Source of the DNA: Methylophilus aquaticus | Lineage (GTDB): Bacteria; Pseudomonadota; Gammaproteobacteria; Burkholderiales; Methylophilaceae | Reading direction: 5' to 3' | Assembly: GCF_030769565.1 (NCBI RefSeq) | Contig: NZ_JAVCAP010000009.1 | Coordinates: 33,302-97,301 of the forward strand | Length of the DNA: 64,000 bases | In this document: in pieces, positions 1 through 64,000 of the stretch | Numbering within the stretch: position 1 is the stretch's first letter | Layout: each line of letters begins with the position of its first letter | Position numbers and translations under genes: made by a program | The notes under the pieces: generated by a model | What the model was told of the DNA's origin: nothing | What the model saw: the letters and a program-made list of their open reading frames with translations, nothing else | Databases searched by the model: none

Positions 1-1346
1 CCGATGAGCAACTGGATTTTCCTGTGGTGTATGCCTCTGCTTTGAACGGCTTTGCAACGCTGGACATGGACACGCCTTCAGATAATATGCGTGCCTTGTT
101 TGAAACTATTCTGAGTCATGTTGAGCCTCCTAAAGGGGACAGCGATGCGCCATTGCAATTACAGGTTTCAGCGCTGGATTACTCTACTTATACAGGCCGT
201 TTAGGCGTTGGTCGTGTCACCAATGGTCGTATCAAGCCGGGTCAGGTGGTTGCCGTGATGCGTGAAGATGAGCAAGTCGCGCAAGGCCGTATTAATCAGG
301 TGCTGGGCTTTAGAGGTCTGGATCGCGTGCCAGTTGAAGAAGCTGAAGCAGGTGACATTGTGATTATTTCCGGTATTGAAGAGATTGGTATCGGTTTCAC
401 CATTTGTGACCGTGACAAGCCGGTTGGTTTGCCGCATTTGGGCGTGGATGAACCCACCCTGACCATGGACTTTATGGTCAACACGTCACCATTGGCGGGC
501 ACAGAAGGTAAATTTATCACTTCTCGTCAAATCCGTGATCGCCTAACCAAAGAATTGTTGGTGAACGTGGCATTACGTGTTGAAGATACCGAAGATACTG
601 ATGTATTCCGCGTATCTGGCCGTGGGGAATTACACCTGACCATTTTGCTGGAAAACATGCGCCGTGAAGGCTTTGAAATTGCCGTGGGTAAGCCACGAGT
701 GGTGTATAAAGAAGTGAATGGCGAAAAATGTGAGCCATACGAAATCCTGACTGTGGATCTGGAAGACGAACACCAGGGTGCAGTCATGGAAGAGCTGGGT
801 CGTCGTCGTGGCGAAATGAGCAATATGGAGTCTGACGGTAATGGTCGTACTCGCCTGGAATACCGTATTCCGGCACGTGGTCTGATCGGCTTTCAAGGCG
901 AGTTTTTAACGTTGACACGTGGTACTGGCTTAATGGCACATATTTTTGATGAATATGCGCCGGTAAAAGCCGATATGCCTGGACGTCGCAATGGCGTGCT
1001 GATTTCTGCCGAGCAAGGCGAAGCCGTTGCTTATGCCCTTTGGAAGCTGCAAGACCGAGGCAAAATGTTCGCAAGCCCAGGTGATAAATTGTACGAAGGC
1101 ATGATTATCGGTATTCACAGCCGTGACAATGATCTGGTGGTGAACCCGATTAAAGGCAAGCAGTTGACCAACGTGCGTGCCTCCGGGACGGATGAAGCTG
1201 TACGTTTGATTCCGCCTGTCTCACTCAGTTTGGAAAGTGCAGTTGAATTTATTGATGATGATGAGCTGGTGGAAATTACGCCGAAAACATTGCGCTTACG
1301 CAAGCGTTACTTGCTTGAGCATGAGCGCAAGCGTGCATCGAAATAG
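1..1346 (+). CDS. bipA: Ribosome-associated GTPase BipA/TypA (3' part, cut by window edge)
   Basis: C-terminal ~447 residues of a BipA/TypA translational GTPase. The reading frame is open to the first base (codons from base 3 read DEQLDFPVVYASALNG, a BipA signature just after the G domain), so the true start and the GTPase domain lie outside the window. The visible part covers the beta-barrel domain II, the EF-G-like domain III (RGELHLTILLENMRREGFE), the domain V region (EYRIPARGLIGFQGEF) and the BipA-specific C-terminal domain ending in a basic tail. Known role: a ribosome-binding GTPase for stress and low-temperature growth and 50S assembly. Full-length proteins are about 600 residues, so roughly a quarter is missing. 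It ends at a strong hairpin terminator. Confidence 0.96.
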   Translation, partial: DEQLDFPVVYASALNGFATLDMDTPSDNMRALFETILSHVEPPKGDSDAPLQLQVSALDYSTYTGRLGVGRVTNGRIKPGQVVAVMREDEQVAQGRINQVLGFRGLDRVPVEEAEAGDIVIISGIEEIGIGFTICDRDKPVGLPHLGVDEPTLTMDFMVNTSPLAGTEGKFITSRQIRDRLTKELLVNVALRVEDTEDTDVFRVSGRGELHLTILLENMRREGFEIAVGKPRVVYKEVNGEKCEPYEILTVDLEDEHQGAVMEELGRRRGEMSNMESDGNGRTRLEYRIPARGLIGFQGEFLTLTRGTGLMAHIFDEYAPVKADMPGRRNGVLISAEQGEAVAYALWKLQDRGKMFASPGDKLYEGMIIGIHSRDNDLVVNPIKGKQLTNVRASGTDEAVRLIPPVSLSLESAVEFIDDDELVEITPKTLRLRKRYLLEHERKRASK

Positions 1347-1352
1347 CGTCAA

Positions 1353-1382
1353 TAAAAAAGCCAGCATTTGCTGGCTTTTTTA
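1353..1382. terminator. Bidirectional intrinsic terminator between bipA and the DUF202 gene
   Basis: Perfect 7-bp stem gccagca/tgctggc (1360-1366 and 1369-1375) flanked by an A-run on the left and a T-run on the right. It can end bipA on the plus strand and the convergent DUF202 gene on the minus strand. Confidence 0.9.
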
Positions 1383-1390
1383 TTGACGGG

Positions 1391-1765
1391 CTACAGCGTT
1401 TCGGCCTGTATCAGGATGAAAGCCAGTGCCAGTCCCAGTAGGCTCAGTATCCATGCCAGAATAATCGCATAGTGCGCAGAATAGCCGGGTGGTAGCGCAT
1501 CACTTCCCAACGTACGGATGTATCGTTGCTGCTGAATACTGGCAAGCAGGATGGCGAAAGCCCCGGCGATAATGAATGCAATGCCTAAGCCGGCGGAGTA
1601 AATCGGCCGGTCATGGACAAACGATGCCCCCTCACTGGCTAACAGATGTACAAACAAACCAAATCTGGCAATCACAAAGCCTATCCCTATCAGCGCAATT
1701 CCACTGCGCATCCAGGCCAGCAGGGTGCGTTCTGCGGCGAAAAAAATTCTCGGGTCGTTTGGCAT
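1391..1765 (-). CDS. DUF202 (YidH-type) small inner-membrane protein
   Basis: A 124-residue integral membrane protein of the DUF202/YidH family, whose function is not established. The family hallmark FFAAERTLLAWMRSGIAL sits at residues 8-25. Three hydrophobic segments are visible at about 21-42, 56-77 and 99-120, with basic residues between the second and third. ATG start with an AAGGAG ribosome site just upstream. The gene is convergent with bipA and divergent from the PPK2 gene. Family membership is clear; no reaction can be assigned. Confidence 0.85.
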   Translation of the reverse strand: MPNDPRIFFAAERTLLAWMRSGIALIGIGFVIARFGLFVHLLASEGASFVHDRPIYSAGLGIAFIIAGAFAILLASIQQQRYIRTLGSDALPPGYSAHYAIILAWILSLLGLALAFILIQAETL

Positions 1766-1849
1766 GGGGCTCCTTAATTTATTCTGAAGAATCGGAATTG
1801 GACGCGCATTTTAGGATACAACTGGGATACACTTTATTCAATTCTAATC

Positions 1850-2677
1850 GTGATGATGAATGTTATGGACAGTCTTGAGCGTTACCGCGTTAACCCGAAG
1901 AAGTTTTCACTTAAACAATTTAAGGCCGATGACAAGTCTGCGCGTACTGGCGACAAGCTGGAGGATGCCAAACTGCTTGCCAGTCTCGCGCAGGCGATAA
2001 ATGCCCGCCAGGATATTCTGCACGCGCAAGCCAGGCACAAGGTATTGCTGATTTTGCAGGGCATGGATACCAGTGGCAAGGATGGCACAATCAAACAGGT
2101 ATTCAGTGCGTGTGATCCCTTAGGTATCCGTCTGGCATGTTTTAAGGCCCCGAGTGATGAAGAGCTGGCCCATGATTATTTATGGCGTGTACATCAGCAG
2201 GCACCCAAAAAAGGCGAACTGGTGATTTTTAACCGTAGCCACTATGAAGATGTGCTGATTGTGAAAGTGCATGGCTGGATCGATGATCCAGAATGCGCGC
2301 GCCGCTATCGCCAAATCAACGATTTTGAACGTATGCTGGCTGAAAATGGCACCATCATTATCAAATGCTTTTTACATATTTCTCCGGCCGAGCAAAAAGA
2401 GCGGTTGCAAGAGCGCCTCAGTGACCCCACCAAAGTATGGAAATTCAATCCCAAGGATCTCGAGGAGCGGAAGTTGTGGCCTGCCTATGCGACGGCCTAT
2501 GAAAATGCGTTGCAAGCAACCTCAACAGAAGTGGCACCCTGGTATGTGATACCTGCCGACTCCAAGACTAACCGCAATTTGCTGGTTTCACAGATTTTGT
2601 TGAAAACACTGGAGGCCATGCCGCTAGAGTATCCTGTCCGGCCCAAGGAATGGGAAGGGCTCAAGATTGAAGACTAA
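1850..2677 (+). CDS. ppk2: Polyphosphate kinase 2 (PPK2 family)
   Basis: Single-domain PPK2 of 275 residues. PPK2 enzymes use polyphosphate to phosphorylate nucleotides (or the reverse), linking phosphate stores to AMP/ADP/GDP recharging in the cytoplasm. Visible: P-loop GMDTSGKDG at residues 71-79, the SACDPLGIRLACFKAPS segment, and the Walker B-like VIFNRSHYEDVL around 125-136 with its conserved Arg. The FKAPSDEELAHDYLWR pattern resembles class III PPK2s acting on AMP and ADP, but class assignment is inference. The first ATG cluster (1850, 1853, 1856) and ATG 1865 are all possible starts; none has a strong ribosome site, and ATG 1865 (MDSLERY) is a fair alternative. Stand-alone gene, divergent from the DUF202 gene. 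Confidence 0.9.
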   Translation: MMMNVMDSLERYRVNPKKFSLKQFKADDKSARTGDKLEDAKLLASLAQAINARQDILHAQARHKVLLILQGMDTSGKDGTIKQVFSACDPLGIRLACFKAPSDEELAHDYLWRVHQQAPKKGELVIFNRSHYEDVLIVKVHGWIDDPECARRYRQINDFERMLAENGTIIIKCFLHISPAEQKERLQERLSDPTKVWKFNPKDLEERKLWPAYATAYENALQATSTEVAPWYVIPADSKTNRNLLVSQILLKTLEAMPLEYPVRPKEWEGLKIED

Positions 2678-2751
2678 TTTTAATGATTTTACGCTATTGC
2701 AACTTTGTACAGTTGCAGTTTAATGACGACACTAATATTTATTGATTACCC

Positions 2752-4098
2752 ATGAGTTTAAGATTTAGACTAAATCTGCTGGTGACCATGCTTTCGCTGG
2801 CTTTTCTGCTGGCAGCCGGGGTGGTACTAGTGCGTGATACCAAAGACAGCATTCGCGAGCGCGTGGAGGCCGCGACCAGAGTTACAGTGCAGTTGCTTGA
2901 TACTGTGATAGTCAGCTCGGCCATGAACCCGAGTCTGGGGCCGACCCATTATGTGCTGCAAGATTTTCTCAAGTCTCTGGGCTATGTGCGTAGCAGCCGT
3001 ATTGAACTGTATGACTACTTCAATGCCCCTTTATACATGTCGCCTCAGTCAACCTTCAAGTCTGAAGTGGATCCTCCGGCATGGTTTGTCAAGCTGGTTG
3101 CTCCCAAGGTTGAAGTCGTTACAAGGCGTATCCGCTATGGTTCTCTGATTATCACCTCCAGTGCTGAAGGTTCCATACGCGAGGCGTGGTCAGGCTTTCA
3201 TCAGCTAATCTTGATCGGGGTTGGTTTTTTTGTTTTACTGAATTTGCTGGTCTATGTTTTACTTAGCCACGCCTTGCGTCCGGTGCAGCATATTTTGAGG
3301 GCCATCAACCAGATTGAGCAGGGTGATTTGACCACACGTCTGCCATCGTTTTCACTGCCTGAATTTGACCGTATCGGGTCCAGCCTGAATCAAATGGCCG
3401 TGTCGCTGGATGCTGAGCGCCAGCTGGAAGAAAACCGGCAACTGACGCAGTTGATACAGGCGCATATTGAAGATGAGCGGCGCAGCCTGGCCCGTGAGCT
3501 GCATGATGAACTCGGACAGTATGTCACTGCAATCAAAACCTTTGCCGTGGCCATAGTAAACAAAAGTCGAGACAAAGCCCCTGATATTGAATCCAGCGCA
3601 CAAACAATTGTTGCGGCGGCCAACCATATTTATGATGGTATGCATAACATCATTCGTCAGTTGCGCCCAGCAGCGATGGACAATATGGGCTTAGTGGAAA
3701 CCCTGCGCGATATGGTGGCAGGTTATCAGTCACAACATCCTGATATTGCGATACAGTTGCAAGTCTCAGGACAATTTAGGCCACTGGGCGAGAACCTGAA
3801 TATTAACGTGTATCGTATTGTGCAGGAGGGTGTAAACAATGCGATCAAGCATGCGCAAGCAAAAAGCATTACTGTTGCCTTGCAAGCGCAAACCGAGGGG
3901 TTGTTGTTGCAGATCACGGATGATGGTGTGGGTATGCAAATGTGTTCTGTCGACCAGAGCCAGCATTTTGGTTTATTGGGGATGCGTGAGCGTGTCCAAG
4001 CCTTGCATGGTCAGTTTAAAGTAATGTCACTGGAAGAGCGTGTAAATGGCACAACGTTGGAAGTTCGCCTGCCATTGATACCATCATCAATAGAATAA
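2752..4098 (+). CDS. NarX-type membrane sensor histidine kinase
   Basis: A 448-residue sensor kinase: N-terminal membrane helix (~8-28), periplasmic sensor region (~29-150), second helix (~151-172), HAMP linker (~174-226), HisKA_3 dimerisation domain with predicted phospho-His at H251 (LARELHDELGQ), and a C-terminal ATPase domain with N-box NNAIKHAQ (~362-369), G1 box DDGVGM (390-395) and G2 box GLLGMRER (407-414). This layout is that of NarX/UhpB kinases, which pair with LuxR-type regulators; such a regulator follows 10 bases downstream, so the two form one operon. The periplasmic part has no recognised ligand domain, so the stimulus is unknown. All catalytic boxes are intact. Confidence 0.92.
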   Translation: MSLRFRLNLLVTMLSLAFLLAAGVVLVRDTKDSIRERVEAATRVTVQLLDTVIVSSAMNPSLGPTHYVLQDFLKSLGYVRSSRIELYDYFNAPLYMSPQSTFKSEVDPPAWFVKLVAPKVEVVTRRIRYGSLIITSSAEGSIREAWSGFHQLILIGVGFFVLLNLLVYVLLSHALRPVQHILRAINQIEQGDLTTRLPSFSLPEFDRIGSSLNQMAVSLDAERQLEENRQLTQLIQAHIEDERRSLARELHDELGQYVTAIKTFAVAIVNKSRDKAPDIESSAQTIVAAANHIYDGMHNIIRQLRPAAMDNMGLVETLRDMVAGYQSQHPDIAIQLQVSGQFRPLGENLNINVYRIVQEGVNNAIKHAQAKSITVALQAQTEGLLLQITDDGVGMQMCSVDQSQHFGLLGMRERVQALHGQFKVMSLEERVNGTTLEVRLPLIPSSIE

Positions 4099-4108
4099 AA
4101 GGGAAGAT

Positions 4109-4747
4109 ATGAGCGCAATTACCGTCATGCTGGTGGATGACCACGCTGTGGTCCGCATGGGTTTCAAAATGCTGCTGGAGTCCGATCAGGACATCAAAGT
4201 TATCGCCGAGGCCGAAAGTGGCGAGGCCGCCATTCGTGCCTATGTTGAACACCACCCGCAAGTCGTCGTGATGGATATCACGATGCCTGGTATTGGCGGG
4301 ATGGAAGCGATTGAGCGTATTTTGGCCAAAGACAACCATGCGCGTATTCTGGTGCTTTCTGCACATGAAGACTCCGTCCACCCCAAACGCGTGCTCAACG
4401 CAGGTGCCATGGGTTATGTGACCAAGCGCAGCGCGGCAGAAGAGCTGATTAAAGCCATTCGTAGTGTCGCTAATGGTAAAAAATACATCGAGGCTGGTGT
4501 GGCGCAGCAAATGGCAATTCAGCAACTTTCGGGCGAGCAAAACCCGGTTGATGTATTGAGTGAGCGTGAGTTTGAGGTGTTTATGTCATTGGCACGTGGT
4601 AAATCCACCAATGAAATCGCCGAAACCTTGTTTCTGAGTCCGCGCACGGTAGGCACCCATCTTTATAATATCAAACAGAAACTCAATGCACAGAACTCAG
4701 CAGAAATCGCGCTGATTGCCATGCGCTGTGGCTTGCTGGAGCCTTGA
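4109..4747 (+). CDS. NarL/FixJ-family response regulator
   Basis: A 212-residue two-domain regulator. Receiver domain at ~1-120 with acidic pocket D10/D11, phospho-acceptor D56 (VVVMDITMPG), S84 and K106; LuxR-type helix-turn-helix at ~149-209 (LSEREFEVFMSLARGKS ... SPRTVGTHLYNIKQKL). ATG preceded by AAGGGAAG at good spacing, 10 bases after the kinase stop, so it is the cognate partner of the upstream kinase. The target genes are not evident; no obvious paired half-sites were seen in neighbouring promoters. Confidence 0.94.
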   Translation: MSAITVMLVDDHAVVRMGFKMLLESDQDIKVIAEAESGEAAIRAYVEHHPQVVVMDITMPGIGGMEAIERILAKDNHARILVLSAHEDSVHPKRVLNAGAMGYVTKRSAAEELIKAIRSVANGKKYIEAGVAQQMAIQQLSGEQNPVDVLSEREFEVFMSLARGKSTNEIAETLFLSPRTVGTHLYNIKQKLNAQNSAEIALIAMRCGLLEP

Positions 4748-4891
4748 GAACAGTTTTTACCTCAGAGGAAAAGTTAACTAAGCCTTTTTATCATTATGAT
4801 TTAACAGGCCCAGAGCAAGATGCTTGTTTGTTGTGGATAGGCTGCATGCTTGGTTTGAACACGGTGTGCGCCATGGCCAAGCACTTGATTT

Positions 4892-5779
4892 TCAAGTGTG
4901 CGTCTGTCGGGTACTCAATACGCCAAAGCCAATGATCAGCAACATGCCTGCGACTTCGTGCATGCTGAGTGTTTCTCCCCAGCCGATCACCCCTATCAAG
5001 GTCGCAAAGACGATTGTGCTGTAAGCCAGGCTGGCAACCGTCAGTGTATGGCCAGTGCGGTAGGCGCGGGTCATCGCAAGTTGGCTGCAGGTTGCCGATA
5101 ACCCTAATCCTGATAATAAGGGAATATCCTGCCAGCGGAGCGGGGTGATGCGGTCGAACAACATCCAGAGTCCGCTTGTCACCGTGCACAGCAGCGTGAA
5201 ATAAAATACCGTGCGCCAGTCTGGCTCGCCCTGCATGCCGAGTTGTTTCACATGCACATAGGCCAATGCGGCACCCAGACCCGAGAGCAGGCCCAAGCTG
5301 CCTGCCAGCAGCTGGTCGCGGTAGAAAACGGGTTGTAATAGCAGGCAGACCCCGATAAAGCCACCGACCACACAAATATTGAATATCTGTCGCTGCCTGC
5401 CATGTGCGCGATGCTCGCCTCTGAGCAGCCACGGTGAAAGCAATGCCAGAAACATTGGGGAAGTGTAGTTGAGGGTAATGGCAGTCGCCAGCGGCAGGTG
5501 CGCGATGGCGTAAAAAAATAACAGTAGTGCGCCAAATCCTACACCCGCTCTGCGCATTTGCATGTCTAGCAGCGGCGTTTGCAGTGGTTTGCCTTGCCAC
5601 CAGATCAGGGCCGCGATACTGATAAAACCAAAGGCTGATCGGTAAAACACCAGTTCGCCAGTGGTAAAGCGTTGCGCGCCGGCTTTTACACAAGCGCCCA
5701 TGATGGCAAACCCCACACCGGCCAGCAGCATCCAATAGCTGCCGAGCTGCCAGTGCGTTGGATTGAAGCGTCTAGGCAA
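4892..5779 (-). CDS. DMT-superfamily (EamA) transporter
   Basis: A 295-residue inner-membrane protein with two tandem EamA repeats and about ten hydrophobic segments, as in drug/metabolite exporters of the RhaT/YdcZ/EamA group. Substrate unknown. The open frame begins at a TTG (5779) overlapping the stop of the Rieske oxygenase by 8 bases, which suggests translational coupling; no good ribosome site is visible, and the in-frame ATG before MLLAGVGFAIMGACV (~5731) is an alternative that would still precede the first helix. Being coupled to an oxygenase, it may export or import that enzyme's substrate or product; this is inference from position only. Confidence 0.85.
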   Translation of the reverse strand: MPRRFNPTHWQLGSYWMLLAGVGFAIMGACVKAGAQRFTTGELVFYRSAFGFISIAALIWWQGKPLQTPLLDMQMRRAGVGFGALLLFFYAIAHLPLATAITLNYTSPMFLALLSPWLLRGEHRAHGRQRQIFNICVVGGFIGVCLLLQPVFYRDQLLAGSLGLLSGLGAALAYVHVKQLGMQGEPDWRTVFYFTLLCTVTSGLWMLFDRITPLRWQDIPLLSGLGLSATCSQLAMTRAYRTGHTLTVASLAYSTIVFATLIGVIGWGETLSMHEVAGMLLIIGFGVLSTRQTHT

Positions 5780-6938
5780 AGGGGTAGTTTACCTGGCGTG
5801 GCATCTCGCCAGAGAGGTGCGATTGCATTTGCGCGCGATACCAGCGATGGAAATGTTCCAGCCCGGTTTCCATCGGGTGTTGATAAGGACCACGCTCGTC
5901 CTTGCCCTGTGCATATAATCCTTTACGGCCATCATGCATACGCTGGCAAACCTCTTTGTCTTCGACCGCAGTTTCAAAATAGGCAGCTTGCTGCGCCTTG
6001 ATATATGCACGCTCAAACAGGGCAATGTCTTCCGGGTAGTAAAACTCAACCACGTTTTTGCAGGTTTCCACTCCTGTCGGAATAATGTGTGAAACTACCA
6101 GCACGTTGGGATACCACTCAATCATCAGGAAAGGGTAAAGCACAAACCAGATGGCGCCATATTTGGGGGCAGTGCCTTGCTGGTAATGACCGACGGCCTC
6201 TTGCCAGGCTTTGTAAACAGGTGAGAAGCTGTATTCCGCCAACGGTTTATAGCCCACAGTCTGGACACTGTAATGCTCACCGAACTCCCAGTTCAGTTCC
6301 CCACAATCAACAAACTGGTTTAAGCCGGGGTGGAAAGGGCCGACATGGTAGTCTTCCAGATACACTTCAATAAAAGTTTTCCAGTTGAAGTCATAGTGGT
6401 CAATCATCGCCGAGTCAAAATGATAGCCGGTAAAATCAAAGTCCTGTTTGCATCCTAACTGCTTCAGCAAGCCTGCAATCTCCAGTCCTTTTTGTTTTGC
6501 GGGTGACGATTTAAACAGCAAACCCTGCCATTCTGTGAGCGCCTTGTTTTCCAGATGCAGGCAAGGGTTTTTCTCAAAGTGCGGCGCCCCGAGCAGTTGA
6601 CCGTTCAAGTCGTAAGTCCAGCGGTGCAAGGGACAGACAATATGGTGTGTATTGCCTTGGCCGTTGAGCATGACCGCCTGACGATGACGACAAATATTGC
6701 TGATCAGTTTCGGCTGCCCTTGCTGGTTAACCAGCGCGAGCGCGTCATGCATCCAGTCCAGTGTATAAAAGTCGCCTGCTTGCGGGATCATGCAACGGTG
6801 ACCCATGTACTGGGGCAGATGCCGGAACAGATGGGCTTGTTCCAGTGCATAAATTTCCGGGTTCAGATACCAGTCAACTGGTAGCTGTGCAACTTCAGTT
6901 GTCTGCGGTTCTTTATTTAAAGCGGTGACAGAGCCCAT
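5772..6938 (-). CDS. Rieske-type ring-hydroxylating oxygenase alpha subunit homologue
   Basis: A 388-residue protein with an N-terminal Rieske [2Fe-2S] domain, ligands C83-x-H85 (NICRHRQAVML) and C102-x2-H105 (VCPLHRWTYD), and a C-terminal non-haem iron domain containing EDYHVGPFHPGLNQF, where H198 and H203 would bind the mononuclear iron. This is the alpha-subunit architecture of Rieske oxygenases, which hydroxylate or demethylate aromatic, choline-like or other small molecules with electrons from a reductase. No reductase or ferredoxin gene is nearby, so the electron donor must be elsewhere, and the substrate cannot be inferred. ATG start at 6938. The gene is divergent from transaldolase across a 280-base promoter region and overlaps the downstream DMT gene. 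Confidence 0.9.
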   Translation of the reverse strand: MGSVTALNKEPQTTEVAQLPVDWYLNPEIYALEQAHLFRHLPQYMGHRCMIPQAGDFYTLDWMHDALALVNQQGQPKLISNICRHRQAVMLNGQGNTHHIVCPLHRWTYDLNGQLLGAPHFEKNPCLHLENKALTEWQGLLFKSSPAKQKGLEIAGLLKQLGCKQDFDFTGYHFDSAMIDHYDFNWKTFIEVYLEDYHVGPFHPGLNQFVDCGELNWEFGEHYSVQTVGYKPLAEYSFSPVYKAWQEAVGHYQQGTAPKYGAIWFVLYPFLMIEWYPNVLVVSHIIPTGVETCKNVVEFYYPEDIALFERAYIKAQQAAYFETAVEDKEVCQRMHDGRKGLYAQGKDERGPYQHPMETGLEHFHRWYRAQMQSHLSGEMPRQVNYPFA

Positions 6939-7218
6939 ATCCCTATCTAACTCAATGACTTGGAAAAAAGCGTAATTTTGCCCGAAACAGGGGTGTTTGA
7001 AAAGCTAAACTCTACCAAATTTTCGTAAATTCATTATGCAATCATTTGATTTTAATCAATAAAATACATCGATTGGTCATAGGTCTTGTTGTGTTGCCGT
7101 CGACTTAATTGTCTCGTCATGGCCTAACTATCCCCGGAAAATTAAGTTATAATGTTGCAGGTTTTTTATGTATAACAGTGCGTGAACAACAATTGCAAAA
7201 TATTTTAGGAGCAATCGA
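6939..7218. promoter_or_regulatory. Divergent promoter region between the Rieske oxygenase and transaldolase genes
   Basis: AT-rich 280-base region. A perfect TATAAT at 7148-7153 lies about 65 bases before the transaldolase ATG and is the likely -10 box. No good -35 hexamer stands at the right distance, which hints at an activator-dependent promoter (inference). The transaldolase ribosome site TAGGAG sits at 7207-7212. Confidence 0.5.
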
Positions 7219-8172
7219 ATGGCAAATTTATTAGATCAGTTGAAAGCAATGACGACCATCGTGGCTGACACTGGTGACGTTGAAGCAATCAAAAGTGTTA
7301 AACCTGTGGATGCAACCACAAACCCGTCTCTGGTATTGAAGGCTAGCCAAATCCCAGAATACGCACCGTTGATTGAAACTGCCATTGCTTATGCAAAAGC
7401 ACAAGGTGGTTCTAAAGAGCAACAAATTGAAAATGCAGCCGACAAGCTGGCTGTGTTGATTGGCGCTGAAATCACTAAAGTGGTTCCAGGCCGTATTTCT
7501 ACAGAAGTAGATGCGCGTCTGTCTTTCAATATCGACGCTATGGTAGCTAAAGGCCGTAAACTGATCAGCCTGTATCAAGAGTCTGGCATCAGCAAAGACC
7601 GCGTGCTGATCAAGCTGGCTTCTACCTGGGAAGGTATCAAAGCTGGCGAAATTCTGGAAAAAGAAGGCGTTCAGTGTAATCTGACTTTGTTGTTTGGTTT
7701 CGGTCAGGCACGTGCTTGTGCTGAAGCTGGCGTATTCCTGATTTCTCCATTCGTTGGCCGTATCCTTGACTGGTACAAAGCGAAAAACCCAGGCACTGAG
7801 TACACACAAGAAACAGATCCAGGTGTGGTTTCTGTGCGCGCAATCTACCAATACTACAAAGAGCACGGTTACAAAACGGTTGTGATGGGTGCTTCTTTCC
7901 GAAACACAGGTGAGCTGATTGCCTTGGCTGGTTGCGATCGTTTGACCGTTTCTCCCAACTTGCTGCAAGATCTGGCTGCCACAGAAGGCACTTTGGTTCA
8001 AGTGTTGAAAGATGGCGGAAAAACCAAAGAAGTGCCAGCTAAATTGACAGAAGAGCAATTCCGTTTTGAACTGAACCAAGATCCAATGGCCACTGAGAAA
8101 TTGGCTGAAGGTATCCGTGGTTTCGTGGCTGACCAGAACAAGCTGGAAGCTGCTTTAGCCGCAAAACTGTAA
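7219..8172 (+). CDS. tal: Transaldolase
   Basis: A 317-residue class I transaldolase (TalB type). It moves a dihydroxyacetone unit between sugar phosphates (sedoheptulose 7-phosphate + glyceraldehyde 3-phosphate to erythrose 4-phosphate + fructose 6-phosphate), here in the rearrangement branch of the RuMP cycle that regenerates ribulose 5-phosphate. The Schiff-base lysine is K132 ([12 protein letters not shown]), preceded by DATTNPS at 31-37 and [15 protein letters not shown] at ~89-103. Length is standard. ATG with a strong AGGAG. Regular, strongly biased codon use and the position directly before hps suggest high expression. A perfect 10-bp hairpin terminator follows. Confidence 0.97.
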
Positions 8173-8190
8173 TATCGCAGTGCGATAATG

Positions 8191-8223
8191 CAAACGGGCA
8201 GTGACCTGCCCGTTTGGTTTTTA
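8191..8223 (+). terminator. Intrinsic terminator after transaldolase
   Basis: Perfect 10-bp stem caaacgggca/tgcccgtttg (8191-8200 and 8207-8216) with a 6-base loop, followed by a T-rich tail. It separates tal from hps, so hps needs its own promoter. Confidence 0.9.
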
Positions 8224-8249
8224 AGTCAGGCATAAATTGGCCTGCAACA

Positions 8250-8278
8250 TTGACTTATTTTGGCTGTGAGCTTACTAT
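8250..8278 (+). promoter_or_regulatory. Sigma70-like promoter for hps
   Basis: TTGACT (8250-8255), 17-base spacer, TACTAT (8273-8278): a good sigma70 promoter between the tal terminator and the hps start, giving a leader of about 65 bases. Confidence 0.7.
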
Positions 8279-8348
8279 GAGCGACCAGCTTGAATTGGTA
8301 GTACGCTAGCAATAGCATTTGAAACTTTATAAATTTTTGGAGAAAAAC

Positions 8349-8981
8349 ATGGCATTAACACAAATGGCATTAGACTCATTGGATTTCGACGCAACTATCG
8401 CTTTGGCAGAAAAAGTTGCTCCACACGTTGATATCTTGGAAATCGGTACACCTTGCATCAAGCACAACGGTATCAAACTGCTGGAAACGCTGCGCGCTAA
8501 ATTCCCAAAAAACAAAATCCTGGTTGACCTGAAAACTATGGACGCTGGTGAGTACGAGTCTGAGCCATTCTACAAAGCAGGTGCTGACATCTGCGTAGTA
8601 TTGGGCGTATCCGATATCGGTACTATCAAAGGCGTAATCAAAGCGGCTAACAAATACGGCAAAAAAGCGCAAGTTGACCTGATCAGCGTTGAAGATAAAG
8701 TGGCTAAGACTAAAGAAGTTGCTGCTGCTGGTGCTCACATCATCGGTATCCACACTGGTTTGGACCAACAAGCTGCTGGTCAAACACCATTTGCTGACCT
8801 GGCTGCTGTTGCAGGTTTGAACCTGGGTGTTGAAATCTCAGTTGCTGGTGGTGTTAAAGCCGCTACTGCTGCTCAAGTACGTGATGCTGGCGCGACTATC
8901 ATCGTTGCTGGTGCTGCTATCTACGGTGCTGCTGACCCAGCTGCTGCTGCTGCAGAAATCACTGCTATCGCTCACGCTTAA
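8349..8981 (+). CDS. hps: 3-hexulose-6-phosphate synthase
   Basis: A 210-residue enzyme of the OMP decarboxylase/KGPDC/HPS superfamily. It condenses formaldehyde with ribulose 5-phosphate to D-arabino-3-hexulose 6-phosphate, the formaldehyde-fixing step of the RuMP cycle. The (beta/alpha)8 barrel is complete; the Mg/phosphate-binding motif is DLKTMD (D60, K62, D65), with E31 in ILEIGTP and the phosphate loop VAGGVKA near the C-terminus. The start is ATG 8349 (MALTQMALDS), 5 bases after GGAGA; the frame stays open to 8319 but that extension is not family-like. Codon use is extremely even (GCT, GGT, CTG), as in very highly expressed genes. Own promoter upstream and a terminator downstream. Confidence 0.97.
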   Translation: MALTQMALDSLDFDATIALAEKVAPHVDILEIGTPCIKHNGIKLLETLRAKFPKNKILVDLKTMDAGEYESEPFYKAGADICVVLGVSDIGTIKGVIKAANKYGKKAQVDLISVEDKVAKTKEVAAAGAHIIGIHTGLDQQAAGQTPFADLAAVAGLNLGVEISVAGGVKAATAAQVRDAGATIIVAGAAIYGAADPAAAAAEITAIAHA

Positions 8982-9022
8982 TTCATTTAAGCATCAATAA
9001 GCAATTATTGATTAGCGATCAT

Positions 9023-9055
9023 AAAAACCCGACTCAGCAATGTGTCGGGTTTTTT
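9023..9055 (+). terminator. Intrinsic terminator between hps and phi
   Basis: An 11-bp stem aaaaacccgac/gtcgggttttt (9023-9033 and 9044-9054) with a 10-base loop, ending in T's. It lies between hps and phi, so phi is probably transcribed by read-through at a lower level than hps. Confidence 0.9.
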
Positions 9056-9088
9056 ATTCATTATTTTTTGTTTACACAGGATTGAAAA

Positions 9089-9625
9089 ATGGATCATCAA
9101 CAATTTATTCTGGACAACTTGAAGCGTATTCTGGACGTAACCGACAAATCAAAAGCAGCCGAATTATTGAAGCTGGTTGAAGAAGCGGGTTCTACCTTTA
9201 TCGGTGGTGCTGGCAGATCATTGCTGGTTTCACGTTTTTTTGCCATGCGTCTGGTGCACTCCGGTTACAGCGTTTACATGATCGGCGAAGTGGTCACGCC
9301 AGCCATCAAAAAAGGTGACTTGCTGGTACTGGTTTCAGGTTCTGGCGGCACTGCAACCTTGTTGCCATTTGTGAAAAAAGCCAAAGAAGTTGGCGCTAAA
9401 CTGGTCGTGATCTCCATGAAAAAATCTTCTGCGATGGCAGATGTGGCAGATCTGGTTGTTCAAATCGGTCAAGATGACAGCTTCCCGCTGGTTAAAGGCA
9501 TGCCGATGGGTGGTCAGTTTGAGTTGTCCACACTGGTATTTCTGGAAGGCGCGATTTCTGAATTGATTCACGCGAAAGGCCTGACTGAAGAAGGGATGCG
9601 CGCACTGCACGCAAACCTGGAGTAA
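9089..9625 (+). CDS. phi: 6-phospho-3-hexuloisomerase
   Basis: A 178-residue SIS-domain isomerase of the RuMP cycle; it converts hexulose 6-phosphate to fructose 6-phosphate. Motifs: GGAGRSLLVSRFFAMRLVHS (~38-57), VSGSGGTATLLPFVKKAK (~79-96) and a conserved C-terminal helix with FELSTLVFLEGAISELI. Length is normal. ATG preceded by AGGA at ~9 bases. It follows hps in the usual order but across a terminator, and no strong promoter of its own is apparent. Confidence 0.96.
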   Translation: MDHQQFILDNLKRILDVTDKSKAAELLKLVEEAGSTFIGGAGRSLLVSRFFAMRLVHSGYSVYMIGEVVTPAIKKGDLLVLVSGSGGTATLLPFVKKAKEVGAKLVVISMKKSSAMADVADLVVQIGQDDSFPLVKGMPMGGQFELSTLVFLEGAISELIHAKGLTEEGMRALHANLE

Positions 9626-9681
9626 GCATTGATTGCGGCCCAGCTTTTTGTTTGCGTAATCGCTGCGCGTAATGTGTGTTT

Positions 9682-9710
9682 AAAAACCGGCCATTGGCCG
9701 GTTTTTTTTA
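9682..9710. terminator. Bidirectional terminator between phi and the HisA-like gene
   Basis: Stem aaaaaccggcca/ttggccggtttttt at 9682-9708 with A- and T-runs on its two sides. It overlaps the stop codon of the minus-strand HisA-like gene (9708-9710), so convergent transcripts share it. Confidence 0.9.
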
Positions 9711-10415
9711 TGGCTGGAATGTAGTTATTTGCCGGGAGTTCAGTTGTTTCTGGTGTAATGCGCTGGCAATCAGCACACCATACGCACCTTGTGCTGCCAA
9801 TGCTTGAATATCCTCCATATGCCGCACGCCGCCAGCAGCATAAAATTGCTGCTTTGGCGTGTGTTGCCGCATATGCATTAACCTGTCGAGGTCAGGGCCC
9901 TGCTGTGCACCTACCTTGGGTAAACTCATCAGAATAGTGGGTTGCGACCATAGGGCTGAATTTTCGAGTAAGCCCGCAGGTCCTTTAAATCCCTCACTGA
10001 AAAAATCCAGCGATAGCCTGCTCTCGGGCGCTTGTTGATATAACTGTTGGTAACTTTCAATGCTGCCCAATACTTCGCTGGCTAATATAGGCGTGACACC
10101 GATTCCTTGCCAGCGCTGCAAGTCCTGCGAGGTGCAGATGCCTGCATCTACCCACCAAGTAATCTGCGGGAAGCTCTGCATGGCACGTTGTATGAGCGCA
10201 CGATGGTCAGCCAGCTGCGTGTCTTTGGTGATGGCATTTAAATCAGCAATATACACACAGTCGAACGGATAAACTTGTAAAATAGCATCTACGACATCGA
10301 TCAAATGATGGCTGCTTGTCAGTTGGGATTGTATCGGGCGGTAATGCTGCCGCTGGCCTCTGACGGCTTGAACGACATGGCCATGCATCAGGTCGATGAC
10401 GGGAATAATATGCAA
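9708..10415 (-). CDS. HisA/HisF-related protein of the H4MPT/methylofuran cofactor gene set
   Basis: A 235-residue (beta/alpha)8-barrel protein related to HisA (start MHIIPVIDLMHGHVVQAVRG; C-terminal phosphate-binding AAGGVRHMEDIQAL). The match is to the divergent HisA/HisF family found in methanogens and in bacteria with tetrahydromethanopterin-linked C1 metabolism, not to canonical histidine biosynthesis: there are no his genes around it and all neighbours across the start are C1-cofactor genes. Exact reaction unknown. The start is TTG 10415, fixed by the family N-terminus. It is head-to-head with the ATP-grasp gene: the two 5' ends overlap by 6 bases. The stop lies inside a bidirectional terminator. 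Confidence 0.85.
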   Translation of the reverse strand: MHIIPVIDLMHGHVVQAVRGQRQHYRPIQSQLTSSHHLIDVVDAILQVYPFDCVYIADLNAITKDTQLADHRALIQRAMQSFPQITWWVDAGICTSQDLQRWQGIGVTPILASEVLGSIESYQQLYQQAPESRLSLDFFSEGFKGPAGLLENSALWSQPTILMSLPKVGAQQGPDLDRLMHMRQHTPKQQFYAAGGVRHMEDIQALAAQGAYGVLIASALHQKQLNSRQITTFQP

Positions 10416-11495
10416 AATAATGCTCGCTTAAAAATCTGGGTGTGTGAATTTATCAGTGCCGGTGGTCTGGCATCACAAGCATTGCCTGCCAGCTTGTTGC
10501 AGGAGGGGGTGCTGATGCGCGATGCTTTGCTCGCAGACCTCTCGGCTTTGGCTGTGGATTGTATCACCAGCCATGATGTGCGCGTTGCATCACCGGTGCA
10601 GGCCGGTGTCAACAGTCAGCCGATTGGTGACCAAGATGCGCCATGGCAGGTCTGGCAGCAACAGTTACAGGATGCCGAGATTACTGCCGTGTGGGTGATC
10701 GCGCCTGAGACTGATGGTATCCTGCTTCGCCTGCAGATGCTGGTTGCGGAGGCAGGGAAGCGCTGGATAGGATGTCATGCCGAAGCGATTGCGGTTGCCA
10801 CCAGCAAAGCGCGCATGGCCGAGCGGTGTGCACAACAAGGTATCGCAGTGATTCCCCATCAATATTTACAAAAGTGGACGGCCAGTGCACAGTTGCCTGA
10901 AGCCCTGGCCTGGGTAGTCAAGCCCGATGATGGCGCCGGTTGCGAGTATAGTTATTATGTCGAGCTTCGTCAGCAAGTCTCTGCACTCAAAAAGTACTTC
11001 ATGGAACACCTGCCCGAACGTTACCCGGCCATGCTGATACAGCCTTACATTGCGGGCCAGGCATTGAGCATGTCTGTCATCGCCACTACCCATGCTGTTA
11101 AAGTCATTGCGGCACATACCCAGCAGATTGCAGTGATTGATGGCCAATTGCGCTTTCAGGGCGCTGGTGTTCATCATGCCAGCCAACATTTGTCAGCCAT
11201 GCAAGCCCTGGCTGGAAGCATACATCGCGCGATACCGGGCCTGATCGGCTACTGGGGCGCTGATATGATTCTGACCGAAGAGAGTCGCCTGGTGTTGGTT
11301 GAGATTAATCCGCGCCTGACCACACCTTATATCGCATTGTCTGGAGTGCTTGACTACAATCCGGCAGGAGCTATTCTGTCTGCGGTGTTTGATCAGCAAC
11401 TGCCTTCGTCAGTGGCTAACGATGGCTGTACCTTGCAGCTGCTCCCTGTGACGATAACGAAAATGCATGCATCCAATGTGGTGTGTCATGGCTAG
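10410..11495 (+). CDS. ATP-grasp ligase, MfnD-like (C1-cofactor biosynthesis)
   Basis: A 361-residue ATP-grasp protein. N-terminal lobe beginning LKIWVCEFISAGGL, ATP-binding centre (WVVKPDDGAGCEYSYY ~169-184) and metal-binding LVLVEINPRLTTPYIALSG near the C-terminus. It resembles archaeal MfnD (tyramine-glutamate ligase of methanofuran synthesis) and the ATP-grasp protein of methylotroph C1-cofactor clusters; bacterial methylofuran carries tyrosine in place of tyramine, so the substrate may differ. Start ATG 10410 with CGGGA upstream; the frame extends to 10305 but family similarity begins here. It overlaps the next gene by 8 bases, marking an operon of four coupled genes. Confidence 0.82.
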   Translation: MQNNARLKIWVCEFISAGGLASQALPASLLQEGVLMRDALLADLSALAVDCITSHDVRVASPVQAGVNSQPIGDQDAPWQVWQQQLQDAEITAVWVIAPETDGILLRLQMLVAEAGKRWIGCHAEAIAVATSKARMAERCAQQGIAVIPHQYLQKWTASAQLPEALAWVVKPDDGAGCEYSYYVELRQQVSALKKYFMEHLPERYPAMLIQPYIAGQALSMSVIATTHAVKVIAAHTQQIAVIDGQLRFQGAGVHHASQHLSAMQALAGSIHRAIPGLIGYWGADMILTEESRLVLVEINPRLTTPYIALSGVLDYNPAGAILSAVFDQQLPSSVANDGCTLQLLPVTITKMHASNVVCHG

Positions 11496-12534
11496 TCCGG
11501 TGATTGGCTGGGATATCGGCGGCGCGCATGTTAAAGCCGTGATGCTAAATGCGCAGGGCGCTGTCTGCAAGGCTATGCAACATCCTTGCGCATTATGGAA
11601 AGGTCTGCATCTGCTTGATGAGGCTGTATTACACATCCTGCAAGCGTGGCAGTTGCGCGCAGAAGACTGTGCGCATGCCGTCACTATGACGGGTGAACTG
11701 GTCGATTTATTTGCCTGCCGCGAAGAGGGGGTACTGGCAATTGCTGACAGCGTGCTGCGACTGTTACCACGGGCCTCCTTTTATGCAGCCAGTGCGGAAC
11801 ATGCGGAATTTATTGTGGATGTGCGTGGTCATGCGGTGCACGTGGCCTCCATGAACTGGCATGCATCGGCGCAGTCCATTGCGCAGATGTCATCACACCA
11901 AACTTTGATCGTCGTCGATATTGGATCCACGACAACAGATGTGACATGGTGTGAGGGCAATCAGGTGCAGACTTCCGGCTGGACGGATGCAGCGCGGATG
12001 AAGTTTGGCGGCTTGCTGTATACAGGCGTTGTACGAACGCCGCTGATGGCATTGGGTCCGTGGCTGAATCGACAGGGGAAACTACAACACGTTGCTGCCG
12101 AGTATTTTGCAACCACAGCTGATGTTTACCGTGTGCTTGGCGAGTTACCACCCTCCGATGATATGGCAGACACCGCTGATGGCCAAGATAAGTCAGCACT
12201 GGCTACCATGCGACGTTTGGCCAGGATGGTGGGTCACGATGTAGACGATGCGACTGCGCCAGTATGGCAAACACTGGCGCAAGACTTTAAACAACAACAA
12301 TTGGATATTATGGAGCGTACATTACAACAAACGCTTGTCATGCATGCACAGAGCCCTGTGTTGGTCGGGTTGGGCGCCGGGGCCTTTTTGCTTCCTGCAT
12401 TGGCCAAGCGGCTGGATCTGGTGTATCAGCCAGTGCAAGACATGATCACCGCAGAAACCACGGCATTACAGCATCTGGCTGGCGTTTGTTTTCCGGCATA
12501 TGCAGTGTCGAGATTATGGCAAACATGGCATTGA
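11488..12534 (+). CDS. H4MPT-linked C1-transfer protein of the hydantoinase fold (MfnF-like)
   Basis: A 348-residue protein of the hydantoinase/oxoprolinase-like family tied to tetrahydromethanopterin C1 pathways; the archaeal member MfnF joins the furan and glutamyl-tyramine parts of methanofuran. Visible actin-like ATPase-type motifs: GWDIGGAHVKAVML at the start, VVDIGSTTTDVTW in the middle, then LLYTGVVRTPL and EYFATTADVYRVLGEL, and a C-terminal GLGAGAFLLPALAKRL. Start ATG 11488 (MASPVIGWDIGG), overlapping the ATP-grasp stop by 8 bases (ATGGCTAG); the upstream ATG at 11467 is less likely. Function in the bacterium is inferred from family and neighbours. Confidence 0.85.
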   Translation: MASPVIGWDIGGAHVKAVMLNAQGAVCKAMQHPCALWKGLHLLDEAVLHILQAWQLRAEDCAHAVTMTGELVDLFACREEGVLAIADSVLRLLPRASFYAASAEHAEFIVDVRGHAVHVASMNWHASAQSIAQMSSHQTLIVVDIGSTTTDVTWCEGNQVQTSGWTDAARMKFGGLLYTGVVRTPLMALGPWLNRQGKLQHVAAEYFATTADVYRVLGELPPSDDMADTADGQDKSALATMRRLARMVGHDVDDATAPVWQTLAQDFKQQQLDIMERTLQQTLVMHAQSPVLVGLGAGAFLLPALAKRLDLVYQPVQDMITAETTALQHLAGVCFPAYAVSRLWQTWH

Positions 12535-13988
12535 TTCAACTTGTATTACCTTATGCCGAAGGTGCGTACTGGCTGGCAAAATTACGGCAATCGAGTTGGC
12601 CGATGTTGCTGGAAAGTGGGCAGGTCGGCCAGCCGTTGCAAGCGCAAACCCCGCTCTCTGTTGACGAAGAAATCAGTCTCGGTGCGCGTTTTGATATTGT
12701 GGTTGCTGATCCTGTGGTCAAGCTGATACATGCTCAGCAACACACCACGGTGGTGACGCAGACCGAGACCACGGTAACATCGCAAGATCCTTTTGCTGCC
12801 ATTCAGGCGTGGTTGCAGCCAAATACAGTGCCTAACAGCGTTTTGAGGGAAGCCGGCATTCCTTTTGCCGGCGGCGCCTTGGGCTATTTTGCATATGATC
12901 TGGGGCGCAGTATAGAGCGTTTACCCTGTCTGGCAGCACAAGAGACCCCCGTTCCTGACATGCTGGTGGGTATTTACGATTGGGCCATTATTGTTGACCA
13001 CCACCAGCAGCGTGCCCAACTGGTGTCATTGGCCCGTTTCAGGACGGTCGCCGACATTCACAGCCTGCATCAGCAACTGCTGGCAACAGCGACACCCGAG
13101 GCGAGAGAACAGTTTGCCGTGAACGGCACGCTGCAGCATAATCTGAGTCCGGCTGGATATGCGCAGGCATTTGCCCGTGTCAAAGACTACATCACGGCGG
13201 GCGATTGCTACCAGATCAATCTGGCACAGCGCCTGAGCGTGCCGGTATCGGGCGACAGCTGGCAGGCCTATGAAGTGTTTCGCCAGTTCAGTCGGGCACC
13301 ATTTATGGCTTATTTACAGGTGGATGATGGGCAGGAACAGTCGTTTGAAATATTGTCCATGTCGCCAGAACGTTTTTTGCAGGTACGCGAAGGCGTAGTG
13401 GAGACCCGCCCAATCAAAGGTACGCGTCCTCGTCATGTGGATCCTGTGCAAGATGCACTGGTGGCTGAAAGCTTGGCCGCCAGCAGCAAGGACCGTGCAG
13501 AAAATCTGATGATTGTTGATCTGTTACGCAATGACATTGGCAAGGTCTGTGAGATTGGGTCAGTCAAGGTGGATGCCTTGTTCCGCCTGCAGCGCTTTAC
13601 CAATGTACATCACCTGGTCAGCATTGTCCGGGGACGGCTGGCCGCTGGCTATCATGCGCTGGATTTATTGCGTGGCTGCTTCCCAGGCGGCTCGATTACG
13701 GGTGCACCCAAGTTACGCGCCATGGAAATTATTGAGGCGCTGGAGCCGCATCGTCGTCATGTGTATTGTGGCAGCATAGGCTATATCGGTTTTGATGGTA
13801 GCATGGATACCAATATTGCCATTCGGACTGCCGTCATTTATCGCCAACAGATGACTTTCTATGCCGGTGGTGGCGTAGTTGCTGACTCCGATTGTGACAA
13901 GGAGTATCAGGAAACGCTGGACAAGGCCTCTCAATTCATACGCCTGGTACAGCACTTTCAAACGCAATCTCACGACAGGGGATCATAA
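12525..13988 (+). CDS. pabB: Aminodeoxychorismate synthase component I
   Basis: A chorismate-binding enzyme of about 487 residues; with a PabA-type glutaminase it turns chorismate into 4-amino-4-deoxychorismate, precursor of p-aminobenzoate for folate and tetrahydromethanopterin. Catalytic core motifs: RPIKGTRPRHVDP, NLMIVDLLRNDIGKVCEIGSV, GGSITGAPKLRAMEIIEALEP and YCGSIGYIGFDG. PIKG favours PabB over TrpE. ATG 12525 overlaps the previous stop by 10 bases and has a GAG about 12 bases upstream; ATG 12516 is equally open but leaves no room for a ribosome site. Its place inside a methylofuran/H4MPT cluster links pABA supply to C1-cofactor synthesis. The PabC partner is at 43.3 kb; no pabA is seen here. 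Confidence 0.92.
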   Translation: MALIQLVLPYAEGAYWLAKLRQSSWPMLLESGQVGQPLQAQTPLSVDEEISLGARFDIVVADPVVKLIHAQQHTTVVTQTETTVTSQDPFAAIQAWLQPNTVPNSVLREAGIPFAGGALGYFAYDLGRSIERLPCLAAQETPVPDMLVGIYDWAIIVDHHQQRAQLVSLARFRTVADIHSLHQQLLATATPEAREQFAVNGTLQHNLSPAGYAQAFARVKDYITAGDCYQINLAQRLSVPVSGDSWQAYEVFRQFSRAPFMAYLQVDDGQEQSFEILSMSPERFLQVREGVVETRPIKGTRPRHVDPVQDALVAESLAASSKDRAENLMIVDLLRNDIGKVCEIGSVKVDALFRLQRFTNVHHLVSIVRGRLAAGYHALDLLRGCFPGGSITGAPKLRAMEIIEALEPHRRHVYCGSIGYIGFDGSMDTNIAIRTAVIYRQQMTFYAGGGVVADSDCDKEYQETLDKASQFIRLVQHFQTQSHDRGS

Positions 13989-13990
13989 CA

Positions 13991-14647
13991 ATGTGGGTCA
14001 TCAAGCTGGGGGGCAGTGTGACGCGACACAGCAGTTTGACGCAATGGTTGCAACTGGTTGCCCGCTGGGGAGATGGTAAAGTTATTGTGGTGCCAGGGGG
14101 CGGGTTGTATGCAGATGCAGTGCGTCATTTTCAACAGATGCGGACAGCGTTTGCCGACGGCCAACTTGATGAAGAGCACGCACATGCCTTGGCAATTTAT
14201 GCCATGGATCAGATGGCGCGAAGCTTTGTGGCTATGGTGCCCGAACTCGTGTTGGTGCGCAACCCGCTGGAAATTGCCGAACGTGGCTGGCAACATCGGG
14301 GGTTGGTGTGGTTGCCAAGTGAAATGGCACTGAATCCAGATGAGTGGGCGCAAAGCGGCTTGCCAGAAAGCTGGGAGGTAACTTCAGATAGCCTTGCTGC
14401 TTGGTTGGCATTAAAGTTGGAAGCAGAACAATTGATTCTGATTAAGTCCGATGCGCGGATTTTAGAGCATCAAGCTGGTTATCGCTTGTCGCAATTACAA
14501 TCGCAAGGCATTGTTGACCATGGGATATCCCGTGTCTTGAATGGGGTGCCTTACAGTAGTTGGGTGATGCATCAAACACGGTTCGATCTTTTTGAACACG
14601 GGTTTATCTCTGACCGTCTTTCAGGACGTATAGAAGACAACCATTAA
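13991..14647 (+). CDS. Amino-acid-kinase-fold protein (MfnE-like, C1-cofactor biosynthesis)
   Basis: A 218-residue amino-acid kinase-family protein: WVIKLGGSV (2-10), VVPGGGLYADAV (~31-42) and a nucleotide-binding C-terminal half (ILIKSDARIL, VLNGVPYSSWVMH). Archaeal MfnE, a kinase of this fold, phosphorylates the aminomethylfuran precursor of methanofuran, and homologues occur in methylotroph C1-cofactor clusters. ATG two bases after the pabB stop with AGGGGA at good spacing, so it is the last gene of the operon. It ends facing the convergent RND permease gene with only 22 bases between. The kinase substrate is inference. Confidence 0.8.
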   Translation: MWVIKLGGSVTRHSSLTQWLQLVARWGDGKVIVVPGGGLYADAVRHFQQMRTAFADGQLDEEHAHALAIYAMDQMARSFVAMVPELVLVRNPLEIAERGWQHRGLVWLPSEMALNPDEWAQSGLPESWEVTSDSLAAWLALKLEAEQLILIKSDARILEHQAGYRLSQLQSQGIVDHGISRVLNGVPYSSWVMHQTRFDLFEHGFISDRLSGRIEDNH

Positions 14648-14669
14648 ATCTGGAAATCTGCGGAAATGG

Positions 14670-17600
14670 CTAAGAGGCTTCTGTTTTCTCAAACTTTCCA
14701 AAATGCAGCATAATCGTTGGCAAAATTAATAAGTTTAATATGGTTGAAGAAATTAGACCTCCAACGATAATGGTTGCCATTGGCCCTTCAATCTCTCGAC
14801 CAGGTTCGCCGCTTCCCAATGCTAATGGTAATAACCCAAGTGCCGTGACCAGTGCTGTCATCAGAACAGATGGCAGACGTTCTGAGGCTCCTCGAATACA
14901 GGTGTCCAGGTTCCAGTGACAGCCTTCTGCATCAATCAGGTGCTGAAAATGAGAAACCATCATGATCGAGTTACGCAGTGTAATTCCGAACAAGGTAACA
15001 AAACCGACCAACGAGCCAACAGAAAGCCAGCCACCAGTAAAAAATGCTGCAATGACACCACCAATTAAAGCAAAGGGCAAGTTGGCAAATGTGAGCAGCA
15101 AATTGCGCAAACGACCTAATGCAATATACAGCATCAGGAAAATGGCCACGCCTGCCACCACCGCATGTACTATCAAATCTTCACGGGATTGGGTACTTGC
15201 TTCGGCTTCACCGCTAAACTCTATGTAGTTGCCTGTGTGCAGCTTTATTTCGCGATACAAAGTTTTTTTAATTTCCTCTATCGCCAATGTCTGATCTCTG
15301 CCACCGATATTAGCCGTCACCGTTTGAATGCGCTTTGCGCCCGCATGCAATATTTTTGAGCGACCGTTTTCCTGCCCGATGTAAGCGACATCAGACAATT
15401 TGAGCATCTGCCCTTCGGCGTTGAAAATAGGGATGTTGCGCATGTCACCAATGTCGTCACGTGTGTCGTCATTCAATAATACACTCAAGCCAATTGAGCG
15501 GTTGCCTATGTAAATATGGTTGACAGGTACACCCTCATAACAGGCGCGAATTGTATCCAGTACATCCATGGGGTGCAGCCCCCACAGAGCCAGTTTTTCC
15601 ATTTTCAGGCGGATCACAATTTCCGGAGTACCTGGCGGAGATTGCACCATGACATCTTTGATGCCTTTGATACCTTGTATGGTATGGGCAATTCTTTGCG
15701 CATCGCGATCCAGTGCATCGAGATCCTGCCCATAAATATTAATCACCAATCCGGCGGCATAGCCTGAAATCGTTTCCTCTATCCGTTCAGTCAGGAAGGT
15801 GTTGATGGCAAAGTTGGCACCTACAAACCCTGTTTCAGCCTTGTTGTCATCGTCATCATCGATCAGTTCGCCTGAGAGTTCTTCACGAATATTGTTTAAA
15901 ATACGGTCTTGTTCTTTGCCGGATCGGGTGCCAATTTCAATTTCAAACTCACTGTAGTGAGTGCCAAAGGTATCGGCAGCATTGGGCGCGCGACCCACCC
16001 ATTGTGTGACTGTTTTGACCCCGGGTATTTCAGCAAGTATCTTGGTCACAGTACTGCCTAGTCGCAAGGACTCGGTTTCCGACGTACCGGGAACTGTCGT
16101 CATATGCATAATAAAATGACCTTCATGCAAGGCTGGAATAAATTGACTTCTAAATAGAGGGAGCACACCCAATCCCAGCGCGATACTGATAAAGCTTGCG
16201 ACCAGAATGATTTTAGAATGCTTTTCAATGCGATGCAGCCCTGCAATATAACGTTGCTTGAGCCAATCAATGACGGGTGCTTCCTGATTAGTTAACTGAG
16301 CACGCCCCAGCATGAGGTAACACAGGGCCGGTGTAAGAGTCAGCGCAACCGCCAGCGACGCCAGAGTAGCGGTGATATAAGCGTATCCCAATGGCGCAAA
16401 CAGTTTTCCCGCCACCCCAGATAAAGTCAATAACGGTAAAAAGACCAGTGCCACAATGATGGTGGCATAAACAACAGAGCTACGTACTTCCATGGAAGCT
16501 TCGAATACGACTTGTGAGATTGGGCGTGATGTAACCAGCATACGGTTTTCGCGCAAACGCCGGAAAATATTTTCAGTATCAATAATCGCGTCATCCACTA
16601 CCTCACCTAATGCAATTGCCAGTCCGCCCAGTACCATAATATTCAGGCCTATCCCAAACTGGTGCAGTACCATAATGGCCGTGAGCAGTGACAATGGAAT
16701 CGCTGTTGCAGAAATGACCGCTGTGCGCAGATTAAATAAAAATACAAATAATACCGAGATGACCAATACCGAGCCGATCAGAATGTCGGTTTGCACCCCA
16801 TCAATCGCGGTTTCAATGAAGTTGGCAGGCCTGAACAAGCCCTCATGCAAGGTCACTTGCTGTTGTGTCAGGCTAGGTTTGATTGAAGTCAGTGCCTGTT
16901 CAAGTGCTTTGGTAACGGCATGGGTGTTTGCACCAAATTGCCCTTGTACCGACAAGTATATACCCTGCTTACCGTCGATTGCGGCGGCACTGATGGAAGG
17001 CGCAGCCCCTTCCACCACTTGCGCTACATCTGCGATGCGAATAGTGCGTCCCAGTTTTCGCACCAGCGTGACATTGGCAAGCTGCTGCGGGCTGCTGGTT
17101 TGCCCTTGGCTGTTTAAAATAATGCGCTGGTTATCGTTTTGAATATATCCTGCGCCACTTACGCCTGTGGCGCGTCTGGCTGCGTTGACCACATCCTGCA
17201 CATTGAGTTGATACAGCATCAGTTTGCGCGGGTCAATTTTGATCTGGAACTGGCGGACCTCGCCGCCGAACACATTGACATCTGCCACGCCGGGGATGGC
17301 CAACAGGTGTGGTGTGATATGCCAGTCGACAATGGTGCGCAGTTGCATCAGGCTAAGTGTTTTTGATGTTACTCCCAAGCCCAGCACTGTGCTGGCCGAA
17401 GAGGTGAGCGGGGTGATGTTGGGGGTGATGCCGACAGGCAATAGATTGGCAACAGTGTTCAGATGTTCTGCAATGATTTGCCGGTTTCTGTATACGTCAG
17501 TCTTGTCATTAAAAATAACCGTGATGATAGACAGCCCCGGAATGGATTGCGAACGCAAGCTTTTGATGCCAATCGCACCGGTAATGCTGTTTTCAATCGG

Positions 17601-17801
17601 CTGGGTGATGAGTTTTTCCACCAAGCTTGCCGAGAGTCCAGGTGATTCGGTTTGAATCACCACTTGTGCTGGCGAAAACTCCGGGAACACATCAAGGTTT
17701 GCTTGTGTCAGGCTATATCCGCCATACAACACGACCAACAATGCCAAGCCGATGATGACACCATAAAAGCGAATCGCAAACTTTACGAGGGAGGTCATCA
17801 T
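14670..17801 (-). CDS. RND efflux permease, CzcA/CusA-like (HME-related)
   Basis: A 1043-residue inner-membrane RND pump with twelve predicted helices and two large periplasmic loops, the drug/metal:proton antiporter of a tripartite efflux system. N-terminus SLVKFAIRFYGVIIGLALLV; early DVFPEFSPAQVVIQTESPGLS is typical of the CzcA/CusA group. The central helix carries GEVVDDAIIDTENIFRRLRE where proton-relay acidic residues are expected (VDDAIID). The metal-relay methionines of CusA are not obvious, so substrate (metal ion or organic solute) is open. It is third in a minus-strand operon: outer-membrane protein, adaptor, pump. The pump gene starts 29 bases after the adaptor stop. Confidence 0.92.
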   Translation of the reverse strand: MMTSLVKFAIRFYGVIIGLALLVVLYGGYSLTQANLDVFPEFSPAQVVIQTESPGLSASLVEKLITQPIENSITGAIGIKSLRSQSIPGLSIITVIFNDKTDVYRNRQIIAEHLNTVANLLPVGITPNITPLTSSASTVLGLGVTSKTLSLMQLRTIVDWHITPHLLAIPGVADVNVFGGEVRQFQIKIDPRKLMLYQLNVQDVVNAARRATGVSGAGYIQNDNQRIILNSQGQTSSPQQLANVTLVRKLGRTIRIADVAQVVEGAAPSISAAAIDGKQGIYLSVQGQFGANTHAVTKALEQALTSIKPSLTQQQVTLHEGLFRPANFIETAIDGVQTDILIGSVLVISVLFVFLFNLRTAVISATAIPLSLLTAIMVLHQFGIGLNIMVLGGLAIALGEVVDDAIIDTENIFRRLRENRMLVTSRPISQVVFEASMEVRSSVVYATIIVALVFLPLLTLSGVAGKLFAPLGYAYITATLASLAVALTLTPALCYLMLGRAQLTNQEAPVIDWLKQRYIAGLHRIEKHSKIILVASFISIALGLGVLPLFRSQFIPALHEGHFIMHMTTVPGTSETESLRLGSTVTKILAEIPGVKTVTQWVGRAPNAADTFGTHYSEFEIEIGTRSGKEQDRILNNIREELSGELIDDDDDNKAETGFVGANFAINTFLTERIEETISGYAAGLVINIYGQDLDALDRDAQRIAHTIQGIKGIKDVMVQSPPGTPEIVIRLKMEKLALWGLHPMDVLDTIRACYEGVPVNHIYIGNRSIGLSVLLNDDTRDDIGDMRNIPIFNAEGQMLKLSDVAYIGQENGRSKILHAGAKRIQTVTANIGGRDQTLAIEEIKKTLYREIKLHTGNYIEFSGEAEASTQSREDLIVHAVVAGVAIFLMLYIALGRLRNLLLTFANLPFALIGGVIAAFFTGGWLSVGSLVGFVTLFGITLRNSIMMVSHFQHLIDAEGCHWNLDTCIRGASERLPSVLMTALVTALGLLPLALGSGEPGREIEGPMATIIVGGLISSTILNLLILPTIMLHFGKFEKTEAS

Positions 17802-17830
17802 CGGGCTATCGTCATCAGCATACGGATACG

Positions 17831-18895
17831 TTAATCGTCGTTTTCATTTTTAATCAAAAACTTGAACTCTTCAGAAAGTAGAAGCTGAGCACCACGTGTG
17901 ACCACTTCTGCACCCGCTGGCAAGCTGGTATCAAACCAGCCATCATCCAGTTCGGTCTCCATCGACACTGGTTTACGTAAAAAGGTATCAGGTTTGGTTT
18001 TGACGTAAACCCAGGCCAAGCCTGCATGCCATACGATGGCTTGGTTGGGAACCATGACACCATGCAGCATGGCCGATGAAGACTGTGCCGGAACCACATT
18101 AACTCGCATGCCGATACGCAAATAGTCAGCTGGAGCGCTGTAAAAATAGGTTTTTCCTATATTGCTGATGTCGCTTTGTATAGATTGAGAAACATATTCT
18201 GCCTGTATTGGTTTGACATGGTCATGGATAGGCGTGATATTGATATATGAGTGCGGGTCAGGGTCTTTAAAGTTGAGTGGAAAGCTCACTTGCACCAGTA
18301 CTTTCTTTTGTAAAAGAAGGTCATGCAAGGCATTTGTGGTCGACTGCTGCGTCACGAGTGCTGCTAACGGTTTGCCCCATTGTGCAATGATGGTTTCTCT
18401 TAATGCACTCAGTTGGCTTTGGGTGGCGCTGATTTGTGTCTGGTCATTAATGACCAGTGCCTGCGCTTCCTGCATGACTTTGTCAGATACGTTTTTATCA
18501 TCCTCATTCAGCTGTTTGTAACGCTGGTACTGTAACTGATGGTTTGGTAATACACTCTCGGCGACTGCCAATTGTGTTTTTAACAGCTGGTATTGGCTGT
18601 TGTAATCAATCAGGGTTTGTATGGAAACCACAGTGCCCAGAGCCTTGATATTGCCATGATAGGCATATGCTTGCAGAGGATGTACGCTGATGCCACTGTT
18701 GTTTTGTGCTGCCTGGGAAAGTTGCACCATTTGCAATCCATTTTGTTGCACAATATGTGAGAATCCTGAGATGTCTTCATCATCCGAGGCCTGCAATGAC
18801 TCATACTCGTCTTTACCGTAGAAAATAACGATCCAGAACAGACTGATAATGAGTACAGTCTGAGCCCCAATAATCCACAGTGCTTTTTTACTCAT
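17831..18895 (-). CDS. RND efflux periplasmic adaptor (membrane fusion protein)
   Basis: A 354-residue adaptor of the HlyD/CusB type with an N-terminal membrane anchor (ALWIIGAQTVLIISLFWIVIFYG, about 5-27). The middle contains a coiled-coil hairpin (LLKTQLAVAESVL ... YKQLNEDDKNVSDKVMQEAQALV) flanked by lipoyl and beta-barrel segments; the C-terminus has the usual barrel and membrane-proximal strands (ANVVP-like RVNVVPAQSS, VYVKTKPDTFLRKPV). It bridges the pump and the outer-membrane channel. No His/Met-rich metal-binding tail is seen. The ATG overlaps the upstream gene's stop by 4 bases, so the two are translationally coupled. Confidence 0.9.
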   Translation of the reverse strand: MSKKALWIIGAQTVLIISLFWIVIFYGKDEYESLQASDDEDISGFSHIVQQNGLQMVQLSQAAQNNSGISVHPLQAYAYHGNIKALGTVVSIQTLIDYNSQYQLLKTQLAVAESVLPNHQLQYQRYKQLNEDDKNVSDKVMQEAQALVINDQTQISATQSQLSALRETIIAQWGKPLAALVTQQSTTNALHDLLLQKKVLVQVSFPLNFKDPDPHSYINITPIHDHVKPIQAEYVSQSIQSDISNIGKTYFYSAPADYLRIGMRVNVVPAQSSSAMLHGVMVPNQAIVWHAGLAWVYVKTKPDTFLRKPVSMETELDDGWFDTSLPAGAEVVTRGAQLLLSEEFKFLIKNENDD

Positions 18896-20328
18896 TGTGC
18901 TTGCACCTCTTGTTTTCGTGCATCCAATGCATGGATGCTTTCTGAGAGTAATAGTGGTTTTTGCATGACATTCTCAATCTCTTGTAATGCACGCAACACA
19001 TTTGCCTGTTGTAAGACCAGGCGTTGTTGCGCAGAATACAACTGTATTTCAGCCTGCAAGTATTCTATTTTATCAATCAGTCCGCTTCGCCATTGATTTT
19101 CCAGTTGCTGTTTACGCTTTACCTGTTGTTCGAACTCTTCGGTTATGGTGATCAGTAGTTTTGTCGCATGATGAAATTTTAAATACGACTGTTCTGAAAG
19201 CTGAACCACATGGTGCTGTAATGCATAAAAGCGAGCGGCTTCGTTCTGACGCACTTGCTCGGCATTTGCCCACAGGTCAGACGAACGGTTAAGTAGATTA
19301 AGCATGCTGCTTATGCCCAGCGACCATATCTTATCGCCGTACTCATAGAGGATTCCAGGACTGAGAGATAAGTTAGGGTAGCGTTTGGCCATTTCCAACT
19401 TTAACTGCGATTCAGCTTTGGCATATTGCGCCAAACCGCGTTGAATATCCATGCGGTTGGTTAAAGCATAGTGCTGAATGGTTTGTGCATCTTTGTATTG
19501 TTGCTGATTTTCCAGTCGCATTTTTAATAGTTGCGTCAAATTGACTGATGCAATCTGAATGGCGGCAGGTTGCTGATCAGTCAGTCCTGCATCGTGTGTG
19601 ATTTTTTGTTCGGTTTGTCTGATTTGCGTATCAAGTTGTTGTAGCTGCCAGCTTAGTTGATCATGTTGTAGTTTGATGGGTAAAACTTCAGATTTTCCAG
19701 CTACCCCGACATCCAGCCGTTTTTGATACGCACTCAAAAGATTGGCTTGCGCCATATGTAGCCTGGATAAGCTCCATTGCATGGCGCGTTGCTCGGATAA
19801 GCTAATCATATCCATGCTAAGTTGCTGGCGTAAAGACCACGCTGTTTCTGCCATCAGGATTTTTGCAATGTCTGCCTGGTATTGGGCAATCTCGATATTG
19901 ATCTGGCGTTTGTTGGCCGTAATGACAGGGATATCCACCTGTAGTCCATACGACCACGGGTTGATATCGCCATTGGCGCGGTTGCTTTGTGCCAAATGAC
20001 TGTTAAGGCCAATTTGCGGTCGCAGGCCTGCACTGGTAATACCTGCTAAGGCCACTGCATAATCAGATTTTGCAACCTTGAGTGCCGGGTGATAATACAG
20101 CGCCGATAAGGTCAGATGATCCAGATCCCAGCTGGTAATCGGCCAACTGGTTTGAGGATAGGCATTATTTAAAAACTGCCTGAATCCCTCTTGAGAGGGT
20201 GTAGCATGTGTGATGTTTTCAATATTTTGCTGCTGCTGAATAGGGCGAGGCAAGTAAGCGCTGCAGGCCGTTAGTAGTGAAATAATGAAACAGGTTGTGT
20301 ATCGCATGGGGCTGCTACAGGAGTCCAT
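18892..20328 (-). CDS. TolC/CzcC-family outer-membrane efflux lipoprotein
   Basis: An outer-membrane efflux protein of about 478 residues, first gene of the tripartite operon. A lipobox SLLTAC follows a short hydrophobic stretch, so it is probably lipid-anchored; two OEP repeats follow, rich in long amphipathic helices with Gln/Leu (LQQLDTQIRQTEQK, QQVKRKQQLENQWRSGLIDK). Starts at TTG 20334, ATG 20328 and ATG 20307 are all possible; none has a clear ribosome site. I chose ATG 20328, which gives a normal signal peptide length. The stop overlaps the adaptor start (ATGA). Confidence 0.88.
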   Translation of the reverse strand: MDSCSSPMRYTTCFIISLLTACSAYLPRPIQQQQNIENITHATPSQEGFRQFLNNAYPQTSWPITSWDLDHLTLSALYYHPALKVAKSDYAVALAGITSAGLRPQIGLNSHLAQSNRANGDINPWSYGLQVDIPVITANKRQINIEIAQYQADIAKILMAETAWSLRQQLSMDMISLSEQRAMQWSLSRLHMAQANLLSAYQKRLDVGVAGKSEVLPIKLQHDQLSWQLQQLDTQIRQTEQKITHDAGLTDQQPAAIQIASVNLTQLLKMRLENQQQYKDAQTIQHYALTNRMDIQRGLAQYAKAESQLKLEMAKRYPNLSLSPGILYEYGDKIWSLGISSMLNLLNRSSDLWANAEQVRQNEAARFYALQHHVVQLSEQSYLKFHHATKLLITITEEFEQQVKRKQQLENQWRSGLIDKIEYLQAEIQLYSAQQRLVLQQANVLRALQEIENVMQKPLLLSESIHALDARKQEVQAQ

Positions 20329-20372
20329 CTGCAAATCACAGGAAAATCAAATCAACATCACTAGCGTTGTGA

Positions 20373-20621
20373 TTACTCGACGATTGTCGCGTGCACTGCA
20401 TCCAGTGCATCTTGCAACAACTCTTCTGGTAACTGGTTAATTGTGGTTGCGAGTAGGTCAGCAGCCTCTACTGTGCGGATAGGCAAGTCCGCAGTATTCA
20501 ACTCTGCAATCAGGCCAGCGGCCACACCGGTGATTTTTAGCAGGATTTCGCGCTCTCTCATCAGTAGTTCCAGCTCTGCCCTGAGCATGTTATCTTCGGC
20601 TGTATGTATTTGTTGTCCCAT
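20373..20621 (-). CDS. Small hypothetical acidic helical protein
   Basis: An 82-residue product with no family I recognise. Residues ~8-30 form a charged amphipathic helix (AEDNMLRAELELLMRERE), followed by a hydrophobic patch (ITGVAAGLIAEL) and a second helical region (LPEELLQDALDAVHA). No signal peptide or membrane helix. It reads in the same direction as the RND operon and ends about 45 bases before it, so it may be the first gene of that transcript. Amino-acid composition looks like coding sequence, but no strong ribosome site is visible. Confidence 0.55.
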   Translation of the reverse strand: MGQQIHTAEDNMLRAELELLMREREILLKITGVAAGLIAELNTADLPIRTVEAADLLATTINQLPEELLQDALDAVHATIVE

Positions 20622-20718
20622 GATTTCATATTGTTTGTTGCTTAGCCATGCATCTTGCAGTTGAAAGCGAAGCTTGTCAATGTGATCAGTATTGTTTGTG
20701 GCTAAACATCAAGTGCGT

Positions 20719-20724
20719 TATAAT
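20719..20724 (+). promoter_or_regulatory. -10 box of the tRNA-Leu gene
   Basis: A perfect TATAAT stands 37 bases before the tRNA. TTTGTG at 20695-20700, 18 bases upstream, is a weak -35. Confidence 0.55.
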
Positions 20725-20760
20725 AACGGCCTATTATCAATATCGATCAGATGTTGATTG

Positions 20761-20845
20761 GCGAAAGTGGCGGAATTGGTAGACGCACTGGATTTAGGTT
20801 CCAGCGCCGCGAGGCGTGAGAGTTCGAGTCTCTCCTTTCGCACCA
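20761..20845 (+). tRNA. tRNA-Leu (UAG anticodon)
   Basis: Complete 85-base class II tRNA with encoded CCA. Acceptor stem gcgaaag/ctttcgc (20761-20767 and 20835-20841), D-loop ggcggaattggtagacg, anticodon stem ctgga/tccag with loop TTTAGGT, anticodon TAG at 20795-20797, long variable arm and TTCGAGTC T-loop. It reads leucine CUN codons. Confidence 0.97.
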
Positions 20846-20901
20846 GCAAATGCTGGTGTGAATCTTCAGATTGAAATGAGCGAGATTCAAATCGGACGAT
20901 T

Positions 20902-20932
20902 AGGCTTCCCTTGGCGGGAGGCCTTTATTATT
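20902..20932 (+). terminator. Terminator after tRNA-Leu
   Basis: Stem aggcttccc/gggaggcct (one G-T pair) with loop ttggc, followed by TTTATTATTT. Confidence 0.7.
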
Positions 20933-20998
20933 TGTAAGTTTGTTTTTGTTGTAAAGTGGCTGTTTTATTTTTGATTAAATGGCAGAATTGAGGAAGAA

Positions 20999-21373
20999 AT
21001 GAACACAATACAGACACCTGCTGCACCTGCTGCAATTGGTCCTTATGCACAAGGGGTTGTGGTTGGTAATATTTTATATACCTCCGGTCAAATTGCGTTG
21101 CGGCCTGATGGCACACTGAATGACGGTGATATCGTGACGCAAACAAAACAGGTTCTCTCTAATTTGCAGGCTATCATTGAGGCGGCTGGTGGCAATCTGC
21201 AACAAGTCGTTAAAACCACGGTTTTTTTAAAAAATCTGGATGATTTTGTTGCAATGAATCAGGTGTATGCTGAGGCGTTCGGAACGCACACCCCTGCAAG
21301 GTCGACGGTTCAGGTTGCCAAGCTACCACGTGATGTACTCGTGGAAATTGAGGCGATTGTCGCTATAAGTTAA
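20999..21373 (+). CDS. ridA: RidA-family enamine/imine deaminase
   Basis: A 124-residue RidA (YjgF/YER057c/UK114) protein. It hydrolyses reactive 2-aminoacrylate and related enamine/imine intermediates released by PLP enzymes, protecting them from damage. Signatures: APAAIGPYAQGVVVGNILYTSGQI at the N-terminus (in shorter pieces, GPYAQG and YTSGQI), KTTVFLKNLDDF in the middle with the conserved NxVY, and the C-terminal ARSTVQVAKLPRDVLVEIEA containing the active-site Arg. Length matches the family trimer subunit. ATG preceded by GAGGAAG. Confidence 0.95.
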   Translation: MNTIQTPAAPAAIGPYAQGVVVGNILYTSGQIALRPDGTLNDGDIVTQTKQVLSNLQAIIEAAGGNLQQVVKTTVFLKNLDDFVAMNQVYAEAFGTHTPARSTVQVAKLPRDVLVEIEAIVAIS

Positions 21374-21589
21374 ACAGCATCACTTCGAGCGAGCGATTGG
21401 AATGTTGGTCATCTTCGAAGTTGTTGATTGTCATTCGTCCACAAAACCTTTTTTCAACAGGCTGCACTTGCAGCCTAAAGTTTATTTCAATTAAGAGTTG
21501 TGTTATATTTTCATGCTCTTTTTTCATAATTTGATCTGCCTTCCTGAGCATTAAAGTGTAGGCAGGTTATGTTAGGGATTAACTTTAAT

Positions 21590-21642
21590 GGCATGTACAA
21601 CATGCCCATCATCATAACCCATCGTTGCTCGCAACGATTTTT
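21590..21642 (+). promoter_or_regulatory. Two hairpins in the trigger-factor leader, the second terminator-like
   Basis: First hairpin ggcatgt-aca-acatgcc at 21590-21606. Second, atcgttg/caacgat at 21621-21637, is followed at once by TTTTT (21638-21642) and then by the tig ribosome site AGGAAG (21645-21650). The second has the form of an intrinsic terminator only 15 bases before the tig start, so it could act as an attenuator or mRNA stabiliser. Confidence 0.45.
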
Positions 21643-21656
21643 ACAGGAAGTGCAGC

Positions 21657-22964
21657 ATGGCAGCAGTATCTGTTGAAACAGTCAGCAACTTGGAACGTCG
21701 CATGACAATCAAAGTCCCTTTGGCTCCATTAGAAGGGCAAATTAGACAACGATTGCAACAAATTTCGCGTACCGCCAAATTTTCTGGTTTCCGTCCCGGT
21801 AAAGCACCGATCGGTCTGGTAAATCAGCATTATGGCGATCAGGTGCGGGACGAAATTTATTCCAAGGCGGTTGAAACCAGCTTTGGTGATGCTGTAGAGC
21901 AGAACAAGTTGCGCGTGGCTGGCTTTCCAAATATTGAGCATCTGCCTTTTAAAGACGCTGCTGAAGAGTTCGAGTATGTGGCGACTTTCGAGATTTTTCC
22001 GGAAGTGTCAGTGGGCGATTTGAGCAAGGCAAAAATCGAGCGACCAACGATGGAAGTTGGAGACGCCGATATCGAAAAAACACTGGATGTGCTGGTCAAA
22101 CAGCGTGTCAGTTTTGAGCTGGTGAAGCGGGTGTCAAAAAAAGGTGATCGCATTAATATCACTTTAACTGCATCTATGGATGGACAGGAAGTTGAAAGCA
22201 CAGGTGACCGCGGGATTGATTTGGTGATTGGTGAGCCAGGTCGAGTCAAAGAATTTGACGATGCCCTGATTGGCAGCAAAGCAGGGGCTGAAAAAACATT
22301 TGATATTACTTATCCTGCTGATCACAATCCGGCACAGTTGGCTGGAAAAACAGTGAGTTACGCAGTGAAGTTTATCTCTGTTTCTCAGCCTGTTTATCCG
22401 GAAGTTGATGCTGAGTTTGCAAAAAGCTTGGGTGTAGAAGATGGGAATCTGGACACCATGAAAGCTGAAATCAAGCAAAGTCTGGTGCAAGAAGTAGACA
22501 AACGCATCAAAGCGCGTGTTAAAGAAGCGGTATTCCAGGCGCTTGTGGCCGCAAGCAGTTTTGAGGTGCCTAAAGCCATTGTGTCTGCAGAAACAAATCG
22601 CCTGATGCAAGCTGCGGCACAAAATCTGCAGCAGCGCGGCATGGATCCAACTACAATCCAGTTGGAACCATCCATGTTTGAGGAGCAGGCACAACGCAAT
22701 GCCAAGCTCCGCCTGAGTTTGACGGAAATTGTGAACAGTCATAACTTGCAAGCTGATGCAGATCAGGTACGTGCAATGGTGGATACATTTGCGCAAAGCT
22801 TTGAACAGCCTGAGCAACTGGTGAACTGGTATTATGCAGATGTGAAACGTCTGGATGAACCTGCAGCACTGGCTACTGAAGAGAATGTGGTGAACTGGGT
22901 GTTGGAAAAAGCCAAAGTGACCGATAAGAAAATTAAATTTGATGAATTGATGGCAGGTGTTTAA
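21657..22964 (+). CDS. tig: Trigger factor
   Basis: A 435-residue ribosome-bound chaperone and prolyl isomerase that meets nascent chains at the tunnel exit. The N-terminal ribosome-binding domain has the signature region around SGFRPGKAPIGLVNQHYGDQ (the GFRxGKxP loop); an FKBP-like domain lies at ~160-250 (KKGDRINITLTASMDGQEVE), then the helical C-terminal arms. Length is normal. ATG with AGGAAG upstream. It precedes clpP by 3 bases, forming the conserved tig-clpP-clpX-lon order. Confidence 0.97.
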   Translation: MAAVSVETVSNLERRMTIKVPLAPLEGQIRQRLQQISRTAKFSGFRPGKAPIGLVNQHYGDQVRDEIYSKAVETSFGDAVEQNKLRVAGFPNIEHLPFKDAAEEFEYVATFEIFPEVSVGDLSKAKIERPTMEVGDADIEKTLDVLVKQRVSFELVKRVSKKGDRINITLTASMDGQEVESTGDRGIDLVIGEPGRVKEFDDALIGSKAGAEKTFDITYPADHNPAQLAGKTVSYAVKFISVSQPVYPEVDAEFAKSLGVEDGNLDTMKAEIKQSLVQEVDKRIKARVKEAVFQALVAASSFEVPKAIVSAETNRLMQAAAQNLQQRGMDPTTIQLEPSMFEEQAQRNAKLRLSLTEIVNSHNLQADADQVRAMVDTFAQSFEQPEQLVNWYYADVKRLDEPAALATEENVVNWVLEKAKVTDKKIKFDELMAGV

Positions 22965-22967
22965 ACC

Positions 22968-23615
22968 ATGAACTATATGAACGCAAGCGAGCACATGATG
23001 CAACAACGGATAGAACCGCAAGGGCTGGGGTATATCCCCATGGTGATTGAGCAAAGTGGCAGAGGCGAGCGTTCATATGACATCTATTCGCGCTTGCTGA
23101 AGGAGCGTGTGATTTTCCTGGTGGGGCCAGTCAATGATATGACTGCCAATCTGGTAGTGGCGCAGTTGCTGTTTTTGGAAGCAGAAAATCCTGACAAGGA
23201 TATTTCGCTTTATATCAACTCACCTGGGGGCTCAGTCACCGCCGGCATGTCGATTTATGACACCATGCAGTTTATCAAGCCGGATGTCAGTACCTTATGT
23301 ATTGGTCAGGCGGCCAGCATGGGGGCGTTTTTGTTGACAGCAGGTGCCAAAGGCAAACGTTTTTGTTTGCCTAACTCTCGTGTCATGATTCACCAACCTT
23401 TAGGTGGTTTTCAAGGGCAGGCATCAGACATTGAAATCCATGCCAAAGAGATTTTGTATTTAAAAGACAAGTTGAACGGGATGATGGCTCACCATACTGG
23501 TCAAAATATTGAAACCATTGCCAACGATACCGATCGTGACAATTTTATGAGTGCCGAAGCTGCCAAGGCTTATGGTCTGGTCGACGAGGTGGTTGCTGCG
23601 CGTAAAACTGTTTAA
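22968..23615 (+). CDS. clpP: ATP-dependent Clp protease proteolytic subunit
   Basis: A 215-residue serine protease that forms the double-heptamer ClpP chamber and degrades proteins fed by ClpX or ClpA. Catalytic triad S117 (GQAASMGA), H142 (VMIHQPLGG) and D191; oxyanion glycines in [11 protein letters not shown] (83-93). A short N-terminal propeptide-like segment precedes the conserved [23 protein letters not shown] 3 bases after tig; no strong ribosome site, consistent with coupling. Confidence 0.97.
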
Positions 23616-23646
23616 CTAGTTGAAAAGCGTATAGCAGAGGAAAATC

Positions 23647-24936
23647 ATGGCAAACAAATCTGATAGCGAAAAGCTTCTTTATTGCTCATTTTGTGGCAAA
23701 AGCCAGCATGAAGTTAAAAAACTTATTGCCGGACCTTCTGTATTTATCTGTGATGAATGTGTGGATTTGTGCAATGACATTATTCGTGAAGAAATCCAGA
23801 ACCTGAATGAGATCAAGTCGGCCGATAAAAAACTGCCGAAGCCGCAAGAAATTTGTTCCATTCTTGATCAGTATGTCATTGGGCAAGTACAAGCCAAGAA
23901 AAATCTGGCAGTGGCGGTTTACAATCATTATAAGCGCCTGGGTTACAACCCGCTGGCTGACGGTGGTCAAACCAGCAAAGACGATGTCGAAGTCCAAAAG
24001 AGCAATATTCTGCTGATTGGGCCGACTGGGTCAGGCAAAACATTGCTGGCACAAACGCTGGCGCGCTTGCTGGATGTCCCGTTTGTAATGGCCGATGCCA
24101 CTACCTTGACTGAAGCAGGGTATGTGGGTGAGGATGTCGAGAACATCATGCAGAAGCTGCTGCAAAAATGCGACTATGATGTCGAAAAAGCACAGCGCGG
24201 TATTGTCTATATTGATGAAGTCGACAAGATTTCCCGCAAGTCTGACAATCCATCCATCACGCGTGACGTTTCCGGCGAAGGGGTGCAGCAGGCTCTGTTG
24301 AAACTCATTGAAGGCACGATTGCTTCTGTGCCGCCACAAGGCGGTCGCAAACATCCTAATCAGGAGTTTGTCCAGTTGGATACCACCAACATCCTGTTTA
24401 TTTGTGGTGGTGCATTTGATGGTCTGGAAAAAGTGATTCGCCATCGCTCCGAAAAAGGCGGTATTGGTTTCGGTGCCGAAGTAAAGAGCAAGGAAGATGT
24501 GCGTGCGGTAGGTGAGGTCTTGCGAGAAGTTGAGCCTGAAGATTTGATCAAATTTGGTTTAATTCCAGAGTTTATTGGTCGTTTACCAGTGGTCGCGACG
24601 TTGGAGTCATTAGATGAAGCCGCCTTGATGACCATTTTGATTGAACCAAAAAATGCGTTAACCAAGCAATATATGAAGTTGTTCAAAATGGAAGGGGTCG
24701 AGCTTGAGTTCGAAGACTCCGCCTTGCGCCTGATTGCTAAAAAAGCATTGGAACGCAAAACCGGTGCGCGTGGCTTACGCTCCATATTGGAACATTCGCT
24801 GCTTGACCTCATGTACGAACTACCTTCGATGCAGGGCTTGTCCAAAGTTATTGTGGACGCTGGTGCCATCGAACACACGTCAGAACCTGTCCTGATTTAT
24901 CAGGATGCACAAAAACGCGTCGAAAACGCGCATTAA
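23647..24936 (+). CDS. clpX: ATP-dependent Clp protease ATPase subunit
   Basis: A 429-residue AAA+ unfoldase. N-terminal zinc-binding domain with C13, C16, C35, C38; Walker A GPTGSGKT (125-132), Walker B VYIDE (187-191), a conserved GYVGEDVE pore-proximal loop, IGF loop region and the C-terminal sensor 2 ([10 protein letters not shown]). It recognises and unfolds substrates and translocates them into ClpP. ATG with AGAGGAAA upstream, 31 bases after clpP. Confidence 0.97.
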
Positions 24937-24942
24937 ATCCAG

Positions 24943-24970
24943 CTTGCAATAGCCGCCCGGCTATTGCAAG
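24943..24970. repeat. Perfect 13-bp hairpin between clpX and lon
   Basis: Perfect inverted repeat cttgcaatagccg/cggctattgcaag with a 2-base loop, directly after the clpX stop. It has no T-run, so it is not a classical terminator; it may be an mRNA-end stabiliser or a Rho-linked structure. The lon start lies 100 bases downstream. Confidence 0.6.
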
Positions 24971-25070
24971 ATAACATCTATACCAAAAGATGTCTGATCT
25001 CTTGAATTCCCAAAGAATGTTCCCATCTATCATCAAAGGCTGTGCCCTTTGACACTTTTAGAAAGAAGCT

Positions 25071-27503
25071 ATGACAGAACAAACTTTGCTTGAGGGCGAT
25101 GCGCCTGAAAACCAACTCATTCCTTTGTTGCCGTTGCGTGATGTCGTGGTCTATCCGCATTTGGTGATTCCACTGTTTGTGGGGCGAACCAAATCGGTAA
25201 AAGCACTCGAGTGTGCCTCTGAGGGGGATAAAAAGATTTTGCTGGTAGCACAGAAGTCTGCCAACAAAGATGATCCCGTAGCAGAAGACTTATATGAAAT
25301 CGGTACACTTGCGACCGTGTTGCAAATGCTTAAGCTGCCAGATGGTACTGTGAAAGTGCTGGTTGAAGGTTTGCATAGGGTACGCGTCACTGATTTTATT
25401 GAAACAGATGATTGTTTCATGGCCCGTGGTGCTGAGGTGGAGCAAACCAACCAGCACGACAGTGAGGCTGAGGCTTTGATGCGTACGGTGATGACGCAGT
25501 TTGATCAGTACGTCAAACTCAATAAGAAAATTCCCCCTGAAATTTTAACTTCGTTAGCGACAATTAACGAACCGGGCCGCCTGGCTGATACCATCTCTGC
25601 CCACTTGACATTAAAGCTGGAAGAGAAGCAAAAAGTGCTGGAGATGCTCAGTGTCGTTGAGCGCCTAGAGCATTTACTCTACCTGATGGAGTCTGAAATT
25701 GACATCTTGCAGGTAGAAAAGCGTATCCGTGGCCGCGTGAAGCGTCAAATGGAGAAAAGCCAGCGCGAGTACTACCTGAACGAGCAGGTGAAGGCTATCC
25801 AGAAAGAACTGGGTGAGCAGGACGAAAACGCCGAGATGGAGGAGCTGGAGCAGCGTATTAAAAGTGCTGCCATGCCTAAAGATGCGCTCAATAAGGTCAA
25901 TGCCGAGTTCAAAAAACTTAAGCTGATGTCGCCAATGTCGGCTGAAGCTTCTGTGGTGCGCAACTACATTGATACTTTGTTGAATTTGCCGTGGAAGAAA
26001 AAAACAAAAATTAGCAAAGACTTGAAAGCCGCAGAAGCTATTCTCGATGCTGATCACTATGGCCTTGATAAAGTCAAAGAGCGTATTGTTGAGTACTTAG
26101 CTGTACAGCAGCGTGTAGGCAAGCTTAAAGCGCCAATTTTGTGTCTGGTAGGCCCTCCAGGTGTTGGTAAAACGTCCTTAGGCCAAAGTATTGCTAAAGC
26201 GGTGAATCGCAAGTTTGTGCGTATGGCTTTAGGCGGCGTGCGTGACGAAGCCGAAATTCGTGGACACCGTCGTACCTATATTGGTTCAATGCCAGGCAAA
26301 GTGTTGCAAAGTATGAGCAAGGCTGGCGTAAAAAACCCATTGTTCCTGCTCGATGAGGTCGACAAAATGGGGCAGGACATGCGTGGAGACCCTTCTTCCG
26401 CATTGCTGGAGGTGTTAGATCCTGAGCAGAACCATACCTTTGCCGACCATTATGTTGAAGTCGATTATGACCTCAGTGATGTCATGTTTGTGGCAACCGC
26501 CAACAGTATGAATATTCCTGAACCATTGCTAGATCGCATGGAAATTATTCGTCTTGCCGGTTACACCGAGGATGAAAAAATAAATATCGCAATGCGATAC
26601 CTGTTACCGAAGCAGCTCAAGGCACATGGATTGAAGGCCGCTGAAATTGCTGTTGCTGAGACCGTGCTGCGAGATATCGTGCGTTATTACACACGTGAAG
26701 CAGGTGTACGCCGACTTGAGCAGGAGATCGCAAAGATTTGCCGCAAGGCTGTAAAAGAGTTGCTGCTCGCAAAAGACAAGACGAAAGCAGTCAAGAAAAT
26801 CAATGTCAACAGCAAAAATCTGGAGCAGTATTTAGGTGTCAAGCGGTATGATTTTGGCGTTGCTGCTAAGGATAACCAAGTGGGGCAGGTCACAGGATTG
26901 GCATGGACTTCTGTTGGAGGCGAGCTGTTAACGATTGAAGCTGTTATTTTGCCCGGTAAAGGCAAGACTATCACGACCGGCAAGCTCGGTGATGTGATGC
27001 AGGAGTCAGTTACTGCTGCCATGAGTGTGGTCCGCAGTCGCGCTGAAGGGCTGGGCATCAGCAATGATTTCTATGAAAAGAAAGACATTCACATTCACTT
27101 GCCAGAAGGTGCAACACCAAAAGATGGTCCGAGTGCCGGCATTGCGTTAACGACAGCGATTGTGTCAGTGCTGACAGGCATTCCTGCACGTGCTGATGTA
27201 GCGATGACAGGTGAAATTACCCTGCGTGGTGAAGTTTTACCCATTGGGGGGTTGAAAGAGAAGTTGTTGGCAGCCCATCGTGGTGGCATTAAAACTGTCT
27301 TGATCCCTTCGGCTAATGAAAAAGATTTGGTTGAAATTCCAGCCAATATCAAAAAAGATCTTGATATTCATTGCGTCAAATGGATCGATCAGGTACTGGA
27401 TTTGGCGCTTGAGAGTGCACCGCAGCCGCTTGCAGTGACTGCGCCTGGCGTAGAATTGGTGACAGCGGCCGAGGGAAATCCCGAGCAGGCAGTGACGCAT
27501 TAG
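25071..27503 (+). CDS. lon: ATP-dependent protease Lon
   Basis: An 810-residue LonA protease. N-terminal substrate-binding LON domain ([20 protein letters not shown]; residues ~17-210), coiled-coil linker (~210-300), AAA+ module with Walker A GPPGVGKT (361-368) and Walker [10 protein letters not shown] (424-432), and a C-terminal protease domain with the Ser-Lys dyad S688 (KDGPSAG) and K731 ([10 protein letters not shown]). It degrades misfolded and regulatory proteins. ATG with AGAAAGAAG upstream. Length is typical; the last ~15 residues form a short low-complexity tail. Confidence 0.98.
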
Positions 27504-27543
27504 ATAAAAACATGCGAATTATTGTCAAATCGCTGGATTAGGC

Positions 27544-27573
27544 TTGACAGCCCGTTTTAGGGCTTGATATAAA
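27544..27573 (+). promoter_or_regulatory. Sigma70 promoter for hupB
   Basis: Consensus TTGACA (27544-27549), an 18-base spacer and TATAAA (27568-27573), starting about 40 bases after lon and roughly 50 before the hupB start, so hupB has its own strong promoter. Confidence 0.8.
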
Positions 27574-27579
27574 GGCAAT

Positions 27580-27602
27580 ACAGGATGTACCTGTTTTTTT
27601 AA
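27580..27602 (+). terminator. Short hairpin with T-run in the lon-hupB interval
   Basis: 5-bp stem acagg/cctgt (27580-27584, 27590-27594) followed by seven T's. It lies just downstream of the hupB -10 box, so it could end lon transcripts or act within the hupB leader. The short stem makes this uncertain. Confidence 0.4.
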
Positions 27603-27621
27603 CTAGATATAGGGGAAACAC

Positions 27622-27894
27622 GTGAATAAATCAGAATTGATAGATCATATTGCAAATGCAGCTGGTATTTCAAAAGCCGCTGCTGCTCGTGCGCTTGATG
27701 CTACGACTGAAGCTATTGGTGGCGCACTGAAAAAAGGTGATATGGTAACTTTGATTGGTTTTGGTACATTCTATGTAGGTGAGCGTTCAGCACGTTCCGG
27801 CCGTAACCCGCGTACCGGTGCAACGATTAACATCAAAGCTGCTAAATCTCCTAAATTTAGGGCTGGTAAAGGCCTTAAAGATGCTGTAAACTAG
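27622..27894 (+). CDS. hupB: DNA-binding protein HU (beta type)
   Basis: A 90-residue histone-like protein that bends and compacts [23 protein letters not shown] at the start, [20 protein letters not shown] (beta-arm with the conserved Pro in RNPRTG) and the C-terminal [13 protein letters not shown] are full-length HU. GTG start with AGGGGAAA upstream. In betaproteobacteria it usually follows lon and precedes the tRNA-Val/tRNA-Asp pair, as here. Its own promoter and biased codons point to high expression. Confidence 0.97.
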
Positions 27895-27927
27895 CGGTCT
27901 TTGGTTGAGCAGAAAGACCGCTCAACC
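27894..27927 (+). promoter_or_regulatory. Two mutually exclusive stems at the hupB 3' end
   Basis: Stem A: gcggtcttt (27894-27902) with aaagaccgc (27913-27921). Stem B: ggttgagc (27903-27910) with gctcaacc (27920-27927). They share bases 27920-27921, and stem B's left arm is the loop of stem A, so only one (or a pseudoknot-like combination) can form. No T-run follows. Confidence 0.5.
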
Positions 27928-27968
27928 TGATCATGAAGTTGCAATAATAGTATGTTGATTATTGTTAC

Positions 27969-28044
27969 GGGTGCTTAGCTCAGTTGGTAGAGCGTCGCCC
28001 TTACAAGGCGAATGTCAGCGGTTCGACCCCGTTAGCACCCACCA
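27969..28044 (+). tRNA. tRNA-Val (UAC anticodon)
   Basis: Complete 76-base tRNA with encoded CCA. Acceptor gggtgct/agcaccc, D-arm gctcagttggtagagc, anticodon stem tcgcc/ggcga with loop CTTACAA, anticodon TAC at 28002-28004, T-loop gttcgacc. Reads valine codons. Confidence 0.97.
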
Positions 28045-28163
28045 TAACAATACTTTCATATTTAAGAGTGCGAAGTTGGCGCTCTTATTTTTTTGAACAA
28101 AACGCACTTCATAAACTACATTAATTGACAGCACTAAGTATCAGTTGTTAATTAAAATAGTAG

Positions 28164-28193
28164 TTGAAATTATAAGAAATATCGTGTTATAAT
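28164..28193 (+). promoter_or_regulatory. Promoter for tRNA-Asp
   Basis: TTGAAA (28164-28169), 18-base spacer, perfect TATAAT (28188-28193), ending 19 bases before the tRNA. It gives tRNA-Asp an independent promoter in the 168-base gap after tRNA-Val. Confidence 0.7.
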
Positions 28194-28212
28194 TTCAGCT
28201 TAACGATTACCG

Positions 28213-28289
28213 GGAGCGGTAGTTCAGTTGGTTAGAATACCGGCCTGTCACGCCGGGGGTCGCGGGTTCGAGTCCCGTCCGCTCCGCCA
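28213..28289 (+). tRNA. tRNA-Asp (GUC anticodon)
   Basis: Complete 77-base tRNA with encoded CCA. Acceptor ggagcgg/ccgctcc, anticodon stem ccggc/gccgg with loop CTGTCAC, anticodon GTC at 28247-28249, T-loop gttcgagtc. Confidence 0.97.
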
Positions 28290-28293
28290 GATT

Positions 28294-28325
28294 AAAGCCC
28301 TGATTTATCAGGGCTTTTTCTTTTT
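28294..28325 (+). terminator. Terminator after tRNA-Asp
   Basis: Stem aaagccctga/tcagggcttt with loop tttа-like TTTA, followed by TTTTCTTTTT. Confidence 0.85.
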
Positions 28326-28679
28326 ATCCTCTCATATCAACCGCCTTAATTTTTGGTTTACATTCCAAATTGGGAATATGTTCGTATGCTAAGCGCTCAA
28401 CCTCTGGACGAATGCATGTGTACGACTAGCTACCATTTTTATGGATAAGACAATATGTCTATTTGAGTCTTTACTGTGCTGTTGAACACTTATGCCAACG
28501 CATGTACTGGAGCGTTTGCCGGATATTGAGTTGCGCGCAGCTTTTCTCTTTTTCACATGCCCTTGTATCTGGGGAAAGTTGCATTGCCAGGCAAGGTCTG
28601 GCAGCTGAAACCCGCTGATTGAGTTACGTTTGTGGTATATTGTGCCGTTGTCAAAAAATCAGGTAATGGAAACAGAAAT
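28326..28679. other. Gene-free leader region before ppiD
   Basis: About 350 bases with no convincing coding sequence; the longest small frame (from ATG 28492) lacks a ribosome site. It holds an imperfect dyad ATTCC-N6-GGAAT at 28362-28377, which resembles operators of some XRE/HigA-type repressors, and a short hairpin tgccag/ctggca near 28590. A TATATT at 28636-28641 may be the ppiD -10 box but has no matching -35. Otherwise nothing recognisable. Confidence 0.4.
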
Positions 28680-30575
28680 ATGTTGGAATCACTTAGAAAA
28701 CATACGCAGGGGTGGATGGCAAAAGTTATTTTGGCCTTGATTACAATTCCTTTTGCTTTATTTGGAATTGACTCTTATCTTAACCAGGCTGGCGGTCAGG
28801 TTGCCGTTGCTAAAGTCGATGGGCAAAAGATTTCTCTGCAGGAATATTCGAATGCAGTTGAAAATGCGCGTAACTATATGCAGTCTCAGGGGCAAAAAGT
28901 TGAAAGCGCGCTGTTGGAAAGCCCGGCGTTCAAACAATCTGTACTGAATGGTATTATCACCCGCCGTGTGGTGGAGCGGGCCATGACTGACTACCGCTTT
29001 AAAATTAGCGATGAACAGTTGAGCCAGCATATTCTGGGAATGCCCGAGTTTCAGGCGAACGGAAAGTTTTCAGAAGAGACCTATAATCAACTTCTGTCGC
29101 AAAATAAACTTACGCCAGCCAAATTTGAGCAAGGTGTGCGAAAAGACCTGGCTGTACAACAAGTGCGCGACGGATTGGCCAATCTGGTATTTATGCCTAA
29201 AAAAGTAGCTGAACAATCATTGATGTCCGAGTTTGAGCAGCGTGAGGTGACGGTATTCGACATCAAGGCTGCTGACTTTATGAATCAGGTGGAAATCAAG
29301 CCTGAGCAGGTACAGGCTTATTACAACCAGCATAAAAGCAAATTCATTGCACCAGCTAAAGTCAAAATACAGTTTGCATTATTATCGGCGGCCGGTTTAA
29401 TGGGGCAGGTGACTGTTTCAGATGCTGAAGTGAAGCAATACTACGATGAGAATGCCGCTAAATTTCAAGGCAATGAGCAACGTCAGGCCAGTCATATTCT
29501 GATCGGTGTGAATGCAAATGCTACGCCGGAAGAAAAAGCCGCCGCCAAACAAAAAGCAGAAATGATTTTGCAACAGGCAAAGGCTAATCCCAAGAGCTTT
29601 GAGAAGCTGGCGATTGAAAACTCTCAAGACACAGGCTCAGCCGCCAAAGGAGGCGACTTGGGTAGTTTTGGTCGCGGAGCCATGGTCAAGCCATTTGAGG
29701 ACGCTGCTTTCTCAATGAAAGTGGGCGAAATCAGCAATCTTGTTGAATCTGAGTTTGGGTATCACATTATTAAGCTGACAGGTGTGACCGGTGAGTCATC
29801 TGATTTTGATACAGTAAAAACCAATATCAAAGCCGAGCTGATTTTTCAGAAAGCACAGGCTAAATATGCCGAGTTGGCAGATGATTTCGGTAATACGGTT
29901 TATGAACAGTCAGGTAGCCTGGATCCGGTTGCCAAGAAGTTTAATGTTCAGGTGCAGACTTCACCGGACATGACCCGTGATGAGATTATCAAGTTTTTCA
30001 AGAGCGAGCGTTTTGCGACCATGGTCTTTTCTGATGAAGTTCTGAAAGACAAACGTAATACCGAAGCGGTTGAAGTCTCAGCTAATAATCTGGTGGCAGG
30101 CCGAGTAGTCTCTTACACACCGGAGGCACCACGCAATTTTGACGAAGTAAAAGGGGGCATAGAGGCGCTGCTCAAGTCAGAAGCTGCATCAAAACTTGCC
30201 AAGCAAAAAGGGGAAGCCGTGCTGGCGGATTTGAAGGCAGGCAAGGCGGTTGATCCTGACTGGATTACGCCGGTGACTGTAGACCGAAAAAATGCGCAAG
30301 GTCTGACAGATGCTGTGATGCGGAATGTATTTAAAGTCAGCACGCATACGTTGCCTGCTTATTATGGTTTTAATGAAGACAACAAGGGCTACACGCTGCT
30401 TAAAGTTATTGCAGTGACGCAGAAGTTGAAGGAGGATCCACAAATGGCTGATAAAGCTTATCGTGTTTACCAGTCAGCCTTGGGCGCAGAAATGTCTTAT
30501 GCCTATGTTGCCTCACTCAAAGCTAAAAAAGAAATTCAGGTCAATCCAAAAGTACTGTTATCAAACAATAACTGA
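28680..30575 (+). CDS. ppiD: Periplasmic folding chaperone PpiD (parvulin-like)
   Basis: A 631-residue membrane-anchored chaperone. One N-terminal helix (~15-31, VILALITIPFALFGIDS) anchors it to the inner membrane; SurA-like N-terminal chaperone segments follow, and a parvulin domain lies at ~266-368 (QASHILIGVNANATPEEK ... GDLGSFGRGAMVKPFEDAAF). It helps newly translocated proteins at the Sec exit. The start is ATG 28680 with GGAAA upstream; the open frame back to 28632 has no family similarity. It is the usual gene after hupB and the tRNAs. A clear terminator follows. Confidence 0.94.
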   Translation: MLESLRKHTQGWMAKVILALITIPFALFGIDSYLNQAGGQVAVAKVDGQKISLQEYSNAVENARNYMQSQGQKVESALLESPAFKQSVLNGIITRRVVERAMTDYRFKISDEQLSQHILGMPEFQANGKFSEETYNQLLSQNKLTPAKFEQGVRKDLAVQQVRDGLANLVFMPKKVAEQSLMSEFEQREVTVFDIKAADFMNQVEIKPEQVQAYYNQHKSKFIAPAKVKIQFALLSAAGLMGQVTVSDAEVKQYYDENAAKFQGNEQRQASHILIGVNANATPEEKAAAKQKAEMILQQAKANPKSFEKLAIENSQDTGSAAKGGDLGSFGRGAMVKPFEDAAFSMKVGEISNLVESEFGYHIIKLTGVTGESSDFDTVKTNIKAELIFQKAQAKYAELADDFGNTVYEQSGSLDPVAKKFNVQVQTSPDMTRDEIIKFFKSERFATMVFSDEVLKDKRNTEAVEVSANNLVAGRVVSYTPEAPRNFDEVKGGIEALLKSEAASKLAKQKGEAVLADLKAGKAVDPDWITPVTVDRKNAQGLTDAVMRNVFKVSTHTLPAYYGFNEDNKGYTLLKVIAVTQKLKEDPQMADKAYRVYQSALGAEMSYAYVASLKAKKEIQVNPKVLLSNNN

Positions 30576-30595
30576 AATTAATGTGAAACATACAG

Positions 30596-30626
30596 AAAAA
30601 GGAGAGCATTGCTCTCCTTTTTTGTT
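30596..30626 (+). terminator. Terminator after ppiD
   Basis: Stem ggagagc/gctctcc (30601-30607, 30611-30617) with loop att, preceded by A's and followed by a T-run. Confidence 0.9.
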
Positions 30627-30741
30627 TTTGCGCAATCTTCACAAAGTGATGATTTAAAACCACATAACACACCGCATGAGGCCAGCCAAGTTATCCGGTG
30701 AGCAGGCTTCAGAATATGTTGAGCGAGACCATGATTTTATA

Positions 30742-30774
30742 AAAAAGCCTGACTGTTTAAAAGTCAGGCTTTTT
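30742..30774 (-). terminator. Terminator after fabI
   Basis: Stem aaaaagcctgact/agtcaggcttttt with a 6-7 base loop, located 17 bases past the fabI stop in the minus-strand direction. The A/T flanks would work on either strand. Confidence 0.88.
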
Positions 30775-30790
30775 ACCAGCATGCCCAAAT

Positions 30791-31576
30791 TTAATCTATT
30801 TGACCAGCCGCTGTAATATTCATGCCGCCATCCACATAAGTAATCTCGCCAGTGATACCTGAGGCCAGGTCGCTGCACAAGAAGGCTGCTGCATTGCCCA
30901 CTTCATCAATGGTAACGTTACGACGCAGAGCGGCATGCTTTTCGTTAAAGCCGATCATTTTGTCAAAGTCTGCAATGCCGGAGGCTGCCAGCGTTTTAAT
31001 CGGGCCTGCAGACACCGCATTGACGCGGATGCCACGTGGGCCAAGGCTTTGCGCCAGGTAGCGCACATTGGCTTCCAGACTGGCTTTGGCAACACCCATC
31101 ACATTGTAGTTAGGCATGGTACGTTCCGCACCCAGATAGCTCAGCGTGAGCAGGCTGCCGTTACGGCCCTGCATCATAGGGTAGGCTGCTTTGGCCATGG
31201 CGGAAAAACTGTATGAGCTGATATCGTGCGCAATTCTGAAGTATTCACGGTTGATATTGTCCAGATAATCACCATCCAGAGCGACTTTTGGCACAAAGGC
31301 GACAGAGTGAACGACGCCGTCCAGACCGTCCCAATGTTTGGCCAGGTCAATAAACAATTGTTCGATTTGTGCATCTTCAGCCACATCACAAGGCAGCACC
31401 AATGTGGAGTCGAAGTCAGCAGCCAGGTCACGTACACGCTTCTCGTGTTTGTCGACCTGATAGGTGAATGCCAGTTCGGCACCTTCACGCTTCATGGCGG
31501 CAGCAATGCCGTAAGCAATAGAACGGTTGCTGAGCAGGCCAGCGATCAGAATTTTTTTTCCAGCAAGAAATGCCAT
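30791..31576 (-). CDS. fabI: Enoyl-[acyl-carrier-protein] reductase (NADH) FabI
   Basis: A 261-residue short-chain dehydrogenase that carries out the last step of fatty-acid elongation, reducing enoyl-ACP with NADH. N-terminal nucleotide-binding segment [19 protein letters not shown]; active-site pattern Y147, Y157 and K164 ([20 protein letters not shown]), one residue offset from the E. coli enzyme; C-terminal [17 protein letters not shown] preceded by a weak GGATC-type site. It follows the oppA-oppB-oppC genes on the same strand with a 34-base gap, so it may be co-transcribed. Confidence 0.97.
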
Positions 31577-31610
31577 GCTTGATCCTATACGATGATTTCA
31601 GGTAACAGGG

Positions 31611-32435
31611 TTAACGCGAGTTAGTTGACCTAGGGTCAAACAATTCACGCAAACCTTCGCCGAGCAGATTATACCCTAACACCGTGATTAATATGGCTAA
31701 TCCGGGGAAGAGGGATAACCACCAGGCGAACTGGATGTATTCCTTGCCGTCGGTCAGGATATTGCCCCACGAGGCTTGCGGGGCTTGTACGCCAAGGCCG
31801 AGAAAGCTTAGGCCCGACTCCAGCAGGACGGCACTGGCAATGCCGAGGACGACGCTGACCAATACCGGGGTCAGACTGTTAGGCAGGCAATGTTTAAAAA
31901 TGATACGCCAGTCTCTGGCACCGAGTGCTGCTGATGCGAGTACAAATTCACGTTGGGTCAGGCTGAGAAACTCGGCCCTGACTAATCGCGTCACACCCAT
32001 CCATGACGTTAAGCCAATCACGATCATGACATTGGTGATCGATGGGCTTAAAAAGGCAATCACGGCAAGAATCAGGAAAAAGCTGGGGATGGAAAGCATG
32101 ATGTCTACCAGCCGCATAATGACAGTATCTACCCAGCCACGGTAATAGCCGGCTATAGCGCCAAGTATGATGCCGATGGCCGTGGAAATGCCGACAGCTA
32201 CCAGCCCGACCAGTAAGGAAATACGGCCACCGAACAACATGCGGCTCCACACGTCACGGCCCAGACCATCTGTGCCCATCCAGTGATTGGCAGAAGGAGA
32301 AAGCAGAATGTCTTTGACCTGAATGGCATCGGGGTCGTAGGGCGCCAGCCAGGGGGCGAGCAGCGCCAGGACGAGCATCAGGCTGATCAACACAAAGCCT
32401 GTCAACGCAAGCGGGTTTGAAAAGAGTTGTTTCAT
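31611..32435 (-). CDS. oppC: Oligopeptide/dipeptide ABC transporter permease (OppC/DppC type)
   Basis: A 274-residue inner-membrane permease with about six helices. N-terminal MKQLFSNPLALTGFVLISLM then LLAPWLAPYDPDAIQ and the OppC-typical MGTDGLGRDVWSRMLFGGR; the EAA loop for the ATPase is FVLASAALGARDWRIIFKHC. I start it at ATG 32435; the open frame reaches 32495 inside oppB but the extension is not family-like. It lies 17 bases after oppB. No oppD/oppF ATPase genes are next to it, so the ATPases must be encoded elsewhere. Peptide specificity is family-level inference. Confidence 0.92.
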   Translation of the reverse strand: MKQLFSNPLALTGFVLISLMLVLALLAPWLAPYDPDAIQVKDILLSPSANHWMGTDGLGRDVWSRMLFGGRISLLVGLVAVGISTAIGIILGAIAGYYRGWVDTVIMRLVDIMLSIPSFFLILAVIAFLSPSITNVMIVIGLTSWMGVTRLVRAEFLSLTQREFVLASAALGARDWRIIFKHCLPNSLTPVLVSVVLGIASAVLLESGLSFLGLGVQAPQASWGNILTDGKEYIQFAWWLSLFPGLAILITVLGYNLLGEGLRELFDPRSTNSR

Positions 32436-32452
32436 ATTGAATGGCCTGTGGT

Positions 32453-33475
32453 TTATGTAGGCATGATCCCCTTGCGCAAGCGCGGGTCTGCCCATGCATA
32501 AGCTACATCTGCCACCAGGTTGCCAACCAATGTCAGTGCAGAACCAATGGTGAGTATGCCCATGACGACAGGAAAGTCACGCATCATGACAGCTTCATAG
32601 AATAGTTTGCCCATGCCGGGGATCGCGAAAATGGTTTCGGCAATCACCGAACCGCCAATCAGGCCTGGAATCGACAATCCAATCAGCGTAATCAAGGGAA
32701 GCAGCGCGTTGCGCAGGGCATGGCGGTACACCACCAGATGCTCGCTCAGGCCTTTTGCCCGCGCAGTCATCACATAATCTTGCCCCAGAACGTCCAGCAT
32801 GCCATTTTTCACAAACAGGGTCACACTGGCGAGGCCTGTCACAGCAGGAATCAACACCGGCATAAACAAGTGCATGCAAAGGTCTTTGAACTTGCCCCAA
32901 GCATCCAACTGATCATAACTCAGGCTATGCAAGCCGGAAATAGGGAACCAGGGATGCAAGACCCCCAGCCAGTACATGACCAGTAAAGACAGCCAGAAAC
33001 CAGGAATGGAGAATCCGATAAAATTAAACAGTGTAATTGCACGGTCTTGCCACTGATGACTGCGTCGTGCGGCTAGTACGCCGAGCGGGATGGCGAGCGA
33101 CAGTGTGATGACCAAGCCCAGCACATTCATGAGCAGTGTCACAGGTAGTGCTTCCTGAATCATGCCGTTGGTGTGATTACCCTCTTTATCGGTTTCGGCC
33201 CAGAATACCGGTTTCTGGTGGCTGGCAAACGAGTGGCCAAAGTCCAGATGTGCCATGCGTTCGAGCCATAAACCATATTGCACGATAACGGGTTTATCCA
33301 AATGATACAGTTCACGCAGTTTTTGCCGGGATTCTTCCGAGGATTTTGGATCAAAGGCGGCTTCTGTGCTGGTAATGTCACCAGGCGCCAAGTGCATGAT
33401 AAAGAACGAAATCAGACTGATGCCGATCAGCATAGGAATCATCCACATGACACGTTTTAGCAGATAGCGAAACAT
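32453..33475 (-). CDS. oppB: Oligopeptide/dipeptide ABC transporter permease (OppB/DppB type)
   Basis: A 340-residue permease. N-terminal FRYLLKRVMWMIPMLIGISL helix, a long periplasmic stretch (~30-135) and then the conserved core with the ATPase-binding EAA loop (DYVMTARAKGLSEHLVVYRH) and NALLPLITLIGLSIPGLIGG. Partner of the OppC-type permease downstream; the start ATG (33475) is 3 bases after the substrate-binding protein stop, so all three are one operon. The periplasmic segment is longer than in dipeptide permeases and fits the YejB/OppB side of the family. Confidence 0.92.
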   Translation of the reverse strand: MFRYLLKRVMWMIPMLIGISLISFFIMHLAPGDITSTEAAFDPKSSEESRQKLRELYHLDKPVIVQYGLWLERMAHLDFGHSFASHQKPVFWAETDKEGNHTNGMIQEALPVTLLMNVLGLVITLSLAIPLGVLAARRSHQWQDRAITLFNFIGFSIPGFWLSLLVMYWLGVLHPWFPISGLHSLSYDQLDAWGKFKDLCMHLFMPVLIPAVTGLASVTLFVKNGMLDVLGQDYVMTARAKGLSEHLVVYRHALRNALLPLITLIGLSIPGLIGGSVIAETIFAIPGMGKLFYEAVMMRDFPVVMGILTIGSALTLVGNLVADVAYAWADPRLRKGIMPT

Positions 33476-33478
33476 GAT

Positions 33479-35179
33479 TTAGTTGGCCTGCATTTCAGTG
33501 CGCCGCAATGGAGAGGGAATGTACCATTTTTGTGAATCATATCCCACTCCTGCCGGAGGGACTGGCTGCATAATGCCTTGTATACGTTTGTGGATGGCTG
33601 TCAGCCCGTAGCCCGCCGAGAGGTAGACAATCGGGCTGTCGTTATACAGCTTTTCAGCTAAAGCGTGATAGAGGTGCATGCGCTTTTCCTGATCAAATTC
33701 GACCCGTCCCTGTTCCAGCAATCGATCAACTTCTGCATTGTGGTAGCCAATAAAGTTGAATTGTCCTGGTTTTTGCTGGCTGGAGTGCCAAATATTATAC
33801 TGGTCGGGATCCAGCCCTAATCCCCAGCCCATGACCACTGCGTCAAAATCACCGGTTTTAATGAAGCGGGTGATCAGGCTGGCCCATTCAATACTGCGCA
33901 CCCGAATATCAATGCCCACTTCTTTCAGTCTGCGTTGGATAATCACCACGGTTTTTTCACGTTCTTTATTGCCGTGATTGGTAAGTACCTCAAAAGAAAG
34001 CTTCTGGCCATTGCGATCCACATACCCGTCACCGTCAGTGTCGCGATACCCGGCCTCTGCCAGCAGCGCTTTGGCCTGTTGCGGATCGTAAGGGTAGGGT
34101 GTCAGTGCCGGATTGCTCCAGCGTGTTCCCGGTTTGTAAGGGGACGCAATCGGCACGCCCAACCCTAAATACACACCATCAATAATCTCCTGCTTGTCGA
34201 TAGCCAGGTTGATCGCTTTGCGTACGCGCATATCATCAAACGGTTTGTGCTTGAGGTTAAATCCAAGGTAAGTATAGCTGTTGCCTAATTCTTTGTATTG
34301 ATTTAGTCTGGCTTGCAGTGCCGGACGCGACGGGATAATACGTGCATAAGTGATGGGGTCCATATTCATGCTGTCAATATTGTCCGCCATCAGTTCCAGG
34401 AATTGCGCGGCCGGGTCTGGGATAATCCGCTCAATCAACCAGTCTATGTTCGGTTCGCCCAGAGCGGCATGTGGATTTTTGACCAGTTTAAGATACTCAC
34501 CATGACGCCACTCTTTCAGCTGGTAATAATGGCTACCAACGGGTTTTTGCGCAAAAGCGGTGGTGTGCACATCCTGTCCTTGCAACAAATGTTTGGGCAA
34601 TATCTGTAGTCCAGCCCAGCTGTTCAGCGCTGGAGAGAAGGCTTGTGCATAATGCACAATAAAAGTGTGTGCATCGGGTGCTTCTGCCTGCGTGACCAAC
34701 TGATAATCTGAGGCATAGGGGCTATGCGTCGTTTCGTTGGTGACCAACTGCCAGGTAAACAGCACGTCCGCACTGGTCAGTGCATGGCCATCTGCCCATT
34801 TCAGTCCTGGTTTCAGATGAAAGGAGATGGTTTTCTTGTCTGCAGATACTTCCCAGCGCTCGGCCAATTCGCCAGTCAGGTCCAGATTTTGGTCATATTG
34901 AAGCAGTGCGTTGAAAATATGGGCTGAAATGGCTGAGGAGGCTGACTCGCCTGCCACCATTGAAATCAGGCTGCTTGGATCAGAAGGCATGGCACTGATC
35001 ATGGTACCCCCAGGCTGTGGCGGATAGGTCTGGTGTAATGCAGGTGATGCTGTTTCAGGAGGCTGGCTGCAAGCGGTCACGAGCAGGTATAACAGAAGCA
35101 TCCACGTATTCGGCGTACGCGCGCTTAAACACCTGACGCCATCAGCAAGGTGTGACCAACAGGCAGAGGAGAGTGGCAT
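33479..35179 (-). CDS. oppA: Peptide ABC transporter substrate-binding lipoprotein
   Basis: A 566-residue family-5 extracellular solute-binding protein. The N-terminus holds a lipobox LLVTACS at about residues 32-38 after LLLYL, so it is a lipoprotein captured on the inner membrane; the upstream residues are unusually long and polar for a signal peptide and the real start may lie further in, but no better start codon with a ribosome site is visible. The core shows WEVSADKKTISFHLKPGLKW and the RKAINLAIDKQEI signature. It delivers peptides to the OppB/OppC channel encoded just downstream. Confidence 0.9.
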   Translation of the reverse strand: MPLSSACWSHLADGVRCLSARTPNTWMLLLYLLVTACSQPPETASPALHQTYPPQPGGTMISAMPSDPSSLISMVAGESASSAISAHIFNALLQYDQNLDLTGELAERWEVSADKKTISFHLKPGLKWADGHALTSADVLFTWQLVTNETTHSPYASDYQLVTQAEAPDAHTFIVHYAQAFSPALNSWAGLQILPKHLLQGQDVHTTAFAQKPVGSHYYQLKEWRHGEYLKLVKNPHAALGEPNIDWLIERIIPDPAAQFLELMADNIDSMNMDPITYARIIPSRPALQARLNQYKELGNSYTYLGFNLKHKPFDDMRVRKAINLAIDKQEIIDGVYLGLGVPIASPYKPGTRWSNPALTPYPYDPQQAKALLAEAGYRDTDGDGYVDRNGQKLSFEVLTNHGNKEREKTVVIIQRRLKEVGIDIRVRSIEWASLITRFIKTGDFDAVVMGWGLGLDPDQYNIWHSSQQKPGQFNFIGYHNAEVDRLLEQGRVEFDQEKRMHLYHALAEKLYNDSPIVYLSAGYGLTAIHKRIQGIMQPVPPAGVGYDSQKWYIPSPLRRTEMQAN

Positions 35180-35208
35180 AGGCAGTGTCCCGGACTTTAG
35201 GCGCTGTT

Positions 35209-36765
35209 TTATCGTTTGTGTCGCGGACTGTTATGTGTGGTGCTGGACTTTTTATTGTGATGGCTGCTGCTTGTTGCACGGCTACTTTTGGTACTGGAAT
35301 GGGTTTTACCAGCCGTTTTGGAAGTGCTGCCTTTTACCTTTTTACCGCTGTGATGGCTACTCGATGAAGCCTCTCCTGCGGATGACTGTTCAATGCGCAG
35401 TGACTGGCCTGCCGAGAGGTGACGATTTTTCAGGTGGTTAGTTTGCATAATGTCTTTGATACTGACCCCATAGCGTTTAGACAGTTTTGATAAGGTATCA
35501 CCGTTTTTAACTTTGTGCGTAACTGAACGCACTCCGGCAGACGTTTTCTCCATCGGTACATCTACCGAGAGCTTCGCCATCGCCGCGACATCAATGGGTT
35601 GCGTGAGGTTTGAGTGTCCTTCTACTGGTACGAGCAAGGGTCTACGCACAATCAGGTTTTTGTTCGGCTTGAGGTTATTGGTTGCACTTAATTCGTAAAT
35701 ACTCACGCCAAATTTGCTGGCAATGCTTCCCAGACGCTCGCCGCGTTTGGGAAGATAGCTATGCCAACTCGAAAGCGGCCTATCATAACGATTCAGATTA
35801 CTGGTGAAGTTGTTTGCAGCCCACGTAGGCAGCAGCAATTTCTGATAACTATTTTCTGTAATCAGAACTGGCCGCTTGAAACTTGGATTAAGCGCATTAA
35901 ATTCTTCCACCGAGATTCCGGCAAGTTCGGCTGCCAGTTTTGCATCAATTTTATTAGGTGCCTGTACCGTTGCAAAATAGGGGCGATTGGGAATCTCATT
36001 CAGGGTTAAACCATACTGCTCAGGCCTAAAAATAATATTTTTGATCGCCTGCAGTTTGGGTACATAGTTGCGGGTTTCATCGGGGAGTGACAAGTGTTGA
36101 TAGTCAGTCGGCAAGCCAAGCTTGCGGTTACGTTCAATGGCTCGAGCGACCGTGCCTTCACCTGCATTGTAGGCGGCGAGTGCCAAATCCCAGGCACCGA
36201 ACATGGTATACAACTTTTGCAGATAATTGAGCGCAGCCTGGGTGGCTGCAGTCACGTCTTTGCGCGAGTCTTTCCAGTAGTTTTGTTTCAGGCCAAAGTC
36301 TTTGCCTGTAGAGGGAATAAATTGCCAGATACCGGATGCTTTGCTGGTGGAAAGTGCTTTCGGGTTGAACCCGCTTTCAATCATTGGGAGCAGTGCAATT
36401 TCGGTGGGCATGCCACGCTTTTCAACCTCTACCACAATGTGATAAAGATATTTTTTGCTACGCTCTAGCATGCGTGATACATAGTCTGGTCGGGATGCAT
36501 ACCATTGCTCATGCTTGTTGGTATATTCTGAATCAATATCCGGCATGCTAAAGCCATCTCGCACGCGATCCCACAAACTTTCCTGCAATGACAGCGAGTC
36601 TTCAAACTGATAGCCAGAAACCAGTCCATCCGTGTCAGGGGCGCCATAGCTTTCATCAAAGCTGCCGTTATCAGTTGATAGCGTGGCCTCTTCATAAGGT
36701 TCGGCAATCACTGGACCAGATAACCATGAAGCTGCGATGACTAACAATAACAAACTTAAACGCAT
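35209..36765 (-). CDS. mltD: Membrane-bound lytic transglycosylase MltD-like with LysM repeats
   Basis: A 518-residue cell-wall enzyme. Signal peptide at 1-21 (LSLLLLVIAASWLSGPVIA), SLT catalytic domain at ~100-235 with Glu E130 in ALLPMIESGFNPKA and the motif SGIWQFIPSTGKDFGL, then two LysM peptidoglycan-binding domains (SYLPKRGERLGSIASKFGVS and VKNGDTLSKLSKRYGVSIKD), ending in a Ser/Lys/His-rich basic tail. It cleaves peptidoglycan glycan strands to 1,6-anhydromuropeptides. The signal peptide has no lipobox, unlike E. coli MltD. ATG at 36765, in the gloB-mltD synteny. Confidence 0.94.
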   Translation of the reverse strand: MRLSLLLLVIAASWLSGPVIAEPYEEATLSTDNGSFDESYGAPDTDGLVSGYQFEDSLSLQESLWDRVRDGFSMPDIDSEYTNKHEQWYASRPDYVSRMLERSKKYLYHIVVEVEKRGMPTEIALLPMIESGFNPKALSTSKASGIWQFIPSTGKDFGLKQNYWKDSRKDVTAATQAALNYLQKLYTMFGAWDLALAAYNAGEGTVARAIERNRKLGLPTDYQHLSLPDETRNYVPKLQAIKNIIFRPEQYGLTLNEIPNRPYFATVQAPNKIDAKLAAELAGISVEEFNALNPSFKRPVLITENSYQKLLLPTWAANNFTSNLNRYDRPLSSWHSYLPKRGERLGSIASKFGVSIYELSATNNLKPNKNLIVRRPLLVPVEGHSNLTQPIDVAAMAKLSVDVPMEKTSAGVRSVTHKVKNGDTLSKLSKRYGVSIKDIMQTNHLKNRHLSAGQSLRIEQSSAGEASSSSHHSGKKVKGSTSKTAGKTHSSTKSSRATSSSHHNKKSSTTHNSPRHKR

Positions 36766-36772
36766 GACGGTA

Positions 36773-36958
36773 TTAACAAATCCTGAGGCTTGCTGCGCGA
36801 AGCGACTGTTGCCGGGCTTCGAGCATTGATTGATAAACGGGATGGCTTGTCAGCCGATTCAACCACTCTATAAGAGTGTCGTAACGCACGTGGGCGTCTA
36901 CAGGAGCACACCATTCTACGTTAATTTTTTTCTCAGACAACCCCTGATTATCAATCAT
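36773..36958 (-). CDS. Possible small hypothetical protein between gloB and mltD
   Basis: An open frame of 61 residues from ATG 36958 (GTG 36967 also possible) fills the gap between gloB and mltD on the same strand. The C-terminal part (LIEWLNRLTSHPVYQSMLEA) loosely recalls the last helix of glutathione-S-transferase-like domains, which would make it a gene remnant; this is weak. No ribosome site is visible. It may equally be non-coding. Confidence 0.3.
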   Translation of the reverse strand: MIDNQGLSEKKINVEWCAPVDAHVRYDTLIEWLNRLTSHPVYQSMLEARQQSLRAASLRIC

Positions 36959-36992
36959 TTTGACCACGCGCTTCTAAATTATTCTAAGATAA

Positions 36993-37772
36993 TTAAAATG
37001 AATTTCTGCGTGCCCGCAGAGCTGTGAACAACGCTATTGGCGTTAAATGATTAAATGGAGCGAGATTAACTAATTGCGCGCAACGCAGGAAAGGATTGGT
37101 GTTTTTCTCCAGCCCGACCGTGCTCGGCAGTGTGGATAGTGCCTGGTCGCGCAAGACTAATGTACTTGCTGCACGCTGTTTGAGCATTTCGTTATCTGGT
37201 TCTATTGTCAATGCAAATGCAATATTATGGGCTGTATACTCATGCGCCGGGTACAGTAAAGTGCTTTCAGGCAATTCGGCAATTCTTTGCAGTGATTGGT
37301 ACATTTGTACAGGGGTCCCTTCAAATAGGCGTCCGCATCCTGCCCCGAAAATGACGTCGCCAGAAAACAGATGTTTGCCATCCACCAGATACGCGACATG
37401 GTCCAGTGTATGGCCGGGCAAGCACATCACTCGACATTGCAGTCCTGGTATGAGAGGAAATGTAATGTGCTCACCTTCATGCACGCTGATCGGGTGTAGT
37501 GCGGTATAAGCCGCATGTAGGTGGTCTGGTGCGTATACCGGACATTGCCAGCGCTTTTGCAATTCGGCAGCACCGCCTGTATGGTCGGCGTGATGATGGG
37601 TAAGCAGAATGGCTACAAGGCGGCAGTGGTGTTGATGCAGTGCTTGCTCAACGACATCTGCATCGCCTGGATCCACTACCAGCGCATATTGCTCCTGCCG
37701 TAGCAGCCATAGATAGTTGTCGCTAAAGGCAGGCAAGGCGTTAATATGCAAACTTGTTGTTGTTTCGGACAT
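36993..37772 (-). CDS. gloB: Hydroxyacylglutathione hydrolase (glyoxalase II)
   Basis: A 259-residue metallo-beta-lactamase-fold enzyme that hydrolyses S-lactoylglutathione to lactate and glutathione, finishing methylglyoxal detoxification. Metal motif LLTHHHADHTGG (H59, H61, D63, H64), further ligands in MCLPGHTLDHVAY and FSGDVIFGAGCGRLFEG, and the C-terminal glutathione-binding RRNSF end. It is divergent from yafS-rnhA-dnaQ, the same arrangement as in E. coli, which supports the assignment. Confidence 0.95.
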   Translation of the reverse strand: MSETTTSLHINALPAFSDNYLWLLRQEQYALVVDPGDADVVEQALHQHHCRLVAILLTHHHADHTGGAAELQKRWQCPVYAPDHLHAAYTALHPISVHEGEHITFPLIPGLQCRVMCLPGHTLDHVAYLVDGKHLFSGDVIFGAGCGRLFEGTPVQMYQSLQRIAELPESTLLYPAHEYTAHNIAFALTIEPDNEMLKQRAASTLVLRDQALSTLPSTVGLEKNTNPFLRCAQLVNLAPFNHLTPIALFTALRARRNSF

Positions 37773-37859
37773 ACAGCATGATTGAAAAAATGCTTGTCCT
37801 TGTCAAGCAAGGGTTGAAGATTCAGAATTGAACAGTGTTTTGTTTTTGTGGAGTCTATT

Positions 37860-38630
37860 TTGCAAACAAATAGTTTGGCCAGTTTTGACTCAACCGCATT
37901 GGGTCAATATATTGCACAACGCGAGCTTGATGTTTACGGCCAGTCCGTAGCAGATGTATTTGGCTATCATGCTTTACAATTAGGCTGGCCTGGTTACGAC
38001 TTGCTCGGGCAGAGCCGTATCCCTTACAAACATTATCTCCAGCCAACGCAGCATGGCAAGCGTACCTCTCTCATTTGTGAGAGCGAATTTTTGCCTTTTT
38101 CCGAAAATACAATTGATTTAATTTGTCTGCCACATGTGCTGGAGCAGTGTTTGCAGCCGCAACAAACCCTGCGCGAGCTTTTGCGTGTACTGGTGCCTGA
38201 GGGCACACTGGTTTTGACCGGCGTCAGCCCAGTCAGTCTGCTTGGCTTGCGCGCGCGTGGTGGTCAATTCAGGCTGGCTGGGCAGTTTCAGCGCCTCTTT
38301 ACTGCATGGCGAATACGTGACTGGTTGAGCGTGCTAGGGTTTGAGGTAGTAAACAGCAGTTATTTGATGCATGCGCTCCCTGTGAACGATAATCGATGGT
38401 TGGCGCGCCAATCCTGGCTTGAGAAGTGGGGGCCTCGCAGTTGTGGTATGACTGGCGGTATTTATTTTGTGGTGGCCAAAAAGCGCATATTTAATGTTCG
38501 CGTCATTCGTCCTGACTGGAAGAAAGCGCCATTGTCGCAAGCTTTACACGTCAGAAAAACCCGTTCCAGAATACAAAAACAGTTAAAATGTGCAGATGAC
38601 GACACAAGCATGGATAGAAATATACGCTGA
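37860..38630 (+). CDS. yafS: YafS-like methyltransferase-fold protein
   Basis: A 256-residue protein of the SAM-dependent methyltransferase superfamily (Methyltransf_11 type); position between gloB (divergent) and rnhA-dnaQ is the E. coli yafS context. Clear motifs: [20 protein letters not shown] and [19 protein letters not shown] (post-motif II/III). The glycine-rich SAM motif I is not visible ([18 protein letters not shown] in its place), so methyl transfer is uncertain. I use TTG 37860, 6 bases after TGGAG; the GTG at 37848 overlaps that ribosome site. The last 35 bases overlap rnhA. Confidence 0.82.
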
Positions 38631-39054
38631 TGGTGCCTGCAAGGGTAACCCAGGTGTAGGAGGGTGGGGCGTCTGGTTAAAGGCGGGCCCGCATGAAAAA
38701 ACATTATGTGGTGGTGAACTGATGACCACCAATAATCGAATGGAGCTGATGGCAGTGATTCAGGGCTTGCAAGCACTTAAAAAACCTGCCAGCGTTAAGG
38801 TGTACACTGACTCCAGTTATGTACAAAAAGGCATGACAGAGTGGATCGTCGGCTGGAAAAGTAAACAGTGGCGTACCGCTGACAAAAAGCCGGTGAAGAA
38901 CGCGGATCTTTGGCAAACGCTGGATGCATTGGCCGCACCGCATCAGATTGAGTGGATCTGGGTAAAAGGCCACGCCGGGCATGCAGGTAATGAAAAGGCT
39001 GATGCGCTGGCCAATCAGGGTGTGCTCTCGGTAACACAATCTTCAACCTTATAA
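38596..39054 (+). CDS. rnhA: Ribonuclease HI
   Basis: A 152-residue RNase H that degrades RNA in RNA-DNA hybrids during replication and R-loop removal. Catalytic carboxylates: D12 ([11 protein letters not shown]), Glu in [13 protein letters not shown], Asp in [11 protein letters not shown] and Asp in [11 protein letters not shown]; the basic handle region [18 protein letters not shown] is present. Start ATG 38596 ([13 protein letters not shown]). It begins inside the yafS coding region, suggesting coupling, and is followed by dnaQ. Confidence 0.96.
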
Positions 39055-39064
39055 ATAGACCGCT

Positions 39065-39745
39065 ATGAGACAAATCTTTCTCGATACCGAAACCACGGGC
39101 CTGTACCCTGATCAAGGACACCGGATTATTGAAATTGCAGCGGTCGAAATTTTCAATCGCAGACCGACACAGCGCCACTTTCACGTTTACATCAACCCTG
39201 AACGTGAAATCGATGCCGGAGCCCAGGAAGTGCATGGCATTTCCCTGGAGTTCCTGCAAGACAAGCCCTTGTTCAGCCAAGTGGCGCAAGAGTTTATCGA
39301 TTTTGTACAGGGTGCCGAGCTCATTATCCACAATGCGCCGTTTGATGTCGGCTTTTTAAATATGGAGCTGAGTCGATTGGGCATGGAGCGCCTGGAGCAA
39401 AGTGTCAGCAATATTGTAGACACACTCAAAATGGCAAAGGAAGCCCGGCCGGGCCAGCGCAACAACCTCGATGCATTGTGTCGACATTTCGGCATTGATA
39501 ACTCCAAACGTACCTTGCACGGCGCTTTGCTGGATGCAGAGCTATTGGCCGAAGTCTACATCGCCATGACGCGGGGTCAGGAAAGCTTGCTGATGGAACT
39601 GTCTGGCGCTGAATCGCAAGTGTCGCAGGCAGCTTTGAATGTCGATTATAGCGCACTTAAACTGTTGGTCGCCGATCACGAGGAGCTTGCTACTCACCAT
39701 CAATACATCGATAGTCTGGCCAAATCAGGCGCCAAGCCATGGTAA
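39065..39745 (+). CDS. dnaQ: DNA polymerase III epsilon subunit (proofreading exonuclease)
   Basis: A 226-residue 3'-5' exonuclease of the DEDDh family that proofreads for Pol III. Exo I FLDTETTGL (D7, E9), Exo II around NAPFDVGFLNMEL, and Exo III HGALLDAELLAEVY with its His and Asp. The C-terminal ~45 residues would contact the alpha subunit. ATG 10 bases after rnhA, in the conserved rnhA-dnaQ pair. Confidence 0.97.
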   Translation: MRQIFLDTETTGLYPDQGHRIIEIAAVEIFNRRPTQRHFHVYINPEREIDAGAQEVHGISLEFLQDKPLFSQVAQEFIDFVQGAELIIHNAPFDVGFLNMELSRLGMERLEQSVSNIVDTLKMAKEARPGQRNNLDALCRHFGIDNSKRTLHGALLDAELLAEVYIAMTRGQESLLMELSGAESQVSQAALNVDYSALKLLVADHEELATHHQYIDSLAKSGAKPW

Positions 39746-39817
39746 TTCAATGGTACCGGGATTGCTTGTATTAAAAATTAATCAGCAGTATTCAAAGTCG
39801 AATAGCAGATCATCGAC

Positions 39818-40264
39818 TTAGTCGTTATCGAAAGCATCGGTCCAGCTGTTAGGCGTTTCATACAAACGTACGCGCACAAGTTTAAGCTGATTGCCAAAGG
39901 TGTCCCGATATTGTGCTTTGAGTAACCTGAATGCCTCAGCAGCCATGTTTTCGGCAGTAGGAATAGTCGGGAATACCACAGTCTTGTGGTTAGGCAGGCT
40001 ATTTAAAAAATCCAGGACTGCGGTGTCATGCTTGAATACCAGAAACGCATGGTCCCAACGGTCAACAATGGTTTCGCGTGCAATGCGTTTCACATCGGCA
40101 AAATCCATCACCATCCCGTTTTCGGAAGCATGTTCTGCCTGAATGATATCGCCAGAAAGCGTGATTTCAATCGCATAACGATGACCGTGCAGGTTGCGGC
40201 ATTGACTTTTATGATCAGGAATACGATGGCCGGCATCGAATTCCAAGCGTGTAGTAATTTCCAT
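39818..40264 (-). CDS. queD: 6-carboxytetrahydropterin synthase
   Basis: A 148-residue PTPS/QueD-family enzyme that converts dihydroneopterin triphosphate to 6-carboxy-tetrahydropterin in queuosine and 7-deazaguanine synthesis. Zinc ligands H13 (FDAGHRIPDH), H26 and H28 (NLHGHRY), catalytic C22. EITL and MVMDFADVK strands and the C-terminal VRVRLYETPNSWTDA (Glu) fit the QueD active site. It is convergent with dnaQ across 72 bases, with no clear terminator. Confidence 0.94.
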   Translation of the reverse strand: MEITTRLEFDAGHRIPDHKSQCRNLHGHRYAIEITLSGDIIQAEHASENGMVMDFADVKRIARETIVDRWDHAFLVFKHDTAVLDFLNSLPNHKTVVFPTIPTAENMAAEAFRLLKAQYRDTFGNQLKLVRVRLYETPNSWTDAFDND

Positions 40265-40323
40265 GCCCGCATTATATCAGCAACCGTGCAACACGCTGTG
40301 CACGACTTGCCAGGGATGAATGA

Positions 40324-40497
40324 TTAATACAAATCGTCAATATTCATCAAGGCATCTTCTTCAGCAGAATAATGCTTGTGACTCTTTTCGTAAGCGCTGT
40401 AGCCTTCTGTGTAATCATCCACTTCATCGCCGGCAAAATCTTCCAGCATTTGGTCGATACGTTTAAAATTGTCTGTAGACCCTGTTTTTTGCAACAT
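40324..40497 (-). CDS. Small acidic hypothetical protein (57 residues)
   Basis: A small gene that I read directly from the sequence. ATG 40497 is preceded by a strong AGGAG at correct spacing, and the frame runs 57 codons to TAA. The product starts MLQKTGSTDNFKRIDQMLED and ends EEDALMNIDDLY; it is acidic, Tyr-rich (DDYTEGYSAYEK), without signal peptide or membrane helix. No family recognised. It lies just upstream of queD on the same strand (59 bases), so it may share its transcript. Confidence 0.6.
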   Translation of the reverse strand: MLQKTGSTDNFKRIDQMLEDFAGDEVDDYTEGYSAYEKSHKHYSAEEDALMNIDDLY

Positions 40498-40736
40498 GAT
40501 GCACTCCTGTTATTTTGACTGACTCAAATTCGTCAGTTTGGACATTTCGTAGCACTTTTATCCTCTACAATAGGTATGTAGCATAGAGTATGCCAAGCAT
40601 ATATTGGCCTCTCTTAAACAGATTATCGACACTATTTAACAATAATGAATACCAGTGTACGCTGGCTGTGAACAAAAAGGATAAATCCTTGTCTACAAAG
40701 GAATAAAAATAAATGTTAATTCATCAGGAGATACAC

Positions 40737-41267
40737 ATGCGAGGCTTGTTAATCGCACTTTTTACCGTAGGGGGCATGCACATGGCGCAGGCAGAATGTT
40801 TGCCAATTTATCAACACCAGTTCAAAACGCTGCAAGGCCAAACTGTCGATTTTTGTCAGTATCAGGACAAACCCATACTGGTCGTCAACACGGCCAGCAA
40901 ATGCGGCTTTACCCCGCAGTTTGAAGCACTGGAAAATTTATATGCGCAATATAAGGACAAAGGCTTGCTGGTGGTAGGCTTTCCATCTAATGACTTCCGG
41001 CAAGAGCCAGGTAACAATAAGCAAATTGGTGATTTCTGTAAACTGACCTATGCAGTCAAGTTTCCCATGATGGAAAAATCCAGTGTTACCGGTAGCCAGG
41101 CCAATCCTTTGTATCAGCAACTGATCAAGCAAACCGGGCAGTCACCGCAATGGAATTTTTACAAGTATGTGATTTTGCCAGGCGGCCAGAAAATTTACGT
41201 GTTCAATAGCATGACCAGCCCTGAAAGCGAAGACATCATGGGTAAGATCAAGCCTTACCTCAAATAA
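40737..41267 (+). CDS. Periplasmic glutathione peroxidase-family protein
   Basis: A 176-residue thiol peroxidase of the glutathione peroxidase family. Signal peptide at 1-19 (GLLIALFTVGGMHMAQA), so periplasmic. Catalytic Cys C56 in NTASKCGFTPQF, Trp/Asn in QWNFYKY; the usual Gln of the tetrad is replaced (GFPSNDFRQEPG), as in a common bacterial subgroup. It likely reduces organic hydroperoxides with thioredoxin-type or other thiols; glutathione itself may not be the donor. Start ATG 40737 after CAGGAGA; the open frame to 40713 is rejected because the ribosome site and signal peptide fix the start. Confidence 0.92.
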   Translation: MRGLLIALFTVGGMHMAQAECLPIYQHQFKTLQGQTVDFCQYQDKPILVVNTASKCGFTPQFEALENLYAQYKDKGLLVVGFPSNDFRQEPGNNKQIGDFCKLTYAVKFPMMEKSSVTGSQANPLYQQLIKQTGQSPQWNFYKYVILPGGQKIYVFNSMTSPESEDIMGKIKPYLK

Positions 41268-41395
41268 AAAAACCATCTTTGCTTGTTGCCTGAAAGGGCA
41301 GCAAGCCTGCATGATGATTTATGTATTGAAAAATACTTTTGGAAATTTAAAACAGAATGCTTAATGTTATTTAAGCTAAACCACATGGAGTGATT

Positions 41396-41471
41396 TGGCG
41401 TCCCCACGGGGATTCGAACCCCGGTCGCCTCCGTGAAAGGGAGGTGTCCTAGGCCTCTAGACGATGGGGAC
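41396..41471 (-). tRNA. tRNA-Glu (UUC anticodon)
   Basis: Complete 76-base tRNA with encoded CCA. Acceptor gtcccca/tggggac, anticodon loop containing CTTTCAC, anticodon TTC, T-loop gttcgaatc. Second of two minus-strand tRNAs, after tRNA-Ala. Confidence 0.97.
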
Positions 41472-41558
41472 CTAAGAAATTTACAACCCGTGCATTATAC
41501 CATTAATTCAAAAAAATGAAATATTAATTTAACAAAAAAACCAATATTTTCAATCACT

Positions 41559-41634
<76 letters not shown>

Positions 41635-41861
41635 AAATCTCTGGTATTGCAGTTCTTTGTTTTGCAGTGCAATTCAAAGAAGGCGCCATATTAATGACAG
41701 GCACCTTTCTTGTCAACGCTTTTCAAGCGGAAAGTGCAAAAAAACTATGGGGGCTGGATGGCCAGATTGCAGGCATATAGCAGATGAGGTGCTTTGCCAT
41801 GATGTTCGCTAACTCGCACAGATACTACCCACTTGATCTGTATGCAGACTTAACCTTTCTT

Positions 41862-42752
41862 TCATGTCCTGTGGTCGGTGATTTCCATTTTTCGCTTTAT
41901 CGATTTAGGTAGCCAGGCAGCCGATTGCATCAGAAAGTCCAGTAATGCCTGACGCGTAATATGTTCAATATGGGGTGCGCCACCACCTTGATAAATTTCG
42001 TTGGCTTGAAACAGGAAGACCTGATGGTTAAACTTTAGGTAGTCGTCTCGATTGATGGGCGTTTTTCCTGTTTTTACCTGGGTGATCGCCATTGCTCCAC
42101 TCAGCGGGCTGACGCATACATACTCGAAACTCATGGTGTCTGCTTTGCGAGAGTTGGGTATGACATACCAGCCGTTGCTTTGCAGATAAAGGAAAACAAG
42201 GTCTTCTGTTTCCTCATCATCCAGCATCATGAATATGTCAGAGAAGGTTGAACGGTTAAGCTGGTAGACCTGTTGTCCGCTTAAGGTATTCCATAAATGG
42301 CGTGAATATGCGCTGGCTTTTTCGTCAGCAATTTTTTGAATCGTTCTAGAGGCCCTAAAGCAAGCAGTAATCTTCCCTGGCACCTCAGTGAGGTCAACTT
42401 GTTTTATTTCCACACGAAAAATATTGCTGATATCCACATCTAATGATTGTGATTCTTCCGTAGTCCAGTACTCCCATCCTGATAGCACGCGTGCAAGATA
42501 GTAATTGCCGTAAGTGTCCCGTGTCCAAACCAGATCATTCTGGCTGACTTGTTTTTGGAGATATTTGCATACTTCAAGGTTATTATATTTTAGAGAAGCT
42601 TCTTGGTAGTATTCGTCCCAACTTTTGGTGCTTTGATTGGATGCTGTTCTCCAACCTACCCCCAGCAGTCCCTCTTTTAAGCAGTATTCGAATGTTGTTT
42701 TCATGTTGGCAGTGCCGCCTTTGGGCCTGATATGGATTCTAAATACGTTCAT
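41862..42752 (-). CDS. Uncharacterised two-domain protein, possible restriction-nuclease-like
   Basis: A 296-residue protein I cannot assign to a named family. The N-terminal ~125 residues (LKEGLLGVGWRTAS ... DLVWTRDTYGNYYLARVL) resemble small beta-rich DNA/base-sensing folds of the EVE/PUA kind. The C-terminal ~110 residues read LQSNGWYVIPNSRKAD, E210, then GAMAITQVKTGK with Q225-x-K227, which fits the spacing of Mrr-type PD-(D/E)xK nucleases (Glu replacing the first Asp). This is a pattern-level inference. The gene is lower in GC than its neighbours, sits alone beside two tRNA genes and has no methylase partner. It could be a stand-alone defence nuclease or a non-catalytic relative. Confidence 0.6.
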   Translation of the reverse strand: MNVFRIHIRPKGGTANMKTTFEYCLKEGLLGVGWRTASNQSTKSWDEYYQEASLKYNNLEVCKYLQKQVSQNDLVWTRDTYGNYYLARVLSGWEYWTTEESQSLDVDISNIFRVEIKQVDLTEVPGKITACFRASRTIQKIADEKASAYSRHLWNTLSGQQVYQLNRSTFSDIFMMLDDEETEDLVFLYLQSNGWYVIPNSRKADTMSFEYVCVSPLSGAMAITQVKTGKTPINRDDYLKFNHQVFLFQANEIYQGGGAPHIEHITRQALLDFLMQSAAWLPKSIKRKMEITDHRT

Positions 42753-43306
42753 TGTTTCTTTCTTTTTATTGGAAGCTGTCTCTTGTTGAGCGAGATATCT
42801 GATTTAAGGGGCTATTAAAAAATATAACAATCTATCCGCGCTTTAGCTTAACTTAATGAGCAAGCGTAGGGTGTATCCGCTTGCGGTACGCCGAATCTTT
42901 AAAGCATTCAACCAAATGATGAAGGTTTGACGTTCCATATGGCGGACTGTAAGCGAGTCCATCCTGCGCGAGGTGCTTCAATTTTGAAACTATCATCGCC
43001 AGCTTGATAGAAAAGAATCATTATCTTTTTCAAGTTTTTGTGTTTCAACTCCAATGGTGCCTTAAGCCTTATACCCAGAATAAGAAATAATGATAGATTT
43101 CACGGGGTGTTATGATTTATTTGTGGTTTTAATACCCACAGATTCATTGCATTAAAGTACCCCTTTTCAATGTATGGCAAGTGCCGCTAAGTACGCGTGT
43201 ATTTACACCTCTTTTACTTGTTTGCTGTTCGTTCGCGGGCGTGATTTATGGTATGGTTTCAGCCTTGATAATTTAAGCCTGCGACTTTGCCGAGAACTCT
43301 TACAAC
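42753..43306. other. Gene-free accessory interval before pabC
   Basis: 554 bases with no convincing coding frame. It contains two imperfect GC-rich inverted segments, around 42873-42895 (gcgtagggtgtatccgc...) and 42947-42970 (ggcggact...agtccatcc), that look like fragments of a dispersed repeat, and AT-rich stretches either side. A possible pabC -10 box (TATGGT) lies near 43251. Together with the adjacent orphan gene it marks a small island between tRNA-Ala and pabC. Confidence 0.4.
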
Positions 43307-44155
43307 ATGACGACTGTGCGCTATTGTGTGAATGGCAAGCTGGTTGCCGGGGTGTCCCCGACTAACCGAGGGTTTGCTTATGGTGACGGGATTTTTCGTA
43401 CCATGCGGTTGCTGGATGGCGAGCTGGTGGATTGGCCGTTGCATTATCAAACGCTGGTGGCGGATTGCAGCAAAATCCAGATGGTGTGTCCTTCTGCCGA
43501 GTTTCTGATGCAGGAGTTCAAGTATTTTATGGCTTCCGCTGAGGCCAATACGCGGTTGGCGAGTGTGATTAAAATCATCATCACACGGGGCGAGGGTGCA
43601 CGTGGGTACGCACCCCCGGCTATTTGTGAGCCGACGCGAGTGTTTGTGCAATCGCCCATGCCGGTTTATCCATCTGAGATTTATACGCAAGGCGTTGCCT
43701 TGTATACCTGCCAAACGCGTTTGGCGTATCAGCCTGTGCTGGCGGGCATCAAGCATTTAAACCGTTTGGAAAATGTGCTGGCACGGGCCGAGTTAAAAGA
43801 CCCGCGCTTTTTTGATGGTTTGCTGCTGGATTATGACAACCAGGTGATTGAGGCGGTGAGTGGCAATCTGTTTATCCGCAAAGCGGATACGGTGTTTACG
43901 CCTGCATTGGACAGTTGCGGTGTGGCGGGCGTGATGCGCCAGAAAATACTGGATTGGTATAAAACGCAAGGCCAGGCGGTGATTGTGGCGCCGATAGACA
44001 AGGCTGCGCTGCTGGATGCCGATGCGGTGGTGGTGGTAAACAGCGTGTACGGTATATTGCAGGTCAGCCAGATTGATGAACAACGGTTGGCGACGGATGA
44101 CTGGGCCGGGCAACTCAGGCTGCGTTTGAATTACGGGGTTTCTGCAGATGCATAG
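43307..44155 (+). CDS. pabC: Aminodeoxychorismate lyase
   Basis: A 282-residue PLP enzyme of the branched-chain aminotransferase fold. It releases pyruvate from 4-amino-4-deoxychorismate to give p-aminobenzoate, needed for folate and tetrahydromethanopterin. PLP-binding K149 (LAGIKHLNRLE), phosphate-binding loop in AVSGNLFI and GVAGVMRQKILD; N-terminal GFAYGDGIFRTMR is typical. ATG start; it begins the pabC-mltG-tmk-holB-pilZ-tatD gene block. PabB is 30 kb away in the C1-cofactor operon. Confidence 0.94.
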   Translation: MTTVRYCVNGKLVAGVSPTNRGFAYGDGIFRTMRLLDGELVDWPLHYQTLVADCSKIQMVCPSAEFLMQEFKYFMASAEANTRLASVIKIIITRGEGARGYAPPAICEPTRVFVQSPMPVYPSEIYTQGVALYTCQTRLAYQPVLAGIKHLNRLENVLARAELKDPRFFDGLLLDYDNQVIEAVSGNLFIRKADTVFTPALDSCGVAGVMRQKILDWYKTQGQAVIVAPIDKAALLDADAVVVVNSVYGILQVSQIDEQRLATDDWAGQLRLRLNYGVSADA

Positions 44156-44222
44156 GTATAGTGCGGAGCGCACAGCATACTGCGCAGTAACGCAGTCGAA
44201 TAGATATTGATAGAAGTGGTAT

Positions 44223-45230
44223 ATGAGGTTAATCAGGCAGTTATTTAAGCGTGGGCTGGCCGTTGCGGTCTTGCTTCTGGTGTCACTGATGATATGGATG
44301 ACTATTTTTATGATTCGTCCATTGCCGATGGCAGCAGAGTCGGTGGCCATGCAGATTCCTGCGGGTGCCAGTGTGCGCGCGATTGCAGATCAACTGGTGA
44401 TGGCAGGCGTGCTGACCGAGCCATACAGTTTTTTGCTGGCGGTGAAATTATCAGGCAGTGGTAGCCAGTTGCAGGCAGGCGATTATGTGTTAAATGCGCC
44501 GTTGCAGGTATTTACACTGATAGATACGCTCAAGCATGGCACTTTTGATCAGTTGAAATTGCAGTTAACTGAGGGTAAGACGTTTGCAGATTTACGCCAG
44601 AAACTGGCACAGATGCCAAGCATACGCCAGGAGTCGGTCAGTTACTCTGATGTAGAACTCATGCAGCGGGTGAGCGGGCAGGCCATGTCACCTGAAGGCT
44701 GGTTTTTCCCGGACACCTATTTTATGGATGCACAAAGCAGTGACATCGATGTGTATACGCGGGCCTATCAAAAAATGCTGCGGCATTTAAACGAAGCGTG
44801 GGCCAGTAGGGATGCCGGTCTACCTTATAAAACGCCTTATGAGGCTTTGATCATGGCCTCGATAGTGGAAAAAGAAACTGGTGTGGAAGAGGAGCGCCCA
44901 CAAATTGCGGGAGTGTTTGTAAACCGGTTACGCATAGGCATGCGCTTGCAAACCGACCCCACTGTGATTTATGGCATTGGCCAGCGTTATCAGGGTAATA
45001 TTACACGGCATGATCTGCTGACTGATACTCCCTATAACACGTATACGCGCAATGGTCTGCCACCGACGCCGATTGCCATGCCGGGGCTGGCTTCGATTCA
45101 GGCGGCGCTGCATCCGGCCAACACCAACGCTTTGTATTTTGTGGCTAACGGCCATGGTCGGCATGTATTTAATGCCAGCCTGGACGAGCACAACAAGGCT
45201 GTGCGCAAATATCAACTCAAAAAGAAATAA
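44223..45230 (+). CDS. mltG: Endolytic murein transglycosylase
   Basis: A 335-residue YceG/MltG enzyme that cuts nascent glycan strands and sets their length. N-terminal membrane anchor at ~11-31 (GLAVAVLLLVSLMIWMTIFM), LysM-like segment, then the catalytic domain with Glu E218 in IVEKETGVEEERP and the motif RLRIGMRLQTDPTVIYG. ATG start. It follows pabC by 67 bases and precedes tmk by 9, the usual order. Confidence 0.95.
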   Translation: MRLIRQLFKRGLAVAVLLLVSLMIWMTIFMIRPLPMAAESVAMQIPAGASVRAIADQLVMAGVLTEPYSFLLAVKLSGSGSQLQAGDYVLNAPLQVFTLIDTLKHGTFDQLKLQLTEGKTFADLRQKLAQMPSIRQESVSYSDVELMQRVSGQAMSPEGWFFPDTYFMDAQSSDIDVYTRAYQKMLRHLNEAWASRDAGLPYKTPYEALIMASIVEKETGVEEERPQIAGVFVNRLRIGMRLQTDPTVIYGIGQRYQGNITRHDLLTDTPYNTYTRNGLPPTPIAMPGLASIQAALHPANTNALYFVANGHGRHVFNASLDEHNKAVRKYQLKKK

Positions 45231-45239
45231 CCTCAACTT

Positions 45240-45845
45240 ATGGCTGGCTTGTTTATTACCCTTGAAGGCATGGATGGCGCGGGCAAAAGTACGCATATTC
45301 CGACCATTCTGCAATTGCTTGCCCAGCGTGGCAAAGAGGTGGTTTCCACGCGTGAGCCGGGTGGCACGCTACTGGGGGAAGAGCTGCGCGAGATTTTGCT
45401 GTATCGCCAGATGCATGTAGAGACGGAGTCGCTGCTGATGTTTGCAGCACGTGCCGAGCATTTGCAGCAAGTGATTTTGCCAGCGCTGCAACGCGGTGCA
45501 ATTGTGCTTTCAGACCGGTTTACCGATGCTTCGTATGCGTATCAGTGCGGGGCGAGGGGATTGCCATACGCCAAAATGGAAGTGCTGGAGCACTGGGTGC
45601 AGGGCGATTTGCAACCGGATGTGACTTTGCTGTTTGATGTGCCGGTGGAGGTGAGTTTGCAGCGGCTGGCGTCTGCACGCACCCCGGACAAGTTTGAGGC
45701 ACAGGGCGCTGATTTTTTTGCCAAACTGCGGGCGCAGTATCTGGCGCGTGCCGCGCAGTTTCCGCAGCGTTTTCACGTGATTGATGCCAACAGGCCATTG
45801 GAAGAAGTGCAGAAATCAGTTGAAGAAATCATCCTATCACTATGA
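45240..45845 (+). CDS. tmk: Thymidylate kinase
   Basis: A 201-residue dTMP kinase that makes dTDP for DNA synthesis. P-loop EGMDGAGKST (9-18), the DR motif LSDRFTDASYAYQ (~92) and a C-terminal LID containing SARTPDKFEAQG. ATG start. Its stop overlaps the holB start by 4 bases (ATGA). Confidence 0.96.
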   Translation: MAGLFITLEGMDGAGKSTHIPTILQLLAQRGKEVVSTREPGGTLLGEELREILLYRQMHVETESLLMFAARAEHLQQVILPALQRGAIVLSDRFTDASYAYQCGARGLPYAKMEVLEHWVQGDLQPDVTLLFDVPVEVSLQRLASARTPDKFEAQGADFFAKLRAQYLARAAQFPQRFHVIDANRPLEEVQKSVEEIILSL

Positions 45846-46849
45846 TTTATAGTGTTTATCCCTGGCAGGAATCTTTGCGCGCTCACTGGTTGCAACAAGG
45901 GGCGCAGCGTCATCATGCACTGTTGTGTTATGGCAAGCAGGGCATCGGTAAACTGGCTTTTGCCAAAGCGATGTCGGCCATGTTGTTGTGTTTGCAGCCA
46001 CAGGATGGCCAGGCTTGCGGACAATGTGAGTCTTGCCACTGGTTAAGCGAGGGCGGGCATCCCGATTTCAAGGAGATTACGCCGGAAGATGCCGAGGCGG
46101 ATGACAGCAAGAAGAAAACACGCAAGCGCCAGCAGATCACCATCGACCAGATCCGCGCACTGCATGATTATTTGTCACTGTCCAATCACCGGGTTGGGGG
46201 CATGCGCGTGGTATTGATCCATCCGCTGGAAGCCATGAATATCGCCGCTTCCAATGCCTTGCTCAAGTTACTCGAAGAGCCCCCGCAACGCACACAGTTT
46301 TTACTGGTGTCGCACCAGCGTCAGGCATTATTGCCCACGATTCTAAGTCGTTGCATGCAGGTGGAGATGCCGGTGCCCAGCGAAGCGCAAGGGCTACACT
46401 GGTTACAGTCACAAGGCGTTGCCCAACCTGAATGGGTCTGGCATTACAGTGGCGGTGCTCCTATCGGCATATTGGCCGACGCTGACGGGGAAAACGCTCT
46501 GGTGGATTGGCATGGCTGGTATCAGCAATGGCGCACGCTGCTGGGCAGTGGCGCCGCCATGGATACCGTGGCGGCAGGCAGTGTGCTGCTCAAGCAGGGC
46601 ATGGAACAGGCCATTCAGGTATTGCAAAAGTGGCTGCTTGACCTCTGGTTATCACGTGAGCAATGTGCCTTGCGTTACCATCCCGGCGACGAAGCGCAGT
46701 TGCGTAAACTGGCTGCGCAGCTGGATATGTCGCGTTTGCTGGCATTTCAACAACAACTTAATCGGTTTAAAATGACAGCCACACATCCGCTCAATCAGGA
46801 GTTACAGCTGGAACAGCTATTGATGCAGTATAAAAAACTGTTTCAATAA
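45842..46849 (+). CDS. holB: DNA polymerase III delta' subunit
   Basis: A 335-residue clamp-loader subunit. Walker-like YGKQGIGKLAFAKAM (~32-46), a zinc module CGQCESCHWLSEGGHPDF, sensor SNALLKLLEEPP (SRC-like) and a C-terminal helical collar. A Lys-rich insertion KKKTRKRQQ follows the zinc module. ATG overlaps tmk. The P-loop is close to consensus, though delta' normally does not hydrolyse ATP. Confidence 0.92.
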   Translation: MIYSVYPWQESLRAHWLQQGAQRHHALLCYGKQGIGKLAFAKAMSAMLLCLQPQDGQACGQCESCHWLSEGGHPDFKEITPEDAEADDSKKKTRKRQQITIDQIRALHDYLSLSNHRVGGMRVVLIHPLEAMNIAASNALLKLLEEPPQRTQFLLVSHQRQALLPTILSRCMQVEMPVPSEAQGLHWLQSQGVAQPEWVWHYSGGAPIGILADADGENALVDWHGWYQQWRTLLGSGAAMDTVAAGSVLLKQGMEQAIQVLQKWLLDLWLSREQCALRYHPGDEAQLRKLAAQLDMSRLLAFQQQLNRFKMTATHPLNQELQLEQLLMQYKKLFQ

Positions 46850-46918
46850 GATTGTTCAAAGCAGCATTTGCCCTGAACTTTTCATTAACCGGCGGATAGT
46901 CCTCAAGGAACCATCGTC

Positions 46919-47272
46919 ATGACTGATACTCAGACAGCCAAGCCCGGCGTATTGTCGCTGGCGATCAAAGAGAAAGCGGCGCTGTTTGCCGCTTACATGC
47001 CGTTTGTAAAAGGCGGTGGATTGTTTATTCCCACCAGCAAATCGTTCAGGATGGGCGAAGAGATATTCATGCTGCTGAGCCTGCTGGATGACCCGCATAA
47101 AATCAAATTGGCCGGCAAAGTGATCTGGATTACACCGCATGCCATCAATAACAAGCCGCAAGGCATCGGCATACAGTTCAGCGAAAAAGATGGCGGCATG
47201 GAAGCCAAAAAGCGGATTGAAGAAGTGCTGGGCGCCGCATTGAAATCCAGTCGTCCCACCCATACCATGTAA
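46919..47272 (+). CDS. pilZ: PilZ-domain protein (type IV pilus assembly / c-di-GMP family)
   Basis: A 117-residue single PilZ domain in the canonical pilZ position between holB and tatD. The fold shows VKGGGLFIPTSKSFRMGEEI and GKVIWITPHAINNKPQGIGIQF. Canonical RxxxR and D/NxSxxG motifs for c-di-GMP binding are not evident, as for PilZ itself, which binds PilB/FimX. ATG with AAGGAA upstream. Confidence 0.88.
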   Translation: MTDTQTAKPGVLSLAIKEKAALFAAYMPFVKGGGLFIPTSKSFRMGEEIFMLLSLLDDPHKIKLAGKVIWITPHAINNKPQGIGIQFSEKDGGMEAKKRIEEVLGAALKSSRPTHTM

Positions 47273-47286
47273 TTGTCTGGAAGCCC

Positions 47287-48063
47287 ATGTTTGTAGATTC
47301 ACATTGTCACCTTAACTTTCCCGAACTGATTCAGAACATGGATCAGGTCAGGGCACAGATGCACACCAACGAGGTTGGGCATGCCTTGTGCGTGTCTGTC
47401 ACGCTCGACAAGTTTCCTGAAGTGCTGGCGATTGCCGAGCAATACCCGAATATTTACGCATCGGTGGGCGTACACCCGGATTACGAAGATATCGAAGAAC
47501 CTACGGTCGAAGGGCTGGTGGCCCTGGCACAACATCCTCGCGTGGTGGCGATTGGTGAAACCGGGCTGGATTACTTTCGGCTGCAAGGTGACTTGAGCTG
47601 GCAACGCGAACGCTTTCGCACCCATATCCGCGCCGCTAAATTATCGGGTAAGCCCTTGATTATTCATACCCGCAATGCGGCTGAAGATACCCTGCGTCTG
47701 ATGCAGGAAGAAGGCGCTGCCGAGATTGGCGGCGTGATGCACTGTTTTACCGAAAGCTGGGAAGTGGCGCAGGCCGCCATCGCCATGGGCTTTTACATTT
47801 CGTTCTCAGGCATTGTCACGTTTAAAAATGCCCAGGCACTGAAAGAGGTGGCCCAAAAAGTGCCACTCGATGCCATGCTGATTGAAACCGATTCCCCTTA
47901 CCTGGCGCCGATTCCGTTTCGTGGCAAAACCAACCAGCCGGGCTATGTGCGCCATGTGGCTGAAGAAATCGCCAGATTGCGCAATATTCCCTTGCAGCAA
48001 GTGATGGACGCCACCACACAGAACTTTTTTACCTTGTTCAGGCACGCACAACCATGCAGCTAA
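47287..48063 (+). CDS. ycfH: TatD-family metal-dependent hydrolase (YcfH-like)
   Basis: A 258-residue TIM-barrel DNase/hydrolase of the TatD family. First metal pair in DSHCHLNFPE (H6, H8), Glu in AIGETGLDYF, His in LIIHTRNA and HCFTES, and Asp in LIETDSPYL. ATG start 14 bases after pilZ. It overlaps the next gene by 10 bases. The physiological substrate (3'-5' DNA/RNA ends) is family-level knowledge. Confidence 0.94.
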   Translation: MFVDSHCHLNFPELIQNMDQVRAQMHTNEVGHALCVSVTLDKFPEVLAIAEQYPNIYASVGVHPDYEDIEEPTVEGLVALAQHPRVVAIGETGLDYFRLQGDLSWQRERFRTHIRAAKLSGKPLIIHTRNAAEDTLRLMQEEGAAEIGGVMHCFTESWEVAQAAIAMGFYISFSGIVTFKNAQALKEVAQKVPLDAMLIETDSPYLAPIPFRGKTNQPGYVRHVAEEIARLRNIPLQQVMDATTQNFFTLFRHAQPCS

Positions 48064-48818
48064 CTGTGCTGGGGGTGGGGTCCAGCGCAGGTACACCAGC
48101 CATCGGCTGTGGGTGTGCCACCTGCACCTCTGCTGACCCACGCAACCAGCGTACACGATGCTCCAGCATGATTACACTGGAAGATGGCCAGGTGATTCTG
48201 ATGGATACCACGCCTGATTTGCGCCAGCAGGCCTTGCGTGAACATATGCGCCGGGTCGATGCGGTGCTGTATACGCACACGCATGCCGACCATCTGCATG
48301 GCATTGACGATTTGCGTGCGTTTTGCCAAATCAACCGTCGCCAGATTCCCCTGTATAGCTACCCGGAAGCCATCACCCATATCCAGGAAAAGTTTGGCTA
48401 TACGCTGCGCGAGCCTTCCAGCTACTGGGATCTGCCCGTGCTGGCTGCGCATGTGGTTGAAGCGCCATTTGAGGTGTGTGGTGTGCAGGTGACACCCATT
48501 CCGGTCATGCATGGACGTATTCGCATTTATGCGTATCGTATTGGCAATCTGGTCTACATGACGGACGTGTCTGCCATTCCAGAGGCTTCTTTCGCCTTGC
48601 TGCAAGGGGTGGAAGTACTGCTGATCGATTGTTTGCGTGACACGCCGCACCCCACGCATGTCAATGTTGAGCAGTCTCTGGCCCTCATTGCACAGATGGG
48701 TGCGCGACGTAATATTCTGATTCATATGACGCACGAGCTGGAATATCATGCACTGACTGCCAGATTGCCAGCTAACGTTGAAGTGGGCTATGATGGCTTG
48801 CAAGTTACACTGGTATGA
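48054..48818 (+). CDS. MBL-fold metallo-hydrolase (PhnP-like)
   Basis: A 254-residue metallo-beta-lactamase-fold protein. Zinc motif THTHADHLHGIDDLR, then PVMHGRIRIYAYRIGNLVYMTD and IDCLRDTPHPTH with the remaining ligands; a GSSAGTPAIGCGCATCTS Cys-rich loop at the N-terminus recalls PhnP-type cyclic phosphodiesterases. It lies directly behind ycfH with a 10-base overlap, so the two hydrolases are translationally coupled; a nucleotide-turnover role is plausible but unproven. No phn genes are nearby. Confidence 0.88.
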   Translation: MQLTVLGVGSSAGTPAIGCGCATCTSADPRNQRTRCSSMITLEDGQVILMDTTPDLRQQALREHMRRVDAVLYTHTHADHLHGIDDLRAFCQINRRQIPLYSYPEAITHIQEKFGYTLREPSSYWDLPVLAAHVVEAPFEVCGVQVTPIPVMHGRIRIYAYRIGNLVYMTDVSAIPEASFALLQGVEVLLIDCLRDTPHPTHVNVEQSLALIAQMGARRNILIHMTHELEYHALTARLPANVEVGYDGLQVTLV

Positions 48819-48923
48819 GCGCACTTTTTTGCATGGCTGCGGTCAACCATATCAGGCAATAAACAGTTATACTCTTGCCTCATTTAAAACAACCTATTTG
48901 AAATTGGATAGTCGGGAAATCAC

Positions 48924-49295
48924 ATGAAGTTTTATCAACGCTGTTTACGTGCCTCATTGGTCGGCATTTTGTCTCTGGGTCTGTCATCTCTAGCGATGGC
49001 TGGCAAGACATATGGCGAATCAGAATTCATCGACAGTTTTAGTGGTAAATCCAAAAAAGTGGTCGAAGAGAAACTGGGTAAACCGGTAAGAAAGCAGCAA
49101 TCTGTGAAACCCACCAACGCCAGCAATATGATTGCAGGCATGGGTCAGCAAGAAAAAAACTCAAAACCGGTACAAGTTGAAATGTGGTACTACAAAAACT
49201 TGGTCAAATACGATAAAAAGAACACGTATAAAGAAACCGAAGTGACCTTTGTAAACGACAGAGTGATGAATATCGGTTTTTTTAACAACCGCTGA
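48924..49295 (+). CDS. Small exported protein with BamE/SmpA-like C-terminal fold
   Basis: A 123-residue protein with a Sec signal peptide (residues ~1-26, SLVGILSLGLSSLAMA then cleavage before GKTYGE). The mature part, FIDSFSGKSKKVVEEKLGKP with a later VEMWYYKNLVKY and VTFVNDRVMNIGFF, has the helix-then-strands pattern of SmpA/OmlA/BamE-type small periplasmic domains. It is basic overall. Function unknown. ATG start with AATCAC upstream, no strong ribosome site. A terminator follows. Confidence 0.7.
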   Translation: MKFYQRCLRASLVGILSLGLSSLAMAGKTYGESEFIDSFSGKSKKVVEEKLGKPVRKQQSVKPTNASNMIAGMGQQEKNSKPVQVEMWYYKNLVKYDKKNTYKETEVTFVNDRVMNIGFFNNR

Positions 49296-49315
49296 TGTCT
49301 GATCGCATTGAGATG

Positions 49316-49345
49316 AAAGCTGTGTTGAAACATACACAGCTTTTT
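49316..49345 (+). terminator. Terminator after the BamE-like gene
   Basis: Stem aaagctgtgt/acacagcttt with an 8-base loop and a following T-run. Confidence 0.85.
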
Positions 49346-49452
49346 CATTGGATTAAAACTTGTTGCAAGTGGAAAAAACTAATCAGTTAGTAAGCAAAGC
49401 CTACTCTGGGGTATGATGTTAGAAACTCTTGAAGGGGGATCAGGATTTTAGC

Positions 49453-49537
49453 TGGTGCCCAGAAGAGGACTCGAACCTCCACGTCTTTCAACACTAGTAC
49501 CTGAAACTAGCGCGTCTACCAATTTCGCCATCTGGGC
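49453..49537 (-). tRNA. tRNA-Leu (CAG anticodon)
   Basis: Complete 85-base class II tRNA with encoded CCA. Acceptor gcccaga/tctgggc, anticodon stem ctagt/actag with loop TTCAGGT, anticodon CAG, long variable arm. It reads CUG codons, the main leucine codon in this window. Divergent from rnr. Confidence 0.96.
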
Positions 49538-49572
49538 TAAAGAAGCTGTGCATTTTAAAGGAAGAATAAATA

Positions 49573-51972
49573 TTGTCAATCAAAAAAACAAAAACATCGC
49601 TGCGTGCGCTTGATCCATACGCACAGCGCGAATCCGATACCTATCAAACACCATTACCTAGCCGTGAACTGGTGTTGCAGTTGTTGTCTGACCAGGGCGT
49701 TCCGCTAAGCGCTGATCAGATTTATGTGTTGCTGGATATCAGCAATGATGAGCGAGATAACTTTAACCGTCGTCTGGGCGCCATGGAGCGGGATGGGCAA
49801 TTGATGCGCAACCGTAAAGGGGCCTTCTGTCTGCCGGACAAGATTCATTTGATTGCAGGGACTGTATTTGGGCATGCAGATGGCTTCGGCTTTCTGGTGC
49901 CGGATGACAAGACCAAACATCCCGAAGATATTTTCCTTGGCCCCAAAGAAATGACCATGGTGATGCATGGTGACCGAGCCATGGTGCGGCTGGCGGGTGT
50001 GGATCGCAGAGGGCGCCCTGAAGGTAAGCTGGTCGAAGTGCTGGAGCGCGCCAATAAAACACTGGTTGGACGCGTTATGCGTGGGCAGGGCGTGACGATT
50101 GTGGCGGCAGAAGACAAGCGTATAAGTCAGGATATCCTGATCCCTTACCATTTGGATATGGGTGCCAAGGTCGGACAGATTGTCACTGTCGAATTGACTG
50201 AATATCCTTCTTCACATGCCATGCCCATGGGCAAGGTGGTAGAAATTCTTGGCAACTATGCCGACAGTGGCATGGAGATTGAAATTGCCCTGCGCAAACA
50301 CCATTTGCCATACCAGTTTAATCCTGCGGCCATCAAGCAAGCGGAGGACTATCCAAAAACGGTACAAGCCAAAGACTACAAAGGGCGCAAGGATTTACGT
50401 GACCTTGCATTGATCACGATAGACGGTGAGACGGCACGCGATTTTGATGATGCAGTATTTGCCGAACCACAGGGCAAGGGCTGGCGTCTGGTGGTGGCGA
50501 TTGCTGATGTGAGTTTTTATGTCACGCCTGGCGATGCGCTGGACAAAGATGCATTCGACCGCGGTAACTCGGTTTACTTCCCGCGCCGCGTGATTCCGAT
50601 GTTGCCAGAGGCGTTGTCGAATGGCTTGTGTTCACTCAACCCGGATGTAGAGCGCATGTGTATGGTGTGCGATATGCAGGTGGATGGACAGGGCGTGGTC
50701 AAACAGTATCAGTTTTACCCTTCTGTCATGCGCTCAAAAGCCCGCATGACGTATACCCAGGTGGCCGCATTGTTACACGCTGAAGATGCGGCGCTGACAG
50801 AAGAATATGCCTGGTTGCTGCCGCACTTGCACAATTTGAACAGTGTGTTTCGCTTGATGCTGACGCAGCGCGAAAAGCGCGGTGCAGTAGAGTTTGAATC
50901 TACTGAAACCATGATGGTGTTTAATGAAAACGGCAAGATTGACAAAATTGTGCCAGTCACACGTAACGATGCACACAAGCTGATTGAGGAGTGCATGCTG
51001 GCGGCTAACGTCTGCGCCGCCGACTTTTTGCTGAAAAACGAACAAACCTGTTTGTTCCGGATTCATGAAGGGCCAACGCCGGAAAAACTGGAAGCCCTGC
51101 GACTGTTTATGGGTGAGTTTGGTTTTGGCGTTGGGGGAGGCGAGAACCCGCGCGCCAAGGATTATGCCAAGCTGATGCAGCGCATCAAATCCCGTCCAGA
51201 TGCGCAATTGTTGCAAACCGTGATGCTGCGCTCCATGCAGCAGGCTGTGTACAGCCCGGATAATGTGGGCCATTTCGGGCTGGCTTATGAGGCGTATACG
51301 CATTTCACATCGCCTATCCGTCGTTACCCTGATTTACTGGTGCATCGTGCGATTAAAGCTGCTGTTGAAGGCAAGCGTTATCAGGCTAAAGACTGGCACC
51401 AGCTGGGCACACATTGCTCGATGACTGAGCGTCGCGCCGATGATGCTACTCGCGATGTGACCAATTGGCTCAAATGCTTTTACATGCAGGATAAGGTCGG
51501 TGAGGTATTCGCGGGGACCGTTGCCGGTGTCACTAGCTTCGGCCTGTTTGTGGCACTGGATGAAGTCTATGTCGAGGGCTTGTTGCACGTGACGGATCTG
51601 GGTAATGACTATTTTATTCACGACAAGGCCAGGCACGAAATGGTCGGCGAGCGCACAGGCGTGCGTTACCGTCTGGGTGACCGGATGACGGTGAAAGTGG
51701 TGCGTGTGGATATGGAAACCAGCAAGATTGATTTTACTCTGGTGGCTAAATCCGACAGTGCTGTGGATGAGAACGTAGTTGAGCCAGCACCGGAGCGAAG
51801 CAAGCCTGCTAAAGCGGCCATTGCACGGCCACCAAGGGCCAAGGTAACGGCTGCAGCTGTGAAAAAAAAGGCTTCTACGCAGCCAGCTAAAACGGCAGCC
51901 AAGCCTGCCAAGCCAAAAAACAGGCATGCGGCAGAAAAAAATAAAGGCAAACCTAAGGCAAAAGCCAGATAA
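49573..51972 (+). CDS. rnr: Ribonuclease R
   Basis: A 799-residue 3'-5' exoribonuclease that degrades structured RNA. N-terminal helix-turn-helix-like and cold-shock domains (~1-200), RNB catalytic domain with D284, D290, D292, D293 (ITIDGETARDFDDAV), the S1 domain (VFAGTVAGVTSFGLFVALDE) and a Lys/Ala/Pro-rich basic tail of about 60 residues. It starts at TTG 49573, with AAAGGAAG at 49557-49564 and 8-base spacing; no ATG with a ribosome site is nearby, so the TTG start is well supported. Confidence 0.96.
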   Translation: MSIKKTKTSLRALDPYAQRESDTYQTPLPSRELVLQLLSDQGVPLSADQIYVLLDISNDERDNFNRRLGAMERDGQLMRNRKGAFCLPDKIHLIAGTVFGHADGFGFLVPDDKTKHPEDIFLGPKEMTMVMHGDRAMVRLAGVDRRGRPEGKLVEVLERANKTLVGRVMRGQGVTIVAAEDKRISQDILIPYHLDMGAKVGQIVTVELTEYPSSHAMPMGKVVEILGNYADSGMEIEIALRKHHLPYQFNPAAIKQAEDYPKTVQAKDYKGRKDLRDLALITIDGETARDFDDAVFAEPQGKGWRLVVAIADVSFYVTPGDALDKDAFDRGNSVYFPRRVIPMLPEALSNGLCSLNPDVERMCMVCDMQVDGQGVVKQYQFYPSVMRSKARMTYTQVAALLHAEDAALTEEYAWLLPHLHNLNSVFRLMLTQREKRGAVEFESTETMMVFNENGKIDKIVPVTRNDAHKLIEECMLAANVCAADFLLKNEQTCLFRIHEGPTPEKLEALRLFMGEFGFGVGGGENPRAKDYAKLMQRIKSRPDAQLLQTVMLRSMQQAVYSPDNVGHFGLAYEAYTHFTSPIRRYPDLLVHRAIKAAVEGKRYQAKDWHQLGTHCSMTERRADDATRDVTNWLKCFYMQDKVGEVFAGTVAGVTSFGLFVALDEVYVEGLLHVTDLGNDYFIHDKARHEMVGERTGVRYRLGDRMTVKVVRVDMETSKIDFTLVAKSDSAVDENVVEPAPERSKPAKAAIARPPRAKVTAAAVKKKASTQPAKTAAKPAKPKNRHAAEKNKGKPKAKAR

Positions 51973-52010
51973 TACTGACTTGGCGCAGTTAAGCATGCGC
52001 AGCCTTATCG

Positions 52011-52042
52011 GGCGACTGACACTTGTGTGCAGTCGCCTTTTT
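52011..52042 (+). terminator. Terminator after rnr
   Basis: Perfect 8-bp stem ggcgactg/cagtcgcc (52011-52018 and 52030-52037) with an 11-base loop and a T-run. Confidence 0.88.
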
Positions 52043-52062
52043 AACCCGGATTTTACATAGGG

Positions 52063-52127
52063 ACTTGAACGACAACTTGCCTATTTTGCACAAAAGAGAT
52101 GCAAAATAGACAAGTTGTCGTTCAAGT
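52063..52127. repeat. Long near-perfect inverted repeat between rnr and rlmB
   Basis: 28-base arms 52063-52090 and 52100-52127, with one mismatch (a G-T or A-C pair, depending on strand) and a 9-base loop. Arm ends read acttgaacgacaacttg and its complement. There is no T-run, it follows the rnr terminator, and it is not explained by any gene. It could be a small-RNA hairpin, a repeat-type (MITE/REP-like) element or a structural site. Confidence 0.85.
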
Positions 52128-52266
52128 AGATTGAAAAATCGCCTAATAGAAAACTTGGGTTTAACCCCGGATGATATGTTCTTACCGAGTCAGCAATATG
52201 CTCGCAGGCAGTCTTGAATGCTGCCCAATTGATCATCCCGGCTCATTAATATTAACAGGAGTGTGT

Positions 52267-53028
52267 ATGGCGGAAACCCGCATTTTATTTGGATTTCACG
52301 CGGTGTTGAGCCGCATGCGTCAGCATGGCACCAGCATACAGGAAATTTTGATTGACCAGGACCGTGTAGATGCGCGTATGCGCGACTTGCTGGAGATGGC
52401 CAAGGCGCAGAATGTGCGTGTGATTCAAGTGGAGCGCCATCGTCTGGATGGCTTCATTGGCGCAAACGGCCGCCATCAGGGCGTGATTGCGCGCGTAGTA
52501 GAAACACCCATGCCGTATAAAGATATTCACGATATTCTGGAATCTGACCTCGATGAACCCCCATTTTTTCTGGTGCTGGACGGTGTACAGGATCCGCATA
52601 ACCTCGGCGCCTGTTTGCGTGTGGCCGATGCCATGGGCGTCCATGCCATTATTGCGCCTAAAGACCGCTCGGTCGGTTTGAATGGCACCGTACGTAAAGT
52701 GGCGAGTGGCGCAGCTGAAACCGTGCCATTTATTGCAGTGACCAATCTGGCCAGAACCCTGCGCGAACTTAAGGAAGCAGGGGTTTACGTGGTCGGCACC
52801 ACCATGGACGCGCCGAGTAACCTGCATAACACCAAACTGGAAGGGCCGATTGCGATTGTGATGGGGGCTGAAGGCGATGGCATCCGCCGCCTGACCGAAG
52901 AAACCTGTGACGCCTTGATTACCATTCCCATGTTCGGCTCGGTACAAAGCCTGAATGTCAGTGTTGCCAGCGGGATGGCGCTGTACGAGATTCGACGTCA
53001 GCGCACACTGGCAGTCAATCCCCAGTAG
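52267..53028 (+). CDS. rlmB: 23S rRNA (guanosine-2'-O-)-methyltransferase
   Basis: A 253-residue SPOUT (TrmH-type) methylase that modifies 23S rRNA G2251. N-terminal L30e-like substrate domain (ILFGFHAVLSRM...), then knotted SAM domain with LDGVQDPHNLGACLRVAD, IVMGAEGDGIRRLTEE and IPMFGSVQSLNVSVASGMAL. Start ATG 52267 after AGGAG; the open frame further upstream is not family-like. The stop TAG overlaps the GTG start of the ABC exporter by one base. It follows rnr as in many proteobacteria. Confidence 0.95.
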   Translation: MAETRILFGFHAVLSRMRQHGTSIQEILIDQDRVDARMRDLLEMAKAQNVRVIQVERHRLDGFIGANGRHQGVIARVVETPMPYKDIHDILESDLDEPPFFLVLDGVQDPHNLGACLRVADAMGVHAIIAPKDRSVGLNGTVRKVASGAAETVPFIAVTNLARTLRELKEAGVYVVGTTMDAPSNLHNTKLEGPIAIVMGAEGDGIRRLTEETCDALITIPMFGSVQSLNVSVASGMALYEIRRQRTLAVNPQ

Positions 53029-54842
53029 TGATCAAACCTTCTCCTGTGGATGCTGGCATGGGTGTAACCATCACCATCAAAGGCTTGTGGCAACAATTGC
53101 GGCGGCAGTCACGGCGCTTGTGGCTAGGGCAGTGGCTGGCGTTTTGCGGGGCGCTGATTGCGGTGCCGATTCCCTTGCTGATGCCTTTGCTGGTGGATGA
53201 AGTGTTGCTGCAACAACCCGGCAAGTTGACACGCTTGATGACCTGGTTGCTGCCCGCTGGCTGGATGGGTCCGATCGCTATTATTGTGTGCGTGACCCTG
53301 CTGACCATGAGTTTGCGCTTGAGCAGTGTATTGCTGGGCGTGGCCACCACGCGCATTTTTGTCAGTTTGTCCAAGCAGGTCACGCTGGGGGTGCGGCAAG
53401 CGCTGCTCGACAAGTTATCGCGCATCCGCATGCAGGTCTACGAAAGTCTGGGTGCCGGGCAGATTACGGCCAGACTGCTGACTGATATTGAGACGCTGGA
53501 CAAGTTTTTGGGGGAGACCATTGCCAAAGTCTTGGTGGCGATTCTCAGTGTGATCGGGGTGGCGGTCGTGTTGCTGTGGATGCACTGGCAACTGGCGCTC
53601 ATTATTTTGCTGCTGAACCCGTTTGTGATCGCTTTGACCATGGTATTGGGTAAAAAGGTCAAGGTCTGGAAGCAGCGCGAAAATGCGGCGTTCGAATGGC
53701 TCTCGCAATCGGTTTCTGAAACGCTGGAGGTCATGCAGCAACTACGTGCCAGCAACAGTGACCGGCGCTTTCTGGATAAAGCCAAGCAGGCCGCTGAAAC
53801 CGTGCGTGCGGCAGCCACAGCCTCCGGCTGGAAATCTGATGCCTTGTCTCGTTTGTCATTCGGGGTGTTTTTATTCGGCTTTGAGATTTTCCGTGCCGTG
53901 GCCATGCTGATGGTGGTATTTTCTGACCTGACAGTCGGGCAAATGATTGCTGTATTTGGCTATCTCTGGTTCATGATGGGGCCGGTACAGGAACTGCTGT
54001 CGGTACAAGTCTCCTACTACGCCGCAACAGCCGCAGTGGGGCGCATCAATCAGGTGCTCGCTGCAGATGAGGAGCCACACTATCCGGCGCTGGTCACTGG
54101 TTTCGTTGCGCATCAGCCTGCGGCCATCAGTTTAAAAGAGGTCTCGTTTGCTTATGGAGAGGGCGACCCGATATTAGATCAGGTCTCGCTCGATATTGCA
54201 CCCGGTGAACAGGTGGCACTTGTGGGTGTTTCCGGTGCCGGAAAATCGACGTTGGTGCAATTATTACTGGGGTTGTATGCCCCCAATGCCGGGCAGATAC
54301 TCTTCAATGGCCAGCCGATAGAGCGTCTGGGGTATGGGCAAGTGCGTGATCATATCGGCGTGGTGTTACAACACCCCATGCTGTTTAACGACAGTGTGCG
54401 CCAGAATCTGACCATGGATCAACCCTATGACGATAATGCCTTGTGGAAAGTACTCGACGTGGCACAACTGGCACAGTTTGTCCGCGACCTGCCTGAAGGC
54501 CTCGAATCACAATTGGGACGAAGCGGTGTGCGCTTGTCCGGCGGTCAACGCCAGCGCCTGGCGATTGCCCGCATGATGCTCAAGCAGCCGCAAGTGGTGA
54601 TTCTGGATGAAGCGACTTCCATGCTCGACACGCATACCGAAGCATTACTGCACAAGGCCATGCGCGAATTTCTGCATGGCCGCACCACCATCACCATTGC
54701 GCATCGCCTGTCTGCGGTGCGTGAAGCCAGCCGCGTGCTGGTGTTTGATGCGGGACGGATTATTGAAGAAGGACAACATGATACGCTGGTCAAGCAAGCG
54801 GGCAGTGTGTACCAGCGCTTGTATGGCCAGCAGGTTGTCTAG
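53028..54842 (+). CDS. MsbA-like ABC exporter (fused permease-ATPase)
   Basis: A 604-residue half-transporter. N-terminal membrane domain of about six helices (residues ~33-330) and a C-terminal ATPase with Walker A GVSGAGKST (400-408), signature LSGGQ (503-507), Walker B VVILDE (523-528) and H-loop IAHRLS. Homodimeric exporters of this kind move lipids, drugs or peptides out. It is coupled to rlmB (one-base overlap, GTG start); ATG 53058 is an alternative. MsbA itself cannot be distinguished from drug or lipid A-type exporters on this evidence, and no lpxK follows. Confidence 0.9.
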   Translation: MIKPSPVDAGMGVTITIKGLWQQLRRQSRRLWLGQWLAFCGALIAVPIPLLMPLLVDEVLLQQPGKLTRLMTWLLPAGWMGPIAIIVCVTLLTMSLRLSSVLLGVATTRIFVSLSKQVTLGVRQALLDKLSRIRMQVYESLGAGQITARLLTDIETLDKFLGETIAKVLVAILSVIGVAVVLLWMHWQLALIILLLNPFVIALTMVLGKKVKVWKQRENAAFEWLSQSVSETLEVMQQLRASNSDRRFLDKAKQAAETVRAAATASGWKSDALSRLSFGVFLFGFEIFRAVAMLMVVFSDLTVGQMIAVFGYLWFMMGPVQELLSVQVSYYAATAAVGRINQVLAADEEPHYPALVTGFVAHQPAAISLKEVSFAYGEGDPILDQVSLDIAPGEQVALVGVSGAGKSTLVQLLLGLYAPNAGQILFNGQPIERLGYGQVRDHIGVVLQHPMLFNDSVRQNLTMDQPYDDNALWKVLDVAQLAQFVRDLPEGLESQLGRSGVRLSGGQRQRLAIARMMLKQPQVVILDEATSMLDTHTEALLHKAMREFLHGRTTITIAHRLSAVREASRVLVFDAGRIIEEGQHDTLVKQAGSVYQRLYGQQVV

Positions 54843-54921
54843 CTTTAGGCCTTATATTTTCTGACCATACTTGCTTGATAGCTCCACGCTTGCTCAGCGG
54901 GTGCCTTGAGCCTTAAAAACG

Positions 54922-56733
54922 TTAATGGCCAACCATTCTGACCACTTCATTGCCCGGTTTGGCAGCATCCCCTGACTGATTCAACACATGGCTGATTTCA
55001 CCGGTGCCGCCCAGCGAGACACTGGTGATATGGCTGAATTGAATGTATTCACCCATAGGCGCCTCAATAGCACTGTGCAGTTTGACTGTTGGGTTGTCGT
55101 TGAAGAAACAATACACCCCCATGCCCACGGCTTTGTGATGCGTGACATGGTTTGCCACCTTATATGAGGCAAAGCCGTTTACCTGCTGATTCATCCAGTG
55201 TGCCTGGTCAGGGACGTCGTACGGGGCTTCACTCTGGTAGAAGTAAACCGCGCCGTTTTCGCCATTCCATAACGTTTGATACTGGTGAAAATGCTCGACA
55301 AACAAGCCGTACATGGTGACGTCATCGCCATTCACGATAATGCCATGTTGTGTTTTGTTGGTCTCCCAGCCGATGCCATCGCCATGGTCTGCACGCCACA
55401 CCCAGAGATTATCGCCAATCACGTGGTTACTATTGATGATGACACTGGTCGTGGCATTGCCGATACCGGCACCGCCCACCCGGAAAAATACATCATGCAG
55501 TGAGACAGGATTTTTGGCGTGACTGACAGCGTTCTTGGCTGTGCCGATTTGCAGTAATACCTCTGAGTTTTTAACGCCTGCATCAAACAACACACCCGCC
55601 AGTTTGACGCCATCCACATCATCAATCGTCATGGCTGCTGTCCCGGTGATTGGCTGTAATGTTGCAATGCCCAAGCCAAGGATGACGCTATTGGCCTGGC
55701 TGATATGCAGTGGCGTATCGAGCTGATAAATGCCAGGGGTCAGCAACAGGTGTTTGCCATGCGCCAGCGCGGTATTCATGGTGCGGGCATTGTCTTGGCT
55801 GGCTTTGGCAATATAAAAGTGATCCAGTGTAATAATTTCACCCGGTACTTTTTTTTGCTGCCAGCTAATGCCTTGACTGGCTGATCTCAAGGCCGGAACA
55901 AAAACACTGTATTTACCCGAGCCATCTATGGTTAGAAAGGGTTTTTCACGCACTACGGGTGTTTGTTTAACCACAGTGTAAGGCGGGTTGGGCCACTGGG
56001 CAGAAGAGGGCGCATTGTTAACGCCCACAAATACCATGTTCCAGTTGGCATTGGTCCAGCTGCCTAATACTGAATTACGGGTGAGCCATTGTTGCTGGGT
56101 GCCAGAGTTGATTTCCTGATCAATCAGGCTGTCAGCAATAAAACCACCACTGGACCATCCACCATTGTCATCCAGCAGCATGTTTCCCTGTACATGTATG
56201 CGCCTTAGTGGCGCTGCTTGTGACACAGCCCATTGCATGGTGCCATTGTCTGGGGTCACCGAGAGGTTTTCCACAGTGCGCCAGAAGTTTTGCGTGGCGT
56301 CCCCTTCATGCCAGTTGGCCTCCACTTGTATCCCGCCTTTCAGCGCTACATCGTCAGGCAATTGTCCCAGGCCAATCAGCTGTGTATAAAAGCCGAGTTT
56401 TATTTTGTTGTGATAGGTGCCTGGTTTAAATAAAACGGCCTTGCGCGTAGTGCCAAACTGGCTGCTTTCCTGCTGTTTAAACAGTTTATCCAGCGCGGCT
56501 TGCACCTCTGCCGCAGGCATTGCAGGATCCATGATCAGCACCTGCTCGCCAAAGTCCGGTGTTTGCGCTTGCATTGATGGCGCCGAAACAGATGCGCTAC
56601 AACCACTGATTCCGGCCACTATCAGTGTGGCATATATGGTTTCGAATACGGCGCTTAACAAGCGCTGCAATAGCGGGGGCTGGCGTTTTATAATCATCGT
56701 TAAAGTTGACTTAAGCCTGTACATGAAGTTCAT
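54922..56733 (-). CDS. Predicted surface lipoprotein with pectate-lyase-like beta-helix
   Basis: A 603-residue exported protein. A lipobox GISGCS (Cys about residue 45) after a hydrophobic run (ATLIVAGISG) marks a lipoprotein. The rest is a pectate-lyase-like right-handed beta-helix: early LFKPGTYHNKIKLGFYTQLIG, repeats such as MTIDDVDGVKLAGVLFDAG, VIINSNHVIGDNLWVWRAD and HGIIVNGDDVTMYGLFVEH. Such folds bind or cleave polysaccharides or act as adhesins; no catalytic triad is clear. The ATG overlaps the mqo stop by 4 bases, so translation is coupled to mqo, which is unexpected. The N-terminus before the lipobox is long; ATG 56724 or later is possible. Confidence 0.8.
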   Translation of the reverse strand: MNFMYRLKSTLTMIIKRQPPLLQRLLSAVFETIYATLIVAGISGCSASVSAPSMQAQTPDFGEQVLIMDPAMPAAEVQAALDKLFKQQESSQFGTTRKAVLFKPGTYHNKIKLGFYTQLIGLGQLPDDVALKGGIQVEANWHEGDATQNFWRTVENLSVTPDNGTMQWAVSQAAPLRRIHVQGNMLLDDNGGWSSGGFIADSLIDQEINSGTQQQWLTRNSVLGSWTNANWNMVFVGVNNAPSSAQWPNPPYTVVKQTPVVREKPFLTIDGSGKYSVFVPALRSASQGISWQQKKVPGEIITLDHFYIAKASQDNARTMNTALAHGKHLLLTPGIYQLDTPLHISQANSVILGLGIATLQPITGTAAMTIDDVDGVKLAGVLFDAGVKNSEVLLQIGTAKNAVSHAKNPVSLHDVFFRVGGAGIGNATTSVIINSNHVIGDNLWVWRADHGDGIGWETNKTQHGIIVNGDDVTMYGLFVEHFHQYQTLWNGENGAVYFYQSEAPYDVPDQAHWMNQQVNGFASYKVANHVTHHKAVGMGVYCFFNDNPTVKLHSAIEAPMGEYIQFSHITSVSLGGTGEISHVLNQSGDAAKPGNEVVRMVGH

Positions 56734-58220
56734 GCCGACAAGTTTAATGTACTTAATGTATCTTTGCGCACACTGGCCAACAAGCCTGCATTATCTATCA
56801 GGGACTCACCATAAGAAGGAATCATGCCCTTCAATGTATCACGCCACTGTTTACTTTTTAGTTGGTCTGGAAAGCAGCGTTGCAACACATCGAGCATTGC
56901 CTTGACGCTGACAGATGCGCCCGGAGATGCTCCAAGTAATGCTGCCAGGCTGCCATCTTCACTCGCCACAATTTCTGTACCGAACTCCAGTTTTCCCCAA
57001 TGCTGGTGGCAGCGTTTAATGATCTGCACACGCTGTCCGGCATGCGCGAGTGACCAGTCTTGGCCATCGGCATCTGGCAGAAATGCACGCAAGGCCTCCA
57101 TGCGTTGAACGTGATTCTGAAATACTTCTTTAATCAGATATCTTGTCAGGTCCATATTATGGCGGCCAGCTCCCAACAAGCTTTTGATGTTCTTAAGTTT
57201 GACTGATTTGGCGAGGTCAAAGCGTGACCCCTGCTTGAGAAAGCGGGTGGTAAACCCGGCATAGGGGCCAAACAGCAAAGCAGGTTGACCATTAATCATG
57301 CGAGTATCCAGATGTGGCACAGACATCGGGGGCGCTCCTACGGCAGCCTGACTGTAGACCTTTGCATGGTGCTGCCTGACGATCGAGGGGTTGTTGCAGA
57401 TCAGCCATTGACCACTGACAGGGAATCCTCCGTAGCCCTGGGCTTCTACAATGCCCGATTGCTGTAACAACGACAAGGCGCCACCGCCAGCCCCCAGAAA
57501 TACAAAGGGGGTCTGTATCTGCTCAAGCTGACCAGAGTGCTTGTGCTGGGTACGAACGTGCCATGCGCGCTGACCATTGGCAGTTTTTTGTTTGAGTTTG
57601 GTCACGCGGGTACTGGTCAGTAGCTTGAAATTGGGGCGGGTTTGCAGGTAGGCCACCAATTGGCGTGTCAATGCGCCAAAATTCACATCCGAGCCATGTG
57701 CGACACGGGTGGCCGCCATATTGTCTGCGTCGTGCCTGCCTGCCATCATGAGTGGCATCCAATCGCCCAGGGTGGTTGCATTCTGGCTAAATTGCATTTC
57801 AGCAAACAGCGGGTGAGATTGTAATAGGGCATGGCGTTTACGCAGAAAATCGCTGTCTTGCTGCCCCCAAACCGCACTCAGGTGGGGTACGCGCTGGATA
57901 AATTGACCGGCATCCAATACGCCGTCTTTTACCAGACTTGACCAGTATTGCAGTGAGGTCTCAAAAGCAGCATTGATCTCGAGTGCGCGACGAATATGGA
58001 TATCACCATTTGTGGACACAGGTGTGTAGTTCAATTCACAATAGCCAGCATGTCCGGTGCCCGCATTATTGAGCGCGTCCGAGCTTTCCAATGCCACATC
58101 CTCCAGTTGTTCAACCATGCAAATATGCAGGCCAGGATTCAATCGATGTAACAAAATAGCCAGTGTGGCGCTCATGATGCCGCCACCAACCAGCAGAATA
58201 TCGGTTTCCATACTCGCCAT
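56730..58220 (-). CDS. mqo: Malate:quinone oxidoreductase
   Basis: A 496-residue FAD-dependent, membrane-associated enzyme that oxidises malate to oxaloacetate and passes electrons to quinone. N-terminal FAD motif DILLVGGGIMSATLAILL, then GTGHAGYCELNYTP and FGPYAGFTTRFLKQGS; C-terminal SLAALLGASPGASVSVKAM. In a methylotroph this feeds a partial, largely biosynthetic TCA cycle. ATG start; the divergent 430-base upstream region holds the promoter. Its stop overlaps the beta-helix lipoprotein start. Confidence 0.95.
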   Translation of the reverse strand: MASMETDILLVGGGIMSATLAILLHRLNPGLHICMVEQLEDVALESSDALNNAGTGHAGYCELNYTPVSTNGDIHIRRALEINAAFETSLQYWSSLVKDGVLDAGQFIQRVPHLSAVWGQQDSDFLRKRHALLQSHPLFAEMQFSQNATTLGDWMPLMMAGRHDADNMAATRVAHGSDVNFGALTRQLVAYLQTRPNFKLLTSTRVTKLKQKTANGQRAWHVRTQHKHSGQLEQIQTPFVFLGAGGGALSLLQQSGIVEAQGYGGFPVSGQWLICNNPSIVRQHHAKVYSQAAVGAPPMSVPHLDTRMINGQPALLFGPYAGFTTRFLKQGSRFDLAKSVKLKNIKSLLGAGRHNMDLTRYLIKEVFQNHVQRMEALRAFLPDADGQDWSLAHAGQRVQIIKRCHQHWGKLEFGTEIVASEDGSLAALLGASPGASVSVKAMLDVLQRCFPDQLKSKQWRDTLKGMIPSYGESLIDNAGLLASVRKDTLSTLNLSA

Positions 58221-58653
58221 GCTCAGAAATTCCCTCAGTTATCGACTAAATCAGGCTCATGCCCGAAGTGTTTTTGCTACGAAAATGCACACTGACTTGC
58301 AGTACAAACGTCTATAGTTTTGTATATGTTTTTTGTGTTTGCACATCACTAAAATTCACGCTTGCACTTGAAATTTACATCATTCTAAAAATTTTTTCGC
58401 ACGGCATTATAAAACGAAAAAAGTGATGTCAGCAGTGAAACTTGGCCGACCTTGCGCGCTGGCAATTCCGACGGCTGCCAAACTTGTCAAAAAAAGGCAT
58501 TTGCGGTAATCTCTAACTTTGTTTGAAAATGTTTTCAAACAGTGAGAAAAATAAATGCTGGCACATAGTTAGTGCGTTTTCGAGTAGATGAAGAGCGTGT
58601 TTGTTGTCAGTTTTGCAAGCTTATAGCGCAATGCCGTAATCGGGGGGATGGTC
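58221..58653. other. Gene-free divergent region between mqo and the small membrane protein
   Basis: 433 bases, AT-rich, no coding frame of note on either strand. A near-perfect 20-base palindrome, gtttgaaaa-tg-ttttcaaac (58521-58540), stands out as an operator candidate. The mqo and plus-strand promoters must lie here; no clean sigma70 pair was identified. Confidence 0.5.
58521..58540. promoter_or_regulatory. Palindromic operator candidate
   Basis: 9-bp arms gtttgaaaa/ttttcaaac around TG. It resembles LacI-family sites of the TGAAAA..TTTTCA kind but has TG rather than CG at the centre. Located about 115 bases before the small membrane protein and 300 before mqo. Confidence 0.5.
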
Positions 58654-58758
58654 ATGAAGAATCCATTGGAATCTATAGCAGGTACTATCATTTCAGGGGT
58701 GTTGTTAACTCTGGTTCTGGTTTTTTTTCTTAAAAATTTCATGAGCGTTGGAGGCTGA
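58654..58758 (+). CDS. Tiny membrane protein (34 residues) coupled to the PuuD-like gene
   Basis: A short gene read directly from the sequence. ATG 58654 stands 6 bases after a GGGGGGA ribosome site (ATG 58648 overlaps that site); stop TGA at 58756-58758. The product MKNPLESIAGTIISGVLLTL, then VLVFFLKNFMSVGG, is a single hydrophobic helix with short ends. One base separates its stop from the PuuD-like start, so the two are coupled. No family recognised. Confidence 0.6.
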   Translation: MKNPLESIAGTIISGVLLTLVLVFFLKNFMSVGG

Positions 58759-58759
58759 G

Positions 58760-59251
58760 ATGGAACTCGTTCCTGCATTGGCCCGATGGATTCATTTTTT
58801 GGCTGGCATCACTTGGGTAGGCTTACTGTACTATTTTAACCTGGTACAAATGGCAGCATTGAAAGATGCGGCCGTTGACGGAACGGCTGCTGGAATCTCC
58901 AAGCACATTGCGCCGCGCGCATTGTTCTGGTTTCGCTGGTCGGCACTGGTCACCTGGTTGGCCGGCGCAGCCTTGCTTGGAGCGCATTTTACTGATGCAT
59001 TTATGTTGCGCAACGGGTTTGATGGTATCGGCATTGGTGCATGGTTAGGGACGATCATGCTATTTAATGTCTGGGCACTGATCTGGCCTAACCAGAAAAA
59101 AATATTAGGGATGGTGGCTGCGGACGATGTAGCCAAGAATAAAGCACGACGCATTGCGATGCTGGCTTCTCGTACCAATATGATGCTTTCCATCCCAATG
59201 CTGTTTTTTATGGCGAATGGTTTAAGCCATCGCGCGGTACTCGGTTTTTAG
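58760..59251 (+). CDS. PuuD-like integral membrane protein (short form, no cytochrome domain)
   Basis: A 163-residue membrane protein with four hydrophobic segments. It matches the N-terminal membrane part of the urate hydroxylase/PuuD group (WIHFLAGITWVGLLYYFNLVQ in pieces: HFLAGITWVG, LYYFNLVQ) and lacks the C-terminal cytochrome c domain, so it is unlikely to be a complete urate oxidase. Start ATG 58760 with GGAGG 5 bases upstream; the TTG at 58748 is not needed. No purine-degradation genes are nearby. Followed by a palindromic terminator. Confidence 0.72.
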   Translation: MELVPALARWIHFLAGITWVGLLYYFNLVQMAALKDAAVDGTAAGISKHIAPRALFWFRWSALVTWLAGAALLGAHFTDAFMLRNGFDGIGIGAWLGTIMLFNVWALIWPNQKKILGMVAADDVAKNKARRIAMLASRTNMMLSIPMLFFMANGLSHRAVLGF

Positions 59252-59267
59252 CGGGTTTAAGACGTTT

Positions 59268-59297
59268 ACGGCGGCTTAAGCCGCCGTTTTTGTTTTT
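59268..59297 (+). terminator. Terminator after the PuuD-like gene
   Basis: Palindrome acggcggctt/aagccgccgt (59268-59277, 59278-59287) followed by TTTTTGTTTTT. Confidence 0.9.
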
Positions 59298-59311
59298 CAA
59301 AGGTAATACTT

Positions 59312-60502
59312 ATGCATTCAGAACATTTAATGAACACGTATGGCAGGCAACCAGTCACTTTTGCCAAAGGCGAGGGCGTCTGGCTGACAGACACTGCCGG
59401 TGATCGCTATCTGGATGCGTTGTCAGGCGTCGCTGTGAACGGCCTGGGGCATGCACACCCCAAGTTTGTGGCCGCGCTTAATGCTCAGATTGCCAAGCTG
59501 ATTCATGTCTCCAATATTTACCAGATTGCCGAACAGTCTGCGCTGGCAGATAAATTGGCAGATTTATCCGGTATGGATAACGTGTTTTTCTGTAATTCCG
59601 GCTGTGAAGCGAATGAAGCGGCGATCAAGCTGGCGCGCTTGTATGCTCACAACAAAGGCATTGACCATCCCGAGATTATTGTCATGGATCAGAGCTTTCA
59701 TGGCCGAACCATGGCAACATTGTCCGCAACCGGTAATCGCAAGGTACAGGCAGGCTTTGAGCCTCTCGTCAGTGGTTTTGTGCGTGTTCCATTTGATGAC
59801 CTGGATGCGGTCCGGGCGGTTGCTTCTCGCAACAACCATGTGGTGGCCATTCTGGTAGAGCCTGTTCAAGGCGAAGGCGGGATTCATATCCCTGCTGACA
59901 TGAAGGCTTATTTCCAGGGGCTACGCGAGATTTGCGATGCCAATGGCTGGTTGCTGATCTTGGATGAAGTGCAGTCCGGGATTGCCCGTACCGGGACCTG
60001 GTTTGCCTTTCAACACACAGGCATCCTGCCTGATGTAATGACACTGGCCAAAGGACTGGGGTCCGGGGTGCCGATTGGCGCCTGTGTCGCGCGCGGTATC
60101 GCTGCTGAGACCTTTACCCTTGGCAAGCATGGATCGACCTTTGGTGGTAATCCGTTGGCCACAGCTGCCGGCCTGGCCACGCTGGATATTATTGCCGAGG
60201 AAAAACTGCTTGAGAATGCAGAAGACACCGGCAACTACATTCGTCAGTTGTTTGCGCAGGCGTTCAAAGATACGCCCGCGGTGATCAATGTACGCAATGC
60301 GGGCATGATGATCGGCATTGAACTGGACAGGCCTTGTGCAGAGTTGGTCAAGCAGGCGTTGGCTGCAAAACTGCTGATTAACGTGACGTCTGAAAGAGTG
60401 GTGCGCTTGTTGCCGCCACTGATCATGAATAAACAGGAAGCAGAAGAGTTGGTGCATCGGCTGGCGCCACTGATTTTAAATTTTATCAAGGCGAGTGCCT
60501 GA
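59312..60502 (+). CDS. argD: Acetylornithine aminotransferase
   Basis: A 396-residue class III PLP aminotransferase, fourth step of arginine synthesis (also N-succinyl-diaminopimelate in some species). PLP lysine K247 (MTLAKGLGSG), LILDEVQSG with D218-E219, and FCNSGCEANEAAIKLAR near 93-109. ATG 59312 with AAAGG upstream (ATG 59330 is a fallback). Starts the argD-argF-argG run. Confidence 0.95.
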   Translation: MHSEHLMNTYGRQPVTFAKGEGVWLTDTAGDRYLDALSGVAVNGLGHAHPKFVAALNAQIAKLIHVSNIYQIAEQSALADKLADLSGMDNVFFCNSGCEANEAAIKLARLYAHNKGIDHPEIIVMDQSFHGRTMATLSATGNRKVQAGFEPLVSGFVRVPFDDLDAVRAVASRNNHVVAILVEPVQGEGGIHIPADMKAYFQGLREICDANGWLLILDEVQSGIARTGTWFAFQHTGILPDVMTLAKGLGSGVPIGACVARGIAAETFTLGKHGSTFGGNPLATAAGLATLDIIAEEKLLENAEDTGNYIRQLFAQAFKDTPAVINVRNAGMMIGIELDRPCAELVKQALAAKLLINVTSERVVRLLPPLIMNKQEAEELVHRLAPLILNFIKASA

Positions 60503-60521
60503 TCCATTGATTGGTAACATC

Positions 60522-61436
60522 ATGAGTATTAAACACTTTTTGCAGTTTAACGACCTCACGCGTGACGAGATCGAACACATCTTTGCCCGCGCCAAGTGGA
60601 TTAAAGCGCAGTTTAAAGATTACCAGCAGTATTGGCCGCTGGTAGACCGTACGCTGGTGATGATTTTTGAAAAAGCCAGTACGCGCACCCGTTTGTCTTT
60701 TGAGGCAGGCATGCAGCAGCTGGGTGGCTCGGCCATTTACCTGAATACACGCGACTCACAATTGGGGCGTGGCGAGCCGGTAGAGGATGCAGCGCAAGTG
60801 ATTTCTCGCATGAGTGATATTGTGATGATCCGTACTTTTGAGCAAAGCATTATCGAGCGTTTTGCCCAAAACTCGCGTGTGCCGGTTGTTAACGGCCTGA
60901 CCAATGAATATCATCCCTGCCAGATACTTGCCGATATTTTTACTTTCATTGAGCACAGAGGCTCGATTCAGGGTAAAACCGTGGCCTGGATAGGCGACAG
61001 TAACAATGTGTGCAATACCTGGTTGCAGGCCGCAGAGGTGCTGGACTTTAATGTCCATGTATCGACGCCACCTGGCTACGAGGTGGAGCCGGAGCGTGCC
61101 AATTTGTATGGCACCGATCACTTCGAGTCATTCAGCGATCCGATGGAAGCTGCCCGGGGTGCCGACCTGGTGACCACGGATGTATGGACCAGTATGGGCT
61201 TTGAAGCCGAAAACGAAGAGCGTCGCAAGGATTTTGCGGACTGGCAGGTGGATGGCGACATGATGAAAGTGGCCAAGCTTGACGCGGTATTTATGCATTG
61301 CCTGCCTGCGCACCGCGGTGAAGAGGTGTCTGCCGAAGTGATTGATGGTGCACAAAGTGTTGTGTGGGATGAGGCCGAGAATCGGCTGCATACCCAGAAG
61401 GCTCTGATGGAATATTTGTTGTTGGGCAAGGTTTAA
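60522..61436 (+). CDS. argF: Ornithine carbamoyltransferase
   Basis: A 304-residue enzyme joining carbamoyl phosphate and ornithine to citrulline. Carbamoyl-phosphate site STRTR (53-57) and HPCQILADIF; ornithine site HCLPAHRGEE near 265. Start ATG 60522 (MSIKHFLQFND), 19 bases after argD; the open frame from 60495 overlaps argD and is not family-like. Confidence 0.96.
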   Translation: MSIKHFLQFNDLTRDEIEHIFARAKWIKAQFKDYQQYWPLVDRTLVMIFEKASTRTRLSFEAGMQQLGGSAIYLNTRDSQLGRGEPVEDAAQVISRMSDIVMIRTFEQSIIERFAQNSRVPVVNGLTNEYHPCQILADIFTFIEHRGSIQGKTVAWIGDSNNVCNTWLQAAEVLDFNVHVSTPPGYEVEPERANLYGTDHFESFSDPMEAARGADLVTTDVWTSMGFEAENEERRKDFADWQVDGDMMKVAKLDAVFMHCLPAHRGEEVSAEVIDGAQSVVWDEAENRLHTQKALMEYLLLGKV

Positions 61437-61512
61437 GTTTGGTAAAAGCGTGCGTCAGGCTGGTATCGCCTGGCATGCACGCGATAACGATTATTTTTAG
61501 GACAATGTAACA

Positions 61513-62733
61513 ATGAGCGAGATTAAAAAAGCCGTATTGGCGTATTCCGGCGGGTTAGACACCTCTGTGATTTTAAAATGGTTGCAAGACACCTATCAGT
61601 GCGAAGTCGTGACTTTTACCGCCGACCTCGGGCAGGGCGAAGAACTGGAGCCTGCACGCGCCAAGGCAAAAGCGGCTGGTGTCAAAGAGATTTTTATTGA
61701 TGATGTGCGCGAAGAGTTTGTGCGCGACTTTGTGTTTCCCATGTTCCGAGCCAATACCGTGTATGAAGGCGAGTATTTGTTGGGCACCTCGATTGCACGC
61801 CCGCTGATCGCCAAACGCCTGATTGAAATTGCTGCACTGACCAAAGCCGATGCTATTTCGCACGGGGCGACAGGCAAAGGCAATGATCAGGTGCGATTTG
61901 AGTTGGGTGCCTACGCCTTAAATCCGAATATCCAAATTATCGCCCCCTGGCGAGAGTGGGATTTGCTCAGCCGTGAAAAATTGATGGCTTATGCTGAAAA
62001 ACATGGCATCCCGGTCGATATGAAGCACAAGCAAGGCGGCAGCCCCTATTCCATGGATGCCAACCTGTTGCATATTTCCTATGAAGGCCGTCATCTGGAA
62101 GACCCGGCGGCTGAAGCAGAAGAAAGTATGTGGCGCTGGACAGTGTCTCCAGAAAAAGCACCGGATACGGCAGAGTATCTGGACCTGGAGTACGTCAATG
62201 GCGACATTGTCAGCATCAATGGTAACGCCATGAAAGCACATGAAGTGCTGGCTTTCCTTAATACCATAGGCGGCAAACACGGGATTGGTCGTCTGGATCT
62301 GGTAGAAAATCGCTATGTCGGCATGAAGTCACGTGGTTGCTATGAAACGCCGGGCGGTACCATCATGCTCAAGGCACACCGTGCGATTGAAAGCATCACC
62401 CTGGACCGTGAAGTGGCGCACCTGAAAGACGATTTAATGCCACGCTACGCCAGCATGATTTACAACGGTTACTGGTGGAGCCCTGAGCGCATTGCCCTGC
62501 AAACACTGATAGACCACACGCAAAGCAGCGTTAACGGCTGGGTACGCGTCAAATTGTACAAAGGCAACGTGATTGTCGTTGGTCGTGACAGCAAAACGGA
62601 TTCATTGTTTGACTCCACGATTGCCACGTTTGAAGACGACAAAGGCGCTTACGATCAAAAAGATGCGGGCGGCTTTATCAAGCTCAACGCATTAAGAATG
62701 CGTATTGCAGCCAATTTGAAAAACAGAAAATAA
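61513..62733 (+). CDS. argG: Argininosuccinate synthase
   Basis: A 406-residue enzyme that condenses citrulline and aspartate with ATP. N-terminal P-loop [11 protein letters not shown] (10-20), [15 protein letters not shown] and a C-terminal multimerisation helix. ATG preceded by AGGAC. It follows argF by 76 bases with no clear terminator between, so the three arg genes may be one transcript. argH is not in the window. Confidence 0.97.
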
Positions 62734-62774
62734 GCATATCAACATACAGATAATCGAGCGATAAGGAAAAGACC

Positions 62775-63086
62775 ATGGCGCAATTTGACAATGTCAGCGT
62801 GAAGAAAAAAGCAAATATCTACTTTGATGGCAAGTGTGTCAGCCACACTGTGCTGTTCCCCAATGGTACACGCTGTACCGTGGGTGTGATTTTCCCAAGC
62901 ACACTGACGTTCAATACTGGCTCACCTGAGCTGATGGAAATCAATGAAGGCGTGTGTAATGTACGCCTGAAAGATGAAGAGCACTGGACGACTTACAAAG
63001 GCGGTGAGAAGTTTACCGTGCCTGGCAACTCTTCATTCGACATTGAAACAGTTGAGACCGTCGATTACGTTTGCCATTTTGAATAA
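62775..63086 (+). CDS. ppnP: Pyrimidine/purine nucleoside phosphorylase (YaiE/PpnP)
   Basis: A 103-residue cupin-fold protein of the PpnP family, which phosphorolyses several nucleosides. Family signature [20 protein letters not shown] (20 residues from the N-terminus), [19 protein letters not shown], and [20 protein letters not shown] with AAGGAAAAG upstream. Length is normal. Confidence 0.93.
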
Positions 63087-63148
63087 TTGATTTGAAATGA
63101 ATGCCTGGCGTGGCGTTGAGCGTTCACGCTGGCAATTGAGAGGTACAC

Positions 63149-63643
63149 ATGCCAAGTTTTGATATTACTTCTGAAGTCGATAAAGTCGGCATGAAAAACG
63201 CGATTGATACTGCCGGTAAGCAGATTACCAACCGCTACGACTTTAAAGGCACCTCAGCCAAAATCGAGTTCAACGAAAAAGACAACGTCATCACCATTTC
63301 TGGCGATAACGACTTTCAGCTTGATCAGATCAAAGATATTTTGTTACCTGCCATGGAAAAGAAAGAACCTGAATCTTCCAAGCGCCTGGAGCACAAGGAT
63401 GTGCAAAAGGTCGGTGGTAACAAAGTGAAGCAGGATTTACGTGTGCGCGATGGCATTGACAGCGATCTGGCTAAAAAAATCACCAAACTGATCAAAGACA
63501 GCGGTATGAAAGTACAGGCCAGCATTCAGGGCGACACGGTGCGCGTGAACGGGGCCAAACGGGATCTCTTGCAAGAAGCCATTGCCTTTGTTAAAAAAAG
63601 CATCAACGACTTTCCTCTGCAGTTTGGTAATTTCCGCGACTAA
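63149..63643 (+). CDS. yajQ: YajQ-family nucleotide-binding protein
   Basis: A 164-residue two-domain protein of the YajQ/UPF0234 family; a relative in Xanthomonas binds cyclic di-GMP and regulates virulence, but the role here is unknown. MPSFDITSEVDKVGMKNAID at the start and NRYDFKGTSAKIEFNEKD, ending FPLQFGNFRD. ATG with GAGAGG upstream. A hairpin without a T-run follows. Confidence 0.94.
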   Translation: MPSFDITSEVDKVGMKNAIDTAGKQITNRYDFKGTSAKIEFNEKDNVITISGDNDFQLDQIKDILLPAMEKKEPESSKRLEHKDVQKVGGNKVKQDLRVRDGIDSDLAKKITKLIKDSGMKVQASIQGDTVRVNGAKRDLLQEAIAFVKKSINDFPLQFGNFRD

Positions 63644-64000
63644 ATTTCGTTTTACACTTTAATGAGTCTTGGTGAGCGCCAAGACTCATTGAATACAAAG
63701 GATCAATCTCGATACTGTGTATTCAATTGGATCTAAACCCTTATACCCAAGCGCTATATTTGCTCAATATCTCCTTGAGAATCAGCCTGAATTCGTGAAT
63801 TTTTTATGAACAAAAAATATATTCATTAATTCTTCTACTTTTTTAATTATTTGTTAGATTTGACAAATGAAATGTATGAATGCAAGACCTCGTATCATGT
63901 CATTGCTGAACAAAAATCTCCGACAAGCCTTACACTATTGCCTGTGATTGAGTCAGCTGAGTCGAGTGACATCGGCTAGACTTTAGGCCAATAATATCAA
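63644..64000. other. Gene-free 3' end of the window
   Basis: 357 bases without a coding frame. A perfect 12-bp hairpin aatgagtcttgg/ccaagactcatt (63661-63690) follows yajQ; it lacks a T-run. The rest is AT-rich (63790-63870), possibly upstream region of a gene beyond the edge. Confidence 0.5.

What the first reader, a model, noticed from the sequence alone, without database searches (positions are those of the whole stretch)
9708..14647. Archaeal-type C1-cofactor cluster, probably for a methylofuran-like cofactor, directly behind the RuMP genes
Seen: HisA-like protein (minus), then plus-strand ATP-grasp, hydantoinase-fold, pabB and amino-acid kinase genes with overlaps or tiny gaps. Known: MfnD (ATP-grasp), MfnE (amino-acid kinase fold) and MfnF (hydantoinase-type fold) make archaeal methanofuran; bacterial methylofuran is a related compound with tyrosine and polyglutamate. 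Inference: this operon makes methylofuran and/or the pABA part of H4MPT. The bacterial route and the roles of the HisA-like protein and ATP-grasp ligase are not settled, so the cluster could hold an unknown pathway step.
Basis: partly seen in the sequence, partly recalled or inferred. Interest (0 to 1): 0.7.

Follow-up and report, generated by a model that had tools for sequence, protein, structure and literature searches.

The report
Methylofuran cofactor gene cluster in Methylophilus
This stretch of a bacterium that is likely a Methylophilus (methanol eaters) carries an already described set of genes that likely builds methylofuran, a cofactor for formaldehyde oxidation; one of them, orf17, has a likely counterpart that a related bacterium needs to make the cofactor, but its chemical job was unassigned in the papers we could search.

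Summary
At 9708-14647 lie a HisA-fold gene (orf17, minus) and, head-to-head with it, a tight plus-strand run: MfnD-like ATP-grasp (orf1), MfnF-like protein (orf9; TIGR03123 above cut-off), pabB, MfnE-like kinase. The cluster is not new: Beck et al. 2014 list it for Methylophilaceae with its link to hps-hpi-tal; Hemmann et al. 2021 tie orf9, orf21, orf22 and orf17 to methylofuran. The open point is Orf17, needed for methylofuran in Methylorubrum extorquens, step unknown. Orf17 and MfnF occur in exactly the same 14 of 299 phylum genomes and share 105 of 107 in 150 family genomes. Orf17 keeps HisA's two aspartates (94 of 94) but has Asp90 (93 of 94) for a HisA glycine, and Glu114 (94 of 94). I infer a furan-branch step between MfnB and MfnE. 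A second gap: no PF00282 (MfnA-type) decarboxylase above cut-off in any of 22 sampled genomes of this genus, although M. methylotrophus reportedly makes tyramine-type methylofuran.

The parts
9708..10415 (-). orf17: HisA-fold TIM barrel, predicted early step of methylofuran core synthesis (step unassigned)
10410..11495 (+). mfnD-like ATP-grasp ligase (orf1 type), predicted tyramine--glutamate ligase
   Evidence: NF040722 MfnD best NCBIfam match, 72.6 bits, below cut-off 400; PF02655 and PF18301; scanned from 10407, three bases before the likely start
11488..12534 (+). mfnF-like protein (Orf9 type), predicted to join aminomethylfuran diphosphate to the tyramine unit
   Evidence: TIGR03123 301.4 bits, above cut-off 244.1; NF040623 MfnF 133.8 bits, below cut-off 520; PDB 3c0b/3cet 2.4e-24
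12516..13988 (+). pabB, aminodeoxychorismate synthase component I (pABA for H4MPT and folate, predicted)
   Evidence: TIGR00553 363 bits, above cut-off 328.4
13991..14647 (+). mfnE-like amino-acid-kinase-fold protein (Orf21 type), predicted furan phosphate kinase
   Evidence: NF040622 MfnE best NCBIfam match, 71.1 bits, below cut-off 300; PDB 7qrh 6.1e-11
10410..10415 (.). 6-bp overlap of the divergent start codons of orf17 (TTG, minus) and mfnD (ATG, plus)
   Evidence: sequence; relatives
7219..9625 (+). neighbouring RuMP genes: transaldolase 7219-8172, hps 8319-8981, phi 9089-9625
   Evidence: TIGR00874, TIGR03128, TIGR03127 above cut-offs
43307..44155 (+). pabC, aminodeoxychorismate lyase, the other pABA step, elsewhere in the window
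   Evidence: TIGR03461 259.7 bits, above cut-off 176.85

Best explanation
The cluster encodes relatives of the archaeal methanofuran enzymes MfnD, MfnF and MfnE together with PabB and the HisA-fold protein Orf17, and it likely makes the aminomethylfuran-tyramine-glutamate core of methylofuran plus the pABA of tetrahydromethanopterin. Predicted route: MfnB (contig C15) makes the furan aldehyde phosphate 4-HFC-P from two glyceraldehyde 3-phosphates; an amine is put on to give F1-P; the MfnE-like kinase makes F1-PP; the MfnD-like ligase joins tyramine to glutamate; the MfnF-like protein joins the two halves; MyfA- and MyfB-like ligases (contig C25) then add glutamates. Orf17 is inferred to work early in the furan branch, most likely on the phosphate-bearing furan between MfnB and MfnE, with HisA-type acid-base chemistry from its two conserved aspartates. 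Shown here: gene families, the gene set, co-occurrence, residue conservation. Inferred: every reaction in this organism, and Orf17's step (about 0.4 for the furan branch by catalysis).
For: Families. Own genome: FTR/fhcD, fhcB-A-D-C (A, D, C above cut-off), afp-like, DHPS-like (orf20), DUF447 (orf19) and mfnB, a row of GHMP (mptG-like), mtdB-like, ATP-grasp (MyfA-like), mch, RimK-type (MyfB-like) and CitG-like genes (names by family and order), 3 Fae-family genes. Own MfnB has the three lysine motifs (D..K, V/I-K, DT..K) of its relatives, so ring closure need not be Orf17's job (their catalytic role partly, partly recalled). Orf17 and MfnF: same 14 of 299 phylum genomes, own genome included, 105 of 107 in 150 family genomes. 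MfnB in those 14 plus G191. Literature: delta-orf17 M. extorquens lacks methylofuran, is restored by the gene, still has methenyl-dH4MPT and showed no methylofuran-Glu intermediates; MfnC unassigned (PMC8141765). HisA's aspartates are kept 94/94, while Asp90 (93/94) and Glu114 (94/94) differ from HisA. Own HisA and a HisF-like gene lie in a his operon elsewhere.
Against: MfnD-, MfnE- and MfnF-like proteins are all below the archaeal equivalog cut-offs, and own FhcB is below its cut-off (205.2 against 327.8). No reaction has been shown for this organism. Archaeal MfnB makes 4-HFC-P in vitro and MfnA-F are said to account for the archaeal core without MJ_0703, so no step is plainly vacant for Orf17 other than the unidentified bacterial MfnC. 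No PF00282 (MfnA-type) gene was found in the genome, so the tyramine source is missing. MfnB is within 10 kb of Orf17 in only 8 of 80 loci. G443 and G380 break the Orf17-MfnF pairing (80% and 81% complete). That the window's Orf17 is the orthologue of M. extorquens Orf17 is inferred; the two were not compared directly.
Confidence: 0.82

Rival explanations
1. Orf17 acts in the tyrosine/tyramine-glutamate branch, beside MfnD, not in the furan branch.
For: Orf17 is divergent from mfnD in all 69 loci with an MfnD hit, with aligned ends at most 40 bp apart in 63.
Against: Eleven of the 80 loci have no MfnD hit in the DNA held (some contigs are short). M. extorquens has no MfnD homologue and uses tyrosine, yet needs orf17 (PMC8141765). 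The conserved phosphate-type loops fit a phosphorylated substrate, which this branch lacks (inference).
Confidence: 0.15
2. Orf17 is a non-catalytic partner or chaperone that makes slow MfnB or the transaminase work at low temperature.
For: In PMC11365854 the M. jannaschii MfnB has no kinetic value at 25-45 C and the other MfnB there turns over 0.9-2.7 times a minute at 25-45 C (passages).
Against: The two HisA-type aspartates are invariant in 94 of 94, which speaks for catalysis.
Confidence: 0.15
3. Orf17 works in tetrahydromethanopterin synthesis, as once proposed for its relative MJ_0703.
For: HisA fold and company of H4MPT genes; a CitG-like gene lies about 1.5 kb from orf17 in G187.
Against: Methenyl-dH4MPT is present in delta-orf17 M. 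extorquens (PMC8141765).
Confidence: 0.04
4. The cluster is unrelated amino-acid metabolism (second HisA, generic kinase, hydantoinase, ATP-grasp).
For: The Pfam domains alone are generic.
Against: NCBIfam best matches, the gene inventory and the co-occurrence with MfnF and MfnB; a proper HisA exists elsewhere, TIGR00007 253.1 bits.
Confidence: 0.02

Closest known systems
H4MPT/methylofuran gene islands of Methylophilaceae (orf17, orf1, orf9, pabB with hps-HPI-tal; Beck et al. 2014, PMC4109929; Hemmann et al. 2021, PMC8141765)
   Same: Same genes, same link to the RuMP genes; a second hps copy in the his operon, also as described.
   Different: Nothing essential seen. In this genome the mptG-like to CitG-like row lies on another contig (C25), while in the Methylotenera locus L050 such a row lies next to tal.
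Archaeal methanofuran pathway (MfnA-F)
   Same: Relatives of MfnB, MfnD, MfnE and MfnF are present.
   Different: MfnD, E and F relatives are below the archaeal equivalog cut-offs, no PF00282 protein was found, MfnC is not identified, and bacterial genes orf17, myfA and myfB are added.
HisA (ProFAR isomerase)
   Different: About 20% identity; a HisA loop Gly is Asp90, and Glu114, Arg22, Trp156 and His221 are Orf17-specific against 10 HisA; the genome has its own HisA.

Membership tests
TIGR03123 / bacterial Orf9 (H4MPT-linked C1 protein) | score above curated cut-off 244.1 bits | tested here: met
   301.4 bits
Archaeal MfnF equivalog NF040623 | score above curated cut-off 520 bits | tested here: not met
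   133.8 bits
Archaeal MfnD equivalog NF040722 | score above curated cut-off 400 bits | tested here: not met
   72.6 bits, best NCBIfam match
Archaeal MfnE equivalog NF040622 | score above curated cut-off 300 bits | tested here: not met
   71.1 bits, best NCBIfam match
PabB TIGR00553 | score above curated cut-off 328.4 bits | tested here: met
   363 bits
HisA TIGR00007 | score above curated cut-off 228.95 bits | tested here: not met
   Orf17 57.9 bits; the genome's other HisA 253.1 bits
TIGR00734 hisAF_rel | score above curated cut-off 179.85 bits | tested here: not met
   82.5 bits; over the cut-off in 1 of 14 control genomes, which one the tool does not say
PF00977 His_biosynth | gathering score 23.6 bits | tested here: met
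   85.8 bits; fold match
Bacterial Orf17 group | single gene that occurs with the MfnF-type gene | tested here: met
   same 14 of 299 genomes; 105 of 107 in 150 (G335 shows two fragments, G443 and G380 discordant)
Bacterial Orf17 group | deletion abolishes methylofuran | not testable with these tools
   reported for M. extorquens only (PMC8141765); not compared directly with that protein here
H4MPT/methylofuran pathway in this genome | fhc, mch, fae and mfnB families present | tested here: met
   (FhcB below its cut-off)
MfnA-type tyrosine decarboxylase | PF00282 protein in the genome | tested here: not met
   no match in the own genome; 0 of 22 sampled genomes of the genus above cut-off, one weak match at 18.6 bits

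The most novel reading that the evidence does not exclude
Orf17 is the missing bacterial MfnC: a PLP-free, HisA-fold amination enzyme. The furan aldehyde phosphate (4-HFC-P), itself an aromatic aldehyde with a phosphate arm like PLP, would form an imine with an amino acid or ammonia, and Orf17's aspartate pair would shift the proton as HisA does in its Amadori reaction, giving F1-P. One phosphate site holds the substrate's phosphate; Asp90 and Glu114, at the end where HisA binds its second phosphate, would face the amine. This fills the one vacant pathway step with the one methylofuran-essential gene that has no role.
Probability: 0.08. Interest if true: 0.75.

Novelty: already known. Interest (0 to 1): 0.33.

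Why it matters
Methylofuran carries the formyl group in the formaldehyde oxidation route of most methylotrophic bacteria. The cluster itself is known, but two steps of its making are not: what Orf17 does, and where Methylophilus gets tyramine. The data here narrow both to testable claims: Orf17 tracks the MfnF/MfnB furan route rather than MfnD or H4MPT, with named residues to mutate, and the tyramine gap covers all 22 sampled genomes of the genus and 67 of 106 MfnF-bearing genomes of the family sample.

Tried and rejected
Rejected: Orf17 as a second HisA (own HisA found in a his operon); Orf17 as furan-ring maker (own MfnB has the lysine motifs); Orf17 as H4MPT enzyme (published mutant); the cluster as unrelated metabolism.

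Led nowhere: Orf17 in viral contigs, 3 pattern matches and no relative. PDB by sequence for Orf17: 30 matches, all HisA, PriA or HisF, 5.1e-05 or weaker. Promoter scan 9500-14800: 11 sites against 4.8 expected (sd 1.9); the nearest upstream of orf17 is a 9-of-12 match at 10973-10945 (minus), none is upstream of mfnD on the plus strand. Relatives of Orf17 are on 33 plasmid records, Azospirillum to Paraburkholderia, not pursued. My first ORF caller missed Orf17 in 13 of 80 loci, 9 of the 13 with GC of 0.64 or more; counts are therefore from tblastn. Nine weak hits of the Orf17 profile (44.6-52.9 bits) were set aside as HisA and used as the HisA set with the own HisA; the weakest counted Orf17 has 163.4 bits. 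Fisher values ignore relatedness of genomes, so I quote counts.

Full report
Observation. The five genes are at 9708-14647 as described. Family scans give PF00977 for the minus-strand gene and ATP-grasp_3, Hydantoinase_A, chorismate-binding and AA_kinase for the plus-strand run. In NCBIfam the ATP-grasp protein is nearest MfnD and the kinase nearest MfnE, both below cut-off; the hydantoinase-fold protein passes TIGR03123 but not the archaeal MfnF equivalog; the fourth passes TIGR00553 (PabB). The frames overlap by 8 and 19 bp and then leave a 2-bp gap, if the likely ATG starts 11488, 12516 and 13991 are right (read).

Organism. The closest named relatives of Orf17 are Methylophilus. Locus L045, Methylophilus sp. 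42, has the contig position of G408, which the genome tool calls the same genus as the window; I infer genus Methylophilus, and hence phylum Pseudomonadota.

Rest of the pathway. The same genome carries fhcB-A-D-C (FhcB below its cut-off, 205.2 against 327.8), afp-like, DHPS-like (orf20), DUF447 (orf19) and mfnB genes in a row, a row of GHMP (mptG-like), Mpt_N (mtdB-like), ATP-grasp (MyfA-like), mch, RimK-type (MyfB-like) and CitG-like genes (the names in brackets rest on family and order) and three Fae-family genes.

Known before. Beck et al. 2014 list for Methylophilaceae 'fhcABCD, mptG, mtdB, orfY, mch, orf5,7,17,1,9, pabB, orf22, 19, 20, afp', say that the clustering is strictly conserved between close species, and place one hps copy in the H4MPT cluster, linked to HPI and transaldolase, and the other in the his cluster (PMC4109929, passages). 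Both placements hold here. Hemmann et al. 2021 name Orf22, Orf21 and Orf9 as homologs of MfnB, MfnE and MfnF and orf1 (Mfla_1650) as the MfnD-like gene, and report that M. extorquens without orf17 makes no methylofuran, keeps methenyl-dH4MPT and shows no methylofuran-Glu intermediates; they leave Orf17 out of the pathway and MfnC unassigned (PMC8141765). Searches of the held library (one search listed 20 of 28) showed, by listing, no later paper that assigns Orf17.

Orf17 and its partners. With a profile from Methylophilaceae, 14 of 299 phylum genomes (own included) score 163.4 bits or more and nine more 44.6-52.9 bits, which I take for HisA. TIGR03123 rings in exactly the same 14 of 299, 9 of 154 genera. 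MfnB (PF04476) rings in those 14 and one more, G191, whose MfnB has Thr where the other 14 aligned have the first motif's Lys, and which has no Orf17 or MfnF match. In 150 genomes of the family Orf17 and MfnF are each in 106, sharing 105; the exceptions are G443 (an Orf17 fragment) and G380, 80% and 81% complete; the listed genomes of genera g167 and g169, 1.2-1.4 Mb, lack both, and 24 further genomes without a match are not listed in either call. In the 80 loci read, the counts over 45 bits in the DNA held (up to 10 kb each side; several contigs are short) are MfnF 72, MfnD 67, PabB 59, MfnE 57, Phi 46, Hps 44, Tal 39, MfnB 8.

Orf17 itself. The AlphaFold model has pLDDT 93.4 and pTM 0.91; the fold matches shown are HisA, PriA and HisF, natural or engineered. 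In 94 Orf17 sequences against 10 HisA, Asp8 and Asp137 are invariant in both groups; they correspond, by alignment and recall, to the aspartates mutated in the D7N and D127V HisA structures listed. A HisA loop Gly (10 of 10) is Asp90 in 93 of 94 Orf17; Glu114 is in 94 of 94; Arg22 94, Trp156 93, His221 93 and Arg198 89 of 94; the later Gly-Gly is kept in both groups. I read this as a barrel that keeps HisA's acid-base pair and one phosphate site and has an acidic pocket where the second phosphate sat. F1-P, with a phosphate at one end and an amine at the other, fits; this is inference only, and no ligand was docked.

Where Orf17 may act. MfnB makes 4-HFC-P in vitro (PMC11365854 passages) and the own MfnB has the lysine motifs, so ring formation is not vacant. 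M. extorquens needs Orf17 but has no MfnD or MfnA homologue, so Orf17 is not tied to those. What is left in the furan branch is the amination (MfnC) and its surroundings. HisF-type families that install nitrogen exist by name (WbuZ, AglZ/HisF2 appear as below-cut-off matches of the own HisA; their chemistry is recalled). I give about 0.4 to a catalytic furan-branch step and 0.08 to Orf17 being the amination enzyme itself. Against the latter: M. jannaschii has a homologue of Orf17 and, from recall, its own MfnC, and no HisA-fold transaminase is known to me.

Tyramine. M. methylotrophus is reported to make tyramine-type methylofuran with no MfnA found (PMC8141765). PF00282 gave no match here and is above cut-off in 0 of 22 genomes of the genus (one weak match) and 44 of 150 of the family; 67 of 106 MfnF-bearing genomes lack it (some are incomplete). 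Either another decarboxylase serves, or those lineages differ in core.

Verdict. What remains of interest is the unassigned Orf17 step and the missing tyramine source.

Noticed in passing
10410-10415: orf17 and mfnD run head-to-head with start codons overlapping by 6 bp (TTG on minus, ATG on plus). All 69 loci with an MfnD hit are divergent, 63 with aligned ends at most 40 bp apart and 18 overlapping; the seven closest loci L043-L049 use GTG or TTG for orf17. Each gene's 5' signals would then lie inside the other gene.
   Followed up: partly
G000:C28 (L153:3371-4222): A second hps gene (79% identical over 219 residues) sits inside the his operon; such a copy is already described for Methylophilaceae.
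   Followed up: yes
family sample: PF00282 decarboxylases are not above cut-off in any of 22 genomes of the window's genus, nor in 67 of 106 MfnF-bearing family genomes, although M. methylotrophus is reported to make tyramine-type methylofuran.
   Followed up: partly
L129 / L150 (G191): One genome has an MfnB-type protein with Thr in place of the first motif's Lys and no MfnF or Orf17 match: perhaps a reused or decaying furan synthase.
   Followed up: partly
14670-20334: Three genes that look like an RND efflux set (only the adaptor was family-tested, below cut-off) lie beside mfnE on the opposite strand; tblastn finds them in 35, 29 and 24 of the 80 loci.
   Followed up: partly
L159:11060-11944 and L151:6366-7235: A CitG-like gene (PF01874; probably orf7) recurs in 48 of 80 loci and lies about 1.5 kb from orf17 in G187; its reaction is unassigned to my knowledge.
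   Followed up: no
5772-6938: A Rieske-oxygenase-like gene with only weak family matches (best glycine betaine monooxygenase, 82.6 against cut-off 670).
   Followed up: no
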